A stretch of DNA of 64,000 nt from Cymbomonas tetramitiformis. Taxonomy: Eukaryota; Chlorophyta; Pyramimonadophyceae; Pyramimonadales; Pyramimonadaceae. Within the stretch, counting starts at the first letter, position 1. Each line of letters opens with the position of its first letter. Under the pieces are notes generated by a model, which saw only the letters and a list, made by a program, of their open reading frames with translations, had not been told where the DNA came from and ran no database searches. Location: positions 20,798 through 84,797 of the forward strand of contig LGRX02030603.1 of assembly GCA_001247695.2 (NCBI GenBank), read 5' to 3'. Shown in pieces: positions 1 to 64,000 of the stretch. A program made the translations under genes and the position numbers.

Positions 1-358
1 TTTTTTCAACATATGATTCATATTCAAGGGCTTCTTCATCTAAAATGTTTTCAATCTGAGGAATAACATCTATCTCCGGTTCAAGGACATCGCTATCGTC
101 TAAAGGAAGGTCTTCAAAATAGTGTTTGTTATTCTCATACGTCGGCGAGACCAATATAATCCTCTCCAATGCATTGTTGTATTGCATCAGTCGTAGTAAA
201 TGAGTAAGGCTTGTTGTTTTAGCACCTCCGCGTTTGGAATTTGCAAGTGTTACCATCGGTAATTGAATAAAGTCGTCCGGAGTCTCGATTGGAAAAGCAG
301 AACTGTTCTTCGGAATCTTAATATTGTAATTCTTATCTTTCAGTCTTTGGAACTTCAT
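1..358 (-). CDS. Packaging-type P-loop ATPase, 5' part (runs off the window)
   Basis: The minus strand is open from an ATG at 358 to the window edge, about 119 residues. A P-loop-like stretch around residues 43-51 (SKRGGAKTT) is followed about 20 residues later by IILVSPTYENNK, the usual strand-2 context of FtsK/HerA-type genome-packaging ATPases of Polintons, virophages and large DNA viruses. The P-loop is non-canonical: the expected glycine before the lysine is alanine. The gene starts 3 bp after the stop of the basic protein upstream (362-838), so the two look co-transcribed. Its position next to a protein-primed DNA polymerase B supports a viral or Polinton-like packaging role, which is inference. 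Walker B and later motifs lie outside the window. Confidence 0.5.
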   Translation of the reverse strand, partial: MKFQRLKDKNYNIKIPKNSSAFPIETPDDFIQLPMVTLANSKRGGAKTTSLTHLLRLMQYNNALERIILVSPTYENNKHYFEDLPLDDSDVLEPEIDVIPQIENILDEEALEYESYVEK

Positions 359-361
359 ATA

Positions 362-838
362 CTATAACGATAAAAATAGACTTGAGTAAGCCTTATCATA
401 AGATGGGTCTAATTCAGCATCTCTTTTCCGAGGTGGCGATTGAGATGCAATTTGGCTTTGTTTACGTCTTGTACTCTTCCTAACAATCACTTCAGGTTCT
501 TCTTCCGATTGAGAGCTATCAGATTCAACAATGACAACCTGCTTTTTCGGTTTCTTCTTAAGGGCTTTTGGTTTCTTGACAACGATGTGTTCTACTTCGG
601 GTTCGGGGGGTTCGGGTTCGGAATTTAACTGAGGTTCTGGCTGAGGAGATTTTGTCGTAGCTTTCTTAATGGTCTCTTGGGCTTCGGTAACTTTTTGAGA
701 TTCCTTAAGTTGAGTGGCCATCTTGATATCTTGTTTCTGTTTGGCTTTTTCTTGGCGAACAGCAAGTGCACGTTCCCTCATTTTCGCCAATCTGTCAAGT
801 GTTGCAGAATCGGTAATCTTCTCTCCTTTAACTGGCAT
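362..838 (-). CDS. Lys/Glu/Pro-rich low-complexity protein of the Polinton-like element
   Basis: A 158-residue ORF with an ATG at 838. Residues 1-60 are highly charged and probably helical. They are followed by a PEPEPPEPE acidic-proline stretch, lysine clusters (KKPKALKKKPKK) and an SSQSEEEPE acidic run, then a basic tail with RKSTRRKQ and PPRKR, both candidate nuclear-localisation signals. No enzymatic motif is visible. It is transcribed with the ATPase downstream (3-bp gap) and away from the DNA polymerase, with a hairpin repeat in the divergent intergenic region. A virion-core or DNA-binding role is possible, but nothing in the sequence proves it. Confidence 0.5.
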   Translation of the reverse strand: MPVKGEKITDSATLDRLAKMRERALAVRQEKAKQKQDIKMATQLKESQKVTEAQETIKKATTKSPQPEPQLNSEPEPPEPEVEHIVVKKPKALKKKPKKQVVIVESDSSQSEEEPEVIVRKSTRRKQSQIASQSPPRKRDAELDPSYDKAYSSLFLSL

Positions 839-900
839 TAAGTAATTATAAGATACCCTAAGAAAATAATATTTCTGAATTTGACTTACGATTTCTCGAT

Positions 901-987
901 GAAATCAAAAAGGTGGCAGATTGGGTCATATTCCCATTATCTTATACATAACCATAATATGACCCAATCTGCCACCTTTTTTGATTC
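901..987. repeat. Long hairpin (inverted repeat), copy 1, in divergent intergenic region
   Basis: Arms of about 30 bp at 902-931 and 956-987 are near-perfect inverted complements. The core of each is AAAGGTGGCAGATTGGGTCA, and they are separated by a loop of about 24 nt. It lies between the divergent starts at 838 (minus) and 999 (plus), so a shared promoter or replication function is more natural here than termination. Four further copies lie downstream of the polymerase at 5435-5974. Confidence 0.9.
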
Positions 988-998
988 CTAATGTATAC

Positions 999-1448
999 AT
1001 GACCAGAGAAACTTGGATAACAAAGTTAAAATCTTGCGGAGCCGAACATAGAGCCGAACACGGGATTAAAAAAAAGGGTAAGATGACACAAGGTGAGAAA
1101 CTCAAAAACTTACGTGGTCGTCCAGTTGTTAAAAAGACAACTGCTAACAAAAGTAGAACCGCCTTAGACCATGGCACTTTATCAGGACAACCGGTGTATC
1201 AACAGCCCGTCAAAGATGCTGCTTTGCCTACGAAGCCCCCACGTAGGATAGCCCCTATAATGGTAGCTCCTTTAGATAAGACCAGTATTGGTACAGTCAG
1301 CGGGAACCCAGTATTTCAACGACCTACCGAGGAGTATACCGGTGTTGGCAATTATCGTAAAGCCATTGATGATATTGAAAAGCGTATCAAAATGAAAAAA
1401 CAAATGAGGCGTGAAAAACGCCGAGCAGCGGACGTCACAAAAATATAA
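999..1448 (+). CDS. Small basic protein with internal repeat, Polinton-like element
   Basis: A 149-residue ORF counted from the ATG at 999. The frame is open a little further upstream but only through a TTG inside the hairpin edge. It is rich in Lys and Arg, with a C-terminal basic helix (KKQMRREKRRAADVTK). Two similar segments, GTLSGQPVYQQP and GTVSGNPVFQRP, are about 45 residues apart and suggest an internal duplication. It ends 18 bp before the polymerase start on the same strand, so both probably share a promoter at or near hairpin copy 1. The family is not recognised; DNA binding is inferred from composition only. Confidence 0.5.
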   Translation: MTRETWITKLKSCGAEHRAEHGIKKKGKMTQGEKLKNLRGRPVVKKTTANKSRTALDHGTLSGQPVYQQPVKDAALPTKPPRRIAPIMVAPLDKTSIGTVSGNPVFQRPTEEYTGVGNYRKAIDDIEKRIKMKKQMRREKRRAADVTKI

Positions 1449-1466
1449 TTTGTATAGTATAGGAAG

Positions 1467-4400
1467 ATGCCCCCCAAATCAAGAAAACAAAATCCGGAGG
1501 CTCGCCATAAGCTTACAGCCGACGATTGGGAAAATTTACAAAGTAGAAACCTAACCGGTGATGATAGAGCCAAAGCTATACGTGATTACAAGAAAAACTA
1601 TCGGAAATCGAAAGAGAAGGTTGAGAAAGTCACCAGGCGACAATGGACCAAGATAGGGAAGAAACCTGCCAAAGAACAAAGTAGACTTGACGAGATTCAA
1701 AAGTACAGCATTGGAGATTCCAAGAGACATATAAAGAAGTTTAGCACGGACGTTGAGAAGTTGAAGGTACCATTCACAACGTTTTTACAAAGAGCAGCAC
1801 CTGATGGTAGCAGTCTGAACTATTGGTTACCGGAGAAGACAAAAGGAGTTGAACAAGTTTCAATGAGAGCGGTCTTCGAGGATGGGACTACATCCAAATG
1901 GGTGAAAGGGTCAGACCGGCAAGATGTGATGATGAAGTTCGAAGAGATGCTGCAAAGTCCTAAGGGCGGGGATAGCAGCAAAAAGGCCGTCGAGGTTGCT
2001 AAAGATGTAGAGGTAGAATACTACTCATCCAAACCGCCAGAAGGCAAGGGGTCTCGATGCTTAGCTGCACCAAAAAACACGGAAGAATTGCGACTGAAGC
2101 AATGTGTCATTAAGATTGAATCCCGCAACAACTGTGGTATCAAATCTGTAGAACTTTTACATCGAAAGCGAAAATTAGATAAGATGTTAAGTGACAATGT
2201 TGTATGTAAAAATCAATATGAGAATAAGTGGAAACAACTGAAACGCGACGCCAGCAATCACAAGGGTAACATAACGGCAGCTTCAGATCGATTGCGTTTG
2301 GAATTGTTTGCGAAAAAGGATGCTAACGAAGGAATCAATATCGAAGACTTTCCAGTTTTAGAGAGGCATTACAGCAGAAATATATTTGTGTGGGGTATCA
2401 CTGAACGACTTGGCGGTGAACCAATCATGTATTACCCGCCGTACTTCAACGAACACAATGAGTATTCAAGTTATAATGACAGCTTTCATATATTGTTGCA
2501 CGACAATCATTATGAACCTATCACGCGTATTGATTGCTTCAGAGGGAAAACTTATCGGCCATCGTGCACCCAGTGTAAATCTCAAAAATGCATATTTGCC
2601 AGCAAGGATGTACGGTTGACAAAAGGAAACAAGCAATGGCATCATTGTGATATTTGCAATCGTAAATTCATGAACGAAGAATGTTACAATCTGCACAAAG
2701 AATTGGTGACGTGCAATCAGCTTCACAAATGTAAGATGTGCAATGTCAAGTTCAATCCTAAGGAGAAACACATGTGTGGATACAAAGCATGCCCAAACTG
2801 TAAGGTCGTTTGTAATCTATATGAACACAGATGCTACATGACACAGGTCAAACCGAAGTCCATACTATCACCTGAATCAATTGTGTGTTTCGATTTTGAA
2901 ACTCGAAACGACGACGGTAGGCTGGTTGTAAATCATTGTGAAAGTCAGTACCATGATGGTACACATGTGATTCATAAAACCATCGGAGAGTTTCTTGAAT
3001 GGGCCTGTCTAGACAAACATGCTGGCCACACATTCATCGCTCATTGCGGTTCCAAGTTCGACTTTAGATTGATAGTGGAGCATGTCATCAACGTCCAAAG
3101 GAAACCTCCAAAGGATATATTGTACACAGGGGCTGATATATTGTGTGTCAAGATTGCCAACGTGAGGTTTGTTGATTCATATATGTTCATGTCACGTCCA
3201 TTGCATGCTCTACCGGAGATGTTTGGCTTTGAAAACGAAATATCAAAAGGGTATTACCCACATCTCTTTAACACGTTGGAAAATGAGACATACATCGGTT
3301 TGTATCCTGACATCAAGTATTACAATCCCGAGATACTTCAACCAGAAGCTTATCAAAAATTATACAAATGGTGGCATGAGAAAAAGAGCAAGTGTTTTAT
3401 ATTTGAAAATCCAAAAGAGATTGCACGATATTGCCATGACGATGTGACCATCCTACGCCGTGCAGTGTTCGCTTTCAGGGAATGTTTTCTAAAGATAACC
3501 GACAACAAGTTTGACCCGTTTAGCTATCTGACGTTGGCACAACTGGCGATTAATATATGGAGAAGTGAGTGCATGCCAAAGGATTCAGTGGCTATATTGC
3601 AATCATTGGTCAAGTCGCAGAATGCATCTATCAAAGAGAATCAGTGGTTGGATTACATTGTCCACACTACGTCAGCCAAGCTCAAACGCGATTACGATGG
3701 CAAACGAAACTATAAACTCACAGATTTACAGATATATGTCGATGCTTTTGACGACACCACCAACACGGTGTATGAGTTCCTCGGAAGCTGGTTTCATGCA
3801 GACCTGAAGAAATACCACAAAGACGATATTCAGTATCAACAAGGGCGTAAATCGGGTATGACGTTTGGTGAGGTCAATCGGCAAACGATGAAGAGACTGG
3901 ATGATATCAAGGCAGCAGGATATAATCTTGAGTATATCTGGGAGTCGGCATGGGATGAAACAGTAAATCGGCTGAAATTGTCCGAGATTGGTAAAGACTT
4001 TTTAGAGCGACAGAAGTTGGCTTCTCCTATCGTGGATAGAGACGTATATCATGGAGGGAGAGTAGACCTGGGTAAGTTGTACTACGAGGTCAACCACAAC
4101 GAGCACATACGATACCTCGACTATAATTCCATGTACCCAAGTGTCATGAAAACGAACAAGTTTCCCAAAGGTCATCCCGAGGTTATAAGAGACGTTAAGA
4201 CAGTTGACATTCATGGCTATTTCGGTTTGGTAAAATGCAAAATTGCTCCTCCAAAACATCTTAAATTTGGCGTTCTTCCTCACGTTGATAATAAAACAGG
4301 TAAGCTGGTATTTCCACTGTACGAAATGGTTGACACGTGGACAACGGTGGAGCTGGAGAAGGCCATCGAAAAAGGATACATTATTAATGCTATATACGAG

Positions 4401-5351
4401 ATAAAACATTGGAAGGACACCACCAATGACCTGTTTGCCGGTTACATTGATAAGTTTTTGAAACTAAAAACAGAAGCCTCCGGACCTCCTGATGGAGACA
4501 TCGACGAGTTTATCGACCAGTTCAAGTTGCATGAAGGTGTCAAGTTGGACAAGGCAAATATCAAATGTAATCCAGGAATGAGACAGGTCTCCAAAGACAT
4601 GCAAAATATACTTTACGGTAAATTGGGAGAGCGTCAGAATAAATCTAAGAGCAAGGTTATCCAAAATCCAGGTGAGTTCTACAATACCATTAGCAATAAA
4701 AGGTATGATTGTAAGTATGAGTTCGTTGGGAGCGACGACAACGAAATGGTCTTGATGAACTTCACTGAAAATTCAGAAGTATTTTCAGACACCAGATTTT
4801 CGACCAACGAGGTTCTGGCTGCATTCATAACCAGTTACGGTAGATTAAAGTTGTATCAGTTAATAGAGGCAGCAGGTTTCGCCAATGTGCTTTACTTTGA
4901 TTGCGACTCAATAATATATAGCGAAACTCCTGAAAACTATCACATATATCATGGCAATGCATATCGACAGCCATGGTTGGGTTTTCTGAAATGTGAATTG
5001 CAACATTTAGAAAGGGACCATGGTAAGTGTATCGAGTTCTTGGCAACAGGACCAAAGTCATACAGTTTGAAGTTTGCTGATGGTTACACCATGACAAAGA
5101 TAAAGGGATTCTCCTTGAGCGTAGATAACCTGCAACATATCAATCACGATGTTATGAAAGACATGGTCATCAACCGCAAACTACATACACCAGTCAAGAT
5201 GAGCAATATGGTTATTAGGCATCCTTGTAAACATGAAGGTGTACGGTCCTTGAGTATGGAGTCAAGGGCCGAGCCAAAGACATTTAACTTCAAGTATGAC
5301 AAGGGCGATATCAATTGGGAAACGTGGGAAGTTGTGCCGTTATCTACATAA
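1467..5351 (+). CDS. polB: Protein-primed family B DNA polymerase, Polinton/Maverick-like
   Basis: An intact 1294-residue protein with an ATG at 1467. After a basic N-terminal region (about 1-200) comes a Cys/His-rich block at about residues 368-453 with several CxxC pairs, like zinc fingers seen in Polinton and adintovirus polymerases. The exonuclease domain has Exo I with D476/E478 (CFDFETR), Exo II (FIAHCGSKFDFR) and Exo III (YCHDD). Polymerase motif A is YLDYNSMYPSVM with D885, motif B KDMQNILYGKLG from K1043, and motif C FDCDS with D1145/D1147, so all catalytic acids are present. Length and motif spelling fit the protein-primed branch that replicates linear elements with terminal proteins. 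The gene is not visibly broken. Integrase, protease and capsid genes are not in view, so Polinton, Polinton-like virus or adintovirus cannot be separated. Confidence 0.92.
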   Translation: MPPKSRKQNPEARHKLTADDWENLQSRNLTGDDRAKAIRDYKKNYRKSKEKVEKVTRRQWTKIGKKPAKEQSRLDEIQKYSIGDSKRHIKKFSTDVEKLKVPFTTFLQRAAPDGSSLNYWLPEKTKGVEQVSMRAVFEDGTTSKWVKGSDRQDVMMKFEEMLQSPKGGDSSKKAVEVAKDVEVEYYSSKPPEGKGSRCLAAPKNTEELRLKQCVIKIESRNNCGIKSVELLHRKRKLDKMLSDNVVCKNQYENKWKQLKRDASNHKGNITAASDRLRLELFAKKDANEGINIEDFPVLERHYSRNIFVWGITERLGGEPIMYYPPYFNEHNEYSSYNDSFHILLHDNHYEPITRIDCFRGKTYRPSCTQCKSQKCIFASKDVRLTKGNKQWHHCDICNRKFMNEECYNLHKELVTCNQLHKCKMCNVKFNPKEKHMCGYKACPNCKVVCNLYEHRCYMTQVKPKSILSPESIVCFDFETRNDDGRLVVNHCESQYHDGTHVIHKTIGEFLEWACLDKHAGHTFIAHCGSKFDFRLIVEHVINVQRKPPKDILYTGADILCVKIANVRFVDSYMFMSRPLHALPEMFGFENEISKGYYPHLFNTLENETYIGLYPDIKYYNPEILQPEAYQKLYKWWHEKKSKCFIFENPKEIARYCHDDVTILRRAVFAFRECFLKITDNKFDPFSYLTLAQLAINIWRSECMPKDSVAILQSLVKSQNASIKENQWLDYIVHTTSAKLKRDYDGKRNYKLTDLQIYVDAFDDTTNTVYEFLGSWFHADLKKYHKDDIQYQQGRKSGMTFGEVNRQTMKRLDDIKAAGYNLEYIWESAWDETVNRLKLSEIGKDFLERQKLASPIVDRDVYHGGRVDLGKLYYEVNHNEHIRYLDYNSMYPSVMKTNKFPKGHPEVIRDVKTVDIHGYFGLVKCKIAPPKHLKFGVLPHVDNKTGKLVFPLYEMVDTWTTVELEKAIEKGYIINAIYEIKHWKDTTNDLFAGYIDKFLKLKTEASGPPDGDIDEFIDQFKLHEGVKLDKANIKCNPGMRQVSKDMQNILYGKLGERQNKSKSKVIQNPGEFYNTISNKRYDCKYEFVGSDDNEMVLMNFTENSEVFSDTRFSTNEVLAAFITSYGRLKLYQLIEAAGFANVLYFDCDSIIYSETPENYHIYHGNAYRQPWLGFLKCELQHLERDHGKCIEFLATGPKSYSLKFADGYTMTKIKGFSLSVDNLQHINHDVMKDMVINRKLHTPVKMSNMVIRHPCKHEGVRSLSMESRAEPKTFNFKYDKGDINWETWEVVPLST

Positions 5352-5428
5352 TTTGCGGTGAACAATAAAAAATATTTCCCGTAAATAACCTGGGTGATGC
5401 CCCATGGATAGAACCGCGATTCATAACA

Positions 5429-5985
5429 GCGAAATCAAAAGGTGGCAGAATTGGTCATATTCATATTATCTTATATATATCCATAATATGACCCAATCTG
5501 CCACCTTTTTAAATTCAGAAAATCTAAAATACATAAATGATACAAAACAGCGTGCCCATCGCGGCGAACAAGCAAAATCAAAAGGTGGCACTTTAGGTCA
5601 TATTCCCATTATCTTATACATAACCGTAATATGACCTAATCTGCCACCTTTTCAAATTCAGAAAATCTAAAATATAATTCCAATAATTCTGATACAAAAC
5701 AGCGTGCCCATCGCGGCGAAAAATCAGATGAATCACAACAAAATCAAAAGGTGGCAGATTGGGTCATATTATGGTTATGTATAAGATAATATGCATATGA
5801 CCCAATCTGCCACCTTTTCAAATTCAGAAAATCTAAAATATATTTCACAAATTTCTGATACAAAACAGCGTGTGAACGCGGTGAAAAATCAGATGAATCA
5901 AAAAGGTGGCAGATTGGGTCATATTATGGTTATGTATAAGATAATATGAATATGACCCAATCTGCCACCTTTTTCATTTTCGTCA
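5429..5985. repeat. Array of four long hairpins in alternating orientation, downstream of polB
   Basis: Four hairpins at about 5435-5510, 5579-5652, 5746-5818 and 5899-5974 repeat the palindrome seen at 901-987, each with arms of about 24 bp. They are joined by 70-90-bp AT-rich spacers sharing ACAAAACAGCGTG and a CAGAAAATCTAAAATA motif. The asymmetric loop reads in one direction in copies 2-3 (as in copy 1) and as its reverse complement in copies 4-5, so whole units are inverted. The array probably marks the terminal or non-coding end of the viral-like element. Confidence 0.9.
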
Positions 5986-6229
5986 CATTTTCGGGCAAAG
6001 ACGCAAAAGATTTTTATTTATAAGGGGACATCTGCATGACACCTGCAAGACCCATGCAAATCCACAGTAAGGACCAACGCAGAATAACAGTAGGTGACCA
6101 GTGGTGCGTGCCGGAGATGACCAGGTGTGCTCACTACATAAGAGGCGTCCGCAAATACTGGGAAATACCGGGAAATATCAAGAGGAGTACAGAGGATACC
6201 GGTGAATATAGAGGTGATGCCCCCTGGAC

Positions 6230-6325
6230 ACGCCTCTTATGTAGTGCCATCATGATATGCTCAAGCGTGCATTCATTGGTGCTTTTCTGCAAGGCACCAT
6301 GCATGCGCCCTACACCACTAAACAA
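6230..6325 (-). pseudogene. hAT transposase C-terminal (hATC) remnant
   Basis: A minus-strand reading frame contains FSGVGRMHGALQK followed by TLEHIMMALHK. This is nearly the same as the hATC dimerisation segment of the hAT derivative at 22585-23169 (FSGVGRMHGDLQK, TLKHIMMASVN). The upstream SSAGVER box is disrupted, so only about 30 codons of homology remain. It lies in a stretch between the Polinton-like element and the first Gypsy LTR and is dead sequence. Confidence 0.6.
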
Positions 6326-6468
6326 ACACTCCGGGCAACCTCCACCAGCTGACCATACCTGTACTTGTCCGTCTTCCGCTTCTCGAGGAAGGTGGTCATG
6401 TGGGTCTCACAGAACTTCATATCCCGCAGTCTCACCTTCTCCGCACAGTCATACCGCCAGAAGCCTGT

Positions 6469-7091
6469 TGTCAGGGTCATGACCGATGACATATGTGTCA
6501 TACATGTCATACGTGTCATACCTGTCAGACATGTCATACAATGTCATGTCATATATTATTATGACAGTCGGTCGTGTCATATATTATTATGACAGTCGAC
6601 AGTATGGTCGATCATGACTGTACATGTCGAGTCGCGTCATATATTAATATGACAGTCGTCAGTACGGTCGACGATGACTGTACATGTCGCCAGATGATGA
6701 TGTCATATCATCAGGCATCCCTGTCATCGAGAGTTCGTATGTCGAACTCGAAGATGGCAAAGCAAAGATACATCTTGAATACAAACAAGAACCATCTTGG
6801 CTTTCAGCATGCGCGGAACTCGCATGCGCAGCATGAACGAACTAGTCGTTATTACCATGCTGGTCGTTCAACCTATGTCTCGGGTTCACAACCCAATGGC
6901 GGTACCATCTAAGATGATGGGAGACGTATGGTACAAAAGTGAGGAAGCGTTGTGCTTCAGCAGATCTTCTTACAGAGACTGCACTCACAAACAAACCCGC
7001 TCATCCGTACACTTGCATCGTTGTCCAACCTTGCAGTGTTTATTTGTATACTGATAATATATTCACGGCGCCTGTTTATCTCGCCGTATCA
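6469..7091 (+). repeat. Gypsy LTR, copy 1 (5' LTR)
   Basis: A 623-bp LTR from TGTCAGGG to CGCCGTATCA. The first 230 bp hold a dense run of TGTCATAC-like heptamers and 60-bp units with ATGACAGTCG and GTACATGTCG. The rest is nearly identical to the other LTRs of the family. The repeated motifs near the start are probably U3 promoter or enhancer elements. Confidence 0.85.
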
Positions 7092-7093
7092 GA

Positions 7094-7105
7094 TGGTATT
7101 CTAAA
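7094..7105 (+). promoter_or_regulatory. Primer-binding site
   Basis: TGGTATTCTAAA starts 2 bp after the LTR. TGGTAT matches the 3' end complement of initiator tRNA-Met used by many plant LTR elements; the distal half diverges. The same site follows the other LTRs of this family. Confidence 0.6.
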
Positions 7106-8157
7106 AGAAACTCGTCAAGGCACGATACTCGAGAACTCAAGTGGGTGCAGCGATAGACGTAGCATATTTCATATTGTTCGCAGGTTTGCAGGTGGGCGCA
7201 TAAGCGACAGCGCTCGCAGTAATATTGAATATCTGCAGCTCGAATAATATACGCTCGCATATCGACAGCGCAGAGATTGCGCGAGGAGATTTTTCGCAGC
7301 GCACACGCAGAAACAGCTGATCGCACATATACGCGATAAGGTGTGCACATGGCATACATCGGCGCAGCAATGAAACGTATTCGCATAAATGGTTCGCAAA
7401 TGTATGCATGTTCGCAGATGCGATAAATCAGCGGCGAAATCGTTTTCGCGCGGAAAATCATCAACGCAGTATCACGATTTTCATAATTGCACTAAATTGC
7501 TTTTTGTACGGCTTCATACATGTTGATGCGCGATGGTCACTAATTTGCAGATGGCAGCATGCGCGATGGTCGCATATTTTTACAGAAGTGAATCGCAGCA
7601 TGCGCGCGCTTGTATGAATCACGTTCGAAAATTGTCCAGAATGATATATTACATAGTGGTCATCGACAGAATTTTGATTCGTATACATGTCAGCGCTCGT
7701 ATCATGCGCTGATGAATGGCGACGACAATACATGCTTTTCATCAGCAGCGCGCTCGCATTCGTATGCGACGTACATCAGCGATTTTTGCAAATAATTCCT
7801 TCGCACTGTTTACAATACCAACGCGTACAATGATTTATGGCCTGTCAGCACGATATACGTTCTTCATGATTTCGTCACATGCGAAGAACGCTCGATTTTA
7901 GCGCGTACAATTTTTGATGTGTTTACATGCAGTGAGAAGCACATATGCATACGCGCGTCGAAATCATATGCAGAATGATTGTATACATGCAGTAATGCTG
8001 TGGACACATGATCGTTATGCTGTGGATACATACTGCTTTGGATACATTACCACTATGTTGCTGTGAATGTATTATTATCATACTGCAGCAAATTCCAAAG
8101 TGTTCTGATGACTGCACAAATACTTTAATCATCAGCATTATGCTTATTAGCACAGCC

Positions 8158-8906
8158 AAAGCCGAGGGGTCCGTGAGGGTAGGAGCCCTCACAGCAAAAG
8201 CAAAGTCGTCCACGTAGGGGTGGACACGGAACCCGAGACCCCGCCACTTACCTACGAGCTCCTTGTTGATCTTCGTAAACACCCAGCAAGCTGGGGCTAG
8301 ACCAAAAGGCAGCACACAAAACTCAAAGAATCTACCCTGCCACTCAACAGCAACATAGGTACGAGACATCTCGTGGAGGTCTACGTGGAAGTACCCTGAC
8401 TTATAGTCAAAGTAAAACAACCCGTCATCCCTCCTAAGCAAGTCAACAAAAGGCTGAAGGTGCTCATACTTGAACTTAGGAAATATTAGAAAGGCATTGA
8501 GCCACTTACCGTTGAAAATCAACCGTAGCTTGTCCCGAGAGTCGTCCACCATTAAAGGCAGGACAACCCGCGGCTTGTTGGGCACCTCTCTCAAGGCACC
8601 CATAAGCACACACTCCTGCACAGCGTCAGTAACAAAGGCGGTATGCCTAACAGCAGACACGTGGTTAGGCAAGTGCACTCGGGGCGGAGCCCTGCCATCC
8701 TTAAACTTCAAGTTAAATCCTCTCTCAATCCAAGACATCACGTAGGAAGAGCGGACAAAGGTCCGCCAAAAGGAGGCTCGTTCCCTAAGTCTTCCCGCAA
8801 CACGGGGCACAGGAACGCCTTGTTCACACAAGGGTATGGCCTCGACAATCTCTTCCTCAGACAATTCAGAACCTGGAACACAAGGAAACAACAGCCCGCG
8901 GGCCAA
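8158..8906 (-). pseudogene. DIRS-like reverse transcriptase, 3'-truncated
   Basis: The minus-strand frame encodes about 250 residues of RT: LRLIFNGKWLN, the catalytic FYFDYKSGYFHVDL, FEFCVLPFGLAPA and YVDDF. Spacing and spelling (LPFGLAPACWVFTK, then YVDD) are those of DIRS-order reverse transcriptases rather than Gypsy or Copia, by family knowledge. The frame breaks about 45 bp after YVDD at 8157, where it runs into the leader of the truncated Gypsy copy. RNase H and any tyrosine recombinase are absent. The GC content is higher than the flanks. It lies just downstream of the gag gene at 9033-9890 on the same strand, so both come from one element. Confidence 0.75.
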
Positions 8907-9032
8907 AAGTTCATTACAAATTTAGGGTTTCGTCCCCAAGAAATTACATTTAAGTTGGGCATTCCACCTCAACTGCCAAGCATTCCGCTAAGCTGAAAGT
9001 ACTAGCCTTCGTGGCTCTACATTCGTTACAAT

Positions 9033-9890
9033 TCAACGGTCCGAGCCTCTGCCACGGCCTCTGCCGGCTGGGCGCGGCTGCGAGCATTGGTTTTGGTGGT
9101 GCCCCCATTCGTTACAATTCCAGCATTGGAGCTGGCTTCCACGCCCTGCCTGAACAGGCGGCGGTGGCGGAGGTGCTCCAGGAGCAGTCGGACGAGAAAC
9201 AGAAAAGGCACCCCTGCCTAGGCCCTTGGTTCGCCCCTTGGCAGCCGCAGCTTGGGCAGCGTGAATCTTCTCTGCTTTGACCTCTTTTTCAGCTTTACGC
9301 ATTAGCTTTTCGTCCTCTTCATCCTCAGCATACGATTTTCGCTCTAACTTCTCACAGATTTTCCAGCCCACTTCAGGGCCCTTGTCCGAAACCAGCGCCA
9401 AGATCTTAGCGCGCGCTTTGGCGCGCGCAATACCCTTCTCCGCAGTTTCAGACAGGAATTCCAAAGCAAGAGTGACGTTTTCAGGTAGCTCCACACCTTC
9501 CAATTCCTTCTTGGCATCTTTAAGCGCCAACTGTGACGCTGAGTGTGCCACGAAGTGGTGCTGAGTCTCTAAGAACTGCTTGCGGAGACCTTTGTCTTTT
9601 CCATCATCGTTGCGAGTTAATTCTAGGCGATCGGACCCTGGAAGCAGAGTGAGGTCTACTGCTGCCTCCCACGGACGCTTTCGGTCACCTGAAGCAACTT
9701 GCGACAGCCCTTTGAGCTCAGCAAGTCGGGCCGTCGCTCTCTCCATTTGTCGAATCAACTTCATTTGCGGTTGCGAGAGGTCCTCTCCATCCTGGAAAGC
9801 GGCAAAAGCGGTCGCGTACGCTGGCTGCGCGTGCAAATCATCAATCCGTCTCTGACACAAAATCGGGTCGGTGAACCACTCCATAATCAA
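9033..9890 (-). CDS. Gag-like protein with zinc knuckle (DIRS-like element ORF1)
   Basis: A 285-residue intact ORF with an ATG at 9890. It is alpha-helical and charged through about residue 220, then has a proline run and a classical CX2CX4HX4C retroviral knuckle (CWNCNEWGHHQNQC) near residue 260, ending in a Gly/Arg-rich tail. This architecture is typical of gag nucleocapsid proteins. The RT frame starts about 130 bp downstream on the same strand. The gag is complete while its RT is truncated, so the copy cannot move by itself. Confidence 0.7.
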   Translation of the reverse strand: MIMEWFTDPILCQRRIDDLHAQPAYATAFAAFQDGEDLSQPQMKLIRQMERATARLAELKGLSQVASGDRKRPWEAAVDLTLLPGSDRLELTRNDDGKDKGLRKQFLETQHHFVAHSASQLALKDAKKELEGVELPENVTLALEFLSETAEKGIARAKARAKILALVSDKGPEVGWKICEKLERKSYAEDEEDEKLMRKAEKEVKAEKIHAAQAAAAKGRTKGLGRGAFSVSRPTAPGAPPPPPPVQAGRGSQLQCWNCNEWGHHQNQCSQPRPAGRGRGRGSDR

Positions 9891-9943
9891 TATACGAATA
9901 CTACTGAAAGTATATGCTCACTGAAAAACTTACGGTGTTAAGG

Positions 9944-10003
9944 AACTGTAAAAACGGACACAGACTGCAAAAACGGACACCGAACTGTAAAAACGGACAC
10001 AGT
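9944..10003 (+). repeat. Short tandem repeat, 3 copies of about 19 bp
   Basis: Three tandem copies of a unit reading ACTGTAAAAACGGACAC with small spacers sit upstream of the gag gene (relative to its direction, 5' of it). They may belong to the 5' end or promoter of the DIRS-like element; no further function is visible. Confidence 0.7.
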
Positions 10004-10205
10004 CGATGAAAGTCCACACAATCACAGTAACACGGCAAGAGGCCCTCTCAGTCCGTTGCTGGCCTCTTATGCCTCCGACTGATCAGAAAACCTCAGTTTT
10101 CAGATCTGCTCCGGATGACAGTCATACTGCCTGTCATCCTACACTGATCAGAAAACCATCAGTTATATTTTTGAATTGCGGAGGTAACATTCCTCGACAT
10201 GTAGA

Positions 10206-11590
10206 GTTGTCTGGGAAGGGTGGTGATTAATGTGGCATGTAGCACGGCTACGTGGGTGAGAATTGCATAATGTTAGGGAAATGGCAAATATGCATGCTAA
10301 ACATGTTTAGTAATACCAAGAAGTCATAAGAAATCACCAAGAGGAAAATTTTCACATTCTTGGACACCATGGTGGCCGCGGGGTTGCCATATGGGTTGGA
10401 GAATGCTTGAAAACCAGAAAAATGCATATCGCGCGGGTGCATGACATATCGAAATGAGCTTGAGAAATTGTAAGAAGTGTCAAGAAGTATTTGAGAAGTA
10501 TTTAGAGGATGTAAGTAAGCATTGAGAGCCGAAATTTCACATTGGGCCATAATGCTGGGGCACGGGGGAGCTAATTTTGTCTGTGAAATGCCTGAAAACC
10601 AGAAAAATGCATATCGCGCGGGTGCGTGACATATCGAAATGAGCTTGAGAAATTGTAAGAAGTGTCAAGAAGTATGTGAGAAGTATTTAGAGGATATAAG
10701 TAAGCATTGAGAGCCGAAATTTCACATTGGGCCATAATGCTGGGGCACGGGGGAGCTAATTTTGTCTGTGAAATGCCTGAAAACCAGAAAAATGCATATT
10801 GCGCGGGTGTGTAACATATCGAAATGAGCTTGAGAAATTGTAAGAAGTGTCAAGAAGTATTTGAGAAGTATTTAGAGGATGTAAGTAGGCATTGAGAGCC
10901 GAAATTTTGCATCGGGTCATGTTCACGGGGCGGGGGGGAGCTAATTTTGTCTGTGAAATGCCTGCGAACCAGATAATCGACACATCGCGCGAATGCGTAA
11001 CATATCAAAATGATGTTGAGAGATTGTAAGAAGTGTCAATAAGTATTTAAGAAGTATTTAGAGGGTGCAAGTAGGCATCGGGCAACGAAATTTCACATTG
11101 GGTCATATTCATGGGGCACGGGGGAGCTAATTTCGTCTGTGAAATGTCGGCAAACCACATAATGCGGTATCCGCGCGGGTGCCGTAACGTATTTAAATGA
11201 TGTTGAGAGATTGTAAGACATGTCAAGAAGTATTTAAAGAGCATTTAGAGGATGTAAGTAGTCATCGAGAAGCGAAATTTCACATTGGGCCATATTCATG
11301 GGGCGCAAGGGAGCTAATTTCGTATGTGAAATGCCTGCAAACCAGAAGATGCATTATGCGTGGGTGCGTGACATAACAAAATGTTGTCGAGAAGTTGTAA
11401 GAAGTGTCAAGAAGTATTTAAGAAGTATTTAGAGGATGTAAGAGGCATCGAGAACCGAAATTTCACATCGGGCCATATTCATGGGGCGTGGGGGAGCTAA
11501 TTTCATTTTATGAAATCCCTGCAAACCAAATAATGCCGTATCGCGCCGTTGCATAGCATACACCTAAATGCCCAAAAAGGGCTCTAGGGT
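10206..11590 (+). repeat. 185-bp tandem satellite, tail of a 5'-truncated non-LTR retroelement
   Basis: After GGCATGTAGCACGGCTACG at 10225, which matches the stop-codon region of the RT gene at 33175 in reverse, comes a tandem array. Landmarks GGGGAGCTAATTTTGTCTG recur near 10566, 10750, 10936, 11121, 11309 and 11491, giving a monomer of 182-188 bp. Only the last few codons of the coding region are retained, so this looks like a 5'-truncated insertion of the same retroelement in plus orientation. The monomers differ by scattered substitutions, more so toward the right end. Confidence 0.85.
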
Positions 11591-12482
11591 TTAGGTACTT
11601 ATTTCTAAGGGTGCATATATTGATTACCGAAGTTGCATATTTTGGTGTCGTTGAAGACAATGACGACGTCCGTTTTTGCGAATTCAAATTATACTACGAA
11701 TTATGGAGACATTTTCACCTAAGGGTATGCTTGGAGAATGGGCACGATGGACATTATCGTGAATTGATATTTACTTCGTATATGTTTTGTCACTATATCA
11801 CTATCATGGTTCAAAACAATATAAGTTGATAAATAAGTCAACTTTACATTTATAGTTGCGGGGTTCTACGCGTGGAATGGAGGTTGACTGGTATGGTAAG
11901 TAACACGCGCGCATGCCAACTTGCCAAGTCTGTCGGCAATATGATACGCGTTTGCACCAAAACGATTTGCGTGTACAAGTTTTGAATATTTTCAAAGAAA
12001 CTAGTTTTGAAATTTGATAAAGTTTCTTGTTTTTCACAACACCCTCTCAAAATGTGTCCAGCTGCTAGAAATCATCGGGACCACAGACTGCATCCATATG
12101 TGAGCATTATTATCTAATGCATACAGAACCGAAACCCTAATTGCCTGGTGACTCAAAAGACCATATCAAGCGTGCTTGCTGAAGTGCAAAGCACTCCTAC
12201 GTGTAAACAAATGCACGTGAGTTAATTGCAATGAGATAATCAAGCAGGCACGGGTGGGAAATGCATTACACCGTATGTTGTGTTGAATGAAGTGCGTGCA
12301 GAGAACGTGCTGTCAGAAAGAGGGAACCTGACGGAGCCGCATGTACGATACGGATCATCGGGTGGCTTTCTCGGGCATTGAACCAAAAGGCTCAAAACTC
12401 GAGAAAGCCAGACATGGTTGGGTTTGATCCCAAGCTGGGTGTCATTCGACATACGTCCAGACTGCCACGCCGATAGGATAGT
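11591..12482. other. No gene recognised
   Basis: About 890 bp of moderately AT-rich sequence without a convincing ORF or repeat. It ends at the 5-bp target site ATAGT (12478-12482) of the following LTR element. Confidence 0.5.
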
Positions 12483-13021
12483 TGTCAGGGTCATGACCGA
12501 TGACATATGTGTCATACATGTCATACGTGTCATACCTGTCAGACATGTCATACCATGTCATGTCATGTCGCGTCACATATTATTATGACAGTCGTCAGTA
12601 CGGTCGACGATGACTGTACATGTCGCCAGATGATAATGTCACATCATCTGGCATCCCTGTCATCGAGAGTTCGTACGTCGAACTCGAAGATGGCAAAGCA
12701 AAGATACATCTTGAATACAAACAAGAACCATCTTGCTTTAAGCATGTGCGGAACACGCACGCACAGTATGAACGAACTAGTCGTTATTACAATACTGGTC
12801 GTTCAACCTACGTCTCGGGTTCACAACCCAATGGCGGTACCATCTAAGATGATGGGAGACGTATGGTACAAAGTGAGGAAGCGTTGTGCTTCAACAGTTC
12901 TTTATTCAGAGACTGCAACTCACAACCCGCTTGACTGTTACACTTGTGTGTGCCGTTCAACAGCACAGTGTTTATTTGATATATTGTATAATATTTGTGG
13001 GCTCGCATATCAGCCCTAACA
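12483..13021 (+). repeat. 5' LTR of the LARD-like element
   Basis: 539 bp, TGTCAGGG...CCCTAACA. The PBS TGGTATTCTAAA follows at 13025-13036. It lacks one 60-bp GTCGTCAGTACGGTCGA-type unit present in the 3' LTR; otherwise the two are almost identical. Its 3' terminus (CCCTAACA) differs from the CGCCGTATCA of the other two copies, marking a subfamily. Confidence 0.92.
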
Positions 13022-13036
13022 TAATGGTATTCTAAA
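13022..13036 (+). promoter_or_regulatory. Primer-binding site of the LARD-like element
   Basis: TGGTATTCTAAA at 13025-13036, 3 bp after the LTR end. It is the same site as in the autonomous relative (61081-61094, minus), supporting the same tRNA primer. Confidence 0.6.
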
Positions 13037-13861
13037 AAACTCGTCAAGGCACGATACGAGAACTCAATTGTGTGCAGCGCATAGATATCATTAATTTGTG
13101 TTGACAGGTTGCGGAGCACATAAGGCGACGCACTCGCATAAATTGAATATTGATATATCTGCTGCAATAGCGAAGATAGCGTGCGAGAAAATTTTCGCGT
13201 TCACAGAAGCGCACTCGCAGAAACAGCTGATCGCACATACTACACGATAAGGTGTGCATATGGCATACATCAGCGCAGCAATGAAACGTACTCGCATAAA
13301 TGGTTCGCAAATGTATGCATGTTCGCAGATGCGACGAATCAGCAGCGAAATCGTTTCCGCGCGGAAAGTCATCAGCGCAGCATCACGATTTTCATGATTG
13401 CACCAAATTGCTTTTTGTACGGCTTCATACATGTTGATGCGTGATATACTAATTTGCAGTTGGCAGCATGTGCGATGGTCACTAATTTGCAGTTGGCAGC
13501 ATGCGCGATGGTCGCATATTTTTGCAAAAGTGGATCGCAGCTTACAGCATGCATACCAATTACATGCGCGCGCTTGTATGAATCACGCTCGAAAATTGTT
13601 CAGAATGATATATGGCATAGTGGTCATCGACGGAATTTTGATTCGTATACATGTCAGCGCTCGTATAATGCGTTGATGAATGGCGACGACAATATATGCT
13701 TTTCATCAGCAGCGCGCCCTTTTGCATAAGTTATTTGCAGCGTGCTATGAAAGATTTCAATTTGCGATGATGATGATGTCGAGATGTTGCTAAGATCAAC
13801 TGCACAAATATTCTTAATCATCAGCATTCATGCTCATCAGAAATATAATAATGTGTGCACA

Positions 13862-13988
13862 ATATGTGAGTGTGGATCATTGTCTAAGTTGGGCAGATCA
13901 TTGTCTAAGTTGGGCACAACATTGTCTAAGTTGGGCACACCATTGTCTAAGTTGGGCACACCATTGTCTCAGTTGGGCACACCATTCA
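13862..13988 (+). repeat. 21-bp tandem repeat in the LARD leader
   Basis: Six head-to-tail copies of about 21 bp reading ATTGTCTAAGTTGGGCACAC. A lone copy recurs at 19554. It is non-coding; a role in RNA structure or packaging is possible but unproven. Confidence 0.85.
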
Positions 13989-15999
13989 CTTGCAGCAATC
14001 ACCAACATGCAGTACATGCATTATTATACCATGTATACATTTTATGCTGAGTGATTGCAACATTGTGAATTGTGCATGCATTAATAATACAGCTTGATCA
14101 CGATACCAGCTGTAGTGTATATATATCAGTTTGATCACGTTAGCAACTGGTATACTAGCATCATGCTGTGATACATGAACATTGCATAAGCACATTGCAG
14201 TGCATGCTAAACTATATTAGAACCCATACAGTATAAGGTGCCTATTCAGTAATCTTAACATAGTAATTAGCTCAATGTGACCCGGTGGAGTCGAGATACT
14301 CCTCGGACAACATATTGTTCTACTGTGGATTACTGAAAGGATATTCACCGGAGCTGTATGTGAAATATACCCAACAACTCAGTTTGTAATGAGATTATTA
14401 TGGAATTACAATAATCCCTAAACTTGATATATCATGTTAGATGTATTCAGTGCATGGTATGCTGACTATCTTGCATGATGAATTGTCTAGGATATTGTAA
14501 TATCCAGAACATATTCTACTGTAAAGTGTGTAAAAGTTATCTTACACACACACACACATACACTGATAAAAGTGCTAATCAGTAAGCACTGCATGCATAC
14601 ACACACACTGCATTGTATGTATTAACATTCACTGATTCAAAGTGAATTGATTAACTTAAATATCTACTATGTGTATGATAATGTACATACCATTTTCCAA
14701 ACACATGTGCGTGGAAAATGTCAGTGATTGCGATAGATAAGGGAGCAGGATAAGACAAGATGCTGTAGGGCTGGATGGAGTTATCTCCAGACCCGAAGGC
14801 AAGATACTGCACCCATGAAACAGCTGGTAACTGTTGGGTGCAGTCCACTCGTCATTCCACATATCATCGCTGGACCAACAACAACAACTACGTTGCATAT
14901 TGACAGTTGATTCAGATCTGATCAGTTCAAATGCATGCAACTCTCAGATCAGTATCTACATGACATCTGATATAGTTGTTAAGGACAACACACACATACA
15001 AATGTGTTGTGTTAAATTGTTGTGATTCGTGTATCAAGCAATGTCCAGATATGTTCTAAATAAGATATATCATTTTGATAAATCTTAGAGCACAGACCTA
15101 TGCTCAGAACAGATCATAGATTGACAAATATCACTAAAGTGGATGTTCCTAACAGGATGTTCCCACTTAAGTTAATAACTTATATATCACCAGAATGTAC
15201 ATTTGCTGCCATGGGTTTAAATCAGTAAAACCCAGAAATGCTATCAACCATAGATGTTGATATACAGCACAATTCACTTATTTGCCATGAAATTTATCAT
15301 GTGCACAAGTGAAGTTTATTGCAGTGATTCTGTACTTTACATTCCACATATACACTGAGATATGTCACCGAGGCAATATATCAGATAGCTGAAAAAGCTG
15401 TAAAATGGGTAAAAATGCTCCACGCATGATTTCAAAATGAAAAATGTGTGCCCATTTTATTTTAAATTATGATTCTATACCTATTAAGGTATCAGAAAAT
15501 CATAATGACCATGGTCATATCTCGTGTAACACCCTAGATATTAGGTGTGTAATATATAGGGGTATACATGTTGGCTGTAACAAAATACGTAAAAAACTCC
15601 CACGCATGATTTCAAAATGAAAAATGTGTGTGGATTTTTTTTGCTGATCTAATTATTCAGCTATATCAAAATATTCCCTGATTTATACAGCACTTGTAAC
15701 ACCCTGTAACACCCCTAAAATTAAATGTGTGTGTCAGGGGTGTAACGTACCCTCTGAAAACCACCTTACATTTATTTAGGTATTAAATGCAGTTTTGCTT
15801 AAAAACCTTTGCAAAAAAATTATACTGCTTATTTTTTACCTATTTTAGGGTTACAGATCCCATGTAACACCCTAATCATACTATTGGGTATATGGGCCAC
15901 TGTAACATGACATGCCCTAAAATGCTACTATAATTTCGATAAACTTCGTATTTAGCATTAACATATCATGCTGTTTTCGACACAGACATGATTATAAAT

Positions 16000-16072
16000 C
16001 GGGCAACAACCCAAGAACTGTCGGGCAACAACCCAAGAACTGTTGGGCAACAACCCTAAAACTGTAACAGCT
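16000..16072 (+). repeat. GGGCAACAACCCAAGAACTG tandem repeat, LARD interior
   Basis: Three near-identical units of about 24 bp, each an imperfect stem (GGGCAACAACCC). Related units occur at 17447-17500, 20995-21105 and 21750-21780, and, in reverse, at 58080-58150 in the chromovirus leader. This is a family-specific non-coding motif. Confidence 0.8.
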
Positions 16073-17940
16073 GCTTCCTATAAGGACTGCATGCTATAAC
16101 CTATAAGCTATAAGCTATGAGGTATATAGGCAACTGACTGCCTATGTGTTCACACTTCCTCGAAGGGGGAAGAAGGTGGATAGGATTATACACATATCCA
16201 TTTTTCCGATCTGGTGATTATGATGGATTGCTTTTGATAAAATCACTGCATCCACAAGTAACGTTGAAATCTGTACAACGTTAAAATCCACCATCACTAA
16301 CAAAGTGTAAACTCGGATGGGAAACGATGTCCCAATCACTATAAGTTGACTCTTGCTCAGCATTTACATTCTCGAGTAAGTTTGGAATGCTGAACTATAT
16401 ACATAACATATAACCTGATACCATGCTTAATTGCATTTCCTGGATCAGAAGATGATAGTTATATATTATATATATACCACCATCATATATATGTGGTATA
16501 TATATATATCCCACCTGATATACTTTGGCACTATAGCTGTATATAAGAGTGGGAAGGACAAGTGCATCGCTGTAAGACTGGTTGATATAGTCCCAGTGCT
16601 AAAGGCAGAATTTGGCACCCGAATAACAGCTGATAACTGTTGGTGACCACCATGCAAGACCTTCCAAGCGTAACTCCTTTGTCCTGAGATGCAAGTGAAT
16701 TGTTCATAATATGTTGACATCACATAAAAGCATTCTGATAAAAACCCTATATATTCACATGAGTTGTCATCACTACAATGACATGGGTTTTAGAATCGTC
16801 GAAATGAGTATAACTCCGATGAATTCATTAGTACAGAATAAGCTGTTGGGATTATTCCTCCGGCTGGATTGCAATCATTCACAATCCCTGTACATCCCGG
16901 TGACAAAATATTGCACTGGACTGATCACCACATTAGGTATAATCAGTGATATATAAGTCACCAGAGAAAGCATTGCAATCAGCACAATGCTGTCTAGACT
17001 CACAAAGATGAGTAACATATATTCTCATATGTAATAAACAGAGGCACAATGTGACCTACGCTAAAATCGCGTATGCTCGGGCACTGTATTGTGACCTGCG
17101 CTAAGATCGTGTATGCATGGACACAACATGACTCGTGCCAATGACGTGGACATATTTTTTGCCACGACATCACATCTGAAATCAATAAATCACTCAGAGT
17201 AAAGGTGTTGACATCAGTATAGCACCATTATACATATAGTCATGAGGATTTTAAGGAAGACACAGTCTCTCCGATATTGACAAACATGGTACACATATTA
17301 CCATGCTCTCTGATCATATATTTGATATCCCACAGCATATAATGATGGTAATAGCAAACCACTTCGCTGGAGGGTAGTGTTGTATATATATAGCACATGC
17401 TTGGGCACTATATGACCCACGCTGATGACGTGAATTCGGGCTGCATCCCAACGACTGCAATGCACCTTCGGTGCAAGGGGCTGCATTCCGAGAACTGCTA
17501 TCCAGCTTCATAATAGCTATCACGTCATCACATAGAGGTCGGACCTCTGTTGTATTTGAACGGCGCTTGACAACCGCCTAGCAATACATTTCCTTGAGGG
17601 GGGAAGATGATAAGCTAGAAATACAACTAAAAACCAAATAAATAATAAATAATAAAGACAAATAATAAAACAAGTAAGTTGCATCATTGTTTTTGTTTTG
17701 GTAAGCCTGACTATATACAGTCAAACCATGCAGAACTCCATGAAAGTTGACACATACATCAGCCATGCCATTCATATGAGCTTGATTTTGAAGACCTAGA
17801 CATTGTATACATCTGGTCTAGCATGTATCCAGACTAGAATTGTATACTGACACGGTGCAAGCACTATAGCCTCTGCCACCGATGATCATTGAAAAGGGCA
17901 ACCATTCTTGATACTTCATACATATCATCTGATTGGATCA

Positions 17941-18110
17941 TTAAAGGTGTCAAGATTACTCAATGCAATATGCAGGCCACGGCCTGAGTACAACACCTAG
18001 AAAGGTCAAAGCCACTGAGCTGACCAATGCAGCATAAATGCTAGCTGCCTTGAAGGCTATACAATAAGCCTATTGCCCTTATGTCTTGATATGTATCCGT
18101 GTATTGGCAT
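17941..18110 (+). pseudogene. Decayed chromodomain/3'-end fragment of chromovirus pol
   Basis: The sequence aligns by eye with the reverse complement of about 52570-52720, the end of the chromovirus chromodomain and the start of its 3' UTR. One shared run is GAGCTGACCAATGCAGCA. In-frame stops and small indels make it non-coding. It lies upstream of an RT-derived fragment, the reverse of the order in the intact element. Confidence 0.7.
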
Positions 18111-18429
18111 CTCTTTGAGGTAATTATGCCTACTGAATGAGCCATACCAACCATCTTGTCTTCATTGATCATTACATATCTGATCATATCGCCATTGAGC
18201 AATGCCTATTCTGTGAGATTATATATCACGAGGCATTTCATTAGTGCACATTAAACAATTGAAGTGCAACAAAGATCATCAGCTCTACATCATACCAAAA
18301 GGTTGAGTTGTTGTCAATTGATTTTTTCAGAAACCATTTCTCAGAGGTCTATTCATCATGAAAGACAGAGTCTGTGCAATCATGGCTATTCAGCCTCCGA
18401 CATAGCTGACATAGCTATTTAGCTTATGA

Positions 18430-18560
18430 CCCAACCGTTGTTAAGCAGCCTCCACGCTATATGGCTGAAAAATGGCAAGCAATCTCTTCGGTCATTCTTG
18501 GGCATAGAGCAATCAAGCACAGCCAATCCAGGATGTTTATCCCAAAATTCTCCAAGAGTT
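18430..18560 (+). pseudogene. Decayed RT/RNase H fragment of chromovirus pol
   Basis: The stretch matches the reverse complement of about 54800-54930, the connection between RT and RNase H. Shared text includes CTTCGGTCATTCTTGGGCAT and, with changes, CCAAAATTCTCCAA. Identity looks around 65-70 percent over about 130 bp, and the reading frame is lost. Confidence 0.65.
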
Positions 18561-21500
18561 ATTCATGTTTTTCAGTGTCATATGAAAATAGCTAATATAC
18601 CGCCCTATGATGGAAGCCATCTCCTTCAGCGAGGGGAAGTGGTTATGTTGTAAAGTTGACCAATCTGATCATCATAAAAGTGACAGATTTGAGAAAATCG
18701 ATTGAAACTTGTATTGAAAATGACTATTCCTTACAATAAGGTATTGCACCTAAGGGAATAAGGGTTTCATCGTCTGAAATATGAAAAGATTTTTACATTG
18801 ACTCTAGTTCCTGAATCCAGAATCGCATAGAAAAAATGTTCTATCCTGTGCATATAGAAAGCACATTAGATTCAGATTCTGAGCATACAAATGGACTTGA
18901 ATGCACTCGGGTTTGTACTAAGTTGCAATTGTCCAAAGTTTTATTCTGACATCACCATTTATTTGTGGAATAACATACAATGGTATAAACCATCCACATA
19001 TAGATTGACACCATATTTGTAATTTCATAACATTTTGGCACATAAGACAAGCATGCTTCATTGAGGAATAAAGACTCTTTGAAAGCTCATTCGGGAATGT
19101 TTAGAAATTTGTTGCCTCATCCATTAGGCCACGAAGTCTTGGAAAACCCGCAATCTGCATACGGTCTCCAAGCACAGTTCATCCTCATTCTGGAAAGTGA
19201 CAGAAATTGTATAGTCATAAAACAAGTCACAATTCTATCGGATTGAAATGACACATTCATCATTCATACTTCTTTATCATAACAAGTCTCTGAATAGTGT
19301 TTGCCCATAATAAAATGGGCACCATTGAGATAAGTGATCATGTGCTGAAGAATATACACATATCACTAGGCAATGCCATGTTCTATTCATAATGAAATGA
19401 CATGTCAGCCATCCATCAACTACGAAAATACAACTCGTAGTAAGTTGTTGTCATTACGGACACTTCTTGATTGACTCTCCATTAGCTTCGATACCAAAGT
19501 TAACTTCGGTACTGATTTCTTTGTTCATCATGACAATCATTATCCAGAACCATTGTCTAAGTTGGGTACACTATAGTGACCCTGAACTGACAAAGTATGT
19601 GGGCTGCAACCCAACAACTGCATTTGACATCATCTGGCATTTGCCACATTCAAAAACGTCAGGCATATTGCCAATATGACGTAGAGAGAATCAATGTTCA
19701 GATTGACATCTAAAGCATTCGATGAGTAATCTCAGTCTGATTCTCTATCAAACCATTTTTTCACATAACATAATGATTGAATAACATCCTCCATCACCAT
19801 CTGATTGGTTTGATACATCTCTTTTTGCGAGGGGGAGGAAGAGTATAGATTCATTCATTTTTCATACAGCTGCCACAAATTGATTTACATCATTGTGATT
19901 TTGCTTGGAAGATTAAAAATCTTATCAAAAGTTCCAGCATCTGTGTATAGCAGCCATAAAGTTGATGACACGGTACATCATGCCGATTGAAACATCAAAT
20001 GAAGTCTTATTTGACTTATTGACACATAAAGTTCATTATGAAGAAATCATAGATGCATATTTCTCCGGCTCTATCATATTATATGAAGGGCACTGACACT
20101 GGAGAACGATGGTTTTTCAAATGTGAATAAGCTATATTGTAAGCTTACGACCATCACTTTGACGTCAACAGCCTGAGATGCTGATTGTCGAAATTCAAGA
20201 GTTGAAAGATTCGATGAATCAACCTTGATACATGTGTTTTGATTGATGAATTGTTGATCCATGGTTTCTCCCCAAATCTAGAGAAGCTGGCACACAAGTT
20301 GTTACCAATGTCTTAAGGAAAGCATCTGAGCAAAGGATTGCCAGTTGTGCCATCAGGCATCGAATTCCATAAACAGCAAAGCCGAGTGAGTAAATCCGCC
20401 ACTCTAGCTATTTGCCCGTCATTCCTTCCAGGTTCATGACAAGAGACAATTCATCAAAGTCATACACCAATACATAAGTCACATGCATGGTTGCACAGTT
20501 TGTATCCTAATGCCATTCCATCAAGGTTAAGCATCTTGACAGTAACACTGGCCAACCAAAAGCCTTCCTGTCTTCGGATATCTTGAGCATTCTCATTTCC
20601 AGCTCCATTATGGACTAGGAAGCATCATGACTGTGCCTCGCCAGGATGCTAATCCTCAAAGCCGCACACTTGAGGCGAGCCTTATGAGACAGTGACCTTT
20701 GGCTTGTGGGGCGTCAACCCCTTATCAAATCCTGAACACTTGTTAACACCTGGATAAATTTAACATGATGCAACTTAAGTGGGATTATAAGTTCCACATA
20801 ATCATATTGTCTACGTATGCTGAAGGCATAACTGCCGCATATGGTTACAATAGGTCGCAGCTTCTATAACATTGTGGCTTCTAAGTCAAAAGCTGATAGC
20901 CGATGACTTTTGCCAATAATTGCCGACCAAATAATAATCAGGCCGTGGAAACATGTACCCAAGAGGTTTTCGTCCATCGGTCACATATATATATCAGGGC
21001 TGCATCCCAAGAACTGCAGGGCTGCATCCCAAGAACTGCACTGCGATGCACCTTCGGTGCAATGGGCTGCAACCCGAGAACTGCAGGGTTATATCCCTAA
21101 CATTTTTTACCCTGCATCAAATTGATATGACAGGAGCAGGAATTGATCCTTCCTTGCTAAGGTGTAGTGAGCCTTGTATAAATCATACCCTTACACAGAT
21201 ACGCATATGCGGGTACCAATATCTGTGAAAAACTGCTAATGCTACCTTTGCCAGCCGTGGTTTGTCATCGGACTTTTGGCCAATCATCCGCAGCTACCGG
21301 AGATTGAGGTAGACGGAGTTGTGATCCTGAGTTGTGCTTGACAAACATAACTAAACAAATTTCACATTAGTACGTGGCGAATCCATTCTCACTCATCGCG
21401 ATAGATGTTCGTCAAAGCGCGCGTACCGGACCGAAAAAGGGAGTTTGGCAGACGGGTGAGGATTTAAAGTGGACTTATAAAGACCCTCCGATATCTCGTA

Positions 21501-21953
21501 AGCAGGGCCTCCTCCGCTGCATTAAAAAGAAGCCATTTCGAAATATTCGAAAGGGGCTCTCCATAGTATTCCTGTGAACTTCGGGGGAGTAAGCTCTCTG
21601 AAGGGAGGAAGAGGTGGATGCATTATCGCCGAGAATCGTTCGTTAAATCGTCGATCATCGAAGGTGTCGACGGCAAGCGCAAATATCTATCCGTAACGTA
21701 AACCTCGGAAGATACCTTGAAACGTCACTCTGAAATACGATACGCAATTCATGGGGGCTACATCCTAAGAACTGTAGGGCTAAATGCCTAAGGTGAGGGA
21801 CTAAAGTGGACTCAGTTCCCCCCAATAACCTAAAAACACCATGAGGGACGCCTCAAATCGGTGTAAGAAGACTGGTACCAGCAAGAAGCGACAACAACAA
21901 AGACATCATAGACATATACAAAGGTATGCCCGTTGTGAGGTCACAACTCTTTT

Positions 21954-21966
21954 AAGAGGGGAGATC
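21954..21966 (+). promoter_or_regulatory. Polypurine tract of the LARD-like element
   Basis: AAGAGGGGAGATC lies directly before the 3' LTR. It is preceded by TGAGGTCACAACTC, nearly the same context as in the TRIM (41981-42011) and, in reverse, in the chromovirus (51559-51590). This shared plus-strand priming signal ties the three elements together. Confidence 0.8.
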
Positions 21967-21995
21967 TGTCAGGGTCATGACCGATGACATATGTG

Positions 21996-23763
21996 CAAGG
22001 CACGGTATCGGTTGCGCCGATAGTTAGATCTATCGAAGTATCGGCGATAATTTCACACTATCACTATCAACCGATATGGTTATGCGTCACTATCACTATC
22101 GTTCGATGATGAAAATTTTGAATATTCAACTATCGCTATCGATCGGTTGCGCGCCAAGAAGGTATCATTATCATACGATAGTGCCACGCGGACTATCTGT
22201 TATCGTTCGATGTTGAGACTGATACTATTTGCCCATAACCGATTATGAAGGCACGCATCCCGCAATCCGCATTATCGGCCCTCATCCTAATTGAGTGGCC
22301 CACGGAGTCACTGTCTTGGCTATAGTGCAGCTTGGGACACCTACATTTGAATTTTGAAATTATTGGCCAATGCTATGTGGGAAATGTGATCCGCTCCCTG
22401 CTTGTCGATGGCAGATGGTGGCGATATAAGAACACTTCGCCGGCGCGGGTGACACCTTTGTTTCACTACTTCACTGGGTGTGACTGCAGACGAGAGTATA
22501 GTATTTTATTCTCATACCGACTTACCCCATCGTCAGTCAGCGTCATGACACGTGCAAGCCGAAGGCATTCCGGCCCGAACTGCAATGCATCTACGGCCCG
22601 AACCTGGCTGCCCTGTGCGGGCTGGTGGCAAGCCTGGCAGCCGGTCTAGGTCTTCAAAGCGAACACGCTCGGGGCAGGTCGTATTGCGTGCCCAAGGCAA
22701 AGGGCTGATAAAGCGTACCCAGCAATCTCCATTCGACCCAGCGGGCAACGATGAGAACGAGTATGTTGTTGCGTGCGTAAAGGGAGATAGGACTAGCTAT
22801 GGCAACGAACAATGGTTAGTTAGTTGGGAGGTAGATGGTAACCCTTTGGGGGATCATTGTGACACGTGGGAACCAGTGGAGAATTTGGCCGGCTGTAATG
22901 TGGAGATCGAGAAGCGAAGAAGATTTGCGCGCTACCTTGCGCTGCCTGATGCACCGCGCTCAACCGAGTTGTCACCCTGGTGGATTGAGCATAAAGACAT
23001 GTTCCCGAATGTCTTTCGGATGTATAGGCAATTTTTAGCCCCACCTGCCAGTTCAGCGGGTGTTGAGAGGTTGTTCAGTGGAGTGGGCCGCATGCATGGA
23101 GATCTGCAAAAGTGCACCTCCGAATGCACCTTGAAGCACATCATGATGGCTAGTGTGAACACCAAATAGGATAGCTGAACTGTGGTGATTACCTGGTTGA
23201 GCTGAACGTGTGAATCAGTGATTGCGAGTGAGTGCTGAATATTAATTTGACTTGCCACAGTGCATGTGTTTTGACTGTTTTCCTCGACCTACCTTATACG
23301 CTTAATGTTCGCGATAATAGGATTTGCGATAACGGCATCACATTTCAGTTGCCTTGTTTCCCCTTGCCCTTGCTGGCAACGACAAGCAAGGTAGCCCCAC
23401 CAAACCTCAAGTGTGATGCCTAAGCAAAACCTATTGTTGTAGTCTCAGAATCGGTCGTTTAATTTGTGCAGCGACTCGTGGCTTACGTGCAATGCCGATT
23501 ATCGCCAATTAGACAATTATTGGTAATTATTAGTTGCCTTCAGCATACTATCACTATCGTTCGATATGTATGTGCATAACTATCATTATCGGTCGATAGC
23601 CAACATTTTTAAATAGTAAACTATCACTATCAACCGATACTTTCATTATGATTATCACTATCATTCGATAGATGGCGTGCTGACTATCATTATTCACCGA
23701 TTGTATATTTTCAACTATCCGTTGGTAACCGATATAGGAAATTTCGACCGATACCATGCCTTG
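21996..23763 (+). mobile_element. hAT transposon, internally deleted (chromodomain-hATC derivative)
   Basis: A 1768-bp element with termini CAAGGCACGGTATCGG (21996-22011) and, inverted, CCGATACCATGCCTTG (23748-23763), 15/16 complementary. It is flanked by an exact 8-bp TSD CATATGTG (21988-21995 and 23764-23771), the diagnostic length for hAT. Subterminal regions at 22010-22210 and 23540-23750 are packed with ACTATCACTATC and TTCGATAGT-type motifs in both orientations, likely transposase-binding sites. It carries only a fused chromodomain-hATC ORF, so it is non-autonomous. Confidence 0.95.
22585..23169 (+). CDS. Chromodomain fused to hAT C-terminal dimerisation domain
   Basis: The frame is open from before 22552, but that codon is GTG; the first ATG is at 22585, giving 194 residues. 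Residues about 55-105 resemble a chromodomain, with EYVVACVKGDR, WLVSWE and CDTWEPVENLAG. The protein then passes straight into the hATC region: PPASSAGVERLFSGVGR followed by TLKHIMMA. Compared with the complete four-exon relative at 24809-28306, the BED finger, DDE catalytic core and all introns between are gone, yet the frame is kept. It could bind chromatin and dimerise with intact transposase, acting as a repressor; that function is inferred from domain logic only. Confidence 0.7.
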   Translation: MHLRPEPGCPVRAGGKPGSRSRSSKRTRSGQVVLRAQGKGLIKRTQQSPFDPAGNDENEYVVACVKGDRTSYGNEQWLVSWEVDGNPLGDHCDTWEPVENLAGCNVEIEKRRRFARYLALPDAPRSTELSPWWIEHKDMFPNVFRMYRQFLAPPASSAGVERLFSGVGRMHGDLQKCTSECTLKHIMMASVNTK

Positions 23764-24808
23764 CATATGTGTCATACATGTCATACGTGTCATACCTGTC
23801 AGACATGTCATACCATGTCATGTCATGTCGTGTCATATATTATTATGACAGTCGTCAGTACGGTCGACCATGACTGTACATGTCGAGTCGCGTCACATAT
23901 TATTATGACAGTCGTCAGTACGGTCGACGATGACTGTACATGTCGCCGGATGATAATGTCACATCATCTGGCATCCCTGTCATCGAGAGTTCGTACGTCG
24001 AACTCGAAGATGGCAAAGCAAAGATACATCTTGAATACAAACAAGAACCATCTTGCTTTAAGCATGTGCGGAACACGCATGCACAGTATGAACGAACTAG
24101 TCGTTATTGCAATACTGGTCGTTCAACCTACGTCTCGGGTTCACAACCCAATGGCGGTACCATCTAAGATGATGGGAGACGTATGGTACAAAGGGAGGAA
24201 GCGTTGTGCTTCAGCAGTTCTTTATTCAGAGACTGCAACTCACAACCCGCTTGACTGTTACACTTGTGTGTGCCGTTCAACAGCACAGTGTTTATTTGAT
24301 ATATTGTATAATATTTGTGGGCTCGCATATCAGCCCTAACAATAGTCAGATGTTATCATGCGTTGAGCGAATAGGTGACAAGCGAATAAAAACGACAAAA
24401 ACTCCCTCGCATACTGTATTATTACAAATGTAGGAAGGCTAAGGCGCGCACCCCCATGGAATGTCGACAATGAGCTGCCCGACTGTACCAGGGCGTGGTA
24501 TCGAAGTGTTTTTGGCGTATTGATATTTTTTCGATATCGCAAAAATCATATTGATCAATATCAATATATCGGCTAAGGGTATTGATCAATATCAATATAT
24601 TCCAGCCGTATATCAATCAATATCAATATTCCAAGGTTGAATATCAATCAATATCAATATTCTAAGCGGGAATATCAATCAATATCAATATGTTACCCGT
24701 TCTCACAATATATCAATATATTGATATATTGATACTAGCCAATGTCAATTTACTCAATTACTGAACAGGCAAGCAAGCAAGACAAAGTATGTTGATTTGA
24801 GTAATAAT

Positions 24809-27800
24809 TTACTCAATGTTTAGAGCTGCCATCAATGAATGCTGAATGGTACCTTCATCCAAAGATTTCCTAAGGTCCGAGTGCATGAAACTAACTTTTG
24901 AAAATGCTCTCTCTACCCCTGCTGAAGAGGCTGGCACTGCAAGAAACTGGCGTGCCATTCTACTTAAGTTGGGAAAGTCTTTTGCATGCCCTTTCCACCA
25001 TTCAAGCAGGGCGGTATCAGGTGGCACATCTGGCAATAGCAAATATCTATCAAACTCATCACTAGACACTTCCACCACTGTGGCTTCTTCCTCACATTCA
25101 TCATCAGAGTCCGCAACAAAAGATGCGACTGTCACCACAGCTACACCATCTTTGCCTTTGGCCTTTTTCCTAGCCTCTACCGCTTCTTGCTGTTGCACAG
25201 GCAAAGGCCGCCAGTCCTTCTCCCAAGCATGCCGCGCCCAGCTCACTGCTTGCTCTTTACTAAGGCCACCTGCCAAATAGCAACAGGGCTCACAATCAAC
25301 TTAAAGGGGGCATATAGCAAAATTAAGACACAAACATAAAACAACAAGATTCACGAAAAACATCATGCTAGTTTTGTGACAAGCCTATCCCGGCGCCCCC
25401 GAAAAAGAGGACAAGGTTGCTTCAGCCCGAGCTGTACTCACATACAGTCCCTTGCGAAGGCCTTGGCTGCCATGGAACAGCTAGTCACAAAACTAGCATA
25501 ACACAACCGGGCATGAACACTACATACAGAACACAGTAACAAACAGTAAACATAAACAGAAACTAAACAGAATCACCTTTATTCCAAGAGGTTGCTCCCT
25601 TGAACTTACGAAAAACATCATGCTAGTTTTGTGACAAGCCAATCCCGGCGCCCCCGAAAAAGAGGACAAGGTTGCTTCAGCCCGAGCTGTACTCACATAC
25701 AGTCCCTTGCGAAGGCCTTGGCTGCCATGGAACAGCTAGTCACAAAACTAGCATAACACAACCGGGCATGAACACTACATACAGAACACAGTAACAAACA
25801 GTAAACATAAACAGAAACACTAAACAGAATCACCTTTATTCCAAGAGGTTGCTCCCTTGAACTTAAAACTCTTGTATCGAAAAACATCATGCTAGTTTTG
25901 TGACAAGCCAATCCCGGCGCCCCCGAAAAAGAGGACAAGGTTGCTTCAGCCCGAGCTGTACTCACATACAGTCCCTTGCGAAGGCCTTGGCTGCCATGGA
26001 ACAGCTAGTCACAAAACTAGCATAACACAACCGGGCATGAACACTACATACAGAACACAGTAACAAACAGTAAACATAAACAGAAACACTAAACAGAATC
26101 ACCTTTATTCCAAGAGGTTGCTCCCTTGAACTTAAAACTCTTGTATCTCGGGTCCAAGATGGTGGCGACACAAAAATCCTCCAGTTTGCAGAGCATCAGG
26201 TCATTGAAGAACCTGGTTACGATTGCCCCGTGTAGCTTCGAACGAGCCTTCACGACGGCCTCATTATGAATCTGTACCGCCTTCCCTTCGTGTTTTAGAG
26301 GCGCTCCTGCAGCCATGGTGGCACCCAGCTTGCCAATGATAGGCAGGATCAAACTAATGGTAGGGTAGTGCGTCCCTTGCAGCAGCTTTGTGGCCGAAGA
26401 TGCATATGATAGCACCCAAGTGCTCTCACAGACGATGTCCCAATCGTCTCCCACCAGTTGATGGTCCTTGTAGACGCTGCCATCGACGTTTGGAACCGCG
26501 TTTGCCGCTTTCATGGGGTGCTCGATATCATATTGTCTCACAGCTGCCTACAAAAAAAAAAGAGTTGCATGCAGATTTCAAACGAAAAGGTGCAACCACC
26601 TATTGTTTTGATATGAGATCCTATGGTATGATATGCACCACACCGACTGCACAGACAATAAGCAAACGCGCGTGTTATGCAAAATGATACATGAACCACA
26701 CAGACAATAAGCAAACGTGTTATGCAAACAAAATGATACATGAACATCTCACGCACCTTATTCTTAACATACCACGCAGCCATAGTGCAAGCCCCACCCC
26801 ACCCAGAACGCGTATCGTTGTCCTGGGGCGGTTTGCTCTCCACTAAGCCAAGTCGCCGTTGGCAATCATACAGCAGCTTCGAACCAATCACCGAGTGGGA
26901 AAAGTGTCCGGTCATTCCACGCAATTTGCCGAAAACCTTTTTCACACGCTCTTGCTCCAGATATGCTTTCACAATCAAAGCCAAGGTATGGACTACGCAC
27001 TCAAAGCCATCGAAACAGTTCCAGCCATTCACGATGTTGGACGCGTTGTCAGAGACAGTGCAGTGCACAGAGCCAACCACGTTGCCCACCTTCTCATTCT
27101 CGTCGAATTCCCCTATCCCAATTTTAGCACAGGCAACCTTGGTCGCTATCTCGAGCTCATAGCCAGTGTGACGAACTGCTGAGAACGGTATGGCGCTGAC
27201 CAATCTCTCTTTAAGGTTGAACTCGACGTCAATGTAGTACACCAAAACCCCAAAGATAGCTATCCCACCTTCAGACCATATGTCCCCACTCACACTGCAA
27301 AGAATACCTTCTGTTAGTAAGGTCTTGATCTCTGACATGACGTGAATTTGGCCCTCAGCAGAGAGGGCACAAACCTGATCTAGTACCAGCTGATATGTTG
27401 GAGGGCGATACCCATCCTTGAAGATCTCGTGGAAAATGGCTCGAAACTCGGTATCTCGCTCAGGCAAGGTTAGAGGGCGCCCCTTTTTTACAAGCCACAA
27501 AGCGATGCGACGATGGATTCGCTCACGCTGCTCACTGGAGGGTTGGGGCAAAATGGCTGCAAGACTCCCACGGCGTGGCTGGTCCTTAGAAGAGGCCTCA
27601 TGCTCTTCCAGAATATCGTCAACCACCACATTCTTGTGACAGGTGACGAGATGCGCCCGTAAATTGGAAGTATTCCCGCAATATTCCTTTGCAGCACCAT
27701 CAGGCCCACAGTGCTTGCAGCGATAGTGCGTGATTTTGGTGCCCTCCATCTTGACATCGAAGTGCTTCCGGTACTTCGAACGCAACTTCTCGCTGGCGGC

Positions 27801-28306
27801 CTGAAAATCATCGCTTGCACCTGGAATATCGATGTGAACGAAACTTGCTCATGATTTGGGGAACGAGTACGTACGTATCAAAAGCATTCGAGTACGTATT
27901 AAAAGACTAACAAACGAACGAAGGATTGAGAAAATATACCCGATTGCTGAGAATTGTCAGCGTCAGAAATGGCCGCTTTCCTTGTTGTAGCTTGCTTCGC
28001 GATCTCATCCTGCTTGCGTTTGAGCTCTTGTCGAAAAGCCTCGATTACGGCTTCGTGACCTGGTAAATTGGCGAGTGGCTCCCAGGTGTCCGAGTTGGGG
28101 CCAAGATCCTCCCATTTTATTAGAAACTGCGGCTCACCATACTTTGAACGCTCTGCCAAAATCTCCTCTACAACATATTCTATATCGTCGCTGCCGTGAA
28201 GGTCAAAGGCATGCAGTTGCGTTCGTTTCACTGGACCCTTCCCCTGGCAAAGCAGTACATCTTCTGCGGCCCGTAATGGGCGCTTGCTACGACCGCGTTT
28301 GCCCAT
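24809..28306 (-). CDS. hAT transposase, chromodomain-BED finger-DDE core-hATC, four exons
   Basis: Exons on the minus strand: 28306-27940, 27820-26757, 26547-26103 and 25269-24809. All junctions are GT-AG and join in frame to about 778 residues. Exon 1 holds a chromodomain (EYVVEEILAERSKYG, FLIKWEDLGP, DTWEPLANLPG). Exon 2 starts with a BED-type finger (YRCKHC and HLVTCH), then hAT core motifs SGDIWS, SDNASN and FECVVH, the last being the CxxH of the insertion domain. Exon 4 carries the hATC box VPASSAGVERAFSKV. No inactivating lesion was noticed. Cut-and-paste transposition is expected from the family; chromodomain-guided targeting is inference. The gene fills the element between the subterminal arrays. 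Confidence 0.85.
25355..26148 (-). repeat. Three tandem about 265-bp repeats spanning the exon 3 / intron 3 boundary
   Basis: Units start at about 25355, 25610 and 25879 and end near 26148. Each contains the last codons of transposase exon 3 plus its GT splice donor (plus-strand text AATCACCTTTATTCC) and the following intron sequence. The tandem duplication thus copied a splice donor twice into the intron. The first unit lacks a 13-bp AAAACTCTTGTATC-type tail present in the others. Near-identity implies a recent event. Confidence 0.9.
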
Positions 28307-29025
28307 GATGGAAAATTGGAAATGAGGATTATGTGCTGGTCAGCGGTCACTAGGCCCATTACAAAGATTACATATGCGTATCCTACGAGACCGACCATAA
28401 GAGGTAGGGAGAAAGGACCAATCATGGGAAACGAAACGGCAATCGCAGAATCGATGGGGGGGGGGATTGGGGGTGGATAAATGTTTAAATGACCAATAAT
28501 GGGCAGCAAAACAGCTATCTCGGGATCGAAGCAAAAATTTGCCACCCTGTCAACGCTCCCGTTCAATATATCAATATATCGATATGGCGATTTCTCGCCG
28601 TCATATCGATCAATATCAATATTTGCCGTCTCAGTATTGATCAATATCGATATTTCCATTCACGATATTGATCAATAACGATATTTTCGCCCGTCCGATC
28701 GATCAATATTCAATATTTCGATATGCACCAAAAATAATATCAATCGATATCAATATTTCGATATATCGATGTATCGAAATATCGAAATATCGATACCACG
28801 CCTTGGACTGTACCTGTGCCAAGCGAACCGCACGCAAAACCAAAACCAACACCGCCGTGATTTCAAAAATAAAGTCCTTTTCGCGACCGCAGTTTCTAAA
28901 AAGTCAATATATGTCTCATAAATGCCTAATGAAAGGTATGAAATTGAGTTGCACACGAGAAACTTGTGAAACGGGCGCGTACGAGTCACGCTCCTTGACC
29001 AAGTGCAAAAGCTTGGCGATTTCAC

Positions 29026-30758
29026 GGAGGTCGCCAAACCCGACGTGGGATCGGGTGAAGTTTGTGTCTTCTGACGAATCGTGTTTCAGTCTTTCTTAGT
29101 TCCCTAGTTATGCAACCTGTGTACACTCTTGAAAATTATACCGGAAGGGACGAAGGCATCGACGGGGGCTGTCTTGCTTGGGAGCAACATTCAACCACCC
29201 TTCTGGTTGCGCGTCAGGGAAAAGGCTGGGAGATTTGGCGAGACATCCAGGCATGTGGCCTTTGAGAACAACTTCCTTTTTCTTTTTGCTATCGTTCAAT
29301 ATCGCTTTGCCTCTTCTCAGAGGCACAACTAACTTGCTTGCAAATAACCCTCCTTGCGACACTGTGGACTTAAGCATTCAACACGTACAGGTACCTTTTA
29401 GAGTTTTCTTGCTTCACAAACAAGAATTGTAAGCCCGTCGGATCAAAATCCCACGGACTCAGTTCGAGATTTCATTTTGCTGACGTCATAGTCGACACTT
29501 CCCCCACATGCGTGTCCAAGAATTGTAAGCCCGTTGGATCAAAATCGCACGGACTCAGTTCGAGATTTTATTTTAAGCACGCATGCTGACGTCACAGTCG
29601 AGAGTGCTGACGTCACAGTCAACACTTTCCCAACATGCATGTCCAAGAATTGTAAGCCCGTCGGATCAAAATCCCACGGACTCACTTCGAGATTTTATTT
29701 TAAGCACGCATGCTGACGTCACAGTCGAGAGTGCTGACGTCACAGTCAACACTTTCCCAACATGCATGTCCAAGAATGGCAAGCCTGTCGGATCAAAATC
29801 ACACGGACTCACTTCGAGATTTCATTTTGAGCATGCATGCTGACGTCACAGTCGACACTTCCCCCACATGCATGTCCAAAATTGTAAGCCCGTCGGATCA
29901 AGCCAACATGCTGACGTCACAGTCGGCAATTCCCCCACATGCGTGCCCAAGAATTGTAAGCCCGTCGGATCAAAGTTCCACTGACTCACTTCGAGATTTC
30001 ATTTCAAGCATGCATGCTGACGTCACAGTCGACAATTCCCCCCACATGCGTGCCCAAGAATTGTAAGCCCGTCGGATCAAAATCCCACGGACTCACTTCG
30101 AGATTTCATTTTAAGCATGCATGCTGACGTCACAGTCGAGAGTGATGACGTCACAGTCGACAATTCCCCCACATGCGTGCCCAAGAATTGTAAGCCCGTC
30201 GGATCAAAATCGCACGGACTCACTTCGAGATTTCATTTTAAGCATGCATGCTGACGTCACAGTCGAGAGTGCTGACGTCACAGTCGACACTTCCCCACAT
30301 GCGTGTCCAAGAATTGTAAGCCCGTCGGATCAAAATCGCACGGTCTCAATCGGAAATAGCATTTGAGATTACTTCACAATCGCCACTGTTTTCCATACTG
30401 TTCGACACTTTTCGCAGAACTGTTTCCGTGTCGCAGTTGTATATTGAACTCTTCTGGCCACAGTCGGCTCGTGCAGAGCCTCGGTCGGTGGCTCCGTCAG
30501 TGGCATGGAGCCCCCACCCTTGTCTCAGTTGGTTCTTCTAGTGCAGAGCTCGTTGCCTTTTCCCTGACGCGCAGCCAGAAGCGTGGTTGAATGTTGCTCC
30601 CAAGCAAGAAAGCCCCCGTCGATGCCTTCGTCCCTTCCGGTATAATTTTCAAGAGTGTACACAGGTTGCATAACTAGGGGACTAAGATGAAAGACTGAAA
30701 GACTATTCGTCAGAAGACACAAACTTCACCCGATCCCACGTCGGGTTTGGCGACCTCC
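29026..30758. mobile_element. Inverted-repeat element with about 205-bp arms enclosing a minisatellite
   Basis: Arms at 29026-29226 and about 30554-30758 are inverted copies with scattered differences. Both contain, for example, GGAGGTCGCCAAACCCGACG at the outer edge and TGCAACCTGTGTACACTC inside. The interior holds a CRE-rich tandem array. No transposase is present and no TSD was recognised at the edges (CACGG-side versus GACCG-side). A foldback-like non-autonomous element or a local inverted duplication would both fit. Confidence 0.7.
29405..30350 (+). repeat. Minisatellite of about 106-128 bp units rich in TGACGTCA
   Basis: Nine landmarks of AATTGTAAGCCCGTCGGATC occur at about 29425, 29522, 29645, 29771 (changed), 29877, 29950, 30057, 30184 and 30312. 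Most units include one or two GCTGACGTCACAGTCGA blocks whose core is the palindromic cAMP-response/bZIP site TGACGTCA. Length differences come from loss of the second block. It has no protein-coding character despite several open frames. Confidence 0.9.
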
Positions 30759-32039
30759 GACCGAAGTTCTCCCTGACCTGGCGTCAGATCTCGTCTAGGG
30801 AATTCGTATCCCACAACTGTGGAAGCTAGAGCATAACCTACCTGACTGATATCAAAATATTTGGTTGTTTGGTGCAGGTGTCTACACGAGTTTTGACGTT
30901 TCTTCATGCCGTTTTGTGCTGAGGGGTGTTTTTGCCGCTTGCCACGTCAAAACCTGCCTGTCTGCCGTGGATGCCAAATAACTCGTTCCTTTGGGGACCC
31001 ATTGACCTTGCCCCGCCGTTTTCCCCTGTACGTTTCTTGAATATGCTAAGATATTTTCCTGGTGGTTCGTGGCTGACAAGATAGTTTGTGGCTGCAGCTG
31101 GCTTTTCTCTGAAGACCTATTTCTCGGGATTTACGACTTCATCCTGCTGACGATGACTTACGGCTGTGCAGGAATCTTCGGTCGGAGTTCGCGTCGTGTT
31201 TGGCCATATCCGGTCCTCTAACACGCACACGTTCAACAAGGGAATAGTGAGTTTTTACTCGTGCGATTGTGAGTTGTTAGGGTACGGTTTTGACGTTTTG
31301 ATAGCGTACTCACAATCTTGGGGCTGCAGTCTGTGTGGGGCACTCCCACACAGCTTGGGTTCCATTCCCAACAGTTCTGGGGGGGGGGAGGGGGGGTCAA
31401 TGCTATTGACAGGGAATAAACTAGGTCGTGCGCGCACACAGGACGACGTTAAGTTCCGACTCGCCTGTGACTGTAGATGTCGACGACCTATTCCAATCAG
31501 TGGGGGCATTCTTAGGGCTGGCATCGTAGAATGCCTGCTGAAATTGCCTAAAGTTTTAGAACGTTAAGCACGTGTCCTCATAGATACTAGCCTTGGCATA
31601 CGTACGTGTATTGTTATATGTATATATATATATATATATCATATGACTGTGAATATGTGACTAAAGTGTTGAATGGAAATGTGTAGCATGACAATAGTGT
31701 GCTAGGCGAATGCACACTATTTCTGCATTGTTGTATTCCCTGAACCCACGAAACTATCCACGGTGCGTTAATGACTTTCTATACATTGTAACATCACGTT
31801 ACATATCGTATATCGCCGAATAGCGCCGTGTAGTGTGCCTAAATACACGAACCCTATGATTTACGTCCGATACCCTACCCACTTCACTGAACGATTCCTT
31901 GTAAATGAGAGCGAATGCGTAGAAACCGATATCACCAACGTTTTCAGCAACATCGATTTAGTATAGTCAACTAGTAACATCAACTGTATACATTGGAGAA
32001 ATGTGCAGGCAATACCCAAACCCCCAACTTGGTCATTTT
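30759..32039. other. No gene recognised; TA microsatellite
   Basis: No convincing ORF. It contains a run of G interrupted by A at 31379-31397, a (TA)n microsatellite at about 31618-31640 and a C-tract at 32041-32051 where the satellite tail begins. Short ORFs here lack any recognisable motif. Confidence 0.5.
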
Positions 32040-33174
32040 GACCCCCCCCCAGGTGCCATGTGTATGTGGTTTGCCGACATTTCACAGACGAAATTAGCTT
32101 CCCCGCGCCCCATGGATATGACCCAATGTGAAATTTCGTTGCCCGATGCCTACTTGCACCCTCTAAATACTTCTTAAATACTTATTGGCAATTCTTACAA
32201 TCTCTCAACATCATTTTGATATGTTACAAATACGCGCGATGTGCATTATCCGCTTTGCATACATTTCACAGACGAAAATAGCTCCCCCGCGCCCCGTGAA
32301 TATGACCCAATGTGAAATTTCGTTGCCCGATGCCTACTTGCACACTCTAAATACTTCTTAAATACTTATTCGGACACTTCTTACAATCTCTCAACATCAT
32401 TTTGATATGTTACGCATTCACGTGATGTGCATTATCTGGTTTGCAGACATTTCACAGACGAAAAATAGCTCCCCCGCGCCCCGTGAATATGGCCCAATGT
32501 GAAAGTTCGTTGCCCGATGCCTACTTGCACCCTCTAAATACTTCTTAAATACTTATTGACAATTCTTACAATCTCTCAACATCATTTTGATATGTTACAA
32601 ATACGCGCGATGTGCATTATCCGGTTTGCATACATTTCACAGACGAAAATAGCTCCCCCGCGCCCCGTGAATATGGCCCAATGTGAAATTTCGTTGCCCG
32701 ATGCCTACTTGCACACTCTAAATACTTCTTAAATACTTATTGACACTTCTTTCAATCTCTCAACATCATTTTGTTATGTTACGCATTCGCGCGATGTGCA
32801 TTATCTGGTTTGCAGGCATTTCACAGACGAAAATAGCTCCCCCGCGCCCCGTGAATATGACCCAATGTGAAATTTTGCTGCCCGATGCCTACTGGCACCC
32901 TCTAGATACTTCTTAATTACTGATTGACACTTCTTACAATTTCTGGACATCATTTTGATATGTTAGGCATTCACGTGATGTGCATTATCTGGTTTGCAGA
33001 CATTTCACAGACGAAAATAGCTCCCCAACGCCCCACTGATATGCCCCGAGATAAATTTTTTGTTTCTAATGCATATTCATAACCTCTAAGTACGTTTTGA
33101 ACCTTCTAACAACTTCTCACTCTCATTTTCATTGATTATGCATTTTATAGTGCAAGCCGTTCCACGTAGCCGTG
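32040..33174 (-). repeat. 185-bp tandem satellite tail downstream of a non-LTR RT
   Basis: On the minus strand the array starts right after the stop codon of the RT ORF (33175-34020). Landmarks GCTCCCCCGCGCCCCGTGAA recur about every 186 bp (near 32281, 32467, 32655, 32834). It is the reverse orientation of the array at 10206-11590, with the same monomer and the same GGCATGTAGCACGGCTACG junction. The unit copy number is about six. Confidence 0.88.
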
Positions 33175-34020
33175 CTACATGCCATATGTGGTTTCACCCG
33201 CTTCATTTTCAGGGTAATTTTTAGAGTCGATAGCGTATCCAAGTTTTGCCATAATGTGACCTGTACGCCTGAACCAGTTAAAGCGTTTGTCTTTTGTGTG
33301 ATTGTAGGTTGCATAGTGTGATAAGGGGAAGCCCGAGATGGCAGTTTTACTCATTTCGTTGTTCATGTTTTGAATTATTATTTTAAGCCATAGATTGTTG
33401 TTTCTACGGTATAGTGAGATAAGGTGGGGGTCAGTGATACGGTCCGTGTGGTTGTGTTGCCAATATTCGTGTTCATCTGCAGAACACAGGGTGTTCATAG
33501 TTTCAGTAATACACGACGCGGTTACAATATCGAAGACACTATCAATACCGTACCCGCCCTGGCAGACTGCTGTCCAGATTATTTGGTGATTAGTGTCAAC
33601 TGGGCAGCCCAGGTATTTGATTATAAACGAAGCTATCATTTTGTCTAATTCAATTGCAACATTCTTTGAGGAGTTGGCAATTGCTGAGGTAACTTTAAGA
33701 GGGTACGCCATTCTCGGAACTACAACCGCATTTACAACATATCTTAGCTGGTGTAGAGTCATGTGTTGCAGTTGGATGGATGTTAGAGTAGATTTAAGTC
33801 TGTCGATAAGGATTTCCGCCTGTTTGTCCCATTCCCCATTTAGTGCAAACCATACTCCGAGGTATCTGTTTACCTCTTTGCTGTTAGAGAAATCGAGAAA
33901 ATCTGGTGACTCGGGAGGTATCCATTTCGCATCAATGGAAGGACTTGAGTCATTGGTATTGGGCTCCAGATGACCCCCACAGATGAGTAAATCATCGGAC
34001 AGGTCATATCGTGTTACCAT
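33175..34020 (-). pseudogene. Non-LTR (LINE-type) reverse transcriptase, C-terminal part
   Basis: A 281-residue frame read on the minus strand, starting at the edge of a GC-rich block. It contains YLGVWF, WDKQAEILIDRL, QLRYVVNAVVVPRMAYPL and KYLGCPVDTNH, the post-catalytic thumb and connector region of LINE-type RTs, ending with a Trp-rich FNWFRRTGHIMAKLGY segment. The catalytic YxDD and everything before it are missing, so the element is truncated at its junction with 34021. The stop codon is inside the sequence that precedes the 185-bp satellite, which therefore acts as its 3' UTR. No poly-A tail was noticed beyond the satellite. Confidence 0.65.
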
Positions 34021-34052
34021 TTTGCCCTGGGGTTTGATGCGCTTTCTGTAAG

Positions 34053-35995
34053 GTGCGGGACAACAAGGCAGCTGACTGGACGCCCACCGAAGCCACCAAG
34101 AAGCTCAGCTTGTACACCCGGCTTGACCCGGTGTTCTACGCCGCGGTTAAGGTGCGCTATCCCATGGTGGCCGATCTTGCGACGGTTTCCCTCAGTGCCC
34201 TTCGCTCTCTGGTGGTTGAGATTTACCAGGCGTGGGCGGCGACGGAGGCCGGGAAGACTGCTCTGGCCAGCCCCTCTTCTGGTGGCGCGTCGGCTTTGCT
34301 CTCCAGCGACGAGCACCAGGTGCTCCTCGGCAAGATCCAGGAGTTGACTGAGCTGGTGCAGCGGCAGTGCGGGGCGGCTCAGCCGGTGGTGCAGCGGCAG
34401 CGGGATCCGCCGCAGCGGCAACACGGGCAGCGGCCGCCGCAGGGACGCCAGCCGCAGCGGCAGGGGCAGCCCCAACGGGGCTTTCGCATGGGTGTGAACA
34501 ACCCACCCGCCGTGGGCTTCGATCGCGACGAGCAGCGGGCGAAACCGCTATGTATTCGCTGCAAGAAATCCGGTAAGGAGCTTTATCACTTCTACCGCGA
34601 CTGCCCTCTTGGCGGTCGCCAACATTCCCCTGGCACGGCCGCAGCTTTCTGCATTCCCATCGACGACGAGGATGCGGAGGGCGTGCACGCCCTCGCCATG
34701 TGTGCCGTGTTCCAGGAGGCAGCGGATGAGGGGGCGGACGCCTTTGCCCGTGCGGCGACGGTGTACGGCCCGCCAGCGGTGCTTTGCGGGGGCGTTGTGG
34801 GGGGCATTAACGTGTCCGCCTACGGCTTCTCCGTGGACGCGGTGCCACCGGTGACGGGGACACCCGGTGAGGACATCCTCCAACGGCTGGACGACCTCGC
34901 GGCGGAGGTCAACGCAGCCGTTGAGCCTAAGGTACACTACACTCACGCCTCCTTCCTGCCGTCTGGGGGTGTTGACACGCAGGCTTCGGCTCTGGTGTGT
35001 GACTCTGCCGAGGCAGGTGACACACCGGAGAAGCAGGTTCCGGCAGGTGGTGCGGCGGCATCGGCATCCGCCGTGCCGGCCCCTGCTATGCCTGTCCTGG
35101 AGGACGAGGAGGAGCTCCTGAAGCTCTACGGCTACGGCGAGCCCGTGTCCCTTCAATCGGCACGGGTGACCACTACGGCGAGCACGGACGGTGAGTTCAA
35201 AGGCATTGTGGAGAATGTCAACCGCGCCGCGGTTGTGCCGGTCGACCTGACTGGCTACGACACGGATGATTACGAGGACCTCCCCGACGGCAGCTTCAGG
35301 CTGAGACCGCAGGCTGTCTTGGCGGATCACGCGCGCCAGCCGCGGGCTCCTGCCGTTTCGGCGAATCATGCGTCGGAGCCCGCGGCCCACACACCTCCCT
35401 CTGGTGGTGCCGTTGGGGATTGGCGTGACGGTGCTCACCGCACCTCTGGTTGCGGCAAGCCACCATGGGGCTTCCCCGCTCAGCCGGGTATGTGGGGGAT
35501 GCCCTTCCTTCTTTCCTTCATTCTCTTGATTTCAGTCATGGGAGTGGGGGCTGCCACCTTCACGGTGGCCAACGAGACCGGCCTTCTGCGGGTGTCGGAT
35601 GAGGAGGCACCGCTTGTTGCGGTGCCGTGTGCTATTCCGCCTCGTCTCCACCGGCGGGAAAGAGGCGGCAGGGCCTCTATATGGCTCCGGTGCCATGGCA
35701 TCCCGGGCCGCCGCCGCCTGCCATGTTATTTGAGGACGGTCCTCCGCTGTCGCCGGCATCGTCTTCAGATGACGAGGCCCCACCGTCGGGCAGCACTTGG
35801 CAGCACCCCGGTGCGGTGCAGCCTCCCGTGATCGACGAATCAACAACACCGACTCCGTCAAATTCTCTGGCGAATGATTTTTCAGTGATCGACACCTTAC
35901 ACTTTGGCCGCCCCGTATTGCTCCGCCGTGCTACTGCGGGCTACTACGGTGATCGATGTGGTGAAGGTGCTCCTCTGAACTTTGACCCCGAGTAG
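34053..35995 (+). pseudogene. GC-rich gag-like fragment with a frameshift
   Basis: The main frame runs about 34053-35640. Its apparent start is a GTG, so the N-terminus is probably cut at the junction near 34021. It shows a helical N-terminal part, a Gln/Arg/Pro-rich stretch (QRQRDPPQRQHGQRPPQ), a knuckle-like CIRCKKSGKELYHFYRDC (CX2CX8HX4C), long acidic and Ala-rich regions, and one hydrophobic segment (FLLSFILLISVMGVG) near residue 490. After about 35640 the coding signal continues in another frame (LFEDGPPLSPASSSDDEAP) to a stop at 35995, indicating one indel. GC content is far above the flanks. The gag identity is inferred; the knuckle spacing is unusual. It may derive from the same GC-rich retroelement family as 61742-63120. 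Confidence 0.45.
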
Positions 35996-36865
35996 ATCTC
36001 CTTCTGGCTCTGGCAGTGCACCACTTTCTGGTGGTGTACTGAGATGTACTTTGACCTCAACACGGTCTTCAATCTGGTTTGATTTACTTTGACACCTTTA
36101 TATTCTTCAATCTGACTTGCTGGTGCAGACTTTTTCAGTAGTTTAGCAGGACACTCAATTGCCTGTATGCTTTTGCTCTTGTACTAGCTAGAGGGTTCCA
36201 AGTTGTGTATCAGAATGGCACAGTTGGATTAGCAGTTAGGACCTGTCACCCTAGCTTCTGCCCTAGCAACTTACACTTCTGACTCTCCTAGCCAGTCACC
36301 ACCCACAGTGCTACCATCCCAACAGTACAGGCATACCATCCTGGCGGCACAAACGGTCGTGGATATGCTCTAACACTGTGTGCATCATTATCATCGACAT
36401 GTTGCATGCCCGTGTTTTCTTTTTATCTTTTAGTATGCTCTGTTATGTGGCGTAGTGCTTTGGCGTTGGGATGCGCGTTCAAGCATACAAAGGGGGGTGC
36501 AAAGCCACACACCGTCTAGGCGGGGGTTTTCAGGCATATGGTTCATGGTTGTTGCACAGGTCAAATATCACAAGCGTGTATATCGACATTTAGCGCAAAG
36601 CAGGCCGATTTCACCTGCCGGGGAAGCAGAAGAACGAGGGGAAAGAAGCCGGGAAATGGAAGGAGCCAAACGGCGAGCAACTACCGAGTTAGCTGCGCTA
36701 AAAGCGAAAAGTAGGGAAGAGAAAGTTAGGCGATTTCTCTGATTGAAAACATATATATATATATATATATGTAGATGTAAATATGTAAATAGGTATTTAT
36801 TTGTGAATTTCAATATGTGCTTCTCCCCTCGAGTCCAGTCACCTTGATCCTCCCCGTGGCATACG
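35996..36865. other. No gene recognised; TA microsatellite at 36751-36772
   Basis: Unremarkable sequence between the gag-like fragment and a dispersed repeat. A (AT)11-type microsatellite lies at 36751-36772. A short flank motif ATGTAAATAGGTATTTATTT occurs both at 36778 and at 37067, on either side of the dispersed repeat 36866-37050, suggesting a duplication around it. Confidence 0.5.
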
Positions 36866-37050
36866 TTTGCATTGCACTGAAGACACATGTACCACGCACA
36901 TCGCCCAGGGCTCCCGGCGAGGGAGGCGCTTTATAAGTATCCCGACGCGCCGGCCGGTTACCACCCTGCATGCCAGGCTCTGGTGGTGTGGAAACACCGG
37001 CATAGGTGAGTGCCCCCCTTCCCTATCCATCGGCTGCAGCAAAGCATATG
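36866..37050 (+). repeat. Dispersed about 180-bp repeat, copy 1
   Basis: Shares about 180 bp with 38980-39165, including GGCTCCCGGCGAGGGAGGCG, TTTATAAGTATCCCGACGC and a stem GGTGGTGTGGAAACACCGG. It contains a TATA-like TTATAAG, and it ends in GGTGAGT, which looks like a splice donor. It has no A/B-box typical of tRNA SINEs. It could be a SINE-like element or part of a structured RNA; its nature is open. Confidence 0.7.
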
Positions 37051-37121
37051 CACACTGAAGACACGTGTATGTAAATAGGTATTTATTTATTAATTGCATT
37101 TCTATTGGAGCCAGTCCGGTT

Positions 37122-40100
37122 TCATCTTCCTCTCCCTCTGCCTCTCCCTACAGCTTTGCCTCTGCCTCTAGGTGCCTGGGTGCCGCTTCCTGCACTACGG
37201 CCTCTACCTCCAGGTGCTTGGGCACCCCTCCCTGCAGGTTTGCCTCTGCCTCGAGATGCTTCTGCGGTATTTGACCTTGCGACCTTGTTTGACTGCGATG
37301 TAGATTTTGGTTGTGCTCGTTTGCGGATTACTCCTTTTCTAGTCACTTCCAGATGCTCCGGTATCACTGATTGAGCTTCCTGAGGAAGTAATTTTCTTTT
37401 CCCGGTTCTTAGAGCTGCCCGCTTTGTTTTCGACACATCTGAATCTGGGTACCGCCGCGTCTTCATCCATTTGCGAATTTGATGTGCAGTCAAGCTCAAC
37501 AGGTCGGCCGCTAGTACTTGCAATTCCAGGTCAATGGGAGTGTATGTAGTGTAACGTACCCGCCCTCCTTTTGTGTCTTATGCCGCAATCCTTGTTGTTC
37601 AAACTCGAGCAGCAAGCACATCTTGGAGGGGATTTTGGGATCTTTCCTATCGTTGCAAAAGGTGAAGCCATCCTCAAGACCCTTCTTAACAAAGTTTTGC
37701 AACCAATCTGGAGCAGATGGATTCGTCAGAAGCGACTCAGGATTCACTGATTGTAATGTGTATGCAGTATCTCGCACACGAAATGCCTCTGGACACTCTG
37801 GATGTTCCAGCTCGTCCAACTGGATATTTTGATTCAGCATCATTTGCTCTAACTCCGCTTTGTCTGTGACAACATCCCCAGGCCACAGATTATCGCCTTG
37901 GCGTTCTTTCGGTTGTTCCCACTTTCCACCGCCTTGTGATGTGTTCATCTCGTTGAATATACGTCCCATCCGTTCCATTTGCTCACCCTGCGTGACGCGC
38001 CCGCAAACTTGTTATTCCATGCAAATGCTTCGTAGCCAAATGCACTTGCACATTCTAATGGTACTCCCTGGGAGGACACAAGTAAAGTTTTTGTGACATT
38101 AGCTCAATTTCAGAGCGCCGCAGCAACGTTTGGGAGATCTCAGTGCAAGTATGAAATGTCACCTATTGGCGAGTATGCCCCGCTACGCACGACCTGTTGC
38201 ATAATCTCGTTTGGCTTTGCCATGCTCACTCCCCTCTATGGCCCGTTTCGCATGAGCAAATGAATGGAGCAGTCAGCATGGCACGGGGGGGGGCTGCGAA
38301 CTCGCAAGGCACCGAAGCACTGCATACGCATAGCACCGCATCAGCGAATCAGAGGAATGCATTCCATCCCCAATCGGGGTTGGAGCCTATCATTGCAGGT
38401 GAGCCAATTCAAATGTTTTCCTGGTGAGTGCGGCGTACCGTGGCATCCTTGGGCGTGAATTCCCGAACCATAGGATCATCTTCAAGTGTACCGTTAAAGT
38501 GGCCATCTTCCCAATATTGGGGCAAAAGGTCAGTTGGAAGGAAATCGAGTGTATATCCAAGCATTGAGATGTATAATGTTTGATCTCGCTGCAGCCATGC
38601 TCTGTCAATAGCAATCGAGACATCGGTTGCATATCTGGCACACAAAATCCGTTCCTCTGGTGTCAGCTCAGACCGTTGCATCAATTTATTCTTCTCTCGG
38701 AATCCTGCCCAAATTTTGGTGGTCCAAGTCTTTGCGTCACCATCGAGTTGCAGAATTTCCAGTAAGTCTTCATGATGCGTTAGGACTTTGAGCATCTGAT
38801 CGTAGTCCCACCGGCATACCAGCTTCTTGTAACTGCGACCTATCTCAACATTTCCTTCCCCATCGAATAAGTATTATGCTCATTCTATACGTACACTTTT
38901 CTCAAGCTACAAATTATTTTTCAAGCATCACGGTGCAATATGAGCCACGCTGCTCAGGGAGCAACCTCCGGGGCGCGCTGCATTGCACTCAACATGCATG
39001 TACCACGCACAGCGCCCTAGGGCTCCCGGCGAGGGAGGCGCTTTATAAGTATCCCGACGCACTGGCCCGGTTACCACCCTGCAAGGCAGGCTCTGGTGGT
39101 GTGGAAACACCGGGACAGGTGAGTACCCCCTGCCTATACATCGGAGGCAGCAAAGTAGCTTATCTCTCTCAAGCACTGGTGAAGAGTATTCAGTGCCTGC
39201 CATAGACTCGAACGAAGCATTTACACATTACTACCCAGCGCTATCGTTGGCGGTCACCTATTGCTGGCTGGGTCACCTATTGCTGGCCGGGTCGCCTATT
39301 GCTGGCGGGTCACCCAGCGCTGGCCGGGTCACCTAGCGGTGTGCATTTGTGCAGTGAGTAGGCGCTCGTTGCTCGGGGAGCGAGCCCATGTGCATCGCAA
39401 CCTTGTGAACTACAGTTGCCCTTCATACCCAAAGGAGCTTGTGGCCATACCCAGTGCATGCTTCGGAGGGGAGCGGCCACCATCAGTACAAATAAAATGC
39501 CTCTGGGCCTCTCTCTCGCCCATTTACATGCGTGAGCCCGGTCCTCGTTCTGGTCTAGATTCGTCGGGACCGTCGTACGACCATCTAATTGGCTCTGGCG
39601 TGTGAATGTGTTGCAAACATGAGCACAAATGCACTGCATCACACTTGCAACTTTTTCTTTGGTTGTGTCTTTGTCATGCTCTGTAAGCTTTATTTCGAGG
39701 TCCTCAAAGAACTCAAGGAAGCGCTTCACTTTTGTACTCCTGTGTATGATATCAAATGTGAACCATCTTCAACATTTAAAGAGGACAACACAAATTGAAG
39801 TATTATATTTACTCAAGGATTGCGTAAGGATATCACGGAGGGGGGATTCACCCTTTGCTTGCCAGATCCTCATCCACAGCCCTTTGATAGGCTTTTTTAA
39901 TAAACTTCTTGACGATGCACTTTGGTTCATGCAGGATGCAGATGACCATAAGGGCCACACCACCAGGAGACATCTTCTGAGGGTACATGCTATCCCTTCC
40001 AAATATCTTGTTGCGAGGCACCAAGAGAGTGCATGGAGGAGGATTCTCTCCGTTGCGGAGTTCCGGTGATGTCCACGTCTGAGGCAATTCTTGCAATGGT

Positions 40101-41062
40101 TTATCCACAGGGTGTGATTCAAGGTCATTCAGTGCCTGCTCATTATGCCCCACAAATTCACCCACCTGATGGTGATATGAAAATGTGATTGTTTACACGA
40201 TGCTCTGCAAGCATCCATCACATAATAGTTTTAATTGCGCGAGGCACATGCTAATTCGAGAGTGAAGCAATGAGCAAAGCAAGCGCATGTGCCATATTCC
40301 ATGTGCAGGTAACAAACGAGTCTTGACACTTAACAGTTTCTCACCTGTAGAAGTTCAGGAAAGCATGGGCCAAATCGGTCGCTGAGGGACTCCAAGGTGT
40401 CGACTTTCCCAAGATCCACTGATTCCCTGTCTCCGTTAGGATTGTCCTTGTATTTGCACGCTCTGCATTTTTCACCGCATTTGCCAGCCTTGCATGATGG
40501 ATCGTACTCGGTGCATAGCCAAAGGCCATTGTGGAGCTCCTTCCATTTGCGAGTGTCTAAGTTATACAAGGCCAGTGTCTCCTGTTGTTCTCCTCGGGTT
40601 TCATCGTTGAAGACATTGTTCCGCTATGCTTTTACTCCAAGTGCCATCAAGTCCTTCTCGCCGCTTAATGCAGATCGCATCATCCTTGCCCATCCAAGAC
40701 GCTATATTCATCATGGCCCACTGCCCTTTTACCTTTAAGAGTTGCAGCCCAACAGAAGTTACTTCCAGGTCATACATTCCTGTCACACGGGCGTCGCCCG
40801 TGATCTTCCATATTATCGGCATTTTGAGCAGCTCTTTGATCTGATCCCATGTAAGTGGGCCTTTGGCAAGTCCTTGGACTGAAGAACTAGGTTCTGTTTG
40901 GGTTGATGAGGTATCATCATAAGTTGCAAGCAACTCTTCCCACAATTTTGTCAAGCGTTCATCTTGTTCCTCGGTAGCTGCATGCCCTGTGGATAGCCAG
41001 CTAGCTTCAGTCCGAGTGGCACTCATTATAAATTGACATGGGATATGAATCAATGTGCCCAC
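37122..41062 (-). CDS. Unrecognised multi-exon gene, transposase-like C-terminus, partly broken
   Basis: A series of minus-strand frames with plausible GT-AG borders: 41062-40601, 40569-40346, 40167-39848, about 39735-39590, 38795-38425, about 38070-37511 and 37523-37122. The best junction (40346 to 40167, CTACAG/GTGAGA to CATCAG/GTGGGT) joins in frame. One exon has four CxxC-type cysteines (CKAGKCGEKCRACKYK). Around 38060-37950 a frame reads PLECASAFGYEAFAWNN and, after a one-base shift, GRVTQGEQMERMGRIF. This resembles the SAF-[YF]-E-x-N region near the end of CACTA/KDZ-type transposases, a weak resemblance. The C-terminus is Arg/Gly-rich (RGRGKPAGRG), possibly DNA-binding. A shift at 40600 and another near 37985 suggest decay. 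Function is not established. Confidence 0.35.
38980..39165 (+). repeat. Dispersed about 180-bp repeat, copy 2
   Basis: Second copy of the repeat at 36866-37050, lying between putative exons of the unrecognised gene. It differs by a few substitutions and small indels (for example GCATGCCAGG versus GCAAGGCAGG). Immediately downstream, 39240-39340 has a short tandem run of GGTCACCTATTGCTGGC-like units. Confidence 0.7.
39240..39345 (+). repeat. Short tandem repeat, about 24-bp units
   Basis: Four to five degenerate copies of GTCACCTATTGCTGGCCGG. Non-coding, with no further signal. Confidence 0.7.
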
Positions 41063-41430
41063 GGTTTCAACTCTTTTGATGGTGCCTCTATGTTGCTGAT
41101 CAAGATTTAGTTGATCTGTTGCTTTGGAAGGTTACGTACCACCTGATACTATCTGAGCTTGGAGCTTTTCAATTTCATCCGGGTTTTTTTGCCCTGCATA
41201 ACTTACGTAGAAATTCGGCTTTGAGATGGGTTCCGCATATATGCGCATTATGCTTGCAGCACCCGCATAATTACGGGTGTATACACCTTGTGTAAAACTC
41301 CTGCATAAAAGGTACATACAGCAAATCTCCGGAATTTATGCACCCCCCGTATTTATTCGCATTATGGTTGCGACACCCGTAAGTATGCGGTATACTGCAT
41401 ATCTCGTAAGTATGCTGCATATTTGTGGAT

Positions 41431-41723
41431 TGTTACGGATCGAAAGATGACAGACGCCCGCAGTCGCGATGTTGGTACGTCGTCGTCGATGTCACACGCA
41501 TAGTCGATCATCGATCTGTAACAGTCCGATCTGTACGAGTACCACTGAAATGCGCGAAAGGATTATCATCCTCCGCGTAGCTCAGTTGGTTAGAGCGTCG
41601 CACTAGAGAAGCGAACGTCACGGGTTCAAATCCCGTCGTGGAGCACTTTCGCCCCATGACGATATATATGATTTGACCCGGCTCGTACAGTGAAAATCCC
41701 CGCACCGATTTCAAACCCTAACA
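41431..41723 (+). repeat. 5' LTR of the TRIM
   Basis: TGTTACGG...CCCTAACA, 293 bp. The tRNA gene occupies positions 141-214 of the LTR. The terminal CCCTAACA is the same octamer that ends the LARD LTRs. Confidence 0.95.
41571..41644 (+). tRNA. tRNA-type gene embedded in TRIM LTR, apparent anticodon AGA
   Basis: A 74-nt cloverleaf: acceptor CTCCGCG/CGTGGAG (one G-T pair), D-arm GCTC/GAGC with TAGCTCAGTTGG as A box, anticodon stem TCGC/GCGA plus an A-A mismatch, loop CTAGAGA (anticodon AGA, U33 kept), 5-nt variable loop, T-arm ACGGG/CCCGT with GGTTCAAATCC as a perfect B box. AGA would read serine, but the short variable loop is not that of a tRNA-Ser and the discriminator is C, so decoding ability is doubtful. 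Both Pol III promoter boxes look functional. No strong T-run terminator follows closely, so transcripts could run into the element. Confidence 0.75.
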
Positions 41724-41724
41724 T

Positions 41725-41736
41725 TGGTATCGAAGC
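41725..41736 (+). promoter_or_regulatory. Primer-binding site of the TRIM
   Basis: TGGTATCGAAGC, 1 bp after the LTR. It matches 10 of 12 positions of the TGGTATCAGAGC tRNA-iMet site used by most plant LTR elements. Confidence 0.8.
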
Positions 41737-41997
41737 GACGGTTCGGAAACCGCCTCAGATGTAACGGCATAAGGCACACGATGTGACCTACGCTAAGATC
41801 GCGTATGCTCGGGCACGGTGATGTGACCTGCGCTACGATCGCGTATGCATGGGCACGATGTGACCCGCGCTGATGACGTGGACACATTCCACACAACCCC
41901 CGGTACGAGCGGACAAGGTTGGCTGCCACGTCATCACATCTGAGGTCGGACCTCTGAAAAGTAACTCGACACGAATGTCGTGAGGTCACGACACTTT

Positions 41998-42011
41998 AAA
42001 GAGGGGAGATA
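41998..42011 (+). promoter_or_regulatory. Polypurine tract of the TRIM
   Basis: AAAGAGGGGAGATA abuts the 3' LTR. It and the preceding TGAGGTCACGACAC mirror the LARD and chromovirus ends. Confidence 0.85.
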
Positions 42012-42303
42012 TGTTACGGATCGAAAGATGACAGACGCCCGCAGTCGCGATGTTGGTACGTCGTCGTCGATGTCACACGCATAGTCGATCATCGATCTGT
42101 AACAGTCCGATCTGTACGAGTACCACTGAAATGCGCGAAAGGATTATCATCCTCCGCGTAGCTCAGTTGGTTAGAGCGTCGCACTAGAGAAGCGAACGTC
42201 ACGGGTTCAAATCCCGTCGTGGAGCACTTTCGCCCATGACGATATATATGATTTGACCCGGCTCATACAGTGAAAATCCCCGCACCGATTTCAAACCCTA
42301 ACA
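42012..42303 (+). repeat. 3' LTR of the TRIM
   Basis: TGTTACGG...CCCTAACA, 292 bp. It differs from the 5' LTR by one C in a C-run after the tRNA and by one G-to-A (CTCGTACAG versus CTCATACAG). Confidence 0.95.
42152..42225 (+). tRNA. tRNA-type gene embedded in TRIM 3' LTR
   Basis: Identical 74 nt to the copy at 41571-41644, as expected from reverse transcription. The same structure and reservations apply. Confidence 0.75.
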
Positions 42304-42308
42304 TGGAT

Positions 42309-43720
42309 CCATAAGTATGCAGCATACTACATATCGTGTAAGTATGCTGTATATTTGTGGATCCGGAATAGTTGCAGGTAGTATGCATCGCGCATATATA
42401 TGTGATATATTTGCATTATATATGTATCACATGACGCGCTGCTGTGTGCTTTCGATGTGCGAACGTAAGTACAGTACCACTCAGCAGTAGATGTATTTCA
42501 CGGCTGAGTGTAGCTGCCTCGATGTGCTAGTCCACAGCAAGCGTGCATGCGTTACTTCGCAGCACTCCGAGTTATGAACGAGATACGCTGCGTGCGTGGC
42601 CCTAAACTTAACGAATGCGCGTGTACAAGCATCGGACTCTACAGCAAGACAAACGAAGTGCGCCGATAAAATACTAAAAGCATTGCGCAAACAGAATTAA
42701 AAGTTTACAAAAATACTAGTTTACGCCTGCATCTATCAACTGTAGCAGAGGTCAACGTTTTTCAAAGCAGGGTCTAGGCTAATTCATCTAATGAAACAAA
42801 CATGGCATTTCGCGTCCCACTCCTTTCCACATTGATATGATAACAGCCATACCTGAAACACACACAAGCAAACGTTCGGTCAGTGAAAGACTTTCCAACC
42901 AGAGAAATATGACAGTCTGTGCAGTGGGAATATTTCCCCCTCACCACAGATCCGTGAAGCATTTCTCAAGCGCAAATCAGTTCCAAAAAATCTACTGTGT
43001 GCAATTTGTGCAACAAATTGCATATTGTAAGTCAACGATGCCGCAGTGTGAAAATCACGTTACGTGATTTCGCACAGGGACGTTCGTTGTTTCAACCAAT
43101 GGTCACATACAGAGTGGGGGGCGCAACCCACAATATATTTTGTCTCGATTACACTTGGGAAGACAAATTTTAGCAACCGCTCCCACTGCTGTGATGGTTT
43201 GTAGTGGATTTTGGAAATCGCCAGGAGGCAAAAGGGGGTGCCTAAATTGTAAAAAAATACCTTGCGAGGTTTGGACCGTTCGCCGTTAGCAGACTCCAGC
43301 GAACCCAACCTGTGAATACACGGCGTGTGTGATCAGTATTTAAAACGAACGTTTGAAATAACAGCACGGAAACAAAAAGAAGACTGACGGGTGAGAAGAC
43401 CCGCTGCTGTGCATGCAAGTGGTTCAGCCGCCAGTCTTCTTTAATGCATACCACGGAGTTCGTGAAATTTAATAGTTCCTACTGCTTCGTTCTCGAATTC
43501 GGGTGCGCGAGTCAACTCACGTCATCATCGGTCCCGAAAGAATGTCCCGTCACATGGGCATCGCATCGCTCGAGGCGTCGATCGTCACGTCGCGTCGTGC
43601 TCGCGATGTGTTCAGTATCGAGTACAGTATGGAGTATGATACTCATACTGATACTAAGTAAGTCCGTATCAATATCGAATATGAGTACTGCAGTATCTTG
43701 TATCTGTAAATATGGGTGTA
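42309..43720. other. No gene recognised
   Basis: 1.4 kb without a convincing ORF. Around 41385-41425 and 42310-42360, on both sides of the TRIM, the motif AAGTATGCTGCATAT recurs, so the TRIM landed in a small AT-rich repeat. Short Cys-containing frames on the minus strand (42774-42962) show no known domain. Confidence 0.5.
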
Positions 43721-43722
43721 AA

Positions 43723-43796
43723 TGGGGGTGGGGGGGGAGTTAAGTATGAAAATGTTCGGGAAGGGCGGGGGGGGGGAGGGGTTACCCCCCTTGATT
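43723..43796 (+). repeat. G-rich tract with G-quadruplex potential
   Basis: Several G runs of 4-10 within about 75 bp (for example GGGGGTGGGGGGGGAG and GGGCGGGGGGGGGGAGGGG), ending in a TTACCCCCC that could pair with them. Structure potential is clear; function is unknown. Confidence 0.6.
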
Positions 43797-43904
43797 TCAC
43801 CGTGTTATTAAGGAAATTATGTGCTAGTTGGGGGGGTCTATCGCGGTACCGTCATGGGCCCTCCATTAGTATCGCGCCCCCCATAATCTTATTAGGAGGT
43901 CTCG

Positions 43905-45090
43905 AGAAGAAAATAATTTTCAGTTTCGCGGATGAAACGTGACCGGATTCATGTGTTCGATATGCCAATATGTTCGTATGGATAAGCTTGTGTGTTGCAA
44001 GGCTCTATATCGATATTTCCGATAACCGATACTATCGATATATCGTATTTATCGCCGATTATCGGATTGCAATGTCTAACTATCGATTGTGCAGGTTTTG
44101 GTGTTCCATATTTAATTTATAACAAATTACATATAAATGTCCAAGTAATCGATTATTTATCGATTGTGCCGATTATCGATACCGTTTTTCGGATATCGGA
44201 TTGTATCGATACCGAAAAACCAAACCGATATAGAGCCCTGGTGTGTTGGGTGCAATTTCACCCCCAAAGGCCGAGTACATCAAAAGTTAGTCCTATATCA
44301 ATAACCCTATCGGTATGGCGGGCGGGCGCACTAGAAAATAATTTTCAGTTTCGGATGAAACGTGACCGGATTCATGTGTTCGATATGCCAATATGTTCGT
44401 ATGGATAAGCTTGTGTGTTGGGTGCAATTTCACCCCCAAAGGCTGAGTACATCAAAAGTTAGTCCCATAACAATAACCCTATCGGTATGGCGGGCGGGCG
44501 CCGCTAGAAAATAATTTTCAATTTCGGATGAAAGGTGACCGGATTCATGTGTTCGATATGCCAATATGTTCGTATGGATAAGCTTGTGTGTTGGGTGCAA
44601 TTTCATGATCGGGATGCTGCGTTCGATATGTCAAAATATTCCCATGTATCATCTCATATAGTGCGCGCATTTGTAGCCCCATCGACTGAGCATGTCGACT
44701 TTTACGAACAAATTAATAACCCGCTGTGATGAAATTAATTTCAGTTTCGAGTCCAAAATGATCGGGATGTTGCGTTCGATATGTCAAAATGTTCTTATAT
44801 ACGATCACCTCATATAGTGCGCGCATTTGCAGCCCCATCGATAGAGCATGTCGACTCGTTACGAACAAATAAATAACCCTATGCGGCTTTGGCGACAAGT
44901 GAAAAATTAATTTCAGTTTCAAGTCCAAAATGATCGGAATGCCGCGTTCGATATGTCAAAATGTTCTAATATGTCACTTCATATAGTGCGCGCATTTGCA
45001 GCTCCATCGACTGAACATGTCGATTTTTACGAACAAACTAATAACCCTATGATTTGGCGACAAGTGAGAAATTAATTTCAATATTGATAT
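43905..45090 (+). repeat. Satellite of about 170-bp units, with a MITE inside
   Basis: AAATAATTTTCAGTTTCGGA-type landmarks recur near 43911, 44334, 44505, 44728, 44905 and 45069. Subtracting the 251 bp of MITE plus TSD, the first interval is 172 bp, then 171, about 223 (a fused, unequal unit), 177 and 164. The first three units share CATGTGTTCGATATGCCAAT and GTGTGTTGGGTGCAATTTCA; the last three are a diverged subtype with TGCGTTCGATATGTCAAAAT and GCGCGCATTTG. Confidence 0.85.
43998..44240. mobile_element. hAT-type MITE, 243 bp
   Basis: Termini CAAGGCTCTATATCGAT and, inverted, ACCGATATAGAGCCCTG, 15 of 17 complementary. It is flanked by an exact 8-bp TSD GTGTGTTG (43990-43997 and 44241-44248). 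The interior is full of TATCGAT and CGATTATCG motifs in both orientations, like the subterminal arrays of the two larger hATs, and the CAAGG/CAGGG start is the same. No ORF. Confidence 0.95.
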
Positions 45091-45845
45091 ATATATATAA
45101 CATACAACTATGATATATATATGTGCCTAAACACAATTCGATGTCGAGGAAAACGATAGTCCGATCCATTTTCCATGATTCGCACGCGTTCGGATGCTAT
45201 TTCGGCAGAAATCCTATGGGGTGTCGCCGCGAGAAGTGCATGACCCATCTATACATTACTTCCACTATGCCCATTGGTATCTTCCCTAGCGGGGTATGAT
45301 TCCGCTTGTGTTCCTAACCATTATTTATGCACGTGTTTTCTTTTCACAACGCGGGCTTTGATTCCGCTTCTTTGTATTATCTAAGTAGCACAGATATTGC
45401 TCAGGATGGCATATGCACACAAGGGTTTGGCGCGAACAAGCATAACTGAAAAACTTTGCACCCTCTGCCTGGTGCGTGGCTGAAAGGGCCCTCCATATGC
45501 TCTGCACTAGGGTCATGGGGGTTTATGCGAATATGCTATGCACTTTTCTTCCGAGGGGCTTCAAACTTAAGCTCAACTGGAATTTTAACTTATGCTCGAT
45601 TAGATACTTATGCGTGGTCATGCAAGCCATATGTGCTTATTAGAAACTTAAATGCCGGCGGACACTTACCTTCCACTTCATGTCCTTCGCTGCAAGCTCA
45701 TCTTTACCTCGACACCTTACACAGGAAGCACACATACATTCCCTTAGACCCTTCTAGGATAAATTGCAAGCATTACTACCTTAAGAAATACAATCTAGTC
45801 GTCATGCTTAGATAGAAAAAATAGAGTCCTATGCGCTGGGCGCTC
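45091..45845. other. No gene recognised
   Basis: A TA-rich stretch at 45083-45122 is followed by sequence without convincing coding potential. An open frame at 45456-45815 shows no recognisable motif. Confidence 0.45.
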
Positions 45846-46235
45846 CTTCTAGTTCCTCGAGAGAGCTCCGCCCTTAATCTTCAAGGGGGCGCTCGATCTG
45901 CAGGCTAAAAGTGCTCCTTAAAGGCTACCCAAAAAGAAACGAAAACTGCTAGGCGCGCCTTCTAATTCCTCGAGAGAGCTCCACACTTTTGCAAGTGGGC
46001 GCGTCGATCTGCAGGAACGAAGTGCTCCTTGAAAGCAGCACCCTAACAAATGGTGAAAACTTCGATCTGCACGCTTTGCAGGGCTCCAAGGCAAAAGGCT
46101 ACCCAAAAAGAAACGAAAACTGCTGGGCGCGCCACCTCATTCCTCGAGAGAGCTCCACTCTTTTGCAAGAGGGCGCGTCGATCTGCAGGAATAAGAGTGC
46201 TCCTTGAAAGCAGCACCCTAACACCTGATGAAAAT
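45846..46235 (+). repeat. Degenerate tandem repeat, about 115-180 bp units
   Basis: Three to four units share TTCCTCGAGAGAGCTCCA, GCGTCGATCTGCAGGA, GTGCTCCTTGAAAGCAGCAC and ACCCAAAAAGAAACGAAAAC in the same order with gaps. No coding function. Confidence 0.75.
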
Positions 46236-46311
46236 ATGGCTAATATGGAAAATATGGCTATGCTAGTCTTGCACGATGCACATAAAGGGTGGAGAAAACG
46301 CACCTTGAGCG

Positions 46312-46394
46312 TGTGGCATCTCAGATTCGAACTGAGATCTCCAGACCTTTAGGTCTGGCGCTCTGTGAGCTGTGAGCTCTTGAGCTAATGCCAC
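46312..46394 (-). tRNA. tRNA-like sequence, probably a pseudo-tRNA
   Basis: On the minus strand 83 nt fold into acceptor GTGGCAT/ATGCCAC (7/7), D-stem GCTC/GAGC, anticodon stem CCAGA/TCTGG and T-arm CTCAG/CTGAG with TTCGAAT, discriminator A. The D-loop is 18 nt and contains an 8-bp tandem duplication (AGCTCACAGCTCACA), and it lacks the usual GG. The anticodon loop is 8 nt (CCTAAAGG), so the anticodon is ambiguous. The B box AGTTCGAATCT deviates at the edges. It looks like a decayed or unusual tRNA gene. Confidence 0.5.
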
Positions 46395-48490
46395 TCGTCA
46401 CATATTCGGTTAGGGGCGTAACCCGATAGAGTTTACGCTTAAATTGAACCAAGGGGGAACAATTTTATTGGCGTGTGCGTATGCCTTGCTACCTTTTACA
46501 GGATTTTCAAAATCGGGCGCTTTTAGGCCCTAAAAGCGCCCAGGGGCAGTGCTTGGACAAAATTGAAAGTCCTACCATCTCTTGCCCCGCAACCTTAAAT
46601 TTTCTTGACCTCGCAATATCAATCGTAATTTTCTCTTACTTTGGGCGCAAAAAGACATCGAAGCTTACCGTTGGGCGAATTGAAAACGCTATTTCACTCT
46701 AGAGTTCACTCGTCGCGCACACTCTCCAAACCTAGAAATTTACTTCATTTGTTTTCCAAGCGACTAAATTCATTTGTTTTCCAAGCAACCCCTAAACGCA
46801 ACGGACGTAATTCTGAATATGCTGGGTACGTAACTCTGCAGTAGACGGAGAGTTTGACTGTGGGCAAACGTGCGGTATCGGGTATGTTCAAAACACAAAA
46901 GTGTCACTGCATGGGATTTTAAATAATGTTTCTGGATGTAATATGTGCATAACCCCTCTTACTCCTCTCACTAAATACTAATATCCCCTGATTTACTAAC
47001 AGGGTGGATATATTACATCATTTCATTTTTGAGCATTTATACACGAAAGATATGGATGTCGATGATGACTCGGATATTCAGTCTTACGGGTTTGAGGGTA
47101 ATACTTTTTCATCCTCGCCTCCAGATTTTAATTATATGATCTGTCCGAGCGTTCATCCGCGCAGATTTTAATCATATGATCAATCCGAGCGTTGCTGACG
47201 CTTGTGAGATTGACACATCTGTATTTGCTTCACATCGACCGTGTTTTGCTCTCATTCTGCACCACAACCCCTTGCATACGGGCACGCGCAGGTATACGTC
47301 TCACCGGGCGGAAACTAGAATGTTGCTATGCAAACCGTAGCAGAACCTGTGCGTATGCAAGCTTGATTATTAGCTCCGGACTTAGCAGTGTTCACTTTAC
47401 AGTATAACGTCTTCATGTTTATGTGTATATTTATACCAACAAGACGTGACTGGCACTGTTAACCCTCTGGGAATTATTTATTATACTTATGCCATCCATA
47501 CGTGCTGGTATATATCGCGGCACATTTTTTAGCATCTTGTCGGTGGCACTCATCGCCTGTATATTTATAATGCCTGATTGGGTTCCGCATAAACAACGTG
47601 CACCCAAGCCAAGCGGCGTTACGATGATTTACATCAGGGAGGAAGAAGAAATGGAACTCAATATAGTCAGGTATCTCCTTGTGGTTCTAGTTTACACTGT
47701 CGTAAACTATAAATTTGGGGGTATTTATTATTTCAATTTCAAGCAGTATAATTATTTCGATGCGTGCAACATTATTAATTTTTATTTATATATTATATAA
47801 ATATATTGGGACACCGTCGCCTCGGGTCCCCCCTTTATCGCAGGGGGTGATTTGGGGGCTTCCAAACAATCTCGGTGTGTTGACGCACTAAAAACCCCTC
47901 ATCTAGTAGCCCCTCAAAGGGCCACCCCCTTAGCTCATGGCGGACATCCAACCCCCCCCAGCCCTTTAGGGGGAGCCATTGGTGGAAAATATAGCCATGA
48001 GGCGCCCCCCATATGGAAGTTAGGCGGTATTCATCGTCTGGTAAAATACCGAAAACTCGCGCACACCATTAAATCCTCGCGATCCATACACCCACCAAAA
48101 TGAGACATATCATGCAAAGCCCCCCTAAACCCCTCGAGGGGGTCCCTCGGATGAAGTGTGTGACCATGAGCTACCACCCAAAATCGATTTTAGGGGGGAT
48201 TGGGCTTGATCAAAATTTTGGGCCCTGGCAGGCAAAATAATGCCCTCGACCCTCGTCCGTCGGCCCAAAGGCCCCAAGGCGAACCCTGGCGGTTCCTGGC
48301 GGTTCCCTGACGGCTGGGGTACCTTGTATTTATGTGGCGCCTCACTGAGCACACGCGACCTATGGGATCTAGACGAAAGCCGATCGAAAAAATAGTTTAC
48401 GGGCTCGTAAATTATTCCGAAACGATAAAGAGATAAGACTTTTCGACGACTGTTCTTACCCAAGGTTTCACCGAGGAAACCTCCTATGTT
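46395..48490. other. No gene recognised
   Basis: 2.1 kb without a recognisable gene. The longest open frame (47489-47800, 103 residues) begins with a hydrophobic segment (FFSILSVALIACIFIM) and has a second one near residue 60, but has no homologue I can name. A C/G-run-rich strip lies at 47830-48140. Confidence 0.45.
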
Positions 48491-48504
48491 GGCTACTATC
48501 CCAT

Positions 48505-48554
48505 GGTCCTTGTGGGAGGACCATAATCGATTATGGTCCTCCCACAAGGACCAA
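48505..48554. repeat. Perfect 50-bp palindrome
   Basis: TGGTCCTTGTGGGAGGACCA, then ATAATCGATTAT, then the exact reverse complement, with no mismatch. The 20-bp arm recurs singly at 49327-49346 and 49526-49545, and the flank GGCTACTATCC next to it recurs inverted as GGATAGTAGCC at 49553-49563, so the locus has nested inverted structure. Confidence 0.95.
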
Positions 48555-49525
48555 TGTTGCAAGAATTTAATTGGGCATTGGTTCGGATCTAGAAGGCGCG
48601 CTCAATGATTTTTAGTATCAATGGGACATATATCAATTACTTCGATGCTTGGTCCGGCCTGGATCCACCCAATATATCCATGGCGTTCGCATTTGCGACA
48701 AGCACCCTCAACTTTTTCAGATTGCATTTTTTTGAAAATTCAAAAAGGCACAAAAAGATACGATATCTTCAATAATTTTTTGGGAATAGTATGTGCAGGC
48801 TACACCTGCGTCCATGCGATCATATCGATCTTATACACATGTCCCCATCATATTTGGGTCATACGTCATGTTGGAGTGCATATATTGGCCATCTCTAATG
48901 CTTATTAACAACCGTACACCTTTTTAGTCGGTTTTTTAGCCGGAATGGGATAATCGGTGCAAACATGACCCATTATCCACGATGCCCGCTAGAGTGCGTT
49001 CACAGTGTGGTAGGAGCGTATGGTGCTTAAACTTTTGAAGTATATCCATAAAATGATTTTTTGAAAGCTTAACATAAGCCATATGGGCAAGTATGTGAGC
49101 GATGTGCACTCGTTAGCTTGACGCGAAGTGAAAATTAGAAGTGCAAAAATCACAAAATCCTTATTTCACTCGGGAGTGATCACCCGCCACGGTAAACGAG
49201 AGCTCAGATGGCGACTAGAGTGTGGACTATCCAACTAAGTTTTCATATTTGGTCATAAACTCAAGGTGTGCGACCATGAGCGGCCAACACCGCGCACCAT
49301 GCAACCGCTAGGACGCTTAAAGACTATGGTCCTTGTGGGAGGACCATCTTTTTTTCGACGATTTCGATAAAAAAACATATCAAAAGCGCACCCTTTAAGC
49401 ACGCCCCTCTAGCACACGCGTGGACGATCCTGTAGGGGAAATTATTCAATTGACTCATAAATATGATGCCAAAAGCACGTATACGCCTCAAAGATCCATG
49501 TGACACTCATAATAGTCATCGCACG
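48555..49525. other. Interval between copies of the 20-bp arm; no gene recognised
   Basis: About 1 kb bounded by copies of TGGTCCTTGTGGGAGGACCA at 48505-48554, 49327-49346 and 49526-49545. Inverted flanks at 48491-48501 and 49553-49563 suggest this may be a non-autonomous DNA element, but no TSD was found and no coding frame is convincing. Confidence 0.4.
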
Positions 49526-49565
49526 TTGGTCCTTGTGGGAGGACCATGAATTTGGATAGTAGCCA

Positions 49566-50267
49566 CTGTACTGTACTGTCATTTTGTCTGTACTGTCGTG
49601 TTTCTGTACCGCGTTCGTGACAGCATGTCAATTTCCGCGTCGCTGGTTGGAGGTCCACCGTTTTTCGTCGACGGCAGTACAGTACAGACAAAAGTGACGA
49701 CGGTATAGAGGCAGAGGCGTGGATGTCGCCAAAATGAACTTCTTCAGAATTAAGTATGGGGCAGTACAGACGACGGTACAGCCGATGGCACGACAGTACA
49801 GACGACAGTACAGACGACAGTACAGACGACAGTACAGAAATATCGAAGCGCAGACACTCGCGATGGCTCGATTCTGTCGTTTATACCACAGATGAATTTA
49901 TCGCGCGTTTGTACGCTATTTAAAGAAATCGTGCGCTATTTTGAGGGGGTTCTTCGTGATAGAAAGGCGCATGCATGCGGACAAAGAATATACTGTGGAT
50001 ACAAATAATTCCCATTAAAATCTCGATGTCCCCAAGATTTCATCCCTGTGTTCGCTGAAATATTCTTGAAATCGGTGTCCTTAAATATGCAAATTGTCAT
50101 AAAATCGATGCAGTACAGTACAGCGCAAGCGGTGCAGTACAGTACAACGACGGTAATTCCCCTAAACGAAACCTCCGGGCTGTACTGTACTGTCGCGCGA
50201 CTGCCACGTCGGCGTAAATTCCCCCAAAAACGACAGTACAGTACAGAAAAATGACAGGACAGTACAG
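49566..50267. mobile_element. Candidate TIR element with GTACAGTACAG-type arrays
   Basis: Left end CTGTACTGTACTGTCATTTT and inverted right end with CTGTACTGTCCTGTCATTTT form about 38-bp imperfect terminal inverted repeats. The interior has clusters of the same motif, including four tandem GACGACAGTACA units at 49789-49838 and CAGTACAGTACA at 50110-50160. Dense short motifs at both ends resemble transposase-binding subterminal repeats. No TSD is visible at the edges I chose (AGCCA versus CGGAG), so boundaries are uncertain. No coding region. Confidence 0.5.
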
Positions 50268-50865
50268 CGGAGGTTTCCTCGGTGCAACCCGGGGTTATTA
50301 TACCGTGCTGGGATGCCCATCATACATGTACCATTTATGTCACGCTGTATAATTCTATTTCGTGATTTGCTGAATCCCTATCCAGCGAGGGCGCATCTCT
50401 ATAATTATACAAAAACACCTGTGTCTTCAATGATTCGCGACAGTGATGAATGGTATTTGTGGCTGAGATATGCAGCTTGCATTCACGTTGACGGATTTAC
50501 ACGCTGATACGTGCGCGAACTCGTAAATAGAGTCTTGCGCATATCTGCCCATTGTGGCTACACCGCAATTGTTCGTTTATACAGTTTTGACGCACCACAG
50601 ATACACGTTCATATCATTCGTGTATGATTCGAAGTCTTTTCGTTTTGGAATTGCTTTGATTATATTTGCGCTTGCGACGTATCGTCCTGATTATGCGGCG
50701 CGATCCCAAGTTATATTATGATCGGTCCTCGCGTACCACTGACGCAGATGAGAATGATGACTTGAAATTCTTCTTTTTAATCGAACATGTTAACAAATGG
50801 TTTGACGAAGTTCCCTTGAGGCATATATTTAGACAATGTGAACATTCATATCCATTTCAGGGCGC
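50268..50865. other. No gene recognised
   Basis: About 600 bp before the chromovirus LTR. A 71-codon plus frame (50666-50881) runs into the LTR and shows no known motif. Confidence 0.4.
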
Positions 50866-51558
50866 TGATACGGCTATGTAAACAAGCGCCGTGAATCGTA
50901 TATTATCAGTATACGAAATAAACACTGCAAAGTTTGAACAGCAATGCAAGTGTACGGATGAGCGGGTTTGTGAGTGCAGTCTCTCTAAGAAGATCTGCTG
51001 AAGCACAACGCTTCCTCACTTTTGTACCTTACGTCTCCCATCATCTTAGATGGTACCGCCATTGGGTTGTGAACCCGAGACGTAGGTTGAACGACCAGCA
51101 TGGTAATAACGACTAGTTCGTTTATGCTGCGCATGCGAGTTCCGCGCATGCTGAAAGCCAAGATGGTTCTTGTTTGTATTCAAGATGTATCTTTGCTTTG
51201 CCATCTTCGAGTTCGACATACGAACTCTCGATGACAGGGATGCCTGATGATATGCGCACTATCATACGATGGACATTATCATCTGGCGACATGTACAGTC
51301 ATCGTCGACCGTACTGACGACTGTCATAAATATATGACGCGACTCGACATGTACAGTCATGGTCGACCATACTGTCGACTGTCATAATAATATATGACGC
51401 GACCGACTGTCATAATAATATATGACGCGACCGACTGTCATAATAATATATGACGCGACCGACTGTCATAATGTATGACATGACATGGTATGACATGTCT
51501 GACATGTATGACACGTATGACATGTATGACACATATGTCATCGGTCATGACCTTGACA
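50866..51558 (-). repeat. 3' LTR of the chromovirus
   Basis: 693 bp, reading on the minus strand TGTCAAGG...CGCCGTATCA (one change from TGTCAGGG). It contains more copies of the GACGCGACCGACTGTCAT unit than the 5' LTR and a small insertion near 51253. Confidence 0.9.
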
Positions 51559-51577
51559 GATCTCCCCTCTTAAAAGA
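51559..51577 (-). promoter_or_regulatory. Polypurine tract of the chromovirus
   Basis: On the minus strand, TTTTAAGAGGGGAGATC precedes the 3' LTR, identical in core to the LARD and TRIM tracts. Confidence 0.8.
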
Positions 51578-52594
51578 GTTGTGACCTCACAACGGGCATA
51601 CCTTTGTATATGTCTATGATGTCTTTGTTGTTGTCGCTTCTTGCTGGTACCAGTCTTCTCACACCGATTTGAGGCGTCCCTCATGGTGTTTTTAGGTTAT
51701 TGGGGGGAACTGAGTCCACTTTAGTCCCTCACCTTAGGCATTTAGCCCTACAGTTCTTAGGATGTAGCCCACCTTTCCGGAAATCGTATCGTATTTCAGA
51801 GTGACGTTCCAAGGTTCAATGAAGAGCGTTTTCGTGATACAGATTGACGCTGGATTACTGATTGATCCACACGTTATCATGTATGTACTAGACGATTCAA
51901 AGCATCCGAAGTCTACGTTACGGATTATTTGCGCTAGCCGTCGTCGCTTTGCGCGAACGATGATCCCACGATTTAATAATTTATAATCGAACGATTCTCG
52001 GCCTGATTTAGTGCACCCAACCCTTCCTCCCCTCCTTAAGCTACTTTGGAGGATCCTAGGTGGCGATGGGGAGCCCGATTTTTGGGGCTTGTTTTTAATG
52101 CAAACGGAGCGGCCCTGCTTAACGGAATTGGACTTATAATCCTCAACCGGTCTGCTCAACTCCTCAATGTTTTTGTCCAGTACGCACGCTTTGACGAACA
52201 TCTATCGCGATGAGTGAGAATGGATTCGCCACGTACTAATGTGAAATTTATTTAGTTATGTTTGTCAAGCACAACTTAGGATCACAACTCCGTCTACCTC
52301 AGTCGATGTCTCCGGTAGCTTCGGATGACTGGCCAAGAATCCGATGACAAACCACGGTTTTGGCAAAGGTAGCATTTAGCAGTTTTTATTTATCCACGGA
52401 TATGATATCTCGCATGTGTGCGTATCTGTGCAAGGGTATGATTTTGAACAAGGCTCACTACACCTTTAGCAAGGAAGGATCAATTCCCGCTTCAATCCAA
52501 CATAATGATAAACATTAAGAGCAAGGTTATATAGATGATCGACATGTATTAGTATATATTACAAGAAGTAAAGGCATAAGGCTTAATATAATGT

Positions 52595-55500
52595 CTAGCC
52601 TTCATAGGCAGCTATAATGTCTGCTGCATTGGTCAGCTCTGTGGCTTTGACCCAGGTGTCATGCTCAGGACCGTAGCCTGCATATCGTACTAAATAGTAT
52701 TTGACACCTCTAGTGAACTTATCCGAGAGTATATGTGATATCTCAAGCAGTGGTTGCCCTTCTTCGGTGATCATCTGTGGCAGAGGCAAAGGTGCTTGGA
52801 TCGAGTCGTTGTACAGCTCTAATCTGGAAACAGGCTGTACCGGATGAATACGGATATCAAGATCTCCGAAATCTAACTCGTATGCACGTCCATGGCTAAG
52901 CACTTTGGAAATGGTGAACGGCCCAATATATGGCTGCTTAAAGTGTCTGCCTGCCTCTGTCAAACCAGTCCAATGAATAAACTCGGTCCGTAAAAGAACT
53001 TTTTGCCCAACTGCAAACTGCTTAGGCATGTGAGTCTTATTGAATCTGGCTTGGCTAATCTCTGCTGCTCGGGAAATGTTGTCTACCGCGTTGGCATGAA
53101 CAGCCGAGTACTGGTCAAAATGATCTCGAATAGCTCTTTGTATTGGAACAGGAGCTTCTGGCGAAATAGTGATAACCAGGTCATGAGGCGAAAGTGGTTG
53201 CGCCATCGAGTCGAGATAAAATGGTGAATAACCAGTTGATGCAGAAACGGTATTGTTAATTGCAAACTCCACCAGAGGCAACTTGTCCTCCCACGAATTG
53301 GCTGAAGTATCATTGCAACAACACCTGAGGATGTAAAAAAATACTACTTAATCAGTTTATAAACCAGAGGATGGTGAAATCAAATCATGAATCAACAATT
53401 TGAAAATTACCTGAGGATGTCCTCAATGAAGGCATGGCTCCTCTCATTGGCAGCATTCGACTGTGGATGGTGTGACGATGTCATGGACAATCTCGTACCA
53501 GTAGATTTCCACAGTGTCTGCCAGAATGTAGAGGTGAATCTAGGGTCTCGATCTGAGATGATGTTCCTCGGAAGACCATGGAGCTTGAAGATATGCTGCA
53601 TATAGATGGAAGCAGTATGCTGAGCTGTCCAGATCATGCTGAAGGGAATGAGATGACAACGATGAGAGAATTGGCACATTACCACAAATATACTGTCGTG
53701 CCCATTAGTGGTGATAGGCAGATCAGTGATCCAATCAAGAGATACATCTAGCCATTTTGTCGTCTTAGGCACGGAATATCGTATATGTGCCTGACCATAA
53801 GGCTTGTGTCGCCTCGTTTTCTGGCGCTGACAAATGGGGCACTCCCGAATGTACTTGATGGCTGCCGTTGTCATTCCTGGCCAATAATACCGGCTACGCA
53901 GAAGATGAAGCATGCGATTTTTGCCTACATGACCAGAAATAGTGGCTGAGTGGCACTCATGAAGAAGAATGTGGCGAAGTTGTGTGATCTCACCGTCATC
54001 TGTGGGGACTTTAGTTGTTGGTGGAATGTACAGCTGTCTGCCATATATGGTCTTACGATAGATCAACCCCTGAATGAGCTCGAAGCTGTAGCTGCTGACT
54101 GACTGTGACGAAGTCGATGATGTCAGCTTAGCCAAAATAGTCTGTGCAAATGTGTCACGATCATACTCGGATATAATGATGTCGTGTAGCTGATGAGCTG
54201 ATGAAGAAGATATAAGAGCAATGAATGTAGGATCTGCAGATGGAATGACCTCGCTGATGTCCATATGATGAAGACAATCAGTGAGTTCAAAAAGTGCAGA
54301 GATACGCGTGAGTGCGTCTGCAACCTTATTCTTCTCGCCAGCAATGTGCTCTATACGGAAGTTGTATTCGGAGAGCTCATCCAACCACCGTGCCTGTTTG
54401 GGGCTCGGTGTGGATTTGGTCTGGAAATAAACCAGTGGCTGATGATCTGAGCGTACAATAGTCTCAGGAGCTCCCAACAAGATGTGGCGAAAGAATCGGA
54501 AGCCTTCCACAATGGCAAATAGCTCGATCTCAGGAATAGGCCAACGTCTCTGTGTATCGGATAGAGTGACGCTGTGATGGCCACATGGCTTCATACCTTT
54601 TCCTTGATCCTGGAGTAATACTTGGCCAACGTGTGTGCCTGATCCATCGACCTCCAAAATAGATGGCAGTTTCTGATCTGGAAGTTGTAATACTGGAGCG
54701 TTACAGATGGCACTTTTGAGGTTATCAAATGCCTGCTGCTGCTCAGTTTCCCGGACAAACTCTGCATTATCTTTAAGGAGACGATTGAGAGGTTCGGCAA
54801 CTTTGGAGAACTTTGGTATGAATCTCCTAAATTGACCAACCATGCCCAAGAATGACCGAAGGGATGACTTGCCATCTTTAGCCATACGGCGTAGAGGCTG
54901 CTTTCCAACGGTAGGACCATAAGACACTGGAGGCTGAATTGCCATGACTGCTCGGATTCTGTCTTCGATGATGGATAGGCCTGCTTCAGAGATGTGATGT
55001 CCGATAAAGTCTATAGATCTGACGAACAACTCCACCTTGGAAGGCCTGATGTAGAACTGGTGATCTCTGCAACGCTGGAGGAACTGTCGAACATGCTTCA
55101 TATGGCTGTCAAAATCTGGACTGTATACAATAGTGTCGTCCATGAATATGACAAGGAACTGGTCGATGAAGTCAAAGAATGCCCGGTTTCCTACACGAAG
55201 TGCTGTTGCAGGAGCATTGGTCAATCCGAAAGGCATGACTGTCCATTCATAAGAACCGCATCTGGTGCGAATAGCAGTTTTATGAATGTCGTCTGGATGA
55301 ATGGGGATTTGGTGGAAGAACTGGTTGAAATCAAATCTACTGAACCAGCGTGCTCCCTTCAGCTGCTCTAGTAGGGTGTCATGTGGTGGTAGTGGATACG
55401 TGTCCTTTATGGTGATGTTATTCAGGGCACGATAATCACAACACATCCTCCACTTTCCCCCTGGCTTAGGAGCGAAAATGATTGGGCACCCATGTGGCGA

Positions 55501-56394
55501 TGATGATGGACGAAGGATACCCAACTCGACATATTTTATGATTTGCCGTTTGAGCTCCTCCATCATGGGTGCTGGAATGGTACGCACTGGCTGTGATGGA
55601 GGCTTATGTCCAGGTTCGATGTTGATTCTATGATATCCACCTTCAAACCGTTCTGGCCTATGACCAGCTGGGAGATCCTCCTGGAATACGTCTGAAAAGT
55701 CTTCTCTCACTTGATCACGTGCTGCTGTGATCTCGGGGTCTTCCATTGTGGTGTCTGAGTCTGATGCTGCAAAGACCAATTCACCATCGACCACGGAGAG
55801 GAAAAAGAGATATGCTACGGCTTCTTCAGCCGAACCACTGGATCGAATGCGACGGAGATGTTTTCTCATAGTGGTGGCGCTGACCAATTCCATTTCAGGA
55901 AGGCCATCTGAGTCTGAGTCTGGAGTCTGCTCAACTCTGGACAATACTGTGCGAATACTGGAGCCTGATGAATGCTTCCTAGTGATCGTCAGATTTTTGG
56001 TCTGAAAGTCAATGTGTGGATTCCTCCTCTCCAACCAATCTTGACCCAGAATGACAGTGAATGGTTTCATGTCAATGATGTAGAAATCTTCTGTATCCTT
56101 ATACTTGCCCAAAGAAAATGTAGGCTTGGGAAGATAGGATGTGCATGGTAGTTGGCTTCCTCCAGCCAATCCCACTGAAAATGATGAAGAATCTGTGGGA
56201 GCTATACCAAGCTGAGCAGCGAACTGTCTGTCGATGAAAGACGATGTGGCTCCTGGATCTACCAAAATGTGAGTACTCTGTCCATAAACTTTCCCTTTAT
56301 ACAACAACAGCTTCTTCTGTGATTTCAGCCGTGCTGTTTGAGACTGCATCTGTGCGATGTGTTCTGTGGGATTGTCCATCTGCTGAAACTGCAA
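52595..56394 (-). CDS. pol: Chromovirus Pol: protease-RT-RNase H-integrase-chromodomain
   Basis: Exon 1 is 56394-53411 (the frame is open further upstream and overlaps the end of gag, compatible with frameshift expression). A candidate intron is 53410-53325, and exon 2 is 53324-52595. Domains in order: aspartic protease with HILVDPGATSSF; RT with CDYRALNNITIK, SRFDFNQFFHQI, MPFGLTNAP and VIFMDDTIVYS; RNase H with ILEVDGSGTHVG; integrase zinc finger (HECHSATISGH then CPICQRQK); catalytic core with SLDWITDLP, SDRDPRF and ANERSHAF; GPY-type tail IGPFTISKVL; chromodomain YYLVRYAGYGPEHDTW ending at the stop. The YxDD box is FMDD, an accepted variant. Apart from the 86-bp insertion the frame is intact. 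Replication through RNA and chromatin-guided integration follow from the family. Confidence 0.9.
53325..53410 (-). other. Intron-like 86-bp insertion in integrase, flanked by 12-bp direct repeats
   Basis: Minus-strand GTAATTTT...TTTTTTTACATCCTCAG, with a pyrimidine tract and AACTGATTAAG as branch-site candidate. Removing 53325-53410 joins ILR-CCC in frame; retention gives a stop at once. The 12-mer ACCTGAGGATGT (plus) occurs at 53323-53334 and 53409-53420. Confidence 0.75.
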
Positions 56395-56468
56395 TGTCAG
56401 ACTGGATAGGACTTCTTCTGAGATACTCTCAATCCGGCCACTTGCTTCAGTGGCATCTTCAGGCTGAT

Positions 56469-57867
56469 CTACCCTCGGGGTCCTCTCATCACCGGTACCT
56501 GTGCAGTACCCTGAGAGTTTCCCTGAGGAGCTGGAGCTGATGGAACTGTATCTGGAGTTGCAACTGCTGCATTGATGCTATGCTGATTTTTCAGTTCCTT
56601 GACCAAGGTGTTGATCGTATTGATGAGTTTGCCAGACCCATCCTTAGCACCCTGATTCTTCTGTGGCTGTCTCTGATTCTGAAAAGGATTCTGAGCTGGT
56701 GGCTTACCCTTGATCTCCTTTCCATCATTGGTCCTGGTGGCAAAACAATCCTTTTCGATGTGACCAACACGATCACAACGATGGCAGGTCTTATTATTCT
56801 GTGATTTTCCTTTTCCTTTTCCTTTGCCCTTGCCTTTACCACCTTTTCCTTTGTTCCGATTCTGATTGGAGTTCTGGCTGCCATTCTGATTCCAATTCCG
56901 ATTTTTGTTGGATCTGTCATATGGCTTCTGGCCACGTCCTCTGTCCTTATCCTTTTTGGCTGGACCTCCAGATGACTGCTCCTTCTGCCCTCGATAATGA
57001 AGAGTCTCTGACTGCTTTGAATGAATGACATAGTTCAAGTCGAGCAGTATCTGTGTGGTTAGTGACCACGACATATTATTCCTTTCTGTCTCTGTCAGGA
57101 ATCGTAAATGGAACTGTCTGCGAAGTTCTGGATCTATGCTGTTGACAAATCTGTCCTTTATCAACACATCTCCCAGTTCAACTGCTGCCAATGCAGCCAG
57201 TGAAGTGAATGTGCGTAGATAATCTGAGAAAGTCTGGTTTCCTTGAATCAGTGACATTAGGTGTTTTTTGGCCACTGATCTTTTATGGGGGTTACCAAAC
57301 TGTCTGAGGAAAATCCCTTTGATCCCTGCATATGTGGCATCTGGTTGATTTGCCACGACCTGGAAATAGTGTCGGTCATTATTATGTATGAGGGTCAGGA
57401 AAACTGTGATCAGGTCTTTGTCTCGGAACTCCTGGATACGTGAATTGAAAGTATCTATCCACGGTTTCCAACCAAACCTCTGCGTCCATTCCTGATTTGT
57501 ATTCCTTTGGTGGTGTCATTTTCACCTTGGGAACCAAACTAGGTGGTGCTGGTGCTGGTGCTGGATCTGCATCTGGATCTGTGAAGACCATTGGAGGATT
57601 GTCTGCAGTATATTCATCATCTGGTTCCTTAGGCTCGTTTTCAGAATCCCGATATCTACTCATATCAGGCTTCATGCGGCTGATATTGTCGAAGTACCCT
57701 ATCTTGTCGAATCTGGTCTGGGTATTATCATAACCAACGAGCCATTTTGGGATCTTGAACCGACTGTATGCATCATATGAGCCTAAGATGTCAAGAACCA
57801 TGTAGACGGATCTGCATTGATGGGTGGAATATCTGGATCTTCTGCTTCTGCCATCTAAGAAAAACAA
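56469..57867 (-). pseudogene. gag: Chromovirus Gag, frameshifted
   Basis: Coding signal is split between 57867-57382 and 57356-56469, with the gap bridged in the next frame (coding text such as DKDLITVFLTLIHNNDRHYF lies in that frame), so there is an indel near 57455. A further shift near 57790 is suggested by an alternative ATG frame starting at about 57855 (MAEAEDPDIPP). The capsid-like part includes IKGIFLRQFGNPHKR and LRTFTSLAALA. The C-terminal part has a basic GKGKGKGKGK stretch and a CX2CX4HX4C knuckle (CHRCDRVGHIEKDC). The frameshifts probably disable this copy's Gag. Confidence 0.85.
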
Positions 57868-60800
57868 AACACAACACCAAAATATCTTCAGCTAACTGAG
57901 TGTGTGTTGATATATATATATACCTATGTTATATATGGTATATCTGTATATTATGATGAGGTTATACATGTACATATATCCACCTTCTTCCCCCCTCAAG
58001 GAAGTGTGTAATATAGTGGCAGTTGTCAATTGCCAATACCTCATTCAGCATGCATTCCTATAGGAAGCAGCTTACAGTTTTAGGGTTGCAGCCCTACAGT
58101 CCTTGGGTTGTAGCCCTGCAGTTTTTGGGTTGTTGCCCTACAGTTTTTGGGTTGTTGCTTACTGTATTATCATGTCTGTGATGATTTAGCATGATATAAT
58201 AATGCCAAAAAACGAAGTTTTTCGAAATAATAGTGGCATTTTAGGGCATATGTGGTTACAGTGGCCCTGTTACTCAATATGGTGATTAGGGTGTTACATG
58301 ATATCAGTAACCCTAATTCAGGTAAAAAATAAGCAGTATAATGTTTTTGCAAAGATTTTTAAGCAAAACTGCATTTAATACCTACATAAATGTAAGGTGG
58401 TTTTCAGGAGGTACGTTACACCCCTGTTACACACATTTAATTTTAGGGTTGTTACAGGGCGTTACACATGCTGCATAAATCAGGGATTGTTATTTGATAT
58501 ATAAACATTCATTTCAGCAAAAAAATCAATCCGAAATTTTCAAAATGTGTTTTACGTACAGCATTTTGAGCGATTTATTGTTACAGCAATATGTATACCC
58601 CTATATATTCAACACCTAATATTTAGGGTGTCACACAGATATGACATGTGTCATTATGATTTCCTGATACCTCAATAGGTATAAAATCATAATTTTAAAT
58701 AAAATGGGCACACATTTTTCATTTTGAAATTAAACGTGGAGCATTTTTACCCATTTTACAGCTTTTTCAGCTATCTAAAATATTGCTTTGGTGACATATC
58801 TCAGTGTATATGTGGAATGTAAGTATAGAATCACTGTAAGGAACTTCATTTTTGCATATGACAAATTTCATAGCAAATAAGTGAGTTGTGCTGTATATCA
58901 ACATTTATGGTTGACAACATTCTGGGTTTTACTGATTCAAACCCATGCACAGCAAATGTACTTTTCTGATTATGTATAGATTTATCAACTTAAGTGGAAA
59001 CACCCACTTTAGTGATATTTTTCAACCTATGATTTGTTCTGAGCATAGGTCTGTGCTCTTAAGATTTATCAAAGTGATATATCTTATTTAGAACAAATCT
59101 GGACTTTACTGGATACAATCACAGCAACTTGACACAGCACATTTATATGTGTGTGGTTGTCCTGAACACTATTGTCAGATATCATGTAAATACTGATCTG
59201 TGTGTTGCATGCAATTGATCTGATCAAGTCTGATTCAACTGTCAATATGCAACGTAGTTGTTGTGGTTGCTCCAGCGATGATATGTGGGATGAGACGAGT
59301 GGACTGCACCCAACAGTTACCAGCTGTTTTATGGGTGCAGTATTTTGCCTTCGGGTCTGGAGATAACTCCATCCAGCCCTACAGCATGTTGTCTTATCCT
59401 GTTCCCTTATGTATCGCCATCATTGACACTTTCCACGCACATGTGTTTGGAAAGTGGTATCTATATTACCATATACAATATAGTTGATCTATTCACTCTG
59501 AGTCAGTGAATCTCAACATGTATAATGAATGCTAGTGTATGTGCAGTGTGTAGTACTGCTGATTAGTACTTATGCCAGTGTGTGTGTGTGTTTACTTATA
59601 CACACTCTGCAGAATATGTTCTGGATATCACAATATCCTAGACAATTTATCATGCAAGACAGTCAGCATACCATGTACTGATTACATCTAACATGATATA
59701 TATAGTTTAGGGATCATTGTAATTCCATGCTAATCTCATTACAAAATGAGTTGCTGATAGATTTTACATGAAGCTCAGGTGAGCATTCCGTCCAGTAATC
59801 CACCATAGAATGTACATGTGATCTGGAGAGCATCTCGGCTCCACTTGGACATGACAAACTAATTATGGTGTTGAGATTACTTTCAGGCACCCTTTGCTAC
59901 ATGGATTCGAATATAGACTAGCATTCACTGCAATATGCTTATGCTCTATGTACTACAGCTGGTATCGTGATCAAGCTGTACGGTATAATAAAGCATGTAC
60001 AATTCACAATCAATGCAATCATTCAGCATAAGATATGTGCATAGTATAAAAGTGTATGCACTGCATGTTGATGATTGTTGTAAGTGAAATAAGTGCATGT
60101 GTGTGTGTGCTGATTCGCACACACATGTTGTGAACAGATCATTGTGATGCTAATAAGAGTAATGCTGATGATTAAAGTATTTGTGCAGCCATCAGAACAC
60201 TTTGGAATTTGCTGCAGTATGATAATGATACTTTCACAGCAACATAGTGGTAATGTATCCAAAGCATAACGATCATGTATACAGTCATTCTGCATATGAT
60301 TTCGACGAGCTTATACATATGTGCTTCTCACTGCATGTAAACACATCAAAAATTGTACGCGCTAAAATCGAACGTTCTTCGCATGTGACGAAATCATGAA
60401 GAACGTATATCGTGCTGACAGGCCATAAATCATTGTACGCGCTGGTATTGTAAACAGTGCGAAGGAATTATTTGCAAAAATCACTGATATACGTCGCATA
60501 CGAATGCGAGCGCTGACATGTATACGAATCAAAATTCTGTCGATGACCATTATGTAATATATCATTCTGGACAATTTTTGAAAGTGATTCATACAAGCGC
60601 GCGCATGCTGCGATTGACTTCTGTAGAATTATGCGACCATCGCGCATGCTGTCATCTGTAAATTAGTGACCATCGCGCATCAACATGTATGAAGCAATTT
60701 AGTGCAATCATGAAAATCGTGATACTGCGCTGATGATTTTTAACGCGAAAACGATTTCGCCGATGATTTGTCGCATCTGCGAACATGCATACATTTGCGA

Positions 60801-61096
60801 ACCATTTATGCGAATACGTTTCATTGTTGCGTCGATGTATGCCCTGCGCACACCTTATCGCGTATGTGTGCGATCAGCTGTTTCTGCGTGTGTGCTGCGA
60901 GAAATCTCCTCGCGCAATCTCTGCGCTGTCGATATGCAAGTGTATATTATTCGCCCTGCAGATATTCAATATTATGCGAGCGCTGTCGATATGCGCCCAC
61001 CTGCAAACCTGCGAACAATATTAAATATACTACGTCTATCGCTGCACCCACTTGAGTTCTCGAGTATCGTGCCTTGACGACTTTTAGAATACCATC
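57868..61096 (-). other. Long non-coding 5' leader of the chromovirus
   Basis: 3.2 kb between PBS and gag with no ORF over about 114 codons. It contains GGGTTGTTGCCCTACAG-type tandem units at 58080-58150 and a (TG)n run at 59578-59591. Much of it aligns by eye with the LARD leader (13040-16160), and its PBS-proximal part with 7092-8157. Conservation across autonomous and non-coding elements suggests packaging or translation-control signals. Confidence 0.75.
61081..61094 (-). promoter_or_regulatory. Primer-binding site of the chromovirus
   Basis: On the minus strand, TGGTATTCTAAAAG, 2 bp inside the 5' LTR end. Same as in the two other copies. Confidence 0.65.
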
Positions 61097-61741
61097 TGAT
61101 ACGGCTATGTAGACAAGCGCCGTAAATATATTATCAGTATACAAAATAAACACTGCAAAGTTGAACAGCAATGCAAGTGTACGGATGAGCGGGTTTATGA
61201 GTGCAGTCTCTCTCAGAAGATCTGCTGAAGCACAACGCTTCCTCACTTTTGTACCTTACGTCTCCCATCATCTTAGATGGTACCGCCATTGGGTTGTGAA
61301 CCCGAGACGTAGGTTGAACGACCAGCATGGTAATAACGACTAGTTCGTTCATGCTGCGCATGCGAGTTCCGTGCATGCTGAAAGCCAAGATGGTTCTTGT
61401 TTGTATTCAAGATGTATCTTTGCTTTGCCATCTTCGAGTTCGACATACGAACTCTCGATGACAGGGATGCCTGATGATATGACATTATCATCTGGCGACA
61501 TGTACAGTCATCGTCGACCGTACTGACGATTGTCATATTAATATATGACGCGACTCGACATGTACAGTCATGGTCGACCATACTGTCGACTGTCATAATA
61601 ATATATGACGCGACCGACTGTCATAATAATATATGACGCGACCGACTGTCATAATATATGACATGACATGGTATGACATGTCTGACAGGTATGACACGTA
61701 TGACATGTATGACACATATGTCATCGGTCATGACCCTGACA
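61097..61741 (-). repeat. 5' LTR of the chromovirus
   Basis: 645 bp on the minus strand, TGTCAGGG...CGCCGTATCA. Its outer edge at 61741 abuts the GC-rich integrase-methyltransferase frame, which is cut there. Confidence 0.9.
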
Positions 61742-63120
61742 GTGAAGAAAGGCACGGCCCACGAGACCGCCCGGCAGTTTGTTCAGCAGTTGCAGACTGC
61801 TCACGATAGGTTGCTGGTAGCTCAGCAGCAGCAAGTGGCCCAGTATGACGCTCGCCATCGCGCTCGCCGGTACGCAATAGGTGACATGGTGTGGGTGGAC
61901 GTCACGCATCTCACCCAGCCCGGGGATCGGGGCCTACACAAGACGTTGCTGAAGAAGCGCCTGGGCCCGATGGAGGTACTGGAGGCCTTCCACAGCGATC
62001 GGCAGATGGAGCTCGCCCCCGAGGACCGAGGGGCCCCCGCGGCTTACCGCCTGAAGCCACCACCACAGTGGAAGGTGCACGACGTCTTTACCGTGGATAG
62101 ACTCACCCCAGCGGAGTCGGGCCATGACAAGTTCGCGGACAGGAGTGCGGAGATTCCACCTCCCCCTGTGGACGTAAGCGGTCGTAAGGAGATGGCGGTG
62201 GAGTGCATTGAGAGGTCACGCACGAGGCGACGTAGCGGGCGGACATGGACGGAGTACATGGTCAAATGGGTAGGTATGCCGCGCTCCGAGAATGAATGGA
62301 AAACTCGCGAGGACCTCGAGTTCGACGGATTTGGCCGAAAAGGGATACCTAACCGCGCTCTGCAGGAGTTCGAGAAGGTCGAGGCCAAGAGGCAAGAACG
62401 TGAAAAGAGCAGAGTCACTCGCAAACGCGAGGAGTCGGCAGGAGCGATATGGATGACGGACCCTGAGGAGTTACAGGCGGACGGAATGGCGTGGATCCCG
62501 GAAGAACGAGCCGACGACGAGGTGGGCACATTCGCGACGGTGTCGCCCACTAGTTTCATGCCATCCCAAGGACCTGGTCGAGGGGCAGCACGCCTACAGC
62601 CGTCTCGACGCCCAATACGGATCTTGGTGTTGTTTTGTGGCACGGGCTCTGTCGAACGACAGTTCAGCAAGCAGTTTCCTGGGTGTGAGGTAGTCTCGGT
62701 GGACATCCAGAACCGATGGAAGCCCACTCACTGCGAAAACATCCTGCACTGGGACTATCGGCAGTTCTTGCCCAAGCACTTTGACGTCATTTGGGCGAGC
62801 CCTCCATGCACGGAGTACAGCCAAGCCAAAACGGTAGGGGTACGAAACCTGCGTGGTGCTGACAGGCAAGTGCGGAGAACGCTGGAGATCATCAAGTACC
62901 TCCAGCCGAGCTTCTACTTCATCGAGAACCCGCGTGGCCGAGCTCCTCATGGGTTACACACTCGCCGATGCATGCAAGGGTTGCCACTTCCGCATCTGGC
63001 TACATATTGCAAGTATGGTATGCCCTACAAGAAACCCACGCACTTCTGGACCAACGCGCCTATCGCCAGTCCTGCGACCCCGAAAACCCCTGCGACTTCA
63101 AACGCCGTTATGGGCGGTAG
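61742..63120 (+). pseudogene. Gypsy integrase C-terminus-chromodomain-cytosine-5 DNA methyltransferase, 5'-truncated
   Basis: An open frame of about 440 codons, cut on its left by a chromovirus LTR. Order: integrase tail (ARRYAIGDMVWVDV, KKRLGPMEVLEAF, WKVHDVFTVDRLTP), chromodomain (VECIERSRTRRRSG, EYMVKWVGMP), linker, then a C5-methyltransferase domain from about 62620: motif I LVLFCGTGSVERQF, motif IV VIWASPPCTEYS with the catalytic Cys, motif VI FYFIENPRG, and target-side YCKYGMPYKKPTHFWTN. Near 63055 coding text jumps frame (SCDPENPCDFKRRYGR to a stop at 63118-63120), a one-base indel; the original frame runs on to 63397. GC-rich. Cytosine methyltransferases captured by retrotransposons have been reported in dinoflagellates and charophyte algae, by my recollection. 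Self-methylation for silencing or tolerance is the idea proposed; here it is inference. Confidence 0.85.
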
Positions 63121-63153
63121 CACTTCACTTGTGTCGCATGATCTTTTATTTTT

Positions 63154-63272
63154 GTCGCACCATGCGACACAACAGTTATATTCTGGGACGACAAAAGCGA
63201 GTACGGGACTCATTATTGTTGTCGCAGTGCGACAAACAGGGAGTAGGGGACTCATTATTGTCGCGGCGACAA
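63154..63272 (+). repeat. Three TTGTCGC...GCGACAA hairpins in 3' region of methyltransferase element
   Basis: Perfect short palindromes at 63154-63168 (GTCGCACCATGCGAC with 1-nt asymmetry), 63219-63235 (TTGTCGCAGTGCGACAA) and 63258-63272 (TTGTCGCGGCGACAA). The last two are preceded by the same GGGACTCATTATTG. They lie just after the methyltransferase stop. Confidence 0.8.
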
Positions 63273-63275
63273 AAA

Positions 63276-63977
63276 GAAGACTAATATTTACGGACAGAAT
63301 ATTTACAAAAAATAAACAAAAAAATACGACTATAAACATAATATTACGGTTTACGAAAGAAACAAATTTGACACGCTGGCATATTCAAACTAGCTAACAA
63401 TCGGCAGGAGAATGTGCTCACGTTAGCACAGCATGATTCTATTTTCTACTCTAGTTTCATTGCATTACTATGCATATACATTTACAATAAGTGTGCAGTG
63501 CATACTATTTCGAACATGAAGTCAAAGCTATGAACAAAACAAATCATTTCAAGGAGTGACTTCTGAAATCCAAAAGCTAAGCATGAATGATGGGCACAAC
63601 AACAGGCAATTCGCCAGCTATGAAAGTAAAACTGAAATACCTGCACACAGCGAACGCTTAAACGTCAGAGCGAAGTGAAAAAATATTGCAAAAAAACATA
63701 AAAACATTCCGGCAAACAATAAGCAAAATAGCTCAAAATACACTCTTCACAAATTCCACACGGCAACATGCGTCTTGCCAACGAGCATGCAAGATTTGAA
63801 AAACCTGCACGCAGTAAACGCAGACAAGTCAGAAATAAGATGAAACGACATAACCAGCTGCACACGCCACGGGAAACAGCACACACGCGAAACAAGCAAT
63901 CAAGAAGGCTTTCAGTAATGCGGCGAAACAGGAAACAGCGATCAAATATCCTGCAAAATTACAGAGAGCAAAGTCGG
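63276..63977. other. No gene recognised
   Basis: AT-rich sequence with only short open frames of no recognisable content, ending at a tRNA on the minus strand. Confidence 0.5.
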
Positions 63978-64000
63978 TGAGAGCGGTGGGACTCGAACCC
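63978..64000 (-). tRNA. 3' end of a tRNA gene (cut by the window edge)
   Basis: On the minus strand: T-loop TTCGAGT with stem CCCAC, then acceptor strand CGCTCTC and discriminator A. This is the standard tRNA 3' geometry with a near-perfect B box (GGGTTCGAGTCCC). The anticodon lies outside the window, so identity is unknown. Confidence 0.7.

Follow-up and report, generated by a model that had tools for sequence, protein, structure and literature searches.

A family of Helenus-like TRIM retrotransposons with a tRNA-like gene in each LTR in the green alga Cymbomonas tetramitiformis

What a tRNA-like gene might be doing inside each LTR of a miniature retrotransposon is the question raised by the locus at 41431–42303 of the window—by which we mean the whole 64,000-nt stretch of DNA analyzed here—from Cymbomonas tetramitiformis, a prasinophyte green alga (Chlorophyta, Pyramimonadophyceae). 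The locus holds a complete TRIM of 873 bp on the plus strand, composed of a 5' LTR of 293 bp with TG...CA ends (41431–41723), an internal region of 288 bp (41724–42011), and a 3' LTR of 292 bp (42012–42303); both LTRs, as delimited by repeat comparison, begin with TGTTACGG and end with CCCTAACA on reading the sequence. Since the LTR pair differs by one substitution and one indel, the insertion is young; and comparison of the flanks gave TGGAT as the TSD at 41426–41430 on the left and at 42304–42308 on the right. The initial annotation had described a recent and complete TRIM with an exact 5-bp TSD and near-identical LTRs, which description proved right, coordinates included. Directly after the 5' LTR stands the PBS-like sequence TTGGTATCGAAGCGACGG (41724–41741, plus strand), also found in the loci L101–L104 discussed below, and immediately 5' of the 3' LTR the polypurine tract (PPT) AAAGAGGGGAGATA (41998–42011, plus strand). 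As to a primer tRNA, the pattern complementary to the PBS gave eight places, in six of which ARAGORN found no tRNA, the other two, on C5918 (L103) and C14774 (L104), being LTR–PBS junctions. No stop-to-stop ORF of at least 120 aa overlaps the TRIM in any frame, and one frame holds 13 stops. The element itself sits within a repeat, of which AAGTATGC-type arms occupy both flanks (41377–41430 and 42305–42364), with identities of 87% in direct and 88–91% in inverted comparison, and which is perhaps a MITE or a satellite.

The tRNA-like genes lie at 41571–41644 in the 5' LTR and at 42152–42225 in the 3' LTR, both on the plus strand. In each of them ARAGORN called a tRNA-Ser of 74 nt with anticodon AGA, and the Rfam model RF00005, whose gathering score is 29, matched at 58.4 bits (E 4.8e-10); the two genes are the sole Rfam matches above the gathering threshold within the 64-kb window. 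The A/B-box scan of the 5' LTR found, on the plus strand, a perfect A box, TAGCTCAGTTGG (LTR 148–159), and a perfect B box, GGTTCAAATCC (LTR 193–203), a result equaled by none of 300 LTR shuffles. A full 74-nt cloverleaf with good boxes in each LTR had been noticed from the letters alone. By sequence reading, the acceptor stem is paired at 7/7 positions with one G-U, the D stem at 4/4, the T stem at 5/5, and the anticodon stem at 4/5 with one A-A mismatch, while the variable loop is short, of the class-I shape, and the discriminator is C. The minimum-energy fold of the gene is the cloverleaf, of an unexceptional stability (z −1.58, equaled by 17 of 200 shuffles).

Should this be a working tRNA gene that the TRIM spreads, it would add decoding capacity to the host, which reading can appeal to the full cloverleaf with its 58.4 bits and to the tRNA calls that ARAGORN made in all eight of the TRIM loci scanned. 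An AGA anticodon in a tRNA that has no long variable arm of the serine type, the C discriminator, and the A-A mismatch in the anticodon stem nevertheless speak against decoding, as does the distance from the host's own tRNAs, for among the 13 host sequences compared (of 63 listed) none was closer, as a source tRNA, than 55/74. In the sections on Helenus elements in Kojima (2024; PMC10886601), moreover, functional tRNAs are predicted in few families. We thus hold decoding to be extremely improbable; the anticodon, the variable arm, and the discriminator would fit a tRNA kept for another role, most likely that of a Pol III promoter.

To establish how far the tRNA belongs to the family as a whole, the host genome of 851.7 Mb was searched with both the element and its LTR. 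The element search, which scored the best 40 of 1404 candidates, gave 52 matches, 51 at 95–100% identity and a short one of 55 bp at 82%; the LTR search scored the best 40 of 841. Because a genome search of this kind scores the best candidates only, the copy counts were taken from short LTR-block patterns, sought genome-wide with up to 3 mismatches, with the same patterns reversed as the control. The U3 block gave 331+280=611 matches, the A-box block 342+307=649, the B-box block 363+317=680, and the U5 block 369+315=684, while the reversed patterns of the four blocks gave 0 matches genome-wide; the four blocks being equally frequent, the tRNA is as widespread as the LTR itself. Among the matches listed (up to position 43217 of C4522), the exact A-box block adjoined 75 of the 84 exact U3 matches and the exact B-box block was present at 8 of the other 9, so that the tRNA sequence stood beside 83 of the 84. 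The TRIM family is present in a few hundred copies; the main family is not one in which most members are without the tRNA, and the genome-wide block counts rule out a chance tRNA insertion in a single lineage.

The sample then drawn from 57 contigs comprised 122 full LTRs, all unique, together with 72 internal regions, and is biased towards the copies most like the query; LTR matches not spanning positions 1–293 were left out of the 122-LTR alignment, outside which L100–L104 also remain. A perfect 5-bp TSD flanked 29 of the 40 complete two-LTR copies in this sample, along with 4 of the 5 complete three-LTR arrays, which figures rule out a satellite or a tRNA gene array. The remaining 11 two-LTR copies showed no TSD, which in 3 of them was unreadable because the copy ran on into another internal region. 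Two contig pairs likely represent the same insertion twice, C3247/C22156 among the copies with a TSD and C4745/C7809 among those without. Arrays with 4, 5, 5, and 6 LTRs also occur, a TSD being seen in none of them. As candidates for further tRNA-LTR families, the tRNA-Ile loci L091 and L093 were rejected, having no repeat pair of at least 40 nt flanking the tRNA; in L092, likewise a tRNA-Ile, the tRNA is flanked by repeat pairs of 119 nt (94%) and 84 nt (86%), and no TRIM was recognized by eye.

The alignment of the 122 sampled LTRs showed boxes that were near invariant, with 1 deviating cell in LTR 148–159 and 5 in LTR 190–201, so that decayed A and B boxes are not a feature of the other copies of the main family. 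Among the 105 distinct LTRs, the tRNA was less variable than the remaining LTR, with variable sites at 16 of its 74 positions versus 85 of the 219 elsewhere (Fisher p 0.007). Variants common to several contigs fell within the tRNA in 3 of 38 instances, against an expected share of 25% (p 0.014); for changes private to one contig the figure was 15 of 81, a depletion that was not significant (p 0.20). The contig-shared variants can only have spread by transposition or recombination, and their depletion fits selection at the copying step, the contrast between private and shared variants being itself not significant (p 0.17). For the promoter reading, this conservation within the family is modest evidence.

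The internal region, for its part, folds strongly as RNA (z −2.92; none of 200 shuffles was as good), with both arms, GATGACGTGG and CCACGTCATC, kept in 67 of the 72 internal regions, and this fold may constitute a packaging signal. Its similarities lead to two Gypsy-type elements of one lineage in the same window. Element A spans 12483–24340 on the plus strand and has few long ORFs left; its 5' LTR (12483–13020) is preceded by the TSD ATAGT, which recurs at 24341–24345 after a 3' LTR split by an insertion (21967–24340). A leader module of A at 17042–17156 matches TRIM internal positions 49–165 with 85% identity over 117 nt, a second leader module at 17397–17549 (plus strand) matches the internal region of the TRIM copy in L100 with 84.5% identity over 155 nt, and the PPT zone of A, at about 21932–21966, is 88% identical over 34 nt to internal positions 254–287; these modules stand in the same order as in the TRIM, and the leader modules hold similar, imperfect versions of the arms of its fold.

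Element B runs on the minus strand through 50860–61741, with its frame broken, from the 5' LTR (61741 to about 61095) through gag (57515–56472), the protease-RT-RNaseH-integrase frame (56577–53410), the chromodomain (53347–52598), and a PPT carrying the same 34-nt match as A (51593–51560), to the 3' LTR (51558 to about 50860). By its Pfam domains—Gag, aspartic protease, RT, RNase H, integrase, and chromodomain, the core integrase match being under the cut-off at 26.9 versus 32.6 bits—B appears as a chromovirus-like Ty3/Gypsy element. With A it has six stretches in common, 248 to 2228 nt long and 71–96% identical, plus three shorter ones; neither leader module was found in B at the sensitivity used, and no TSD of B was evident. 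This chromodomain Ty3/Gypsy lineage is the likely helper of the TRIM. Because A and B have TGGTATTC as their PBS where the TRIM has TGGTATCG, we regard these two elements as relatives of the helper, the true helper being probably a sister family that would carry the PBS TGGTATCGAAGC. A further candidate, L100 (C11292), which might have been an autonomous helper with tRNA-bearing LTRs, was rejected, since the TRIM copy there holds an inserted LTR element of foreign origin, which bears a gag-like ORF and has GACGG duplicated on both sides. Gag-like ORFs of that LTR element, recognized by eye, lie at 34038–35831 of the window, with no Pfam match, and at L100:949–3647, and parts of the two are 71–79% identical in DNA.

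The reading that we favor, and deem probable, is that of a Helenus-type TRIM (TRIMp3) with a captured and probably non-decoding tRNA gene, whose Pol III transcript the proteins of a Gypsy relative would mobilize. TFIIIC and Pol III, at the A and B boxes of the 5' LTR, would start a transcript near the 5' end of the tRNA; part of this transcript would read through to the 3' LTR and end just past the second tRNA, the tRNA thereby becoming the repeated R region. The genomic RNA, folded like a Gypsy leader, would then be packaged, reverse-transcribed, and integrated by a chromodomain Ty3/Gypsy relative, as the shared leader and PPT modules suggest; the integration would leave the 5-bp TSD that we observe, and the LTR–LTR arrays would form subsequently, presumably via recombination.

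A transcript of that kind depends on what follows the tRNA. The minimal stop for Pol III is TTTT, which occurs in 36 of the 122 LTRs and, in 35 of these 36, at one site, whose first T is the second base past the tRNA, by a C-to-T change in 33 LTRs and by an extra T in 2. The published assembly having been built with nanopore reads (PMC10675990), homopolymer lengths need caution; the main difference between the haplotypes is a substitution. On the plus strand TTTT is absent from 71 of the 72 internal regions, but a scarcity elsewhere was not significant in comparison with dinucleotide shuffles (probability of none 0.73), since the TT content is low; and the substitutions seen in the LTR, 1 of 9 possible TTTT-making versus 6 of 15 AAAA-making, are too few to decide. 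Selection against TTTT, not significant by either the shuffles or the substitution counts, was rejected as an explanation.

The 29 TSD-flanked copies comprise 12 with TTTT in both LTRs, 15 with TTTT in neither, and 2 with TTTT in one, so that elements with the canonical stop of a tRNA gene have transposed. A tight stop at TTTT would shorten the RNA, which counts against Pol III transcription; because those 12 intact insertions have TTTT in both LTRs, the terminator behind the tRNA of the 5' LTR must leak, and either such a leak sets the RNA end or Pol II makes the genomic RNA. If the latter were the case, Pol II would transcribe from U3 and the tRNA would be an independently transcribed passenger, an insulator, or a chromatin opener. 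The same 12 of 29 copies, which were copied though short Pol III transcripts should predominate, can be cited for such an arrangement, and the low TT content explains the scarcity of TTTT elsewhere; in contrast, the position of the tRNA would yield a clean R region, and a passenger would need some other benefit for its boxes to persist in a distant relative (L102, below). We consider transcription by Pol II rather unlikely. Returning to Pol III, a fuller version—in which the tRNA is the whole R region, Pol III would start immediately ahead of it, pass the leaky stop of the first copy, and halt at that of the second to give a template of perfect terminal redundancy, TTTC and TTTT are two settings of the leak, both of them copied, a chromodomain Gypsy element is the partner, and the leader fold packages—is put forward as a tentative possibility.

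The diverged relatives bear on what is kept when the rest of the LTR decays. Four loci, L101–L104, were found through the PBS complement pattern, so that they have the PBS in common by construction, and with four loci the evidence on their boxes can be suggestive only. L104 (C14774) is an ordinary family member with TTTT. In L101 (C2324) the first 64 nt of the LTR are 86% identical to the family and the remainder 63–67%; the tRNA segment, at 66%, a score that none of 1000 shuffles equaled, is no better kept than its surroundings beyond those 64 nt, and was recognized by neither ARAGORN nor Rfam nor the A/B-box scan (96 of 300 shuffles were as good). L102 (C111) shares with the family LTR a U3 motif of 18 nt, the beginning of the tRNA including the A box (17/19), and the B box (9/9), and almost nothing else; the scan found TAGCTCAATTGG and AGTTCAAATCA at 2 mismatches, a result equaled by 2 of 300 shuffles, while in the same stretch ARAGORN called no tRNA, no cloverleaf fold was obtained, and the T stem is gone by eye. 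The PBS and the two LTR motifs are present in L103 (C5918), where 38 nt instead of 197 separate the motifs and no tRNA lies between them, which represents either a loss of the tRNA or a state before its capture. Of the two diverged copies retaining a tRNA-like segment, one would thus have kept its boxes longer than its cloverleaf, which is suggestive of a promoter; the unexceptional boxes of L101 and the missing tRNA of L103 count against the Pol III model.

These copies also weigh upon the reading in which the tRNA-like fold is not a promoter but a signal for RNA processing or packaging, through RNase P and RNase Z sites or as a tRNA mimic. The intact cloverleaf of the main family would suit such a signal, and cleavage at the 3' LTR might define where the RNA ends; identical cuts within the 5' R region, however, would be expected to destroy the template, and in L102 the boxes persist where the T stem looks lost and no cloverleaf forms. 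We accordingly judge a processing signal to be very unlikely, and retain the promoter as our preferred reading.

The initial annotation had known of no LTR described as having a tRNA gene inside it, and in this respect was mistaken: the Helenus elements, as set out in the relevant parts of Kojima (2024; PMC10886601), are exactly such TRIMs, with tRNA-derived sequence in the LTRs, known from fungi, six animal phyla, and Selaginella, so that an undescribed kind of element is ruled out. In that account the Pol III promoter reading (TRIMp3) is argued without experimental proof, multiple origins are proposed, and Helenus elements form tandem arrays and have internal similarity to autonomous elements. 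The Cymbomonas TRIM resembles them in several respects: it is non-coding and its 873 bp lie within the Helenus sizes of 311–1263 bp; tRNA-derived sequence is present in both LTRs; the boxes TAGCTCAGTTGG and GGTTCAAATCC fit the Helenus motifs, TRGCY and YGG in box A and GGTTC in box B; and the 5-bp TSD, found in those 29 of 40 two-LTR copies, is of the plant and fungal type. A PPT and a PBS bound the internal region in Helenus, the PPT being clear here and the PBS-like sequence being one for which no primer tRNA was found; anticodon and isotype disagree in most Helenus families, and here, by eye, an AGA anticodon stands without a serine-type variable arm. We assign the TRIM to the Helenus type on its size and lack of coding sequence, its tRNA-bearing LTRs, its boxes, and its TSD.

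The differences concern, first, the host, a chlorophyte alga, the plants with Helenus according to the same source being so far Selaginella only; second, the apparent helper, which here is a chromodomain Gypsy element combined with a 5-bp TSD, whereas there the fungal Helenus elements point to Copia, with a TSD of 5 bp, and the animal ones to Gypsy, with one of 4 bp (PMC10886601); and third, the full cloverleaf with two LTR haplotypes, with and without the TTTT terminator. Cassandra, with which the comparison had initially been drawn, is also a TRIM with a small-RNA gene and a Pol III promoter in its LTR and with tandem arrays; the gene there is the 5S rRNA, whereas Rfam finds only the tRNA in the Cymbomonas TRIM. 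Ajax, as presented by Kojima (2024; PMC10886601), is likewise a proposed TRIMp3 with a 5-bp TSD, but has a partial 5S rRNA in its LTR and comes from two nemerteans. The TRIMs of Chlamydomonas and Volvox are those of green algae and include tandemly arrayed ones, the words tRNA and polymerase III not occurring in the main text of that report (Gao, 2016; PMC4717578); and the ant TRIM paper, where it mentions Pol III, does so only regarding targeting by other elements (PMC3532108). The literature searched contained no account of tRNA-LTR TRIMs from green algae.

The tRNA-LTR TRIM being already known, what is new relative to those sources is Chlorophyta as a host group and the pairing of a Gypsy helper with a 5-bp TSD, together with the resemblance of the internal region to the leader and the PPT found in a lineage of chromodomain Ty3/Gypsy elements of this window, and the coexistence of TTTT and non-TTTT LTRs. 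The tRNA-bearing TRIMs are hereby extended to Chlorophyta, along with a candidate helper lineage sharing leader and PPT modules; and in a genome with a few hundred copies, of which many are young, and with two terminator haplotypes, the Pol III origin of the TRIMp3 genomic RNA becomes directly testable. In such genomes, mobile elements inflate the tRNA gene counts.

The best named matches of two proteins of the window belong to C. tetramitiformis, and the protein CYMTET_32376 has a coding sequence at 100% identity in the genome from which the window comes. The genome of C. tetramitiformis, published at 0.85–1.2 Gb, is described as rich in LTR elements (PMC5741210, PMC10675990), and the window offers further examples of mobile DNA. 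At 61667–63397 an ORF with Gypsy integrase and chromodomain runs into a cytosine-5 DNA methyltransferase domain; P0003, a relative of that ORF, had 105 scored genome matches, all at 99–100% identity (8097 first-look candidates), in a family with open frames of up to 2759 aa, and this methyltransferase-carrying retrotransposon family is very young and very large. A hAT-like transposase ORF lies at 26541–27848 on the minus strand, its closest named relative being CYMTET_44832 (98% over 64% of the query), which has BED and chromo domains; and the 1297-aa ORF at 1458–5351 resembles, by eye, the DNA polymerase B of Polinton-like viruses. Regularly spaced tandem arrays of tRNA-like genes, finally, occur elsewhere in the genome, at C21113:14894–17529 (G000), on C4825, on C23810, with a spacing of 233 bp, and on C25144, with one of mostly about 1150–1190 bp; the tRNA of L078, whose score is the same as that of these tandem genes, is a tRNA-Lys(CTT).
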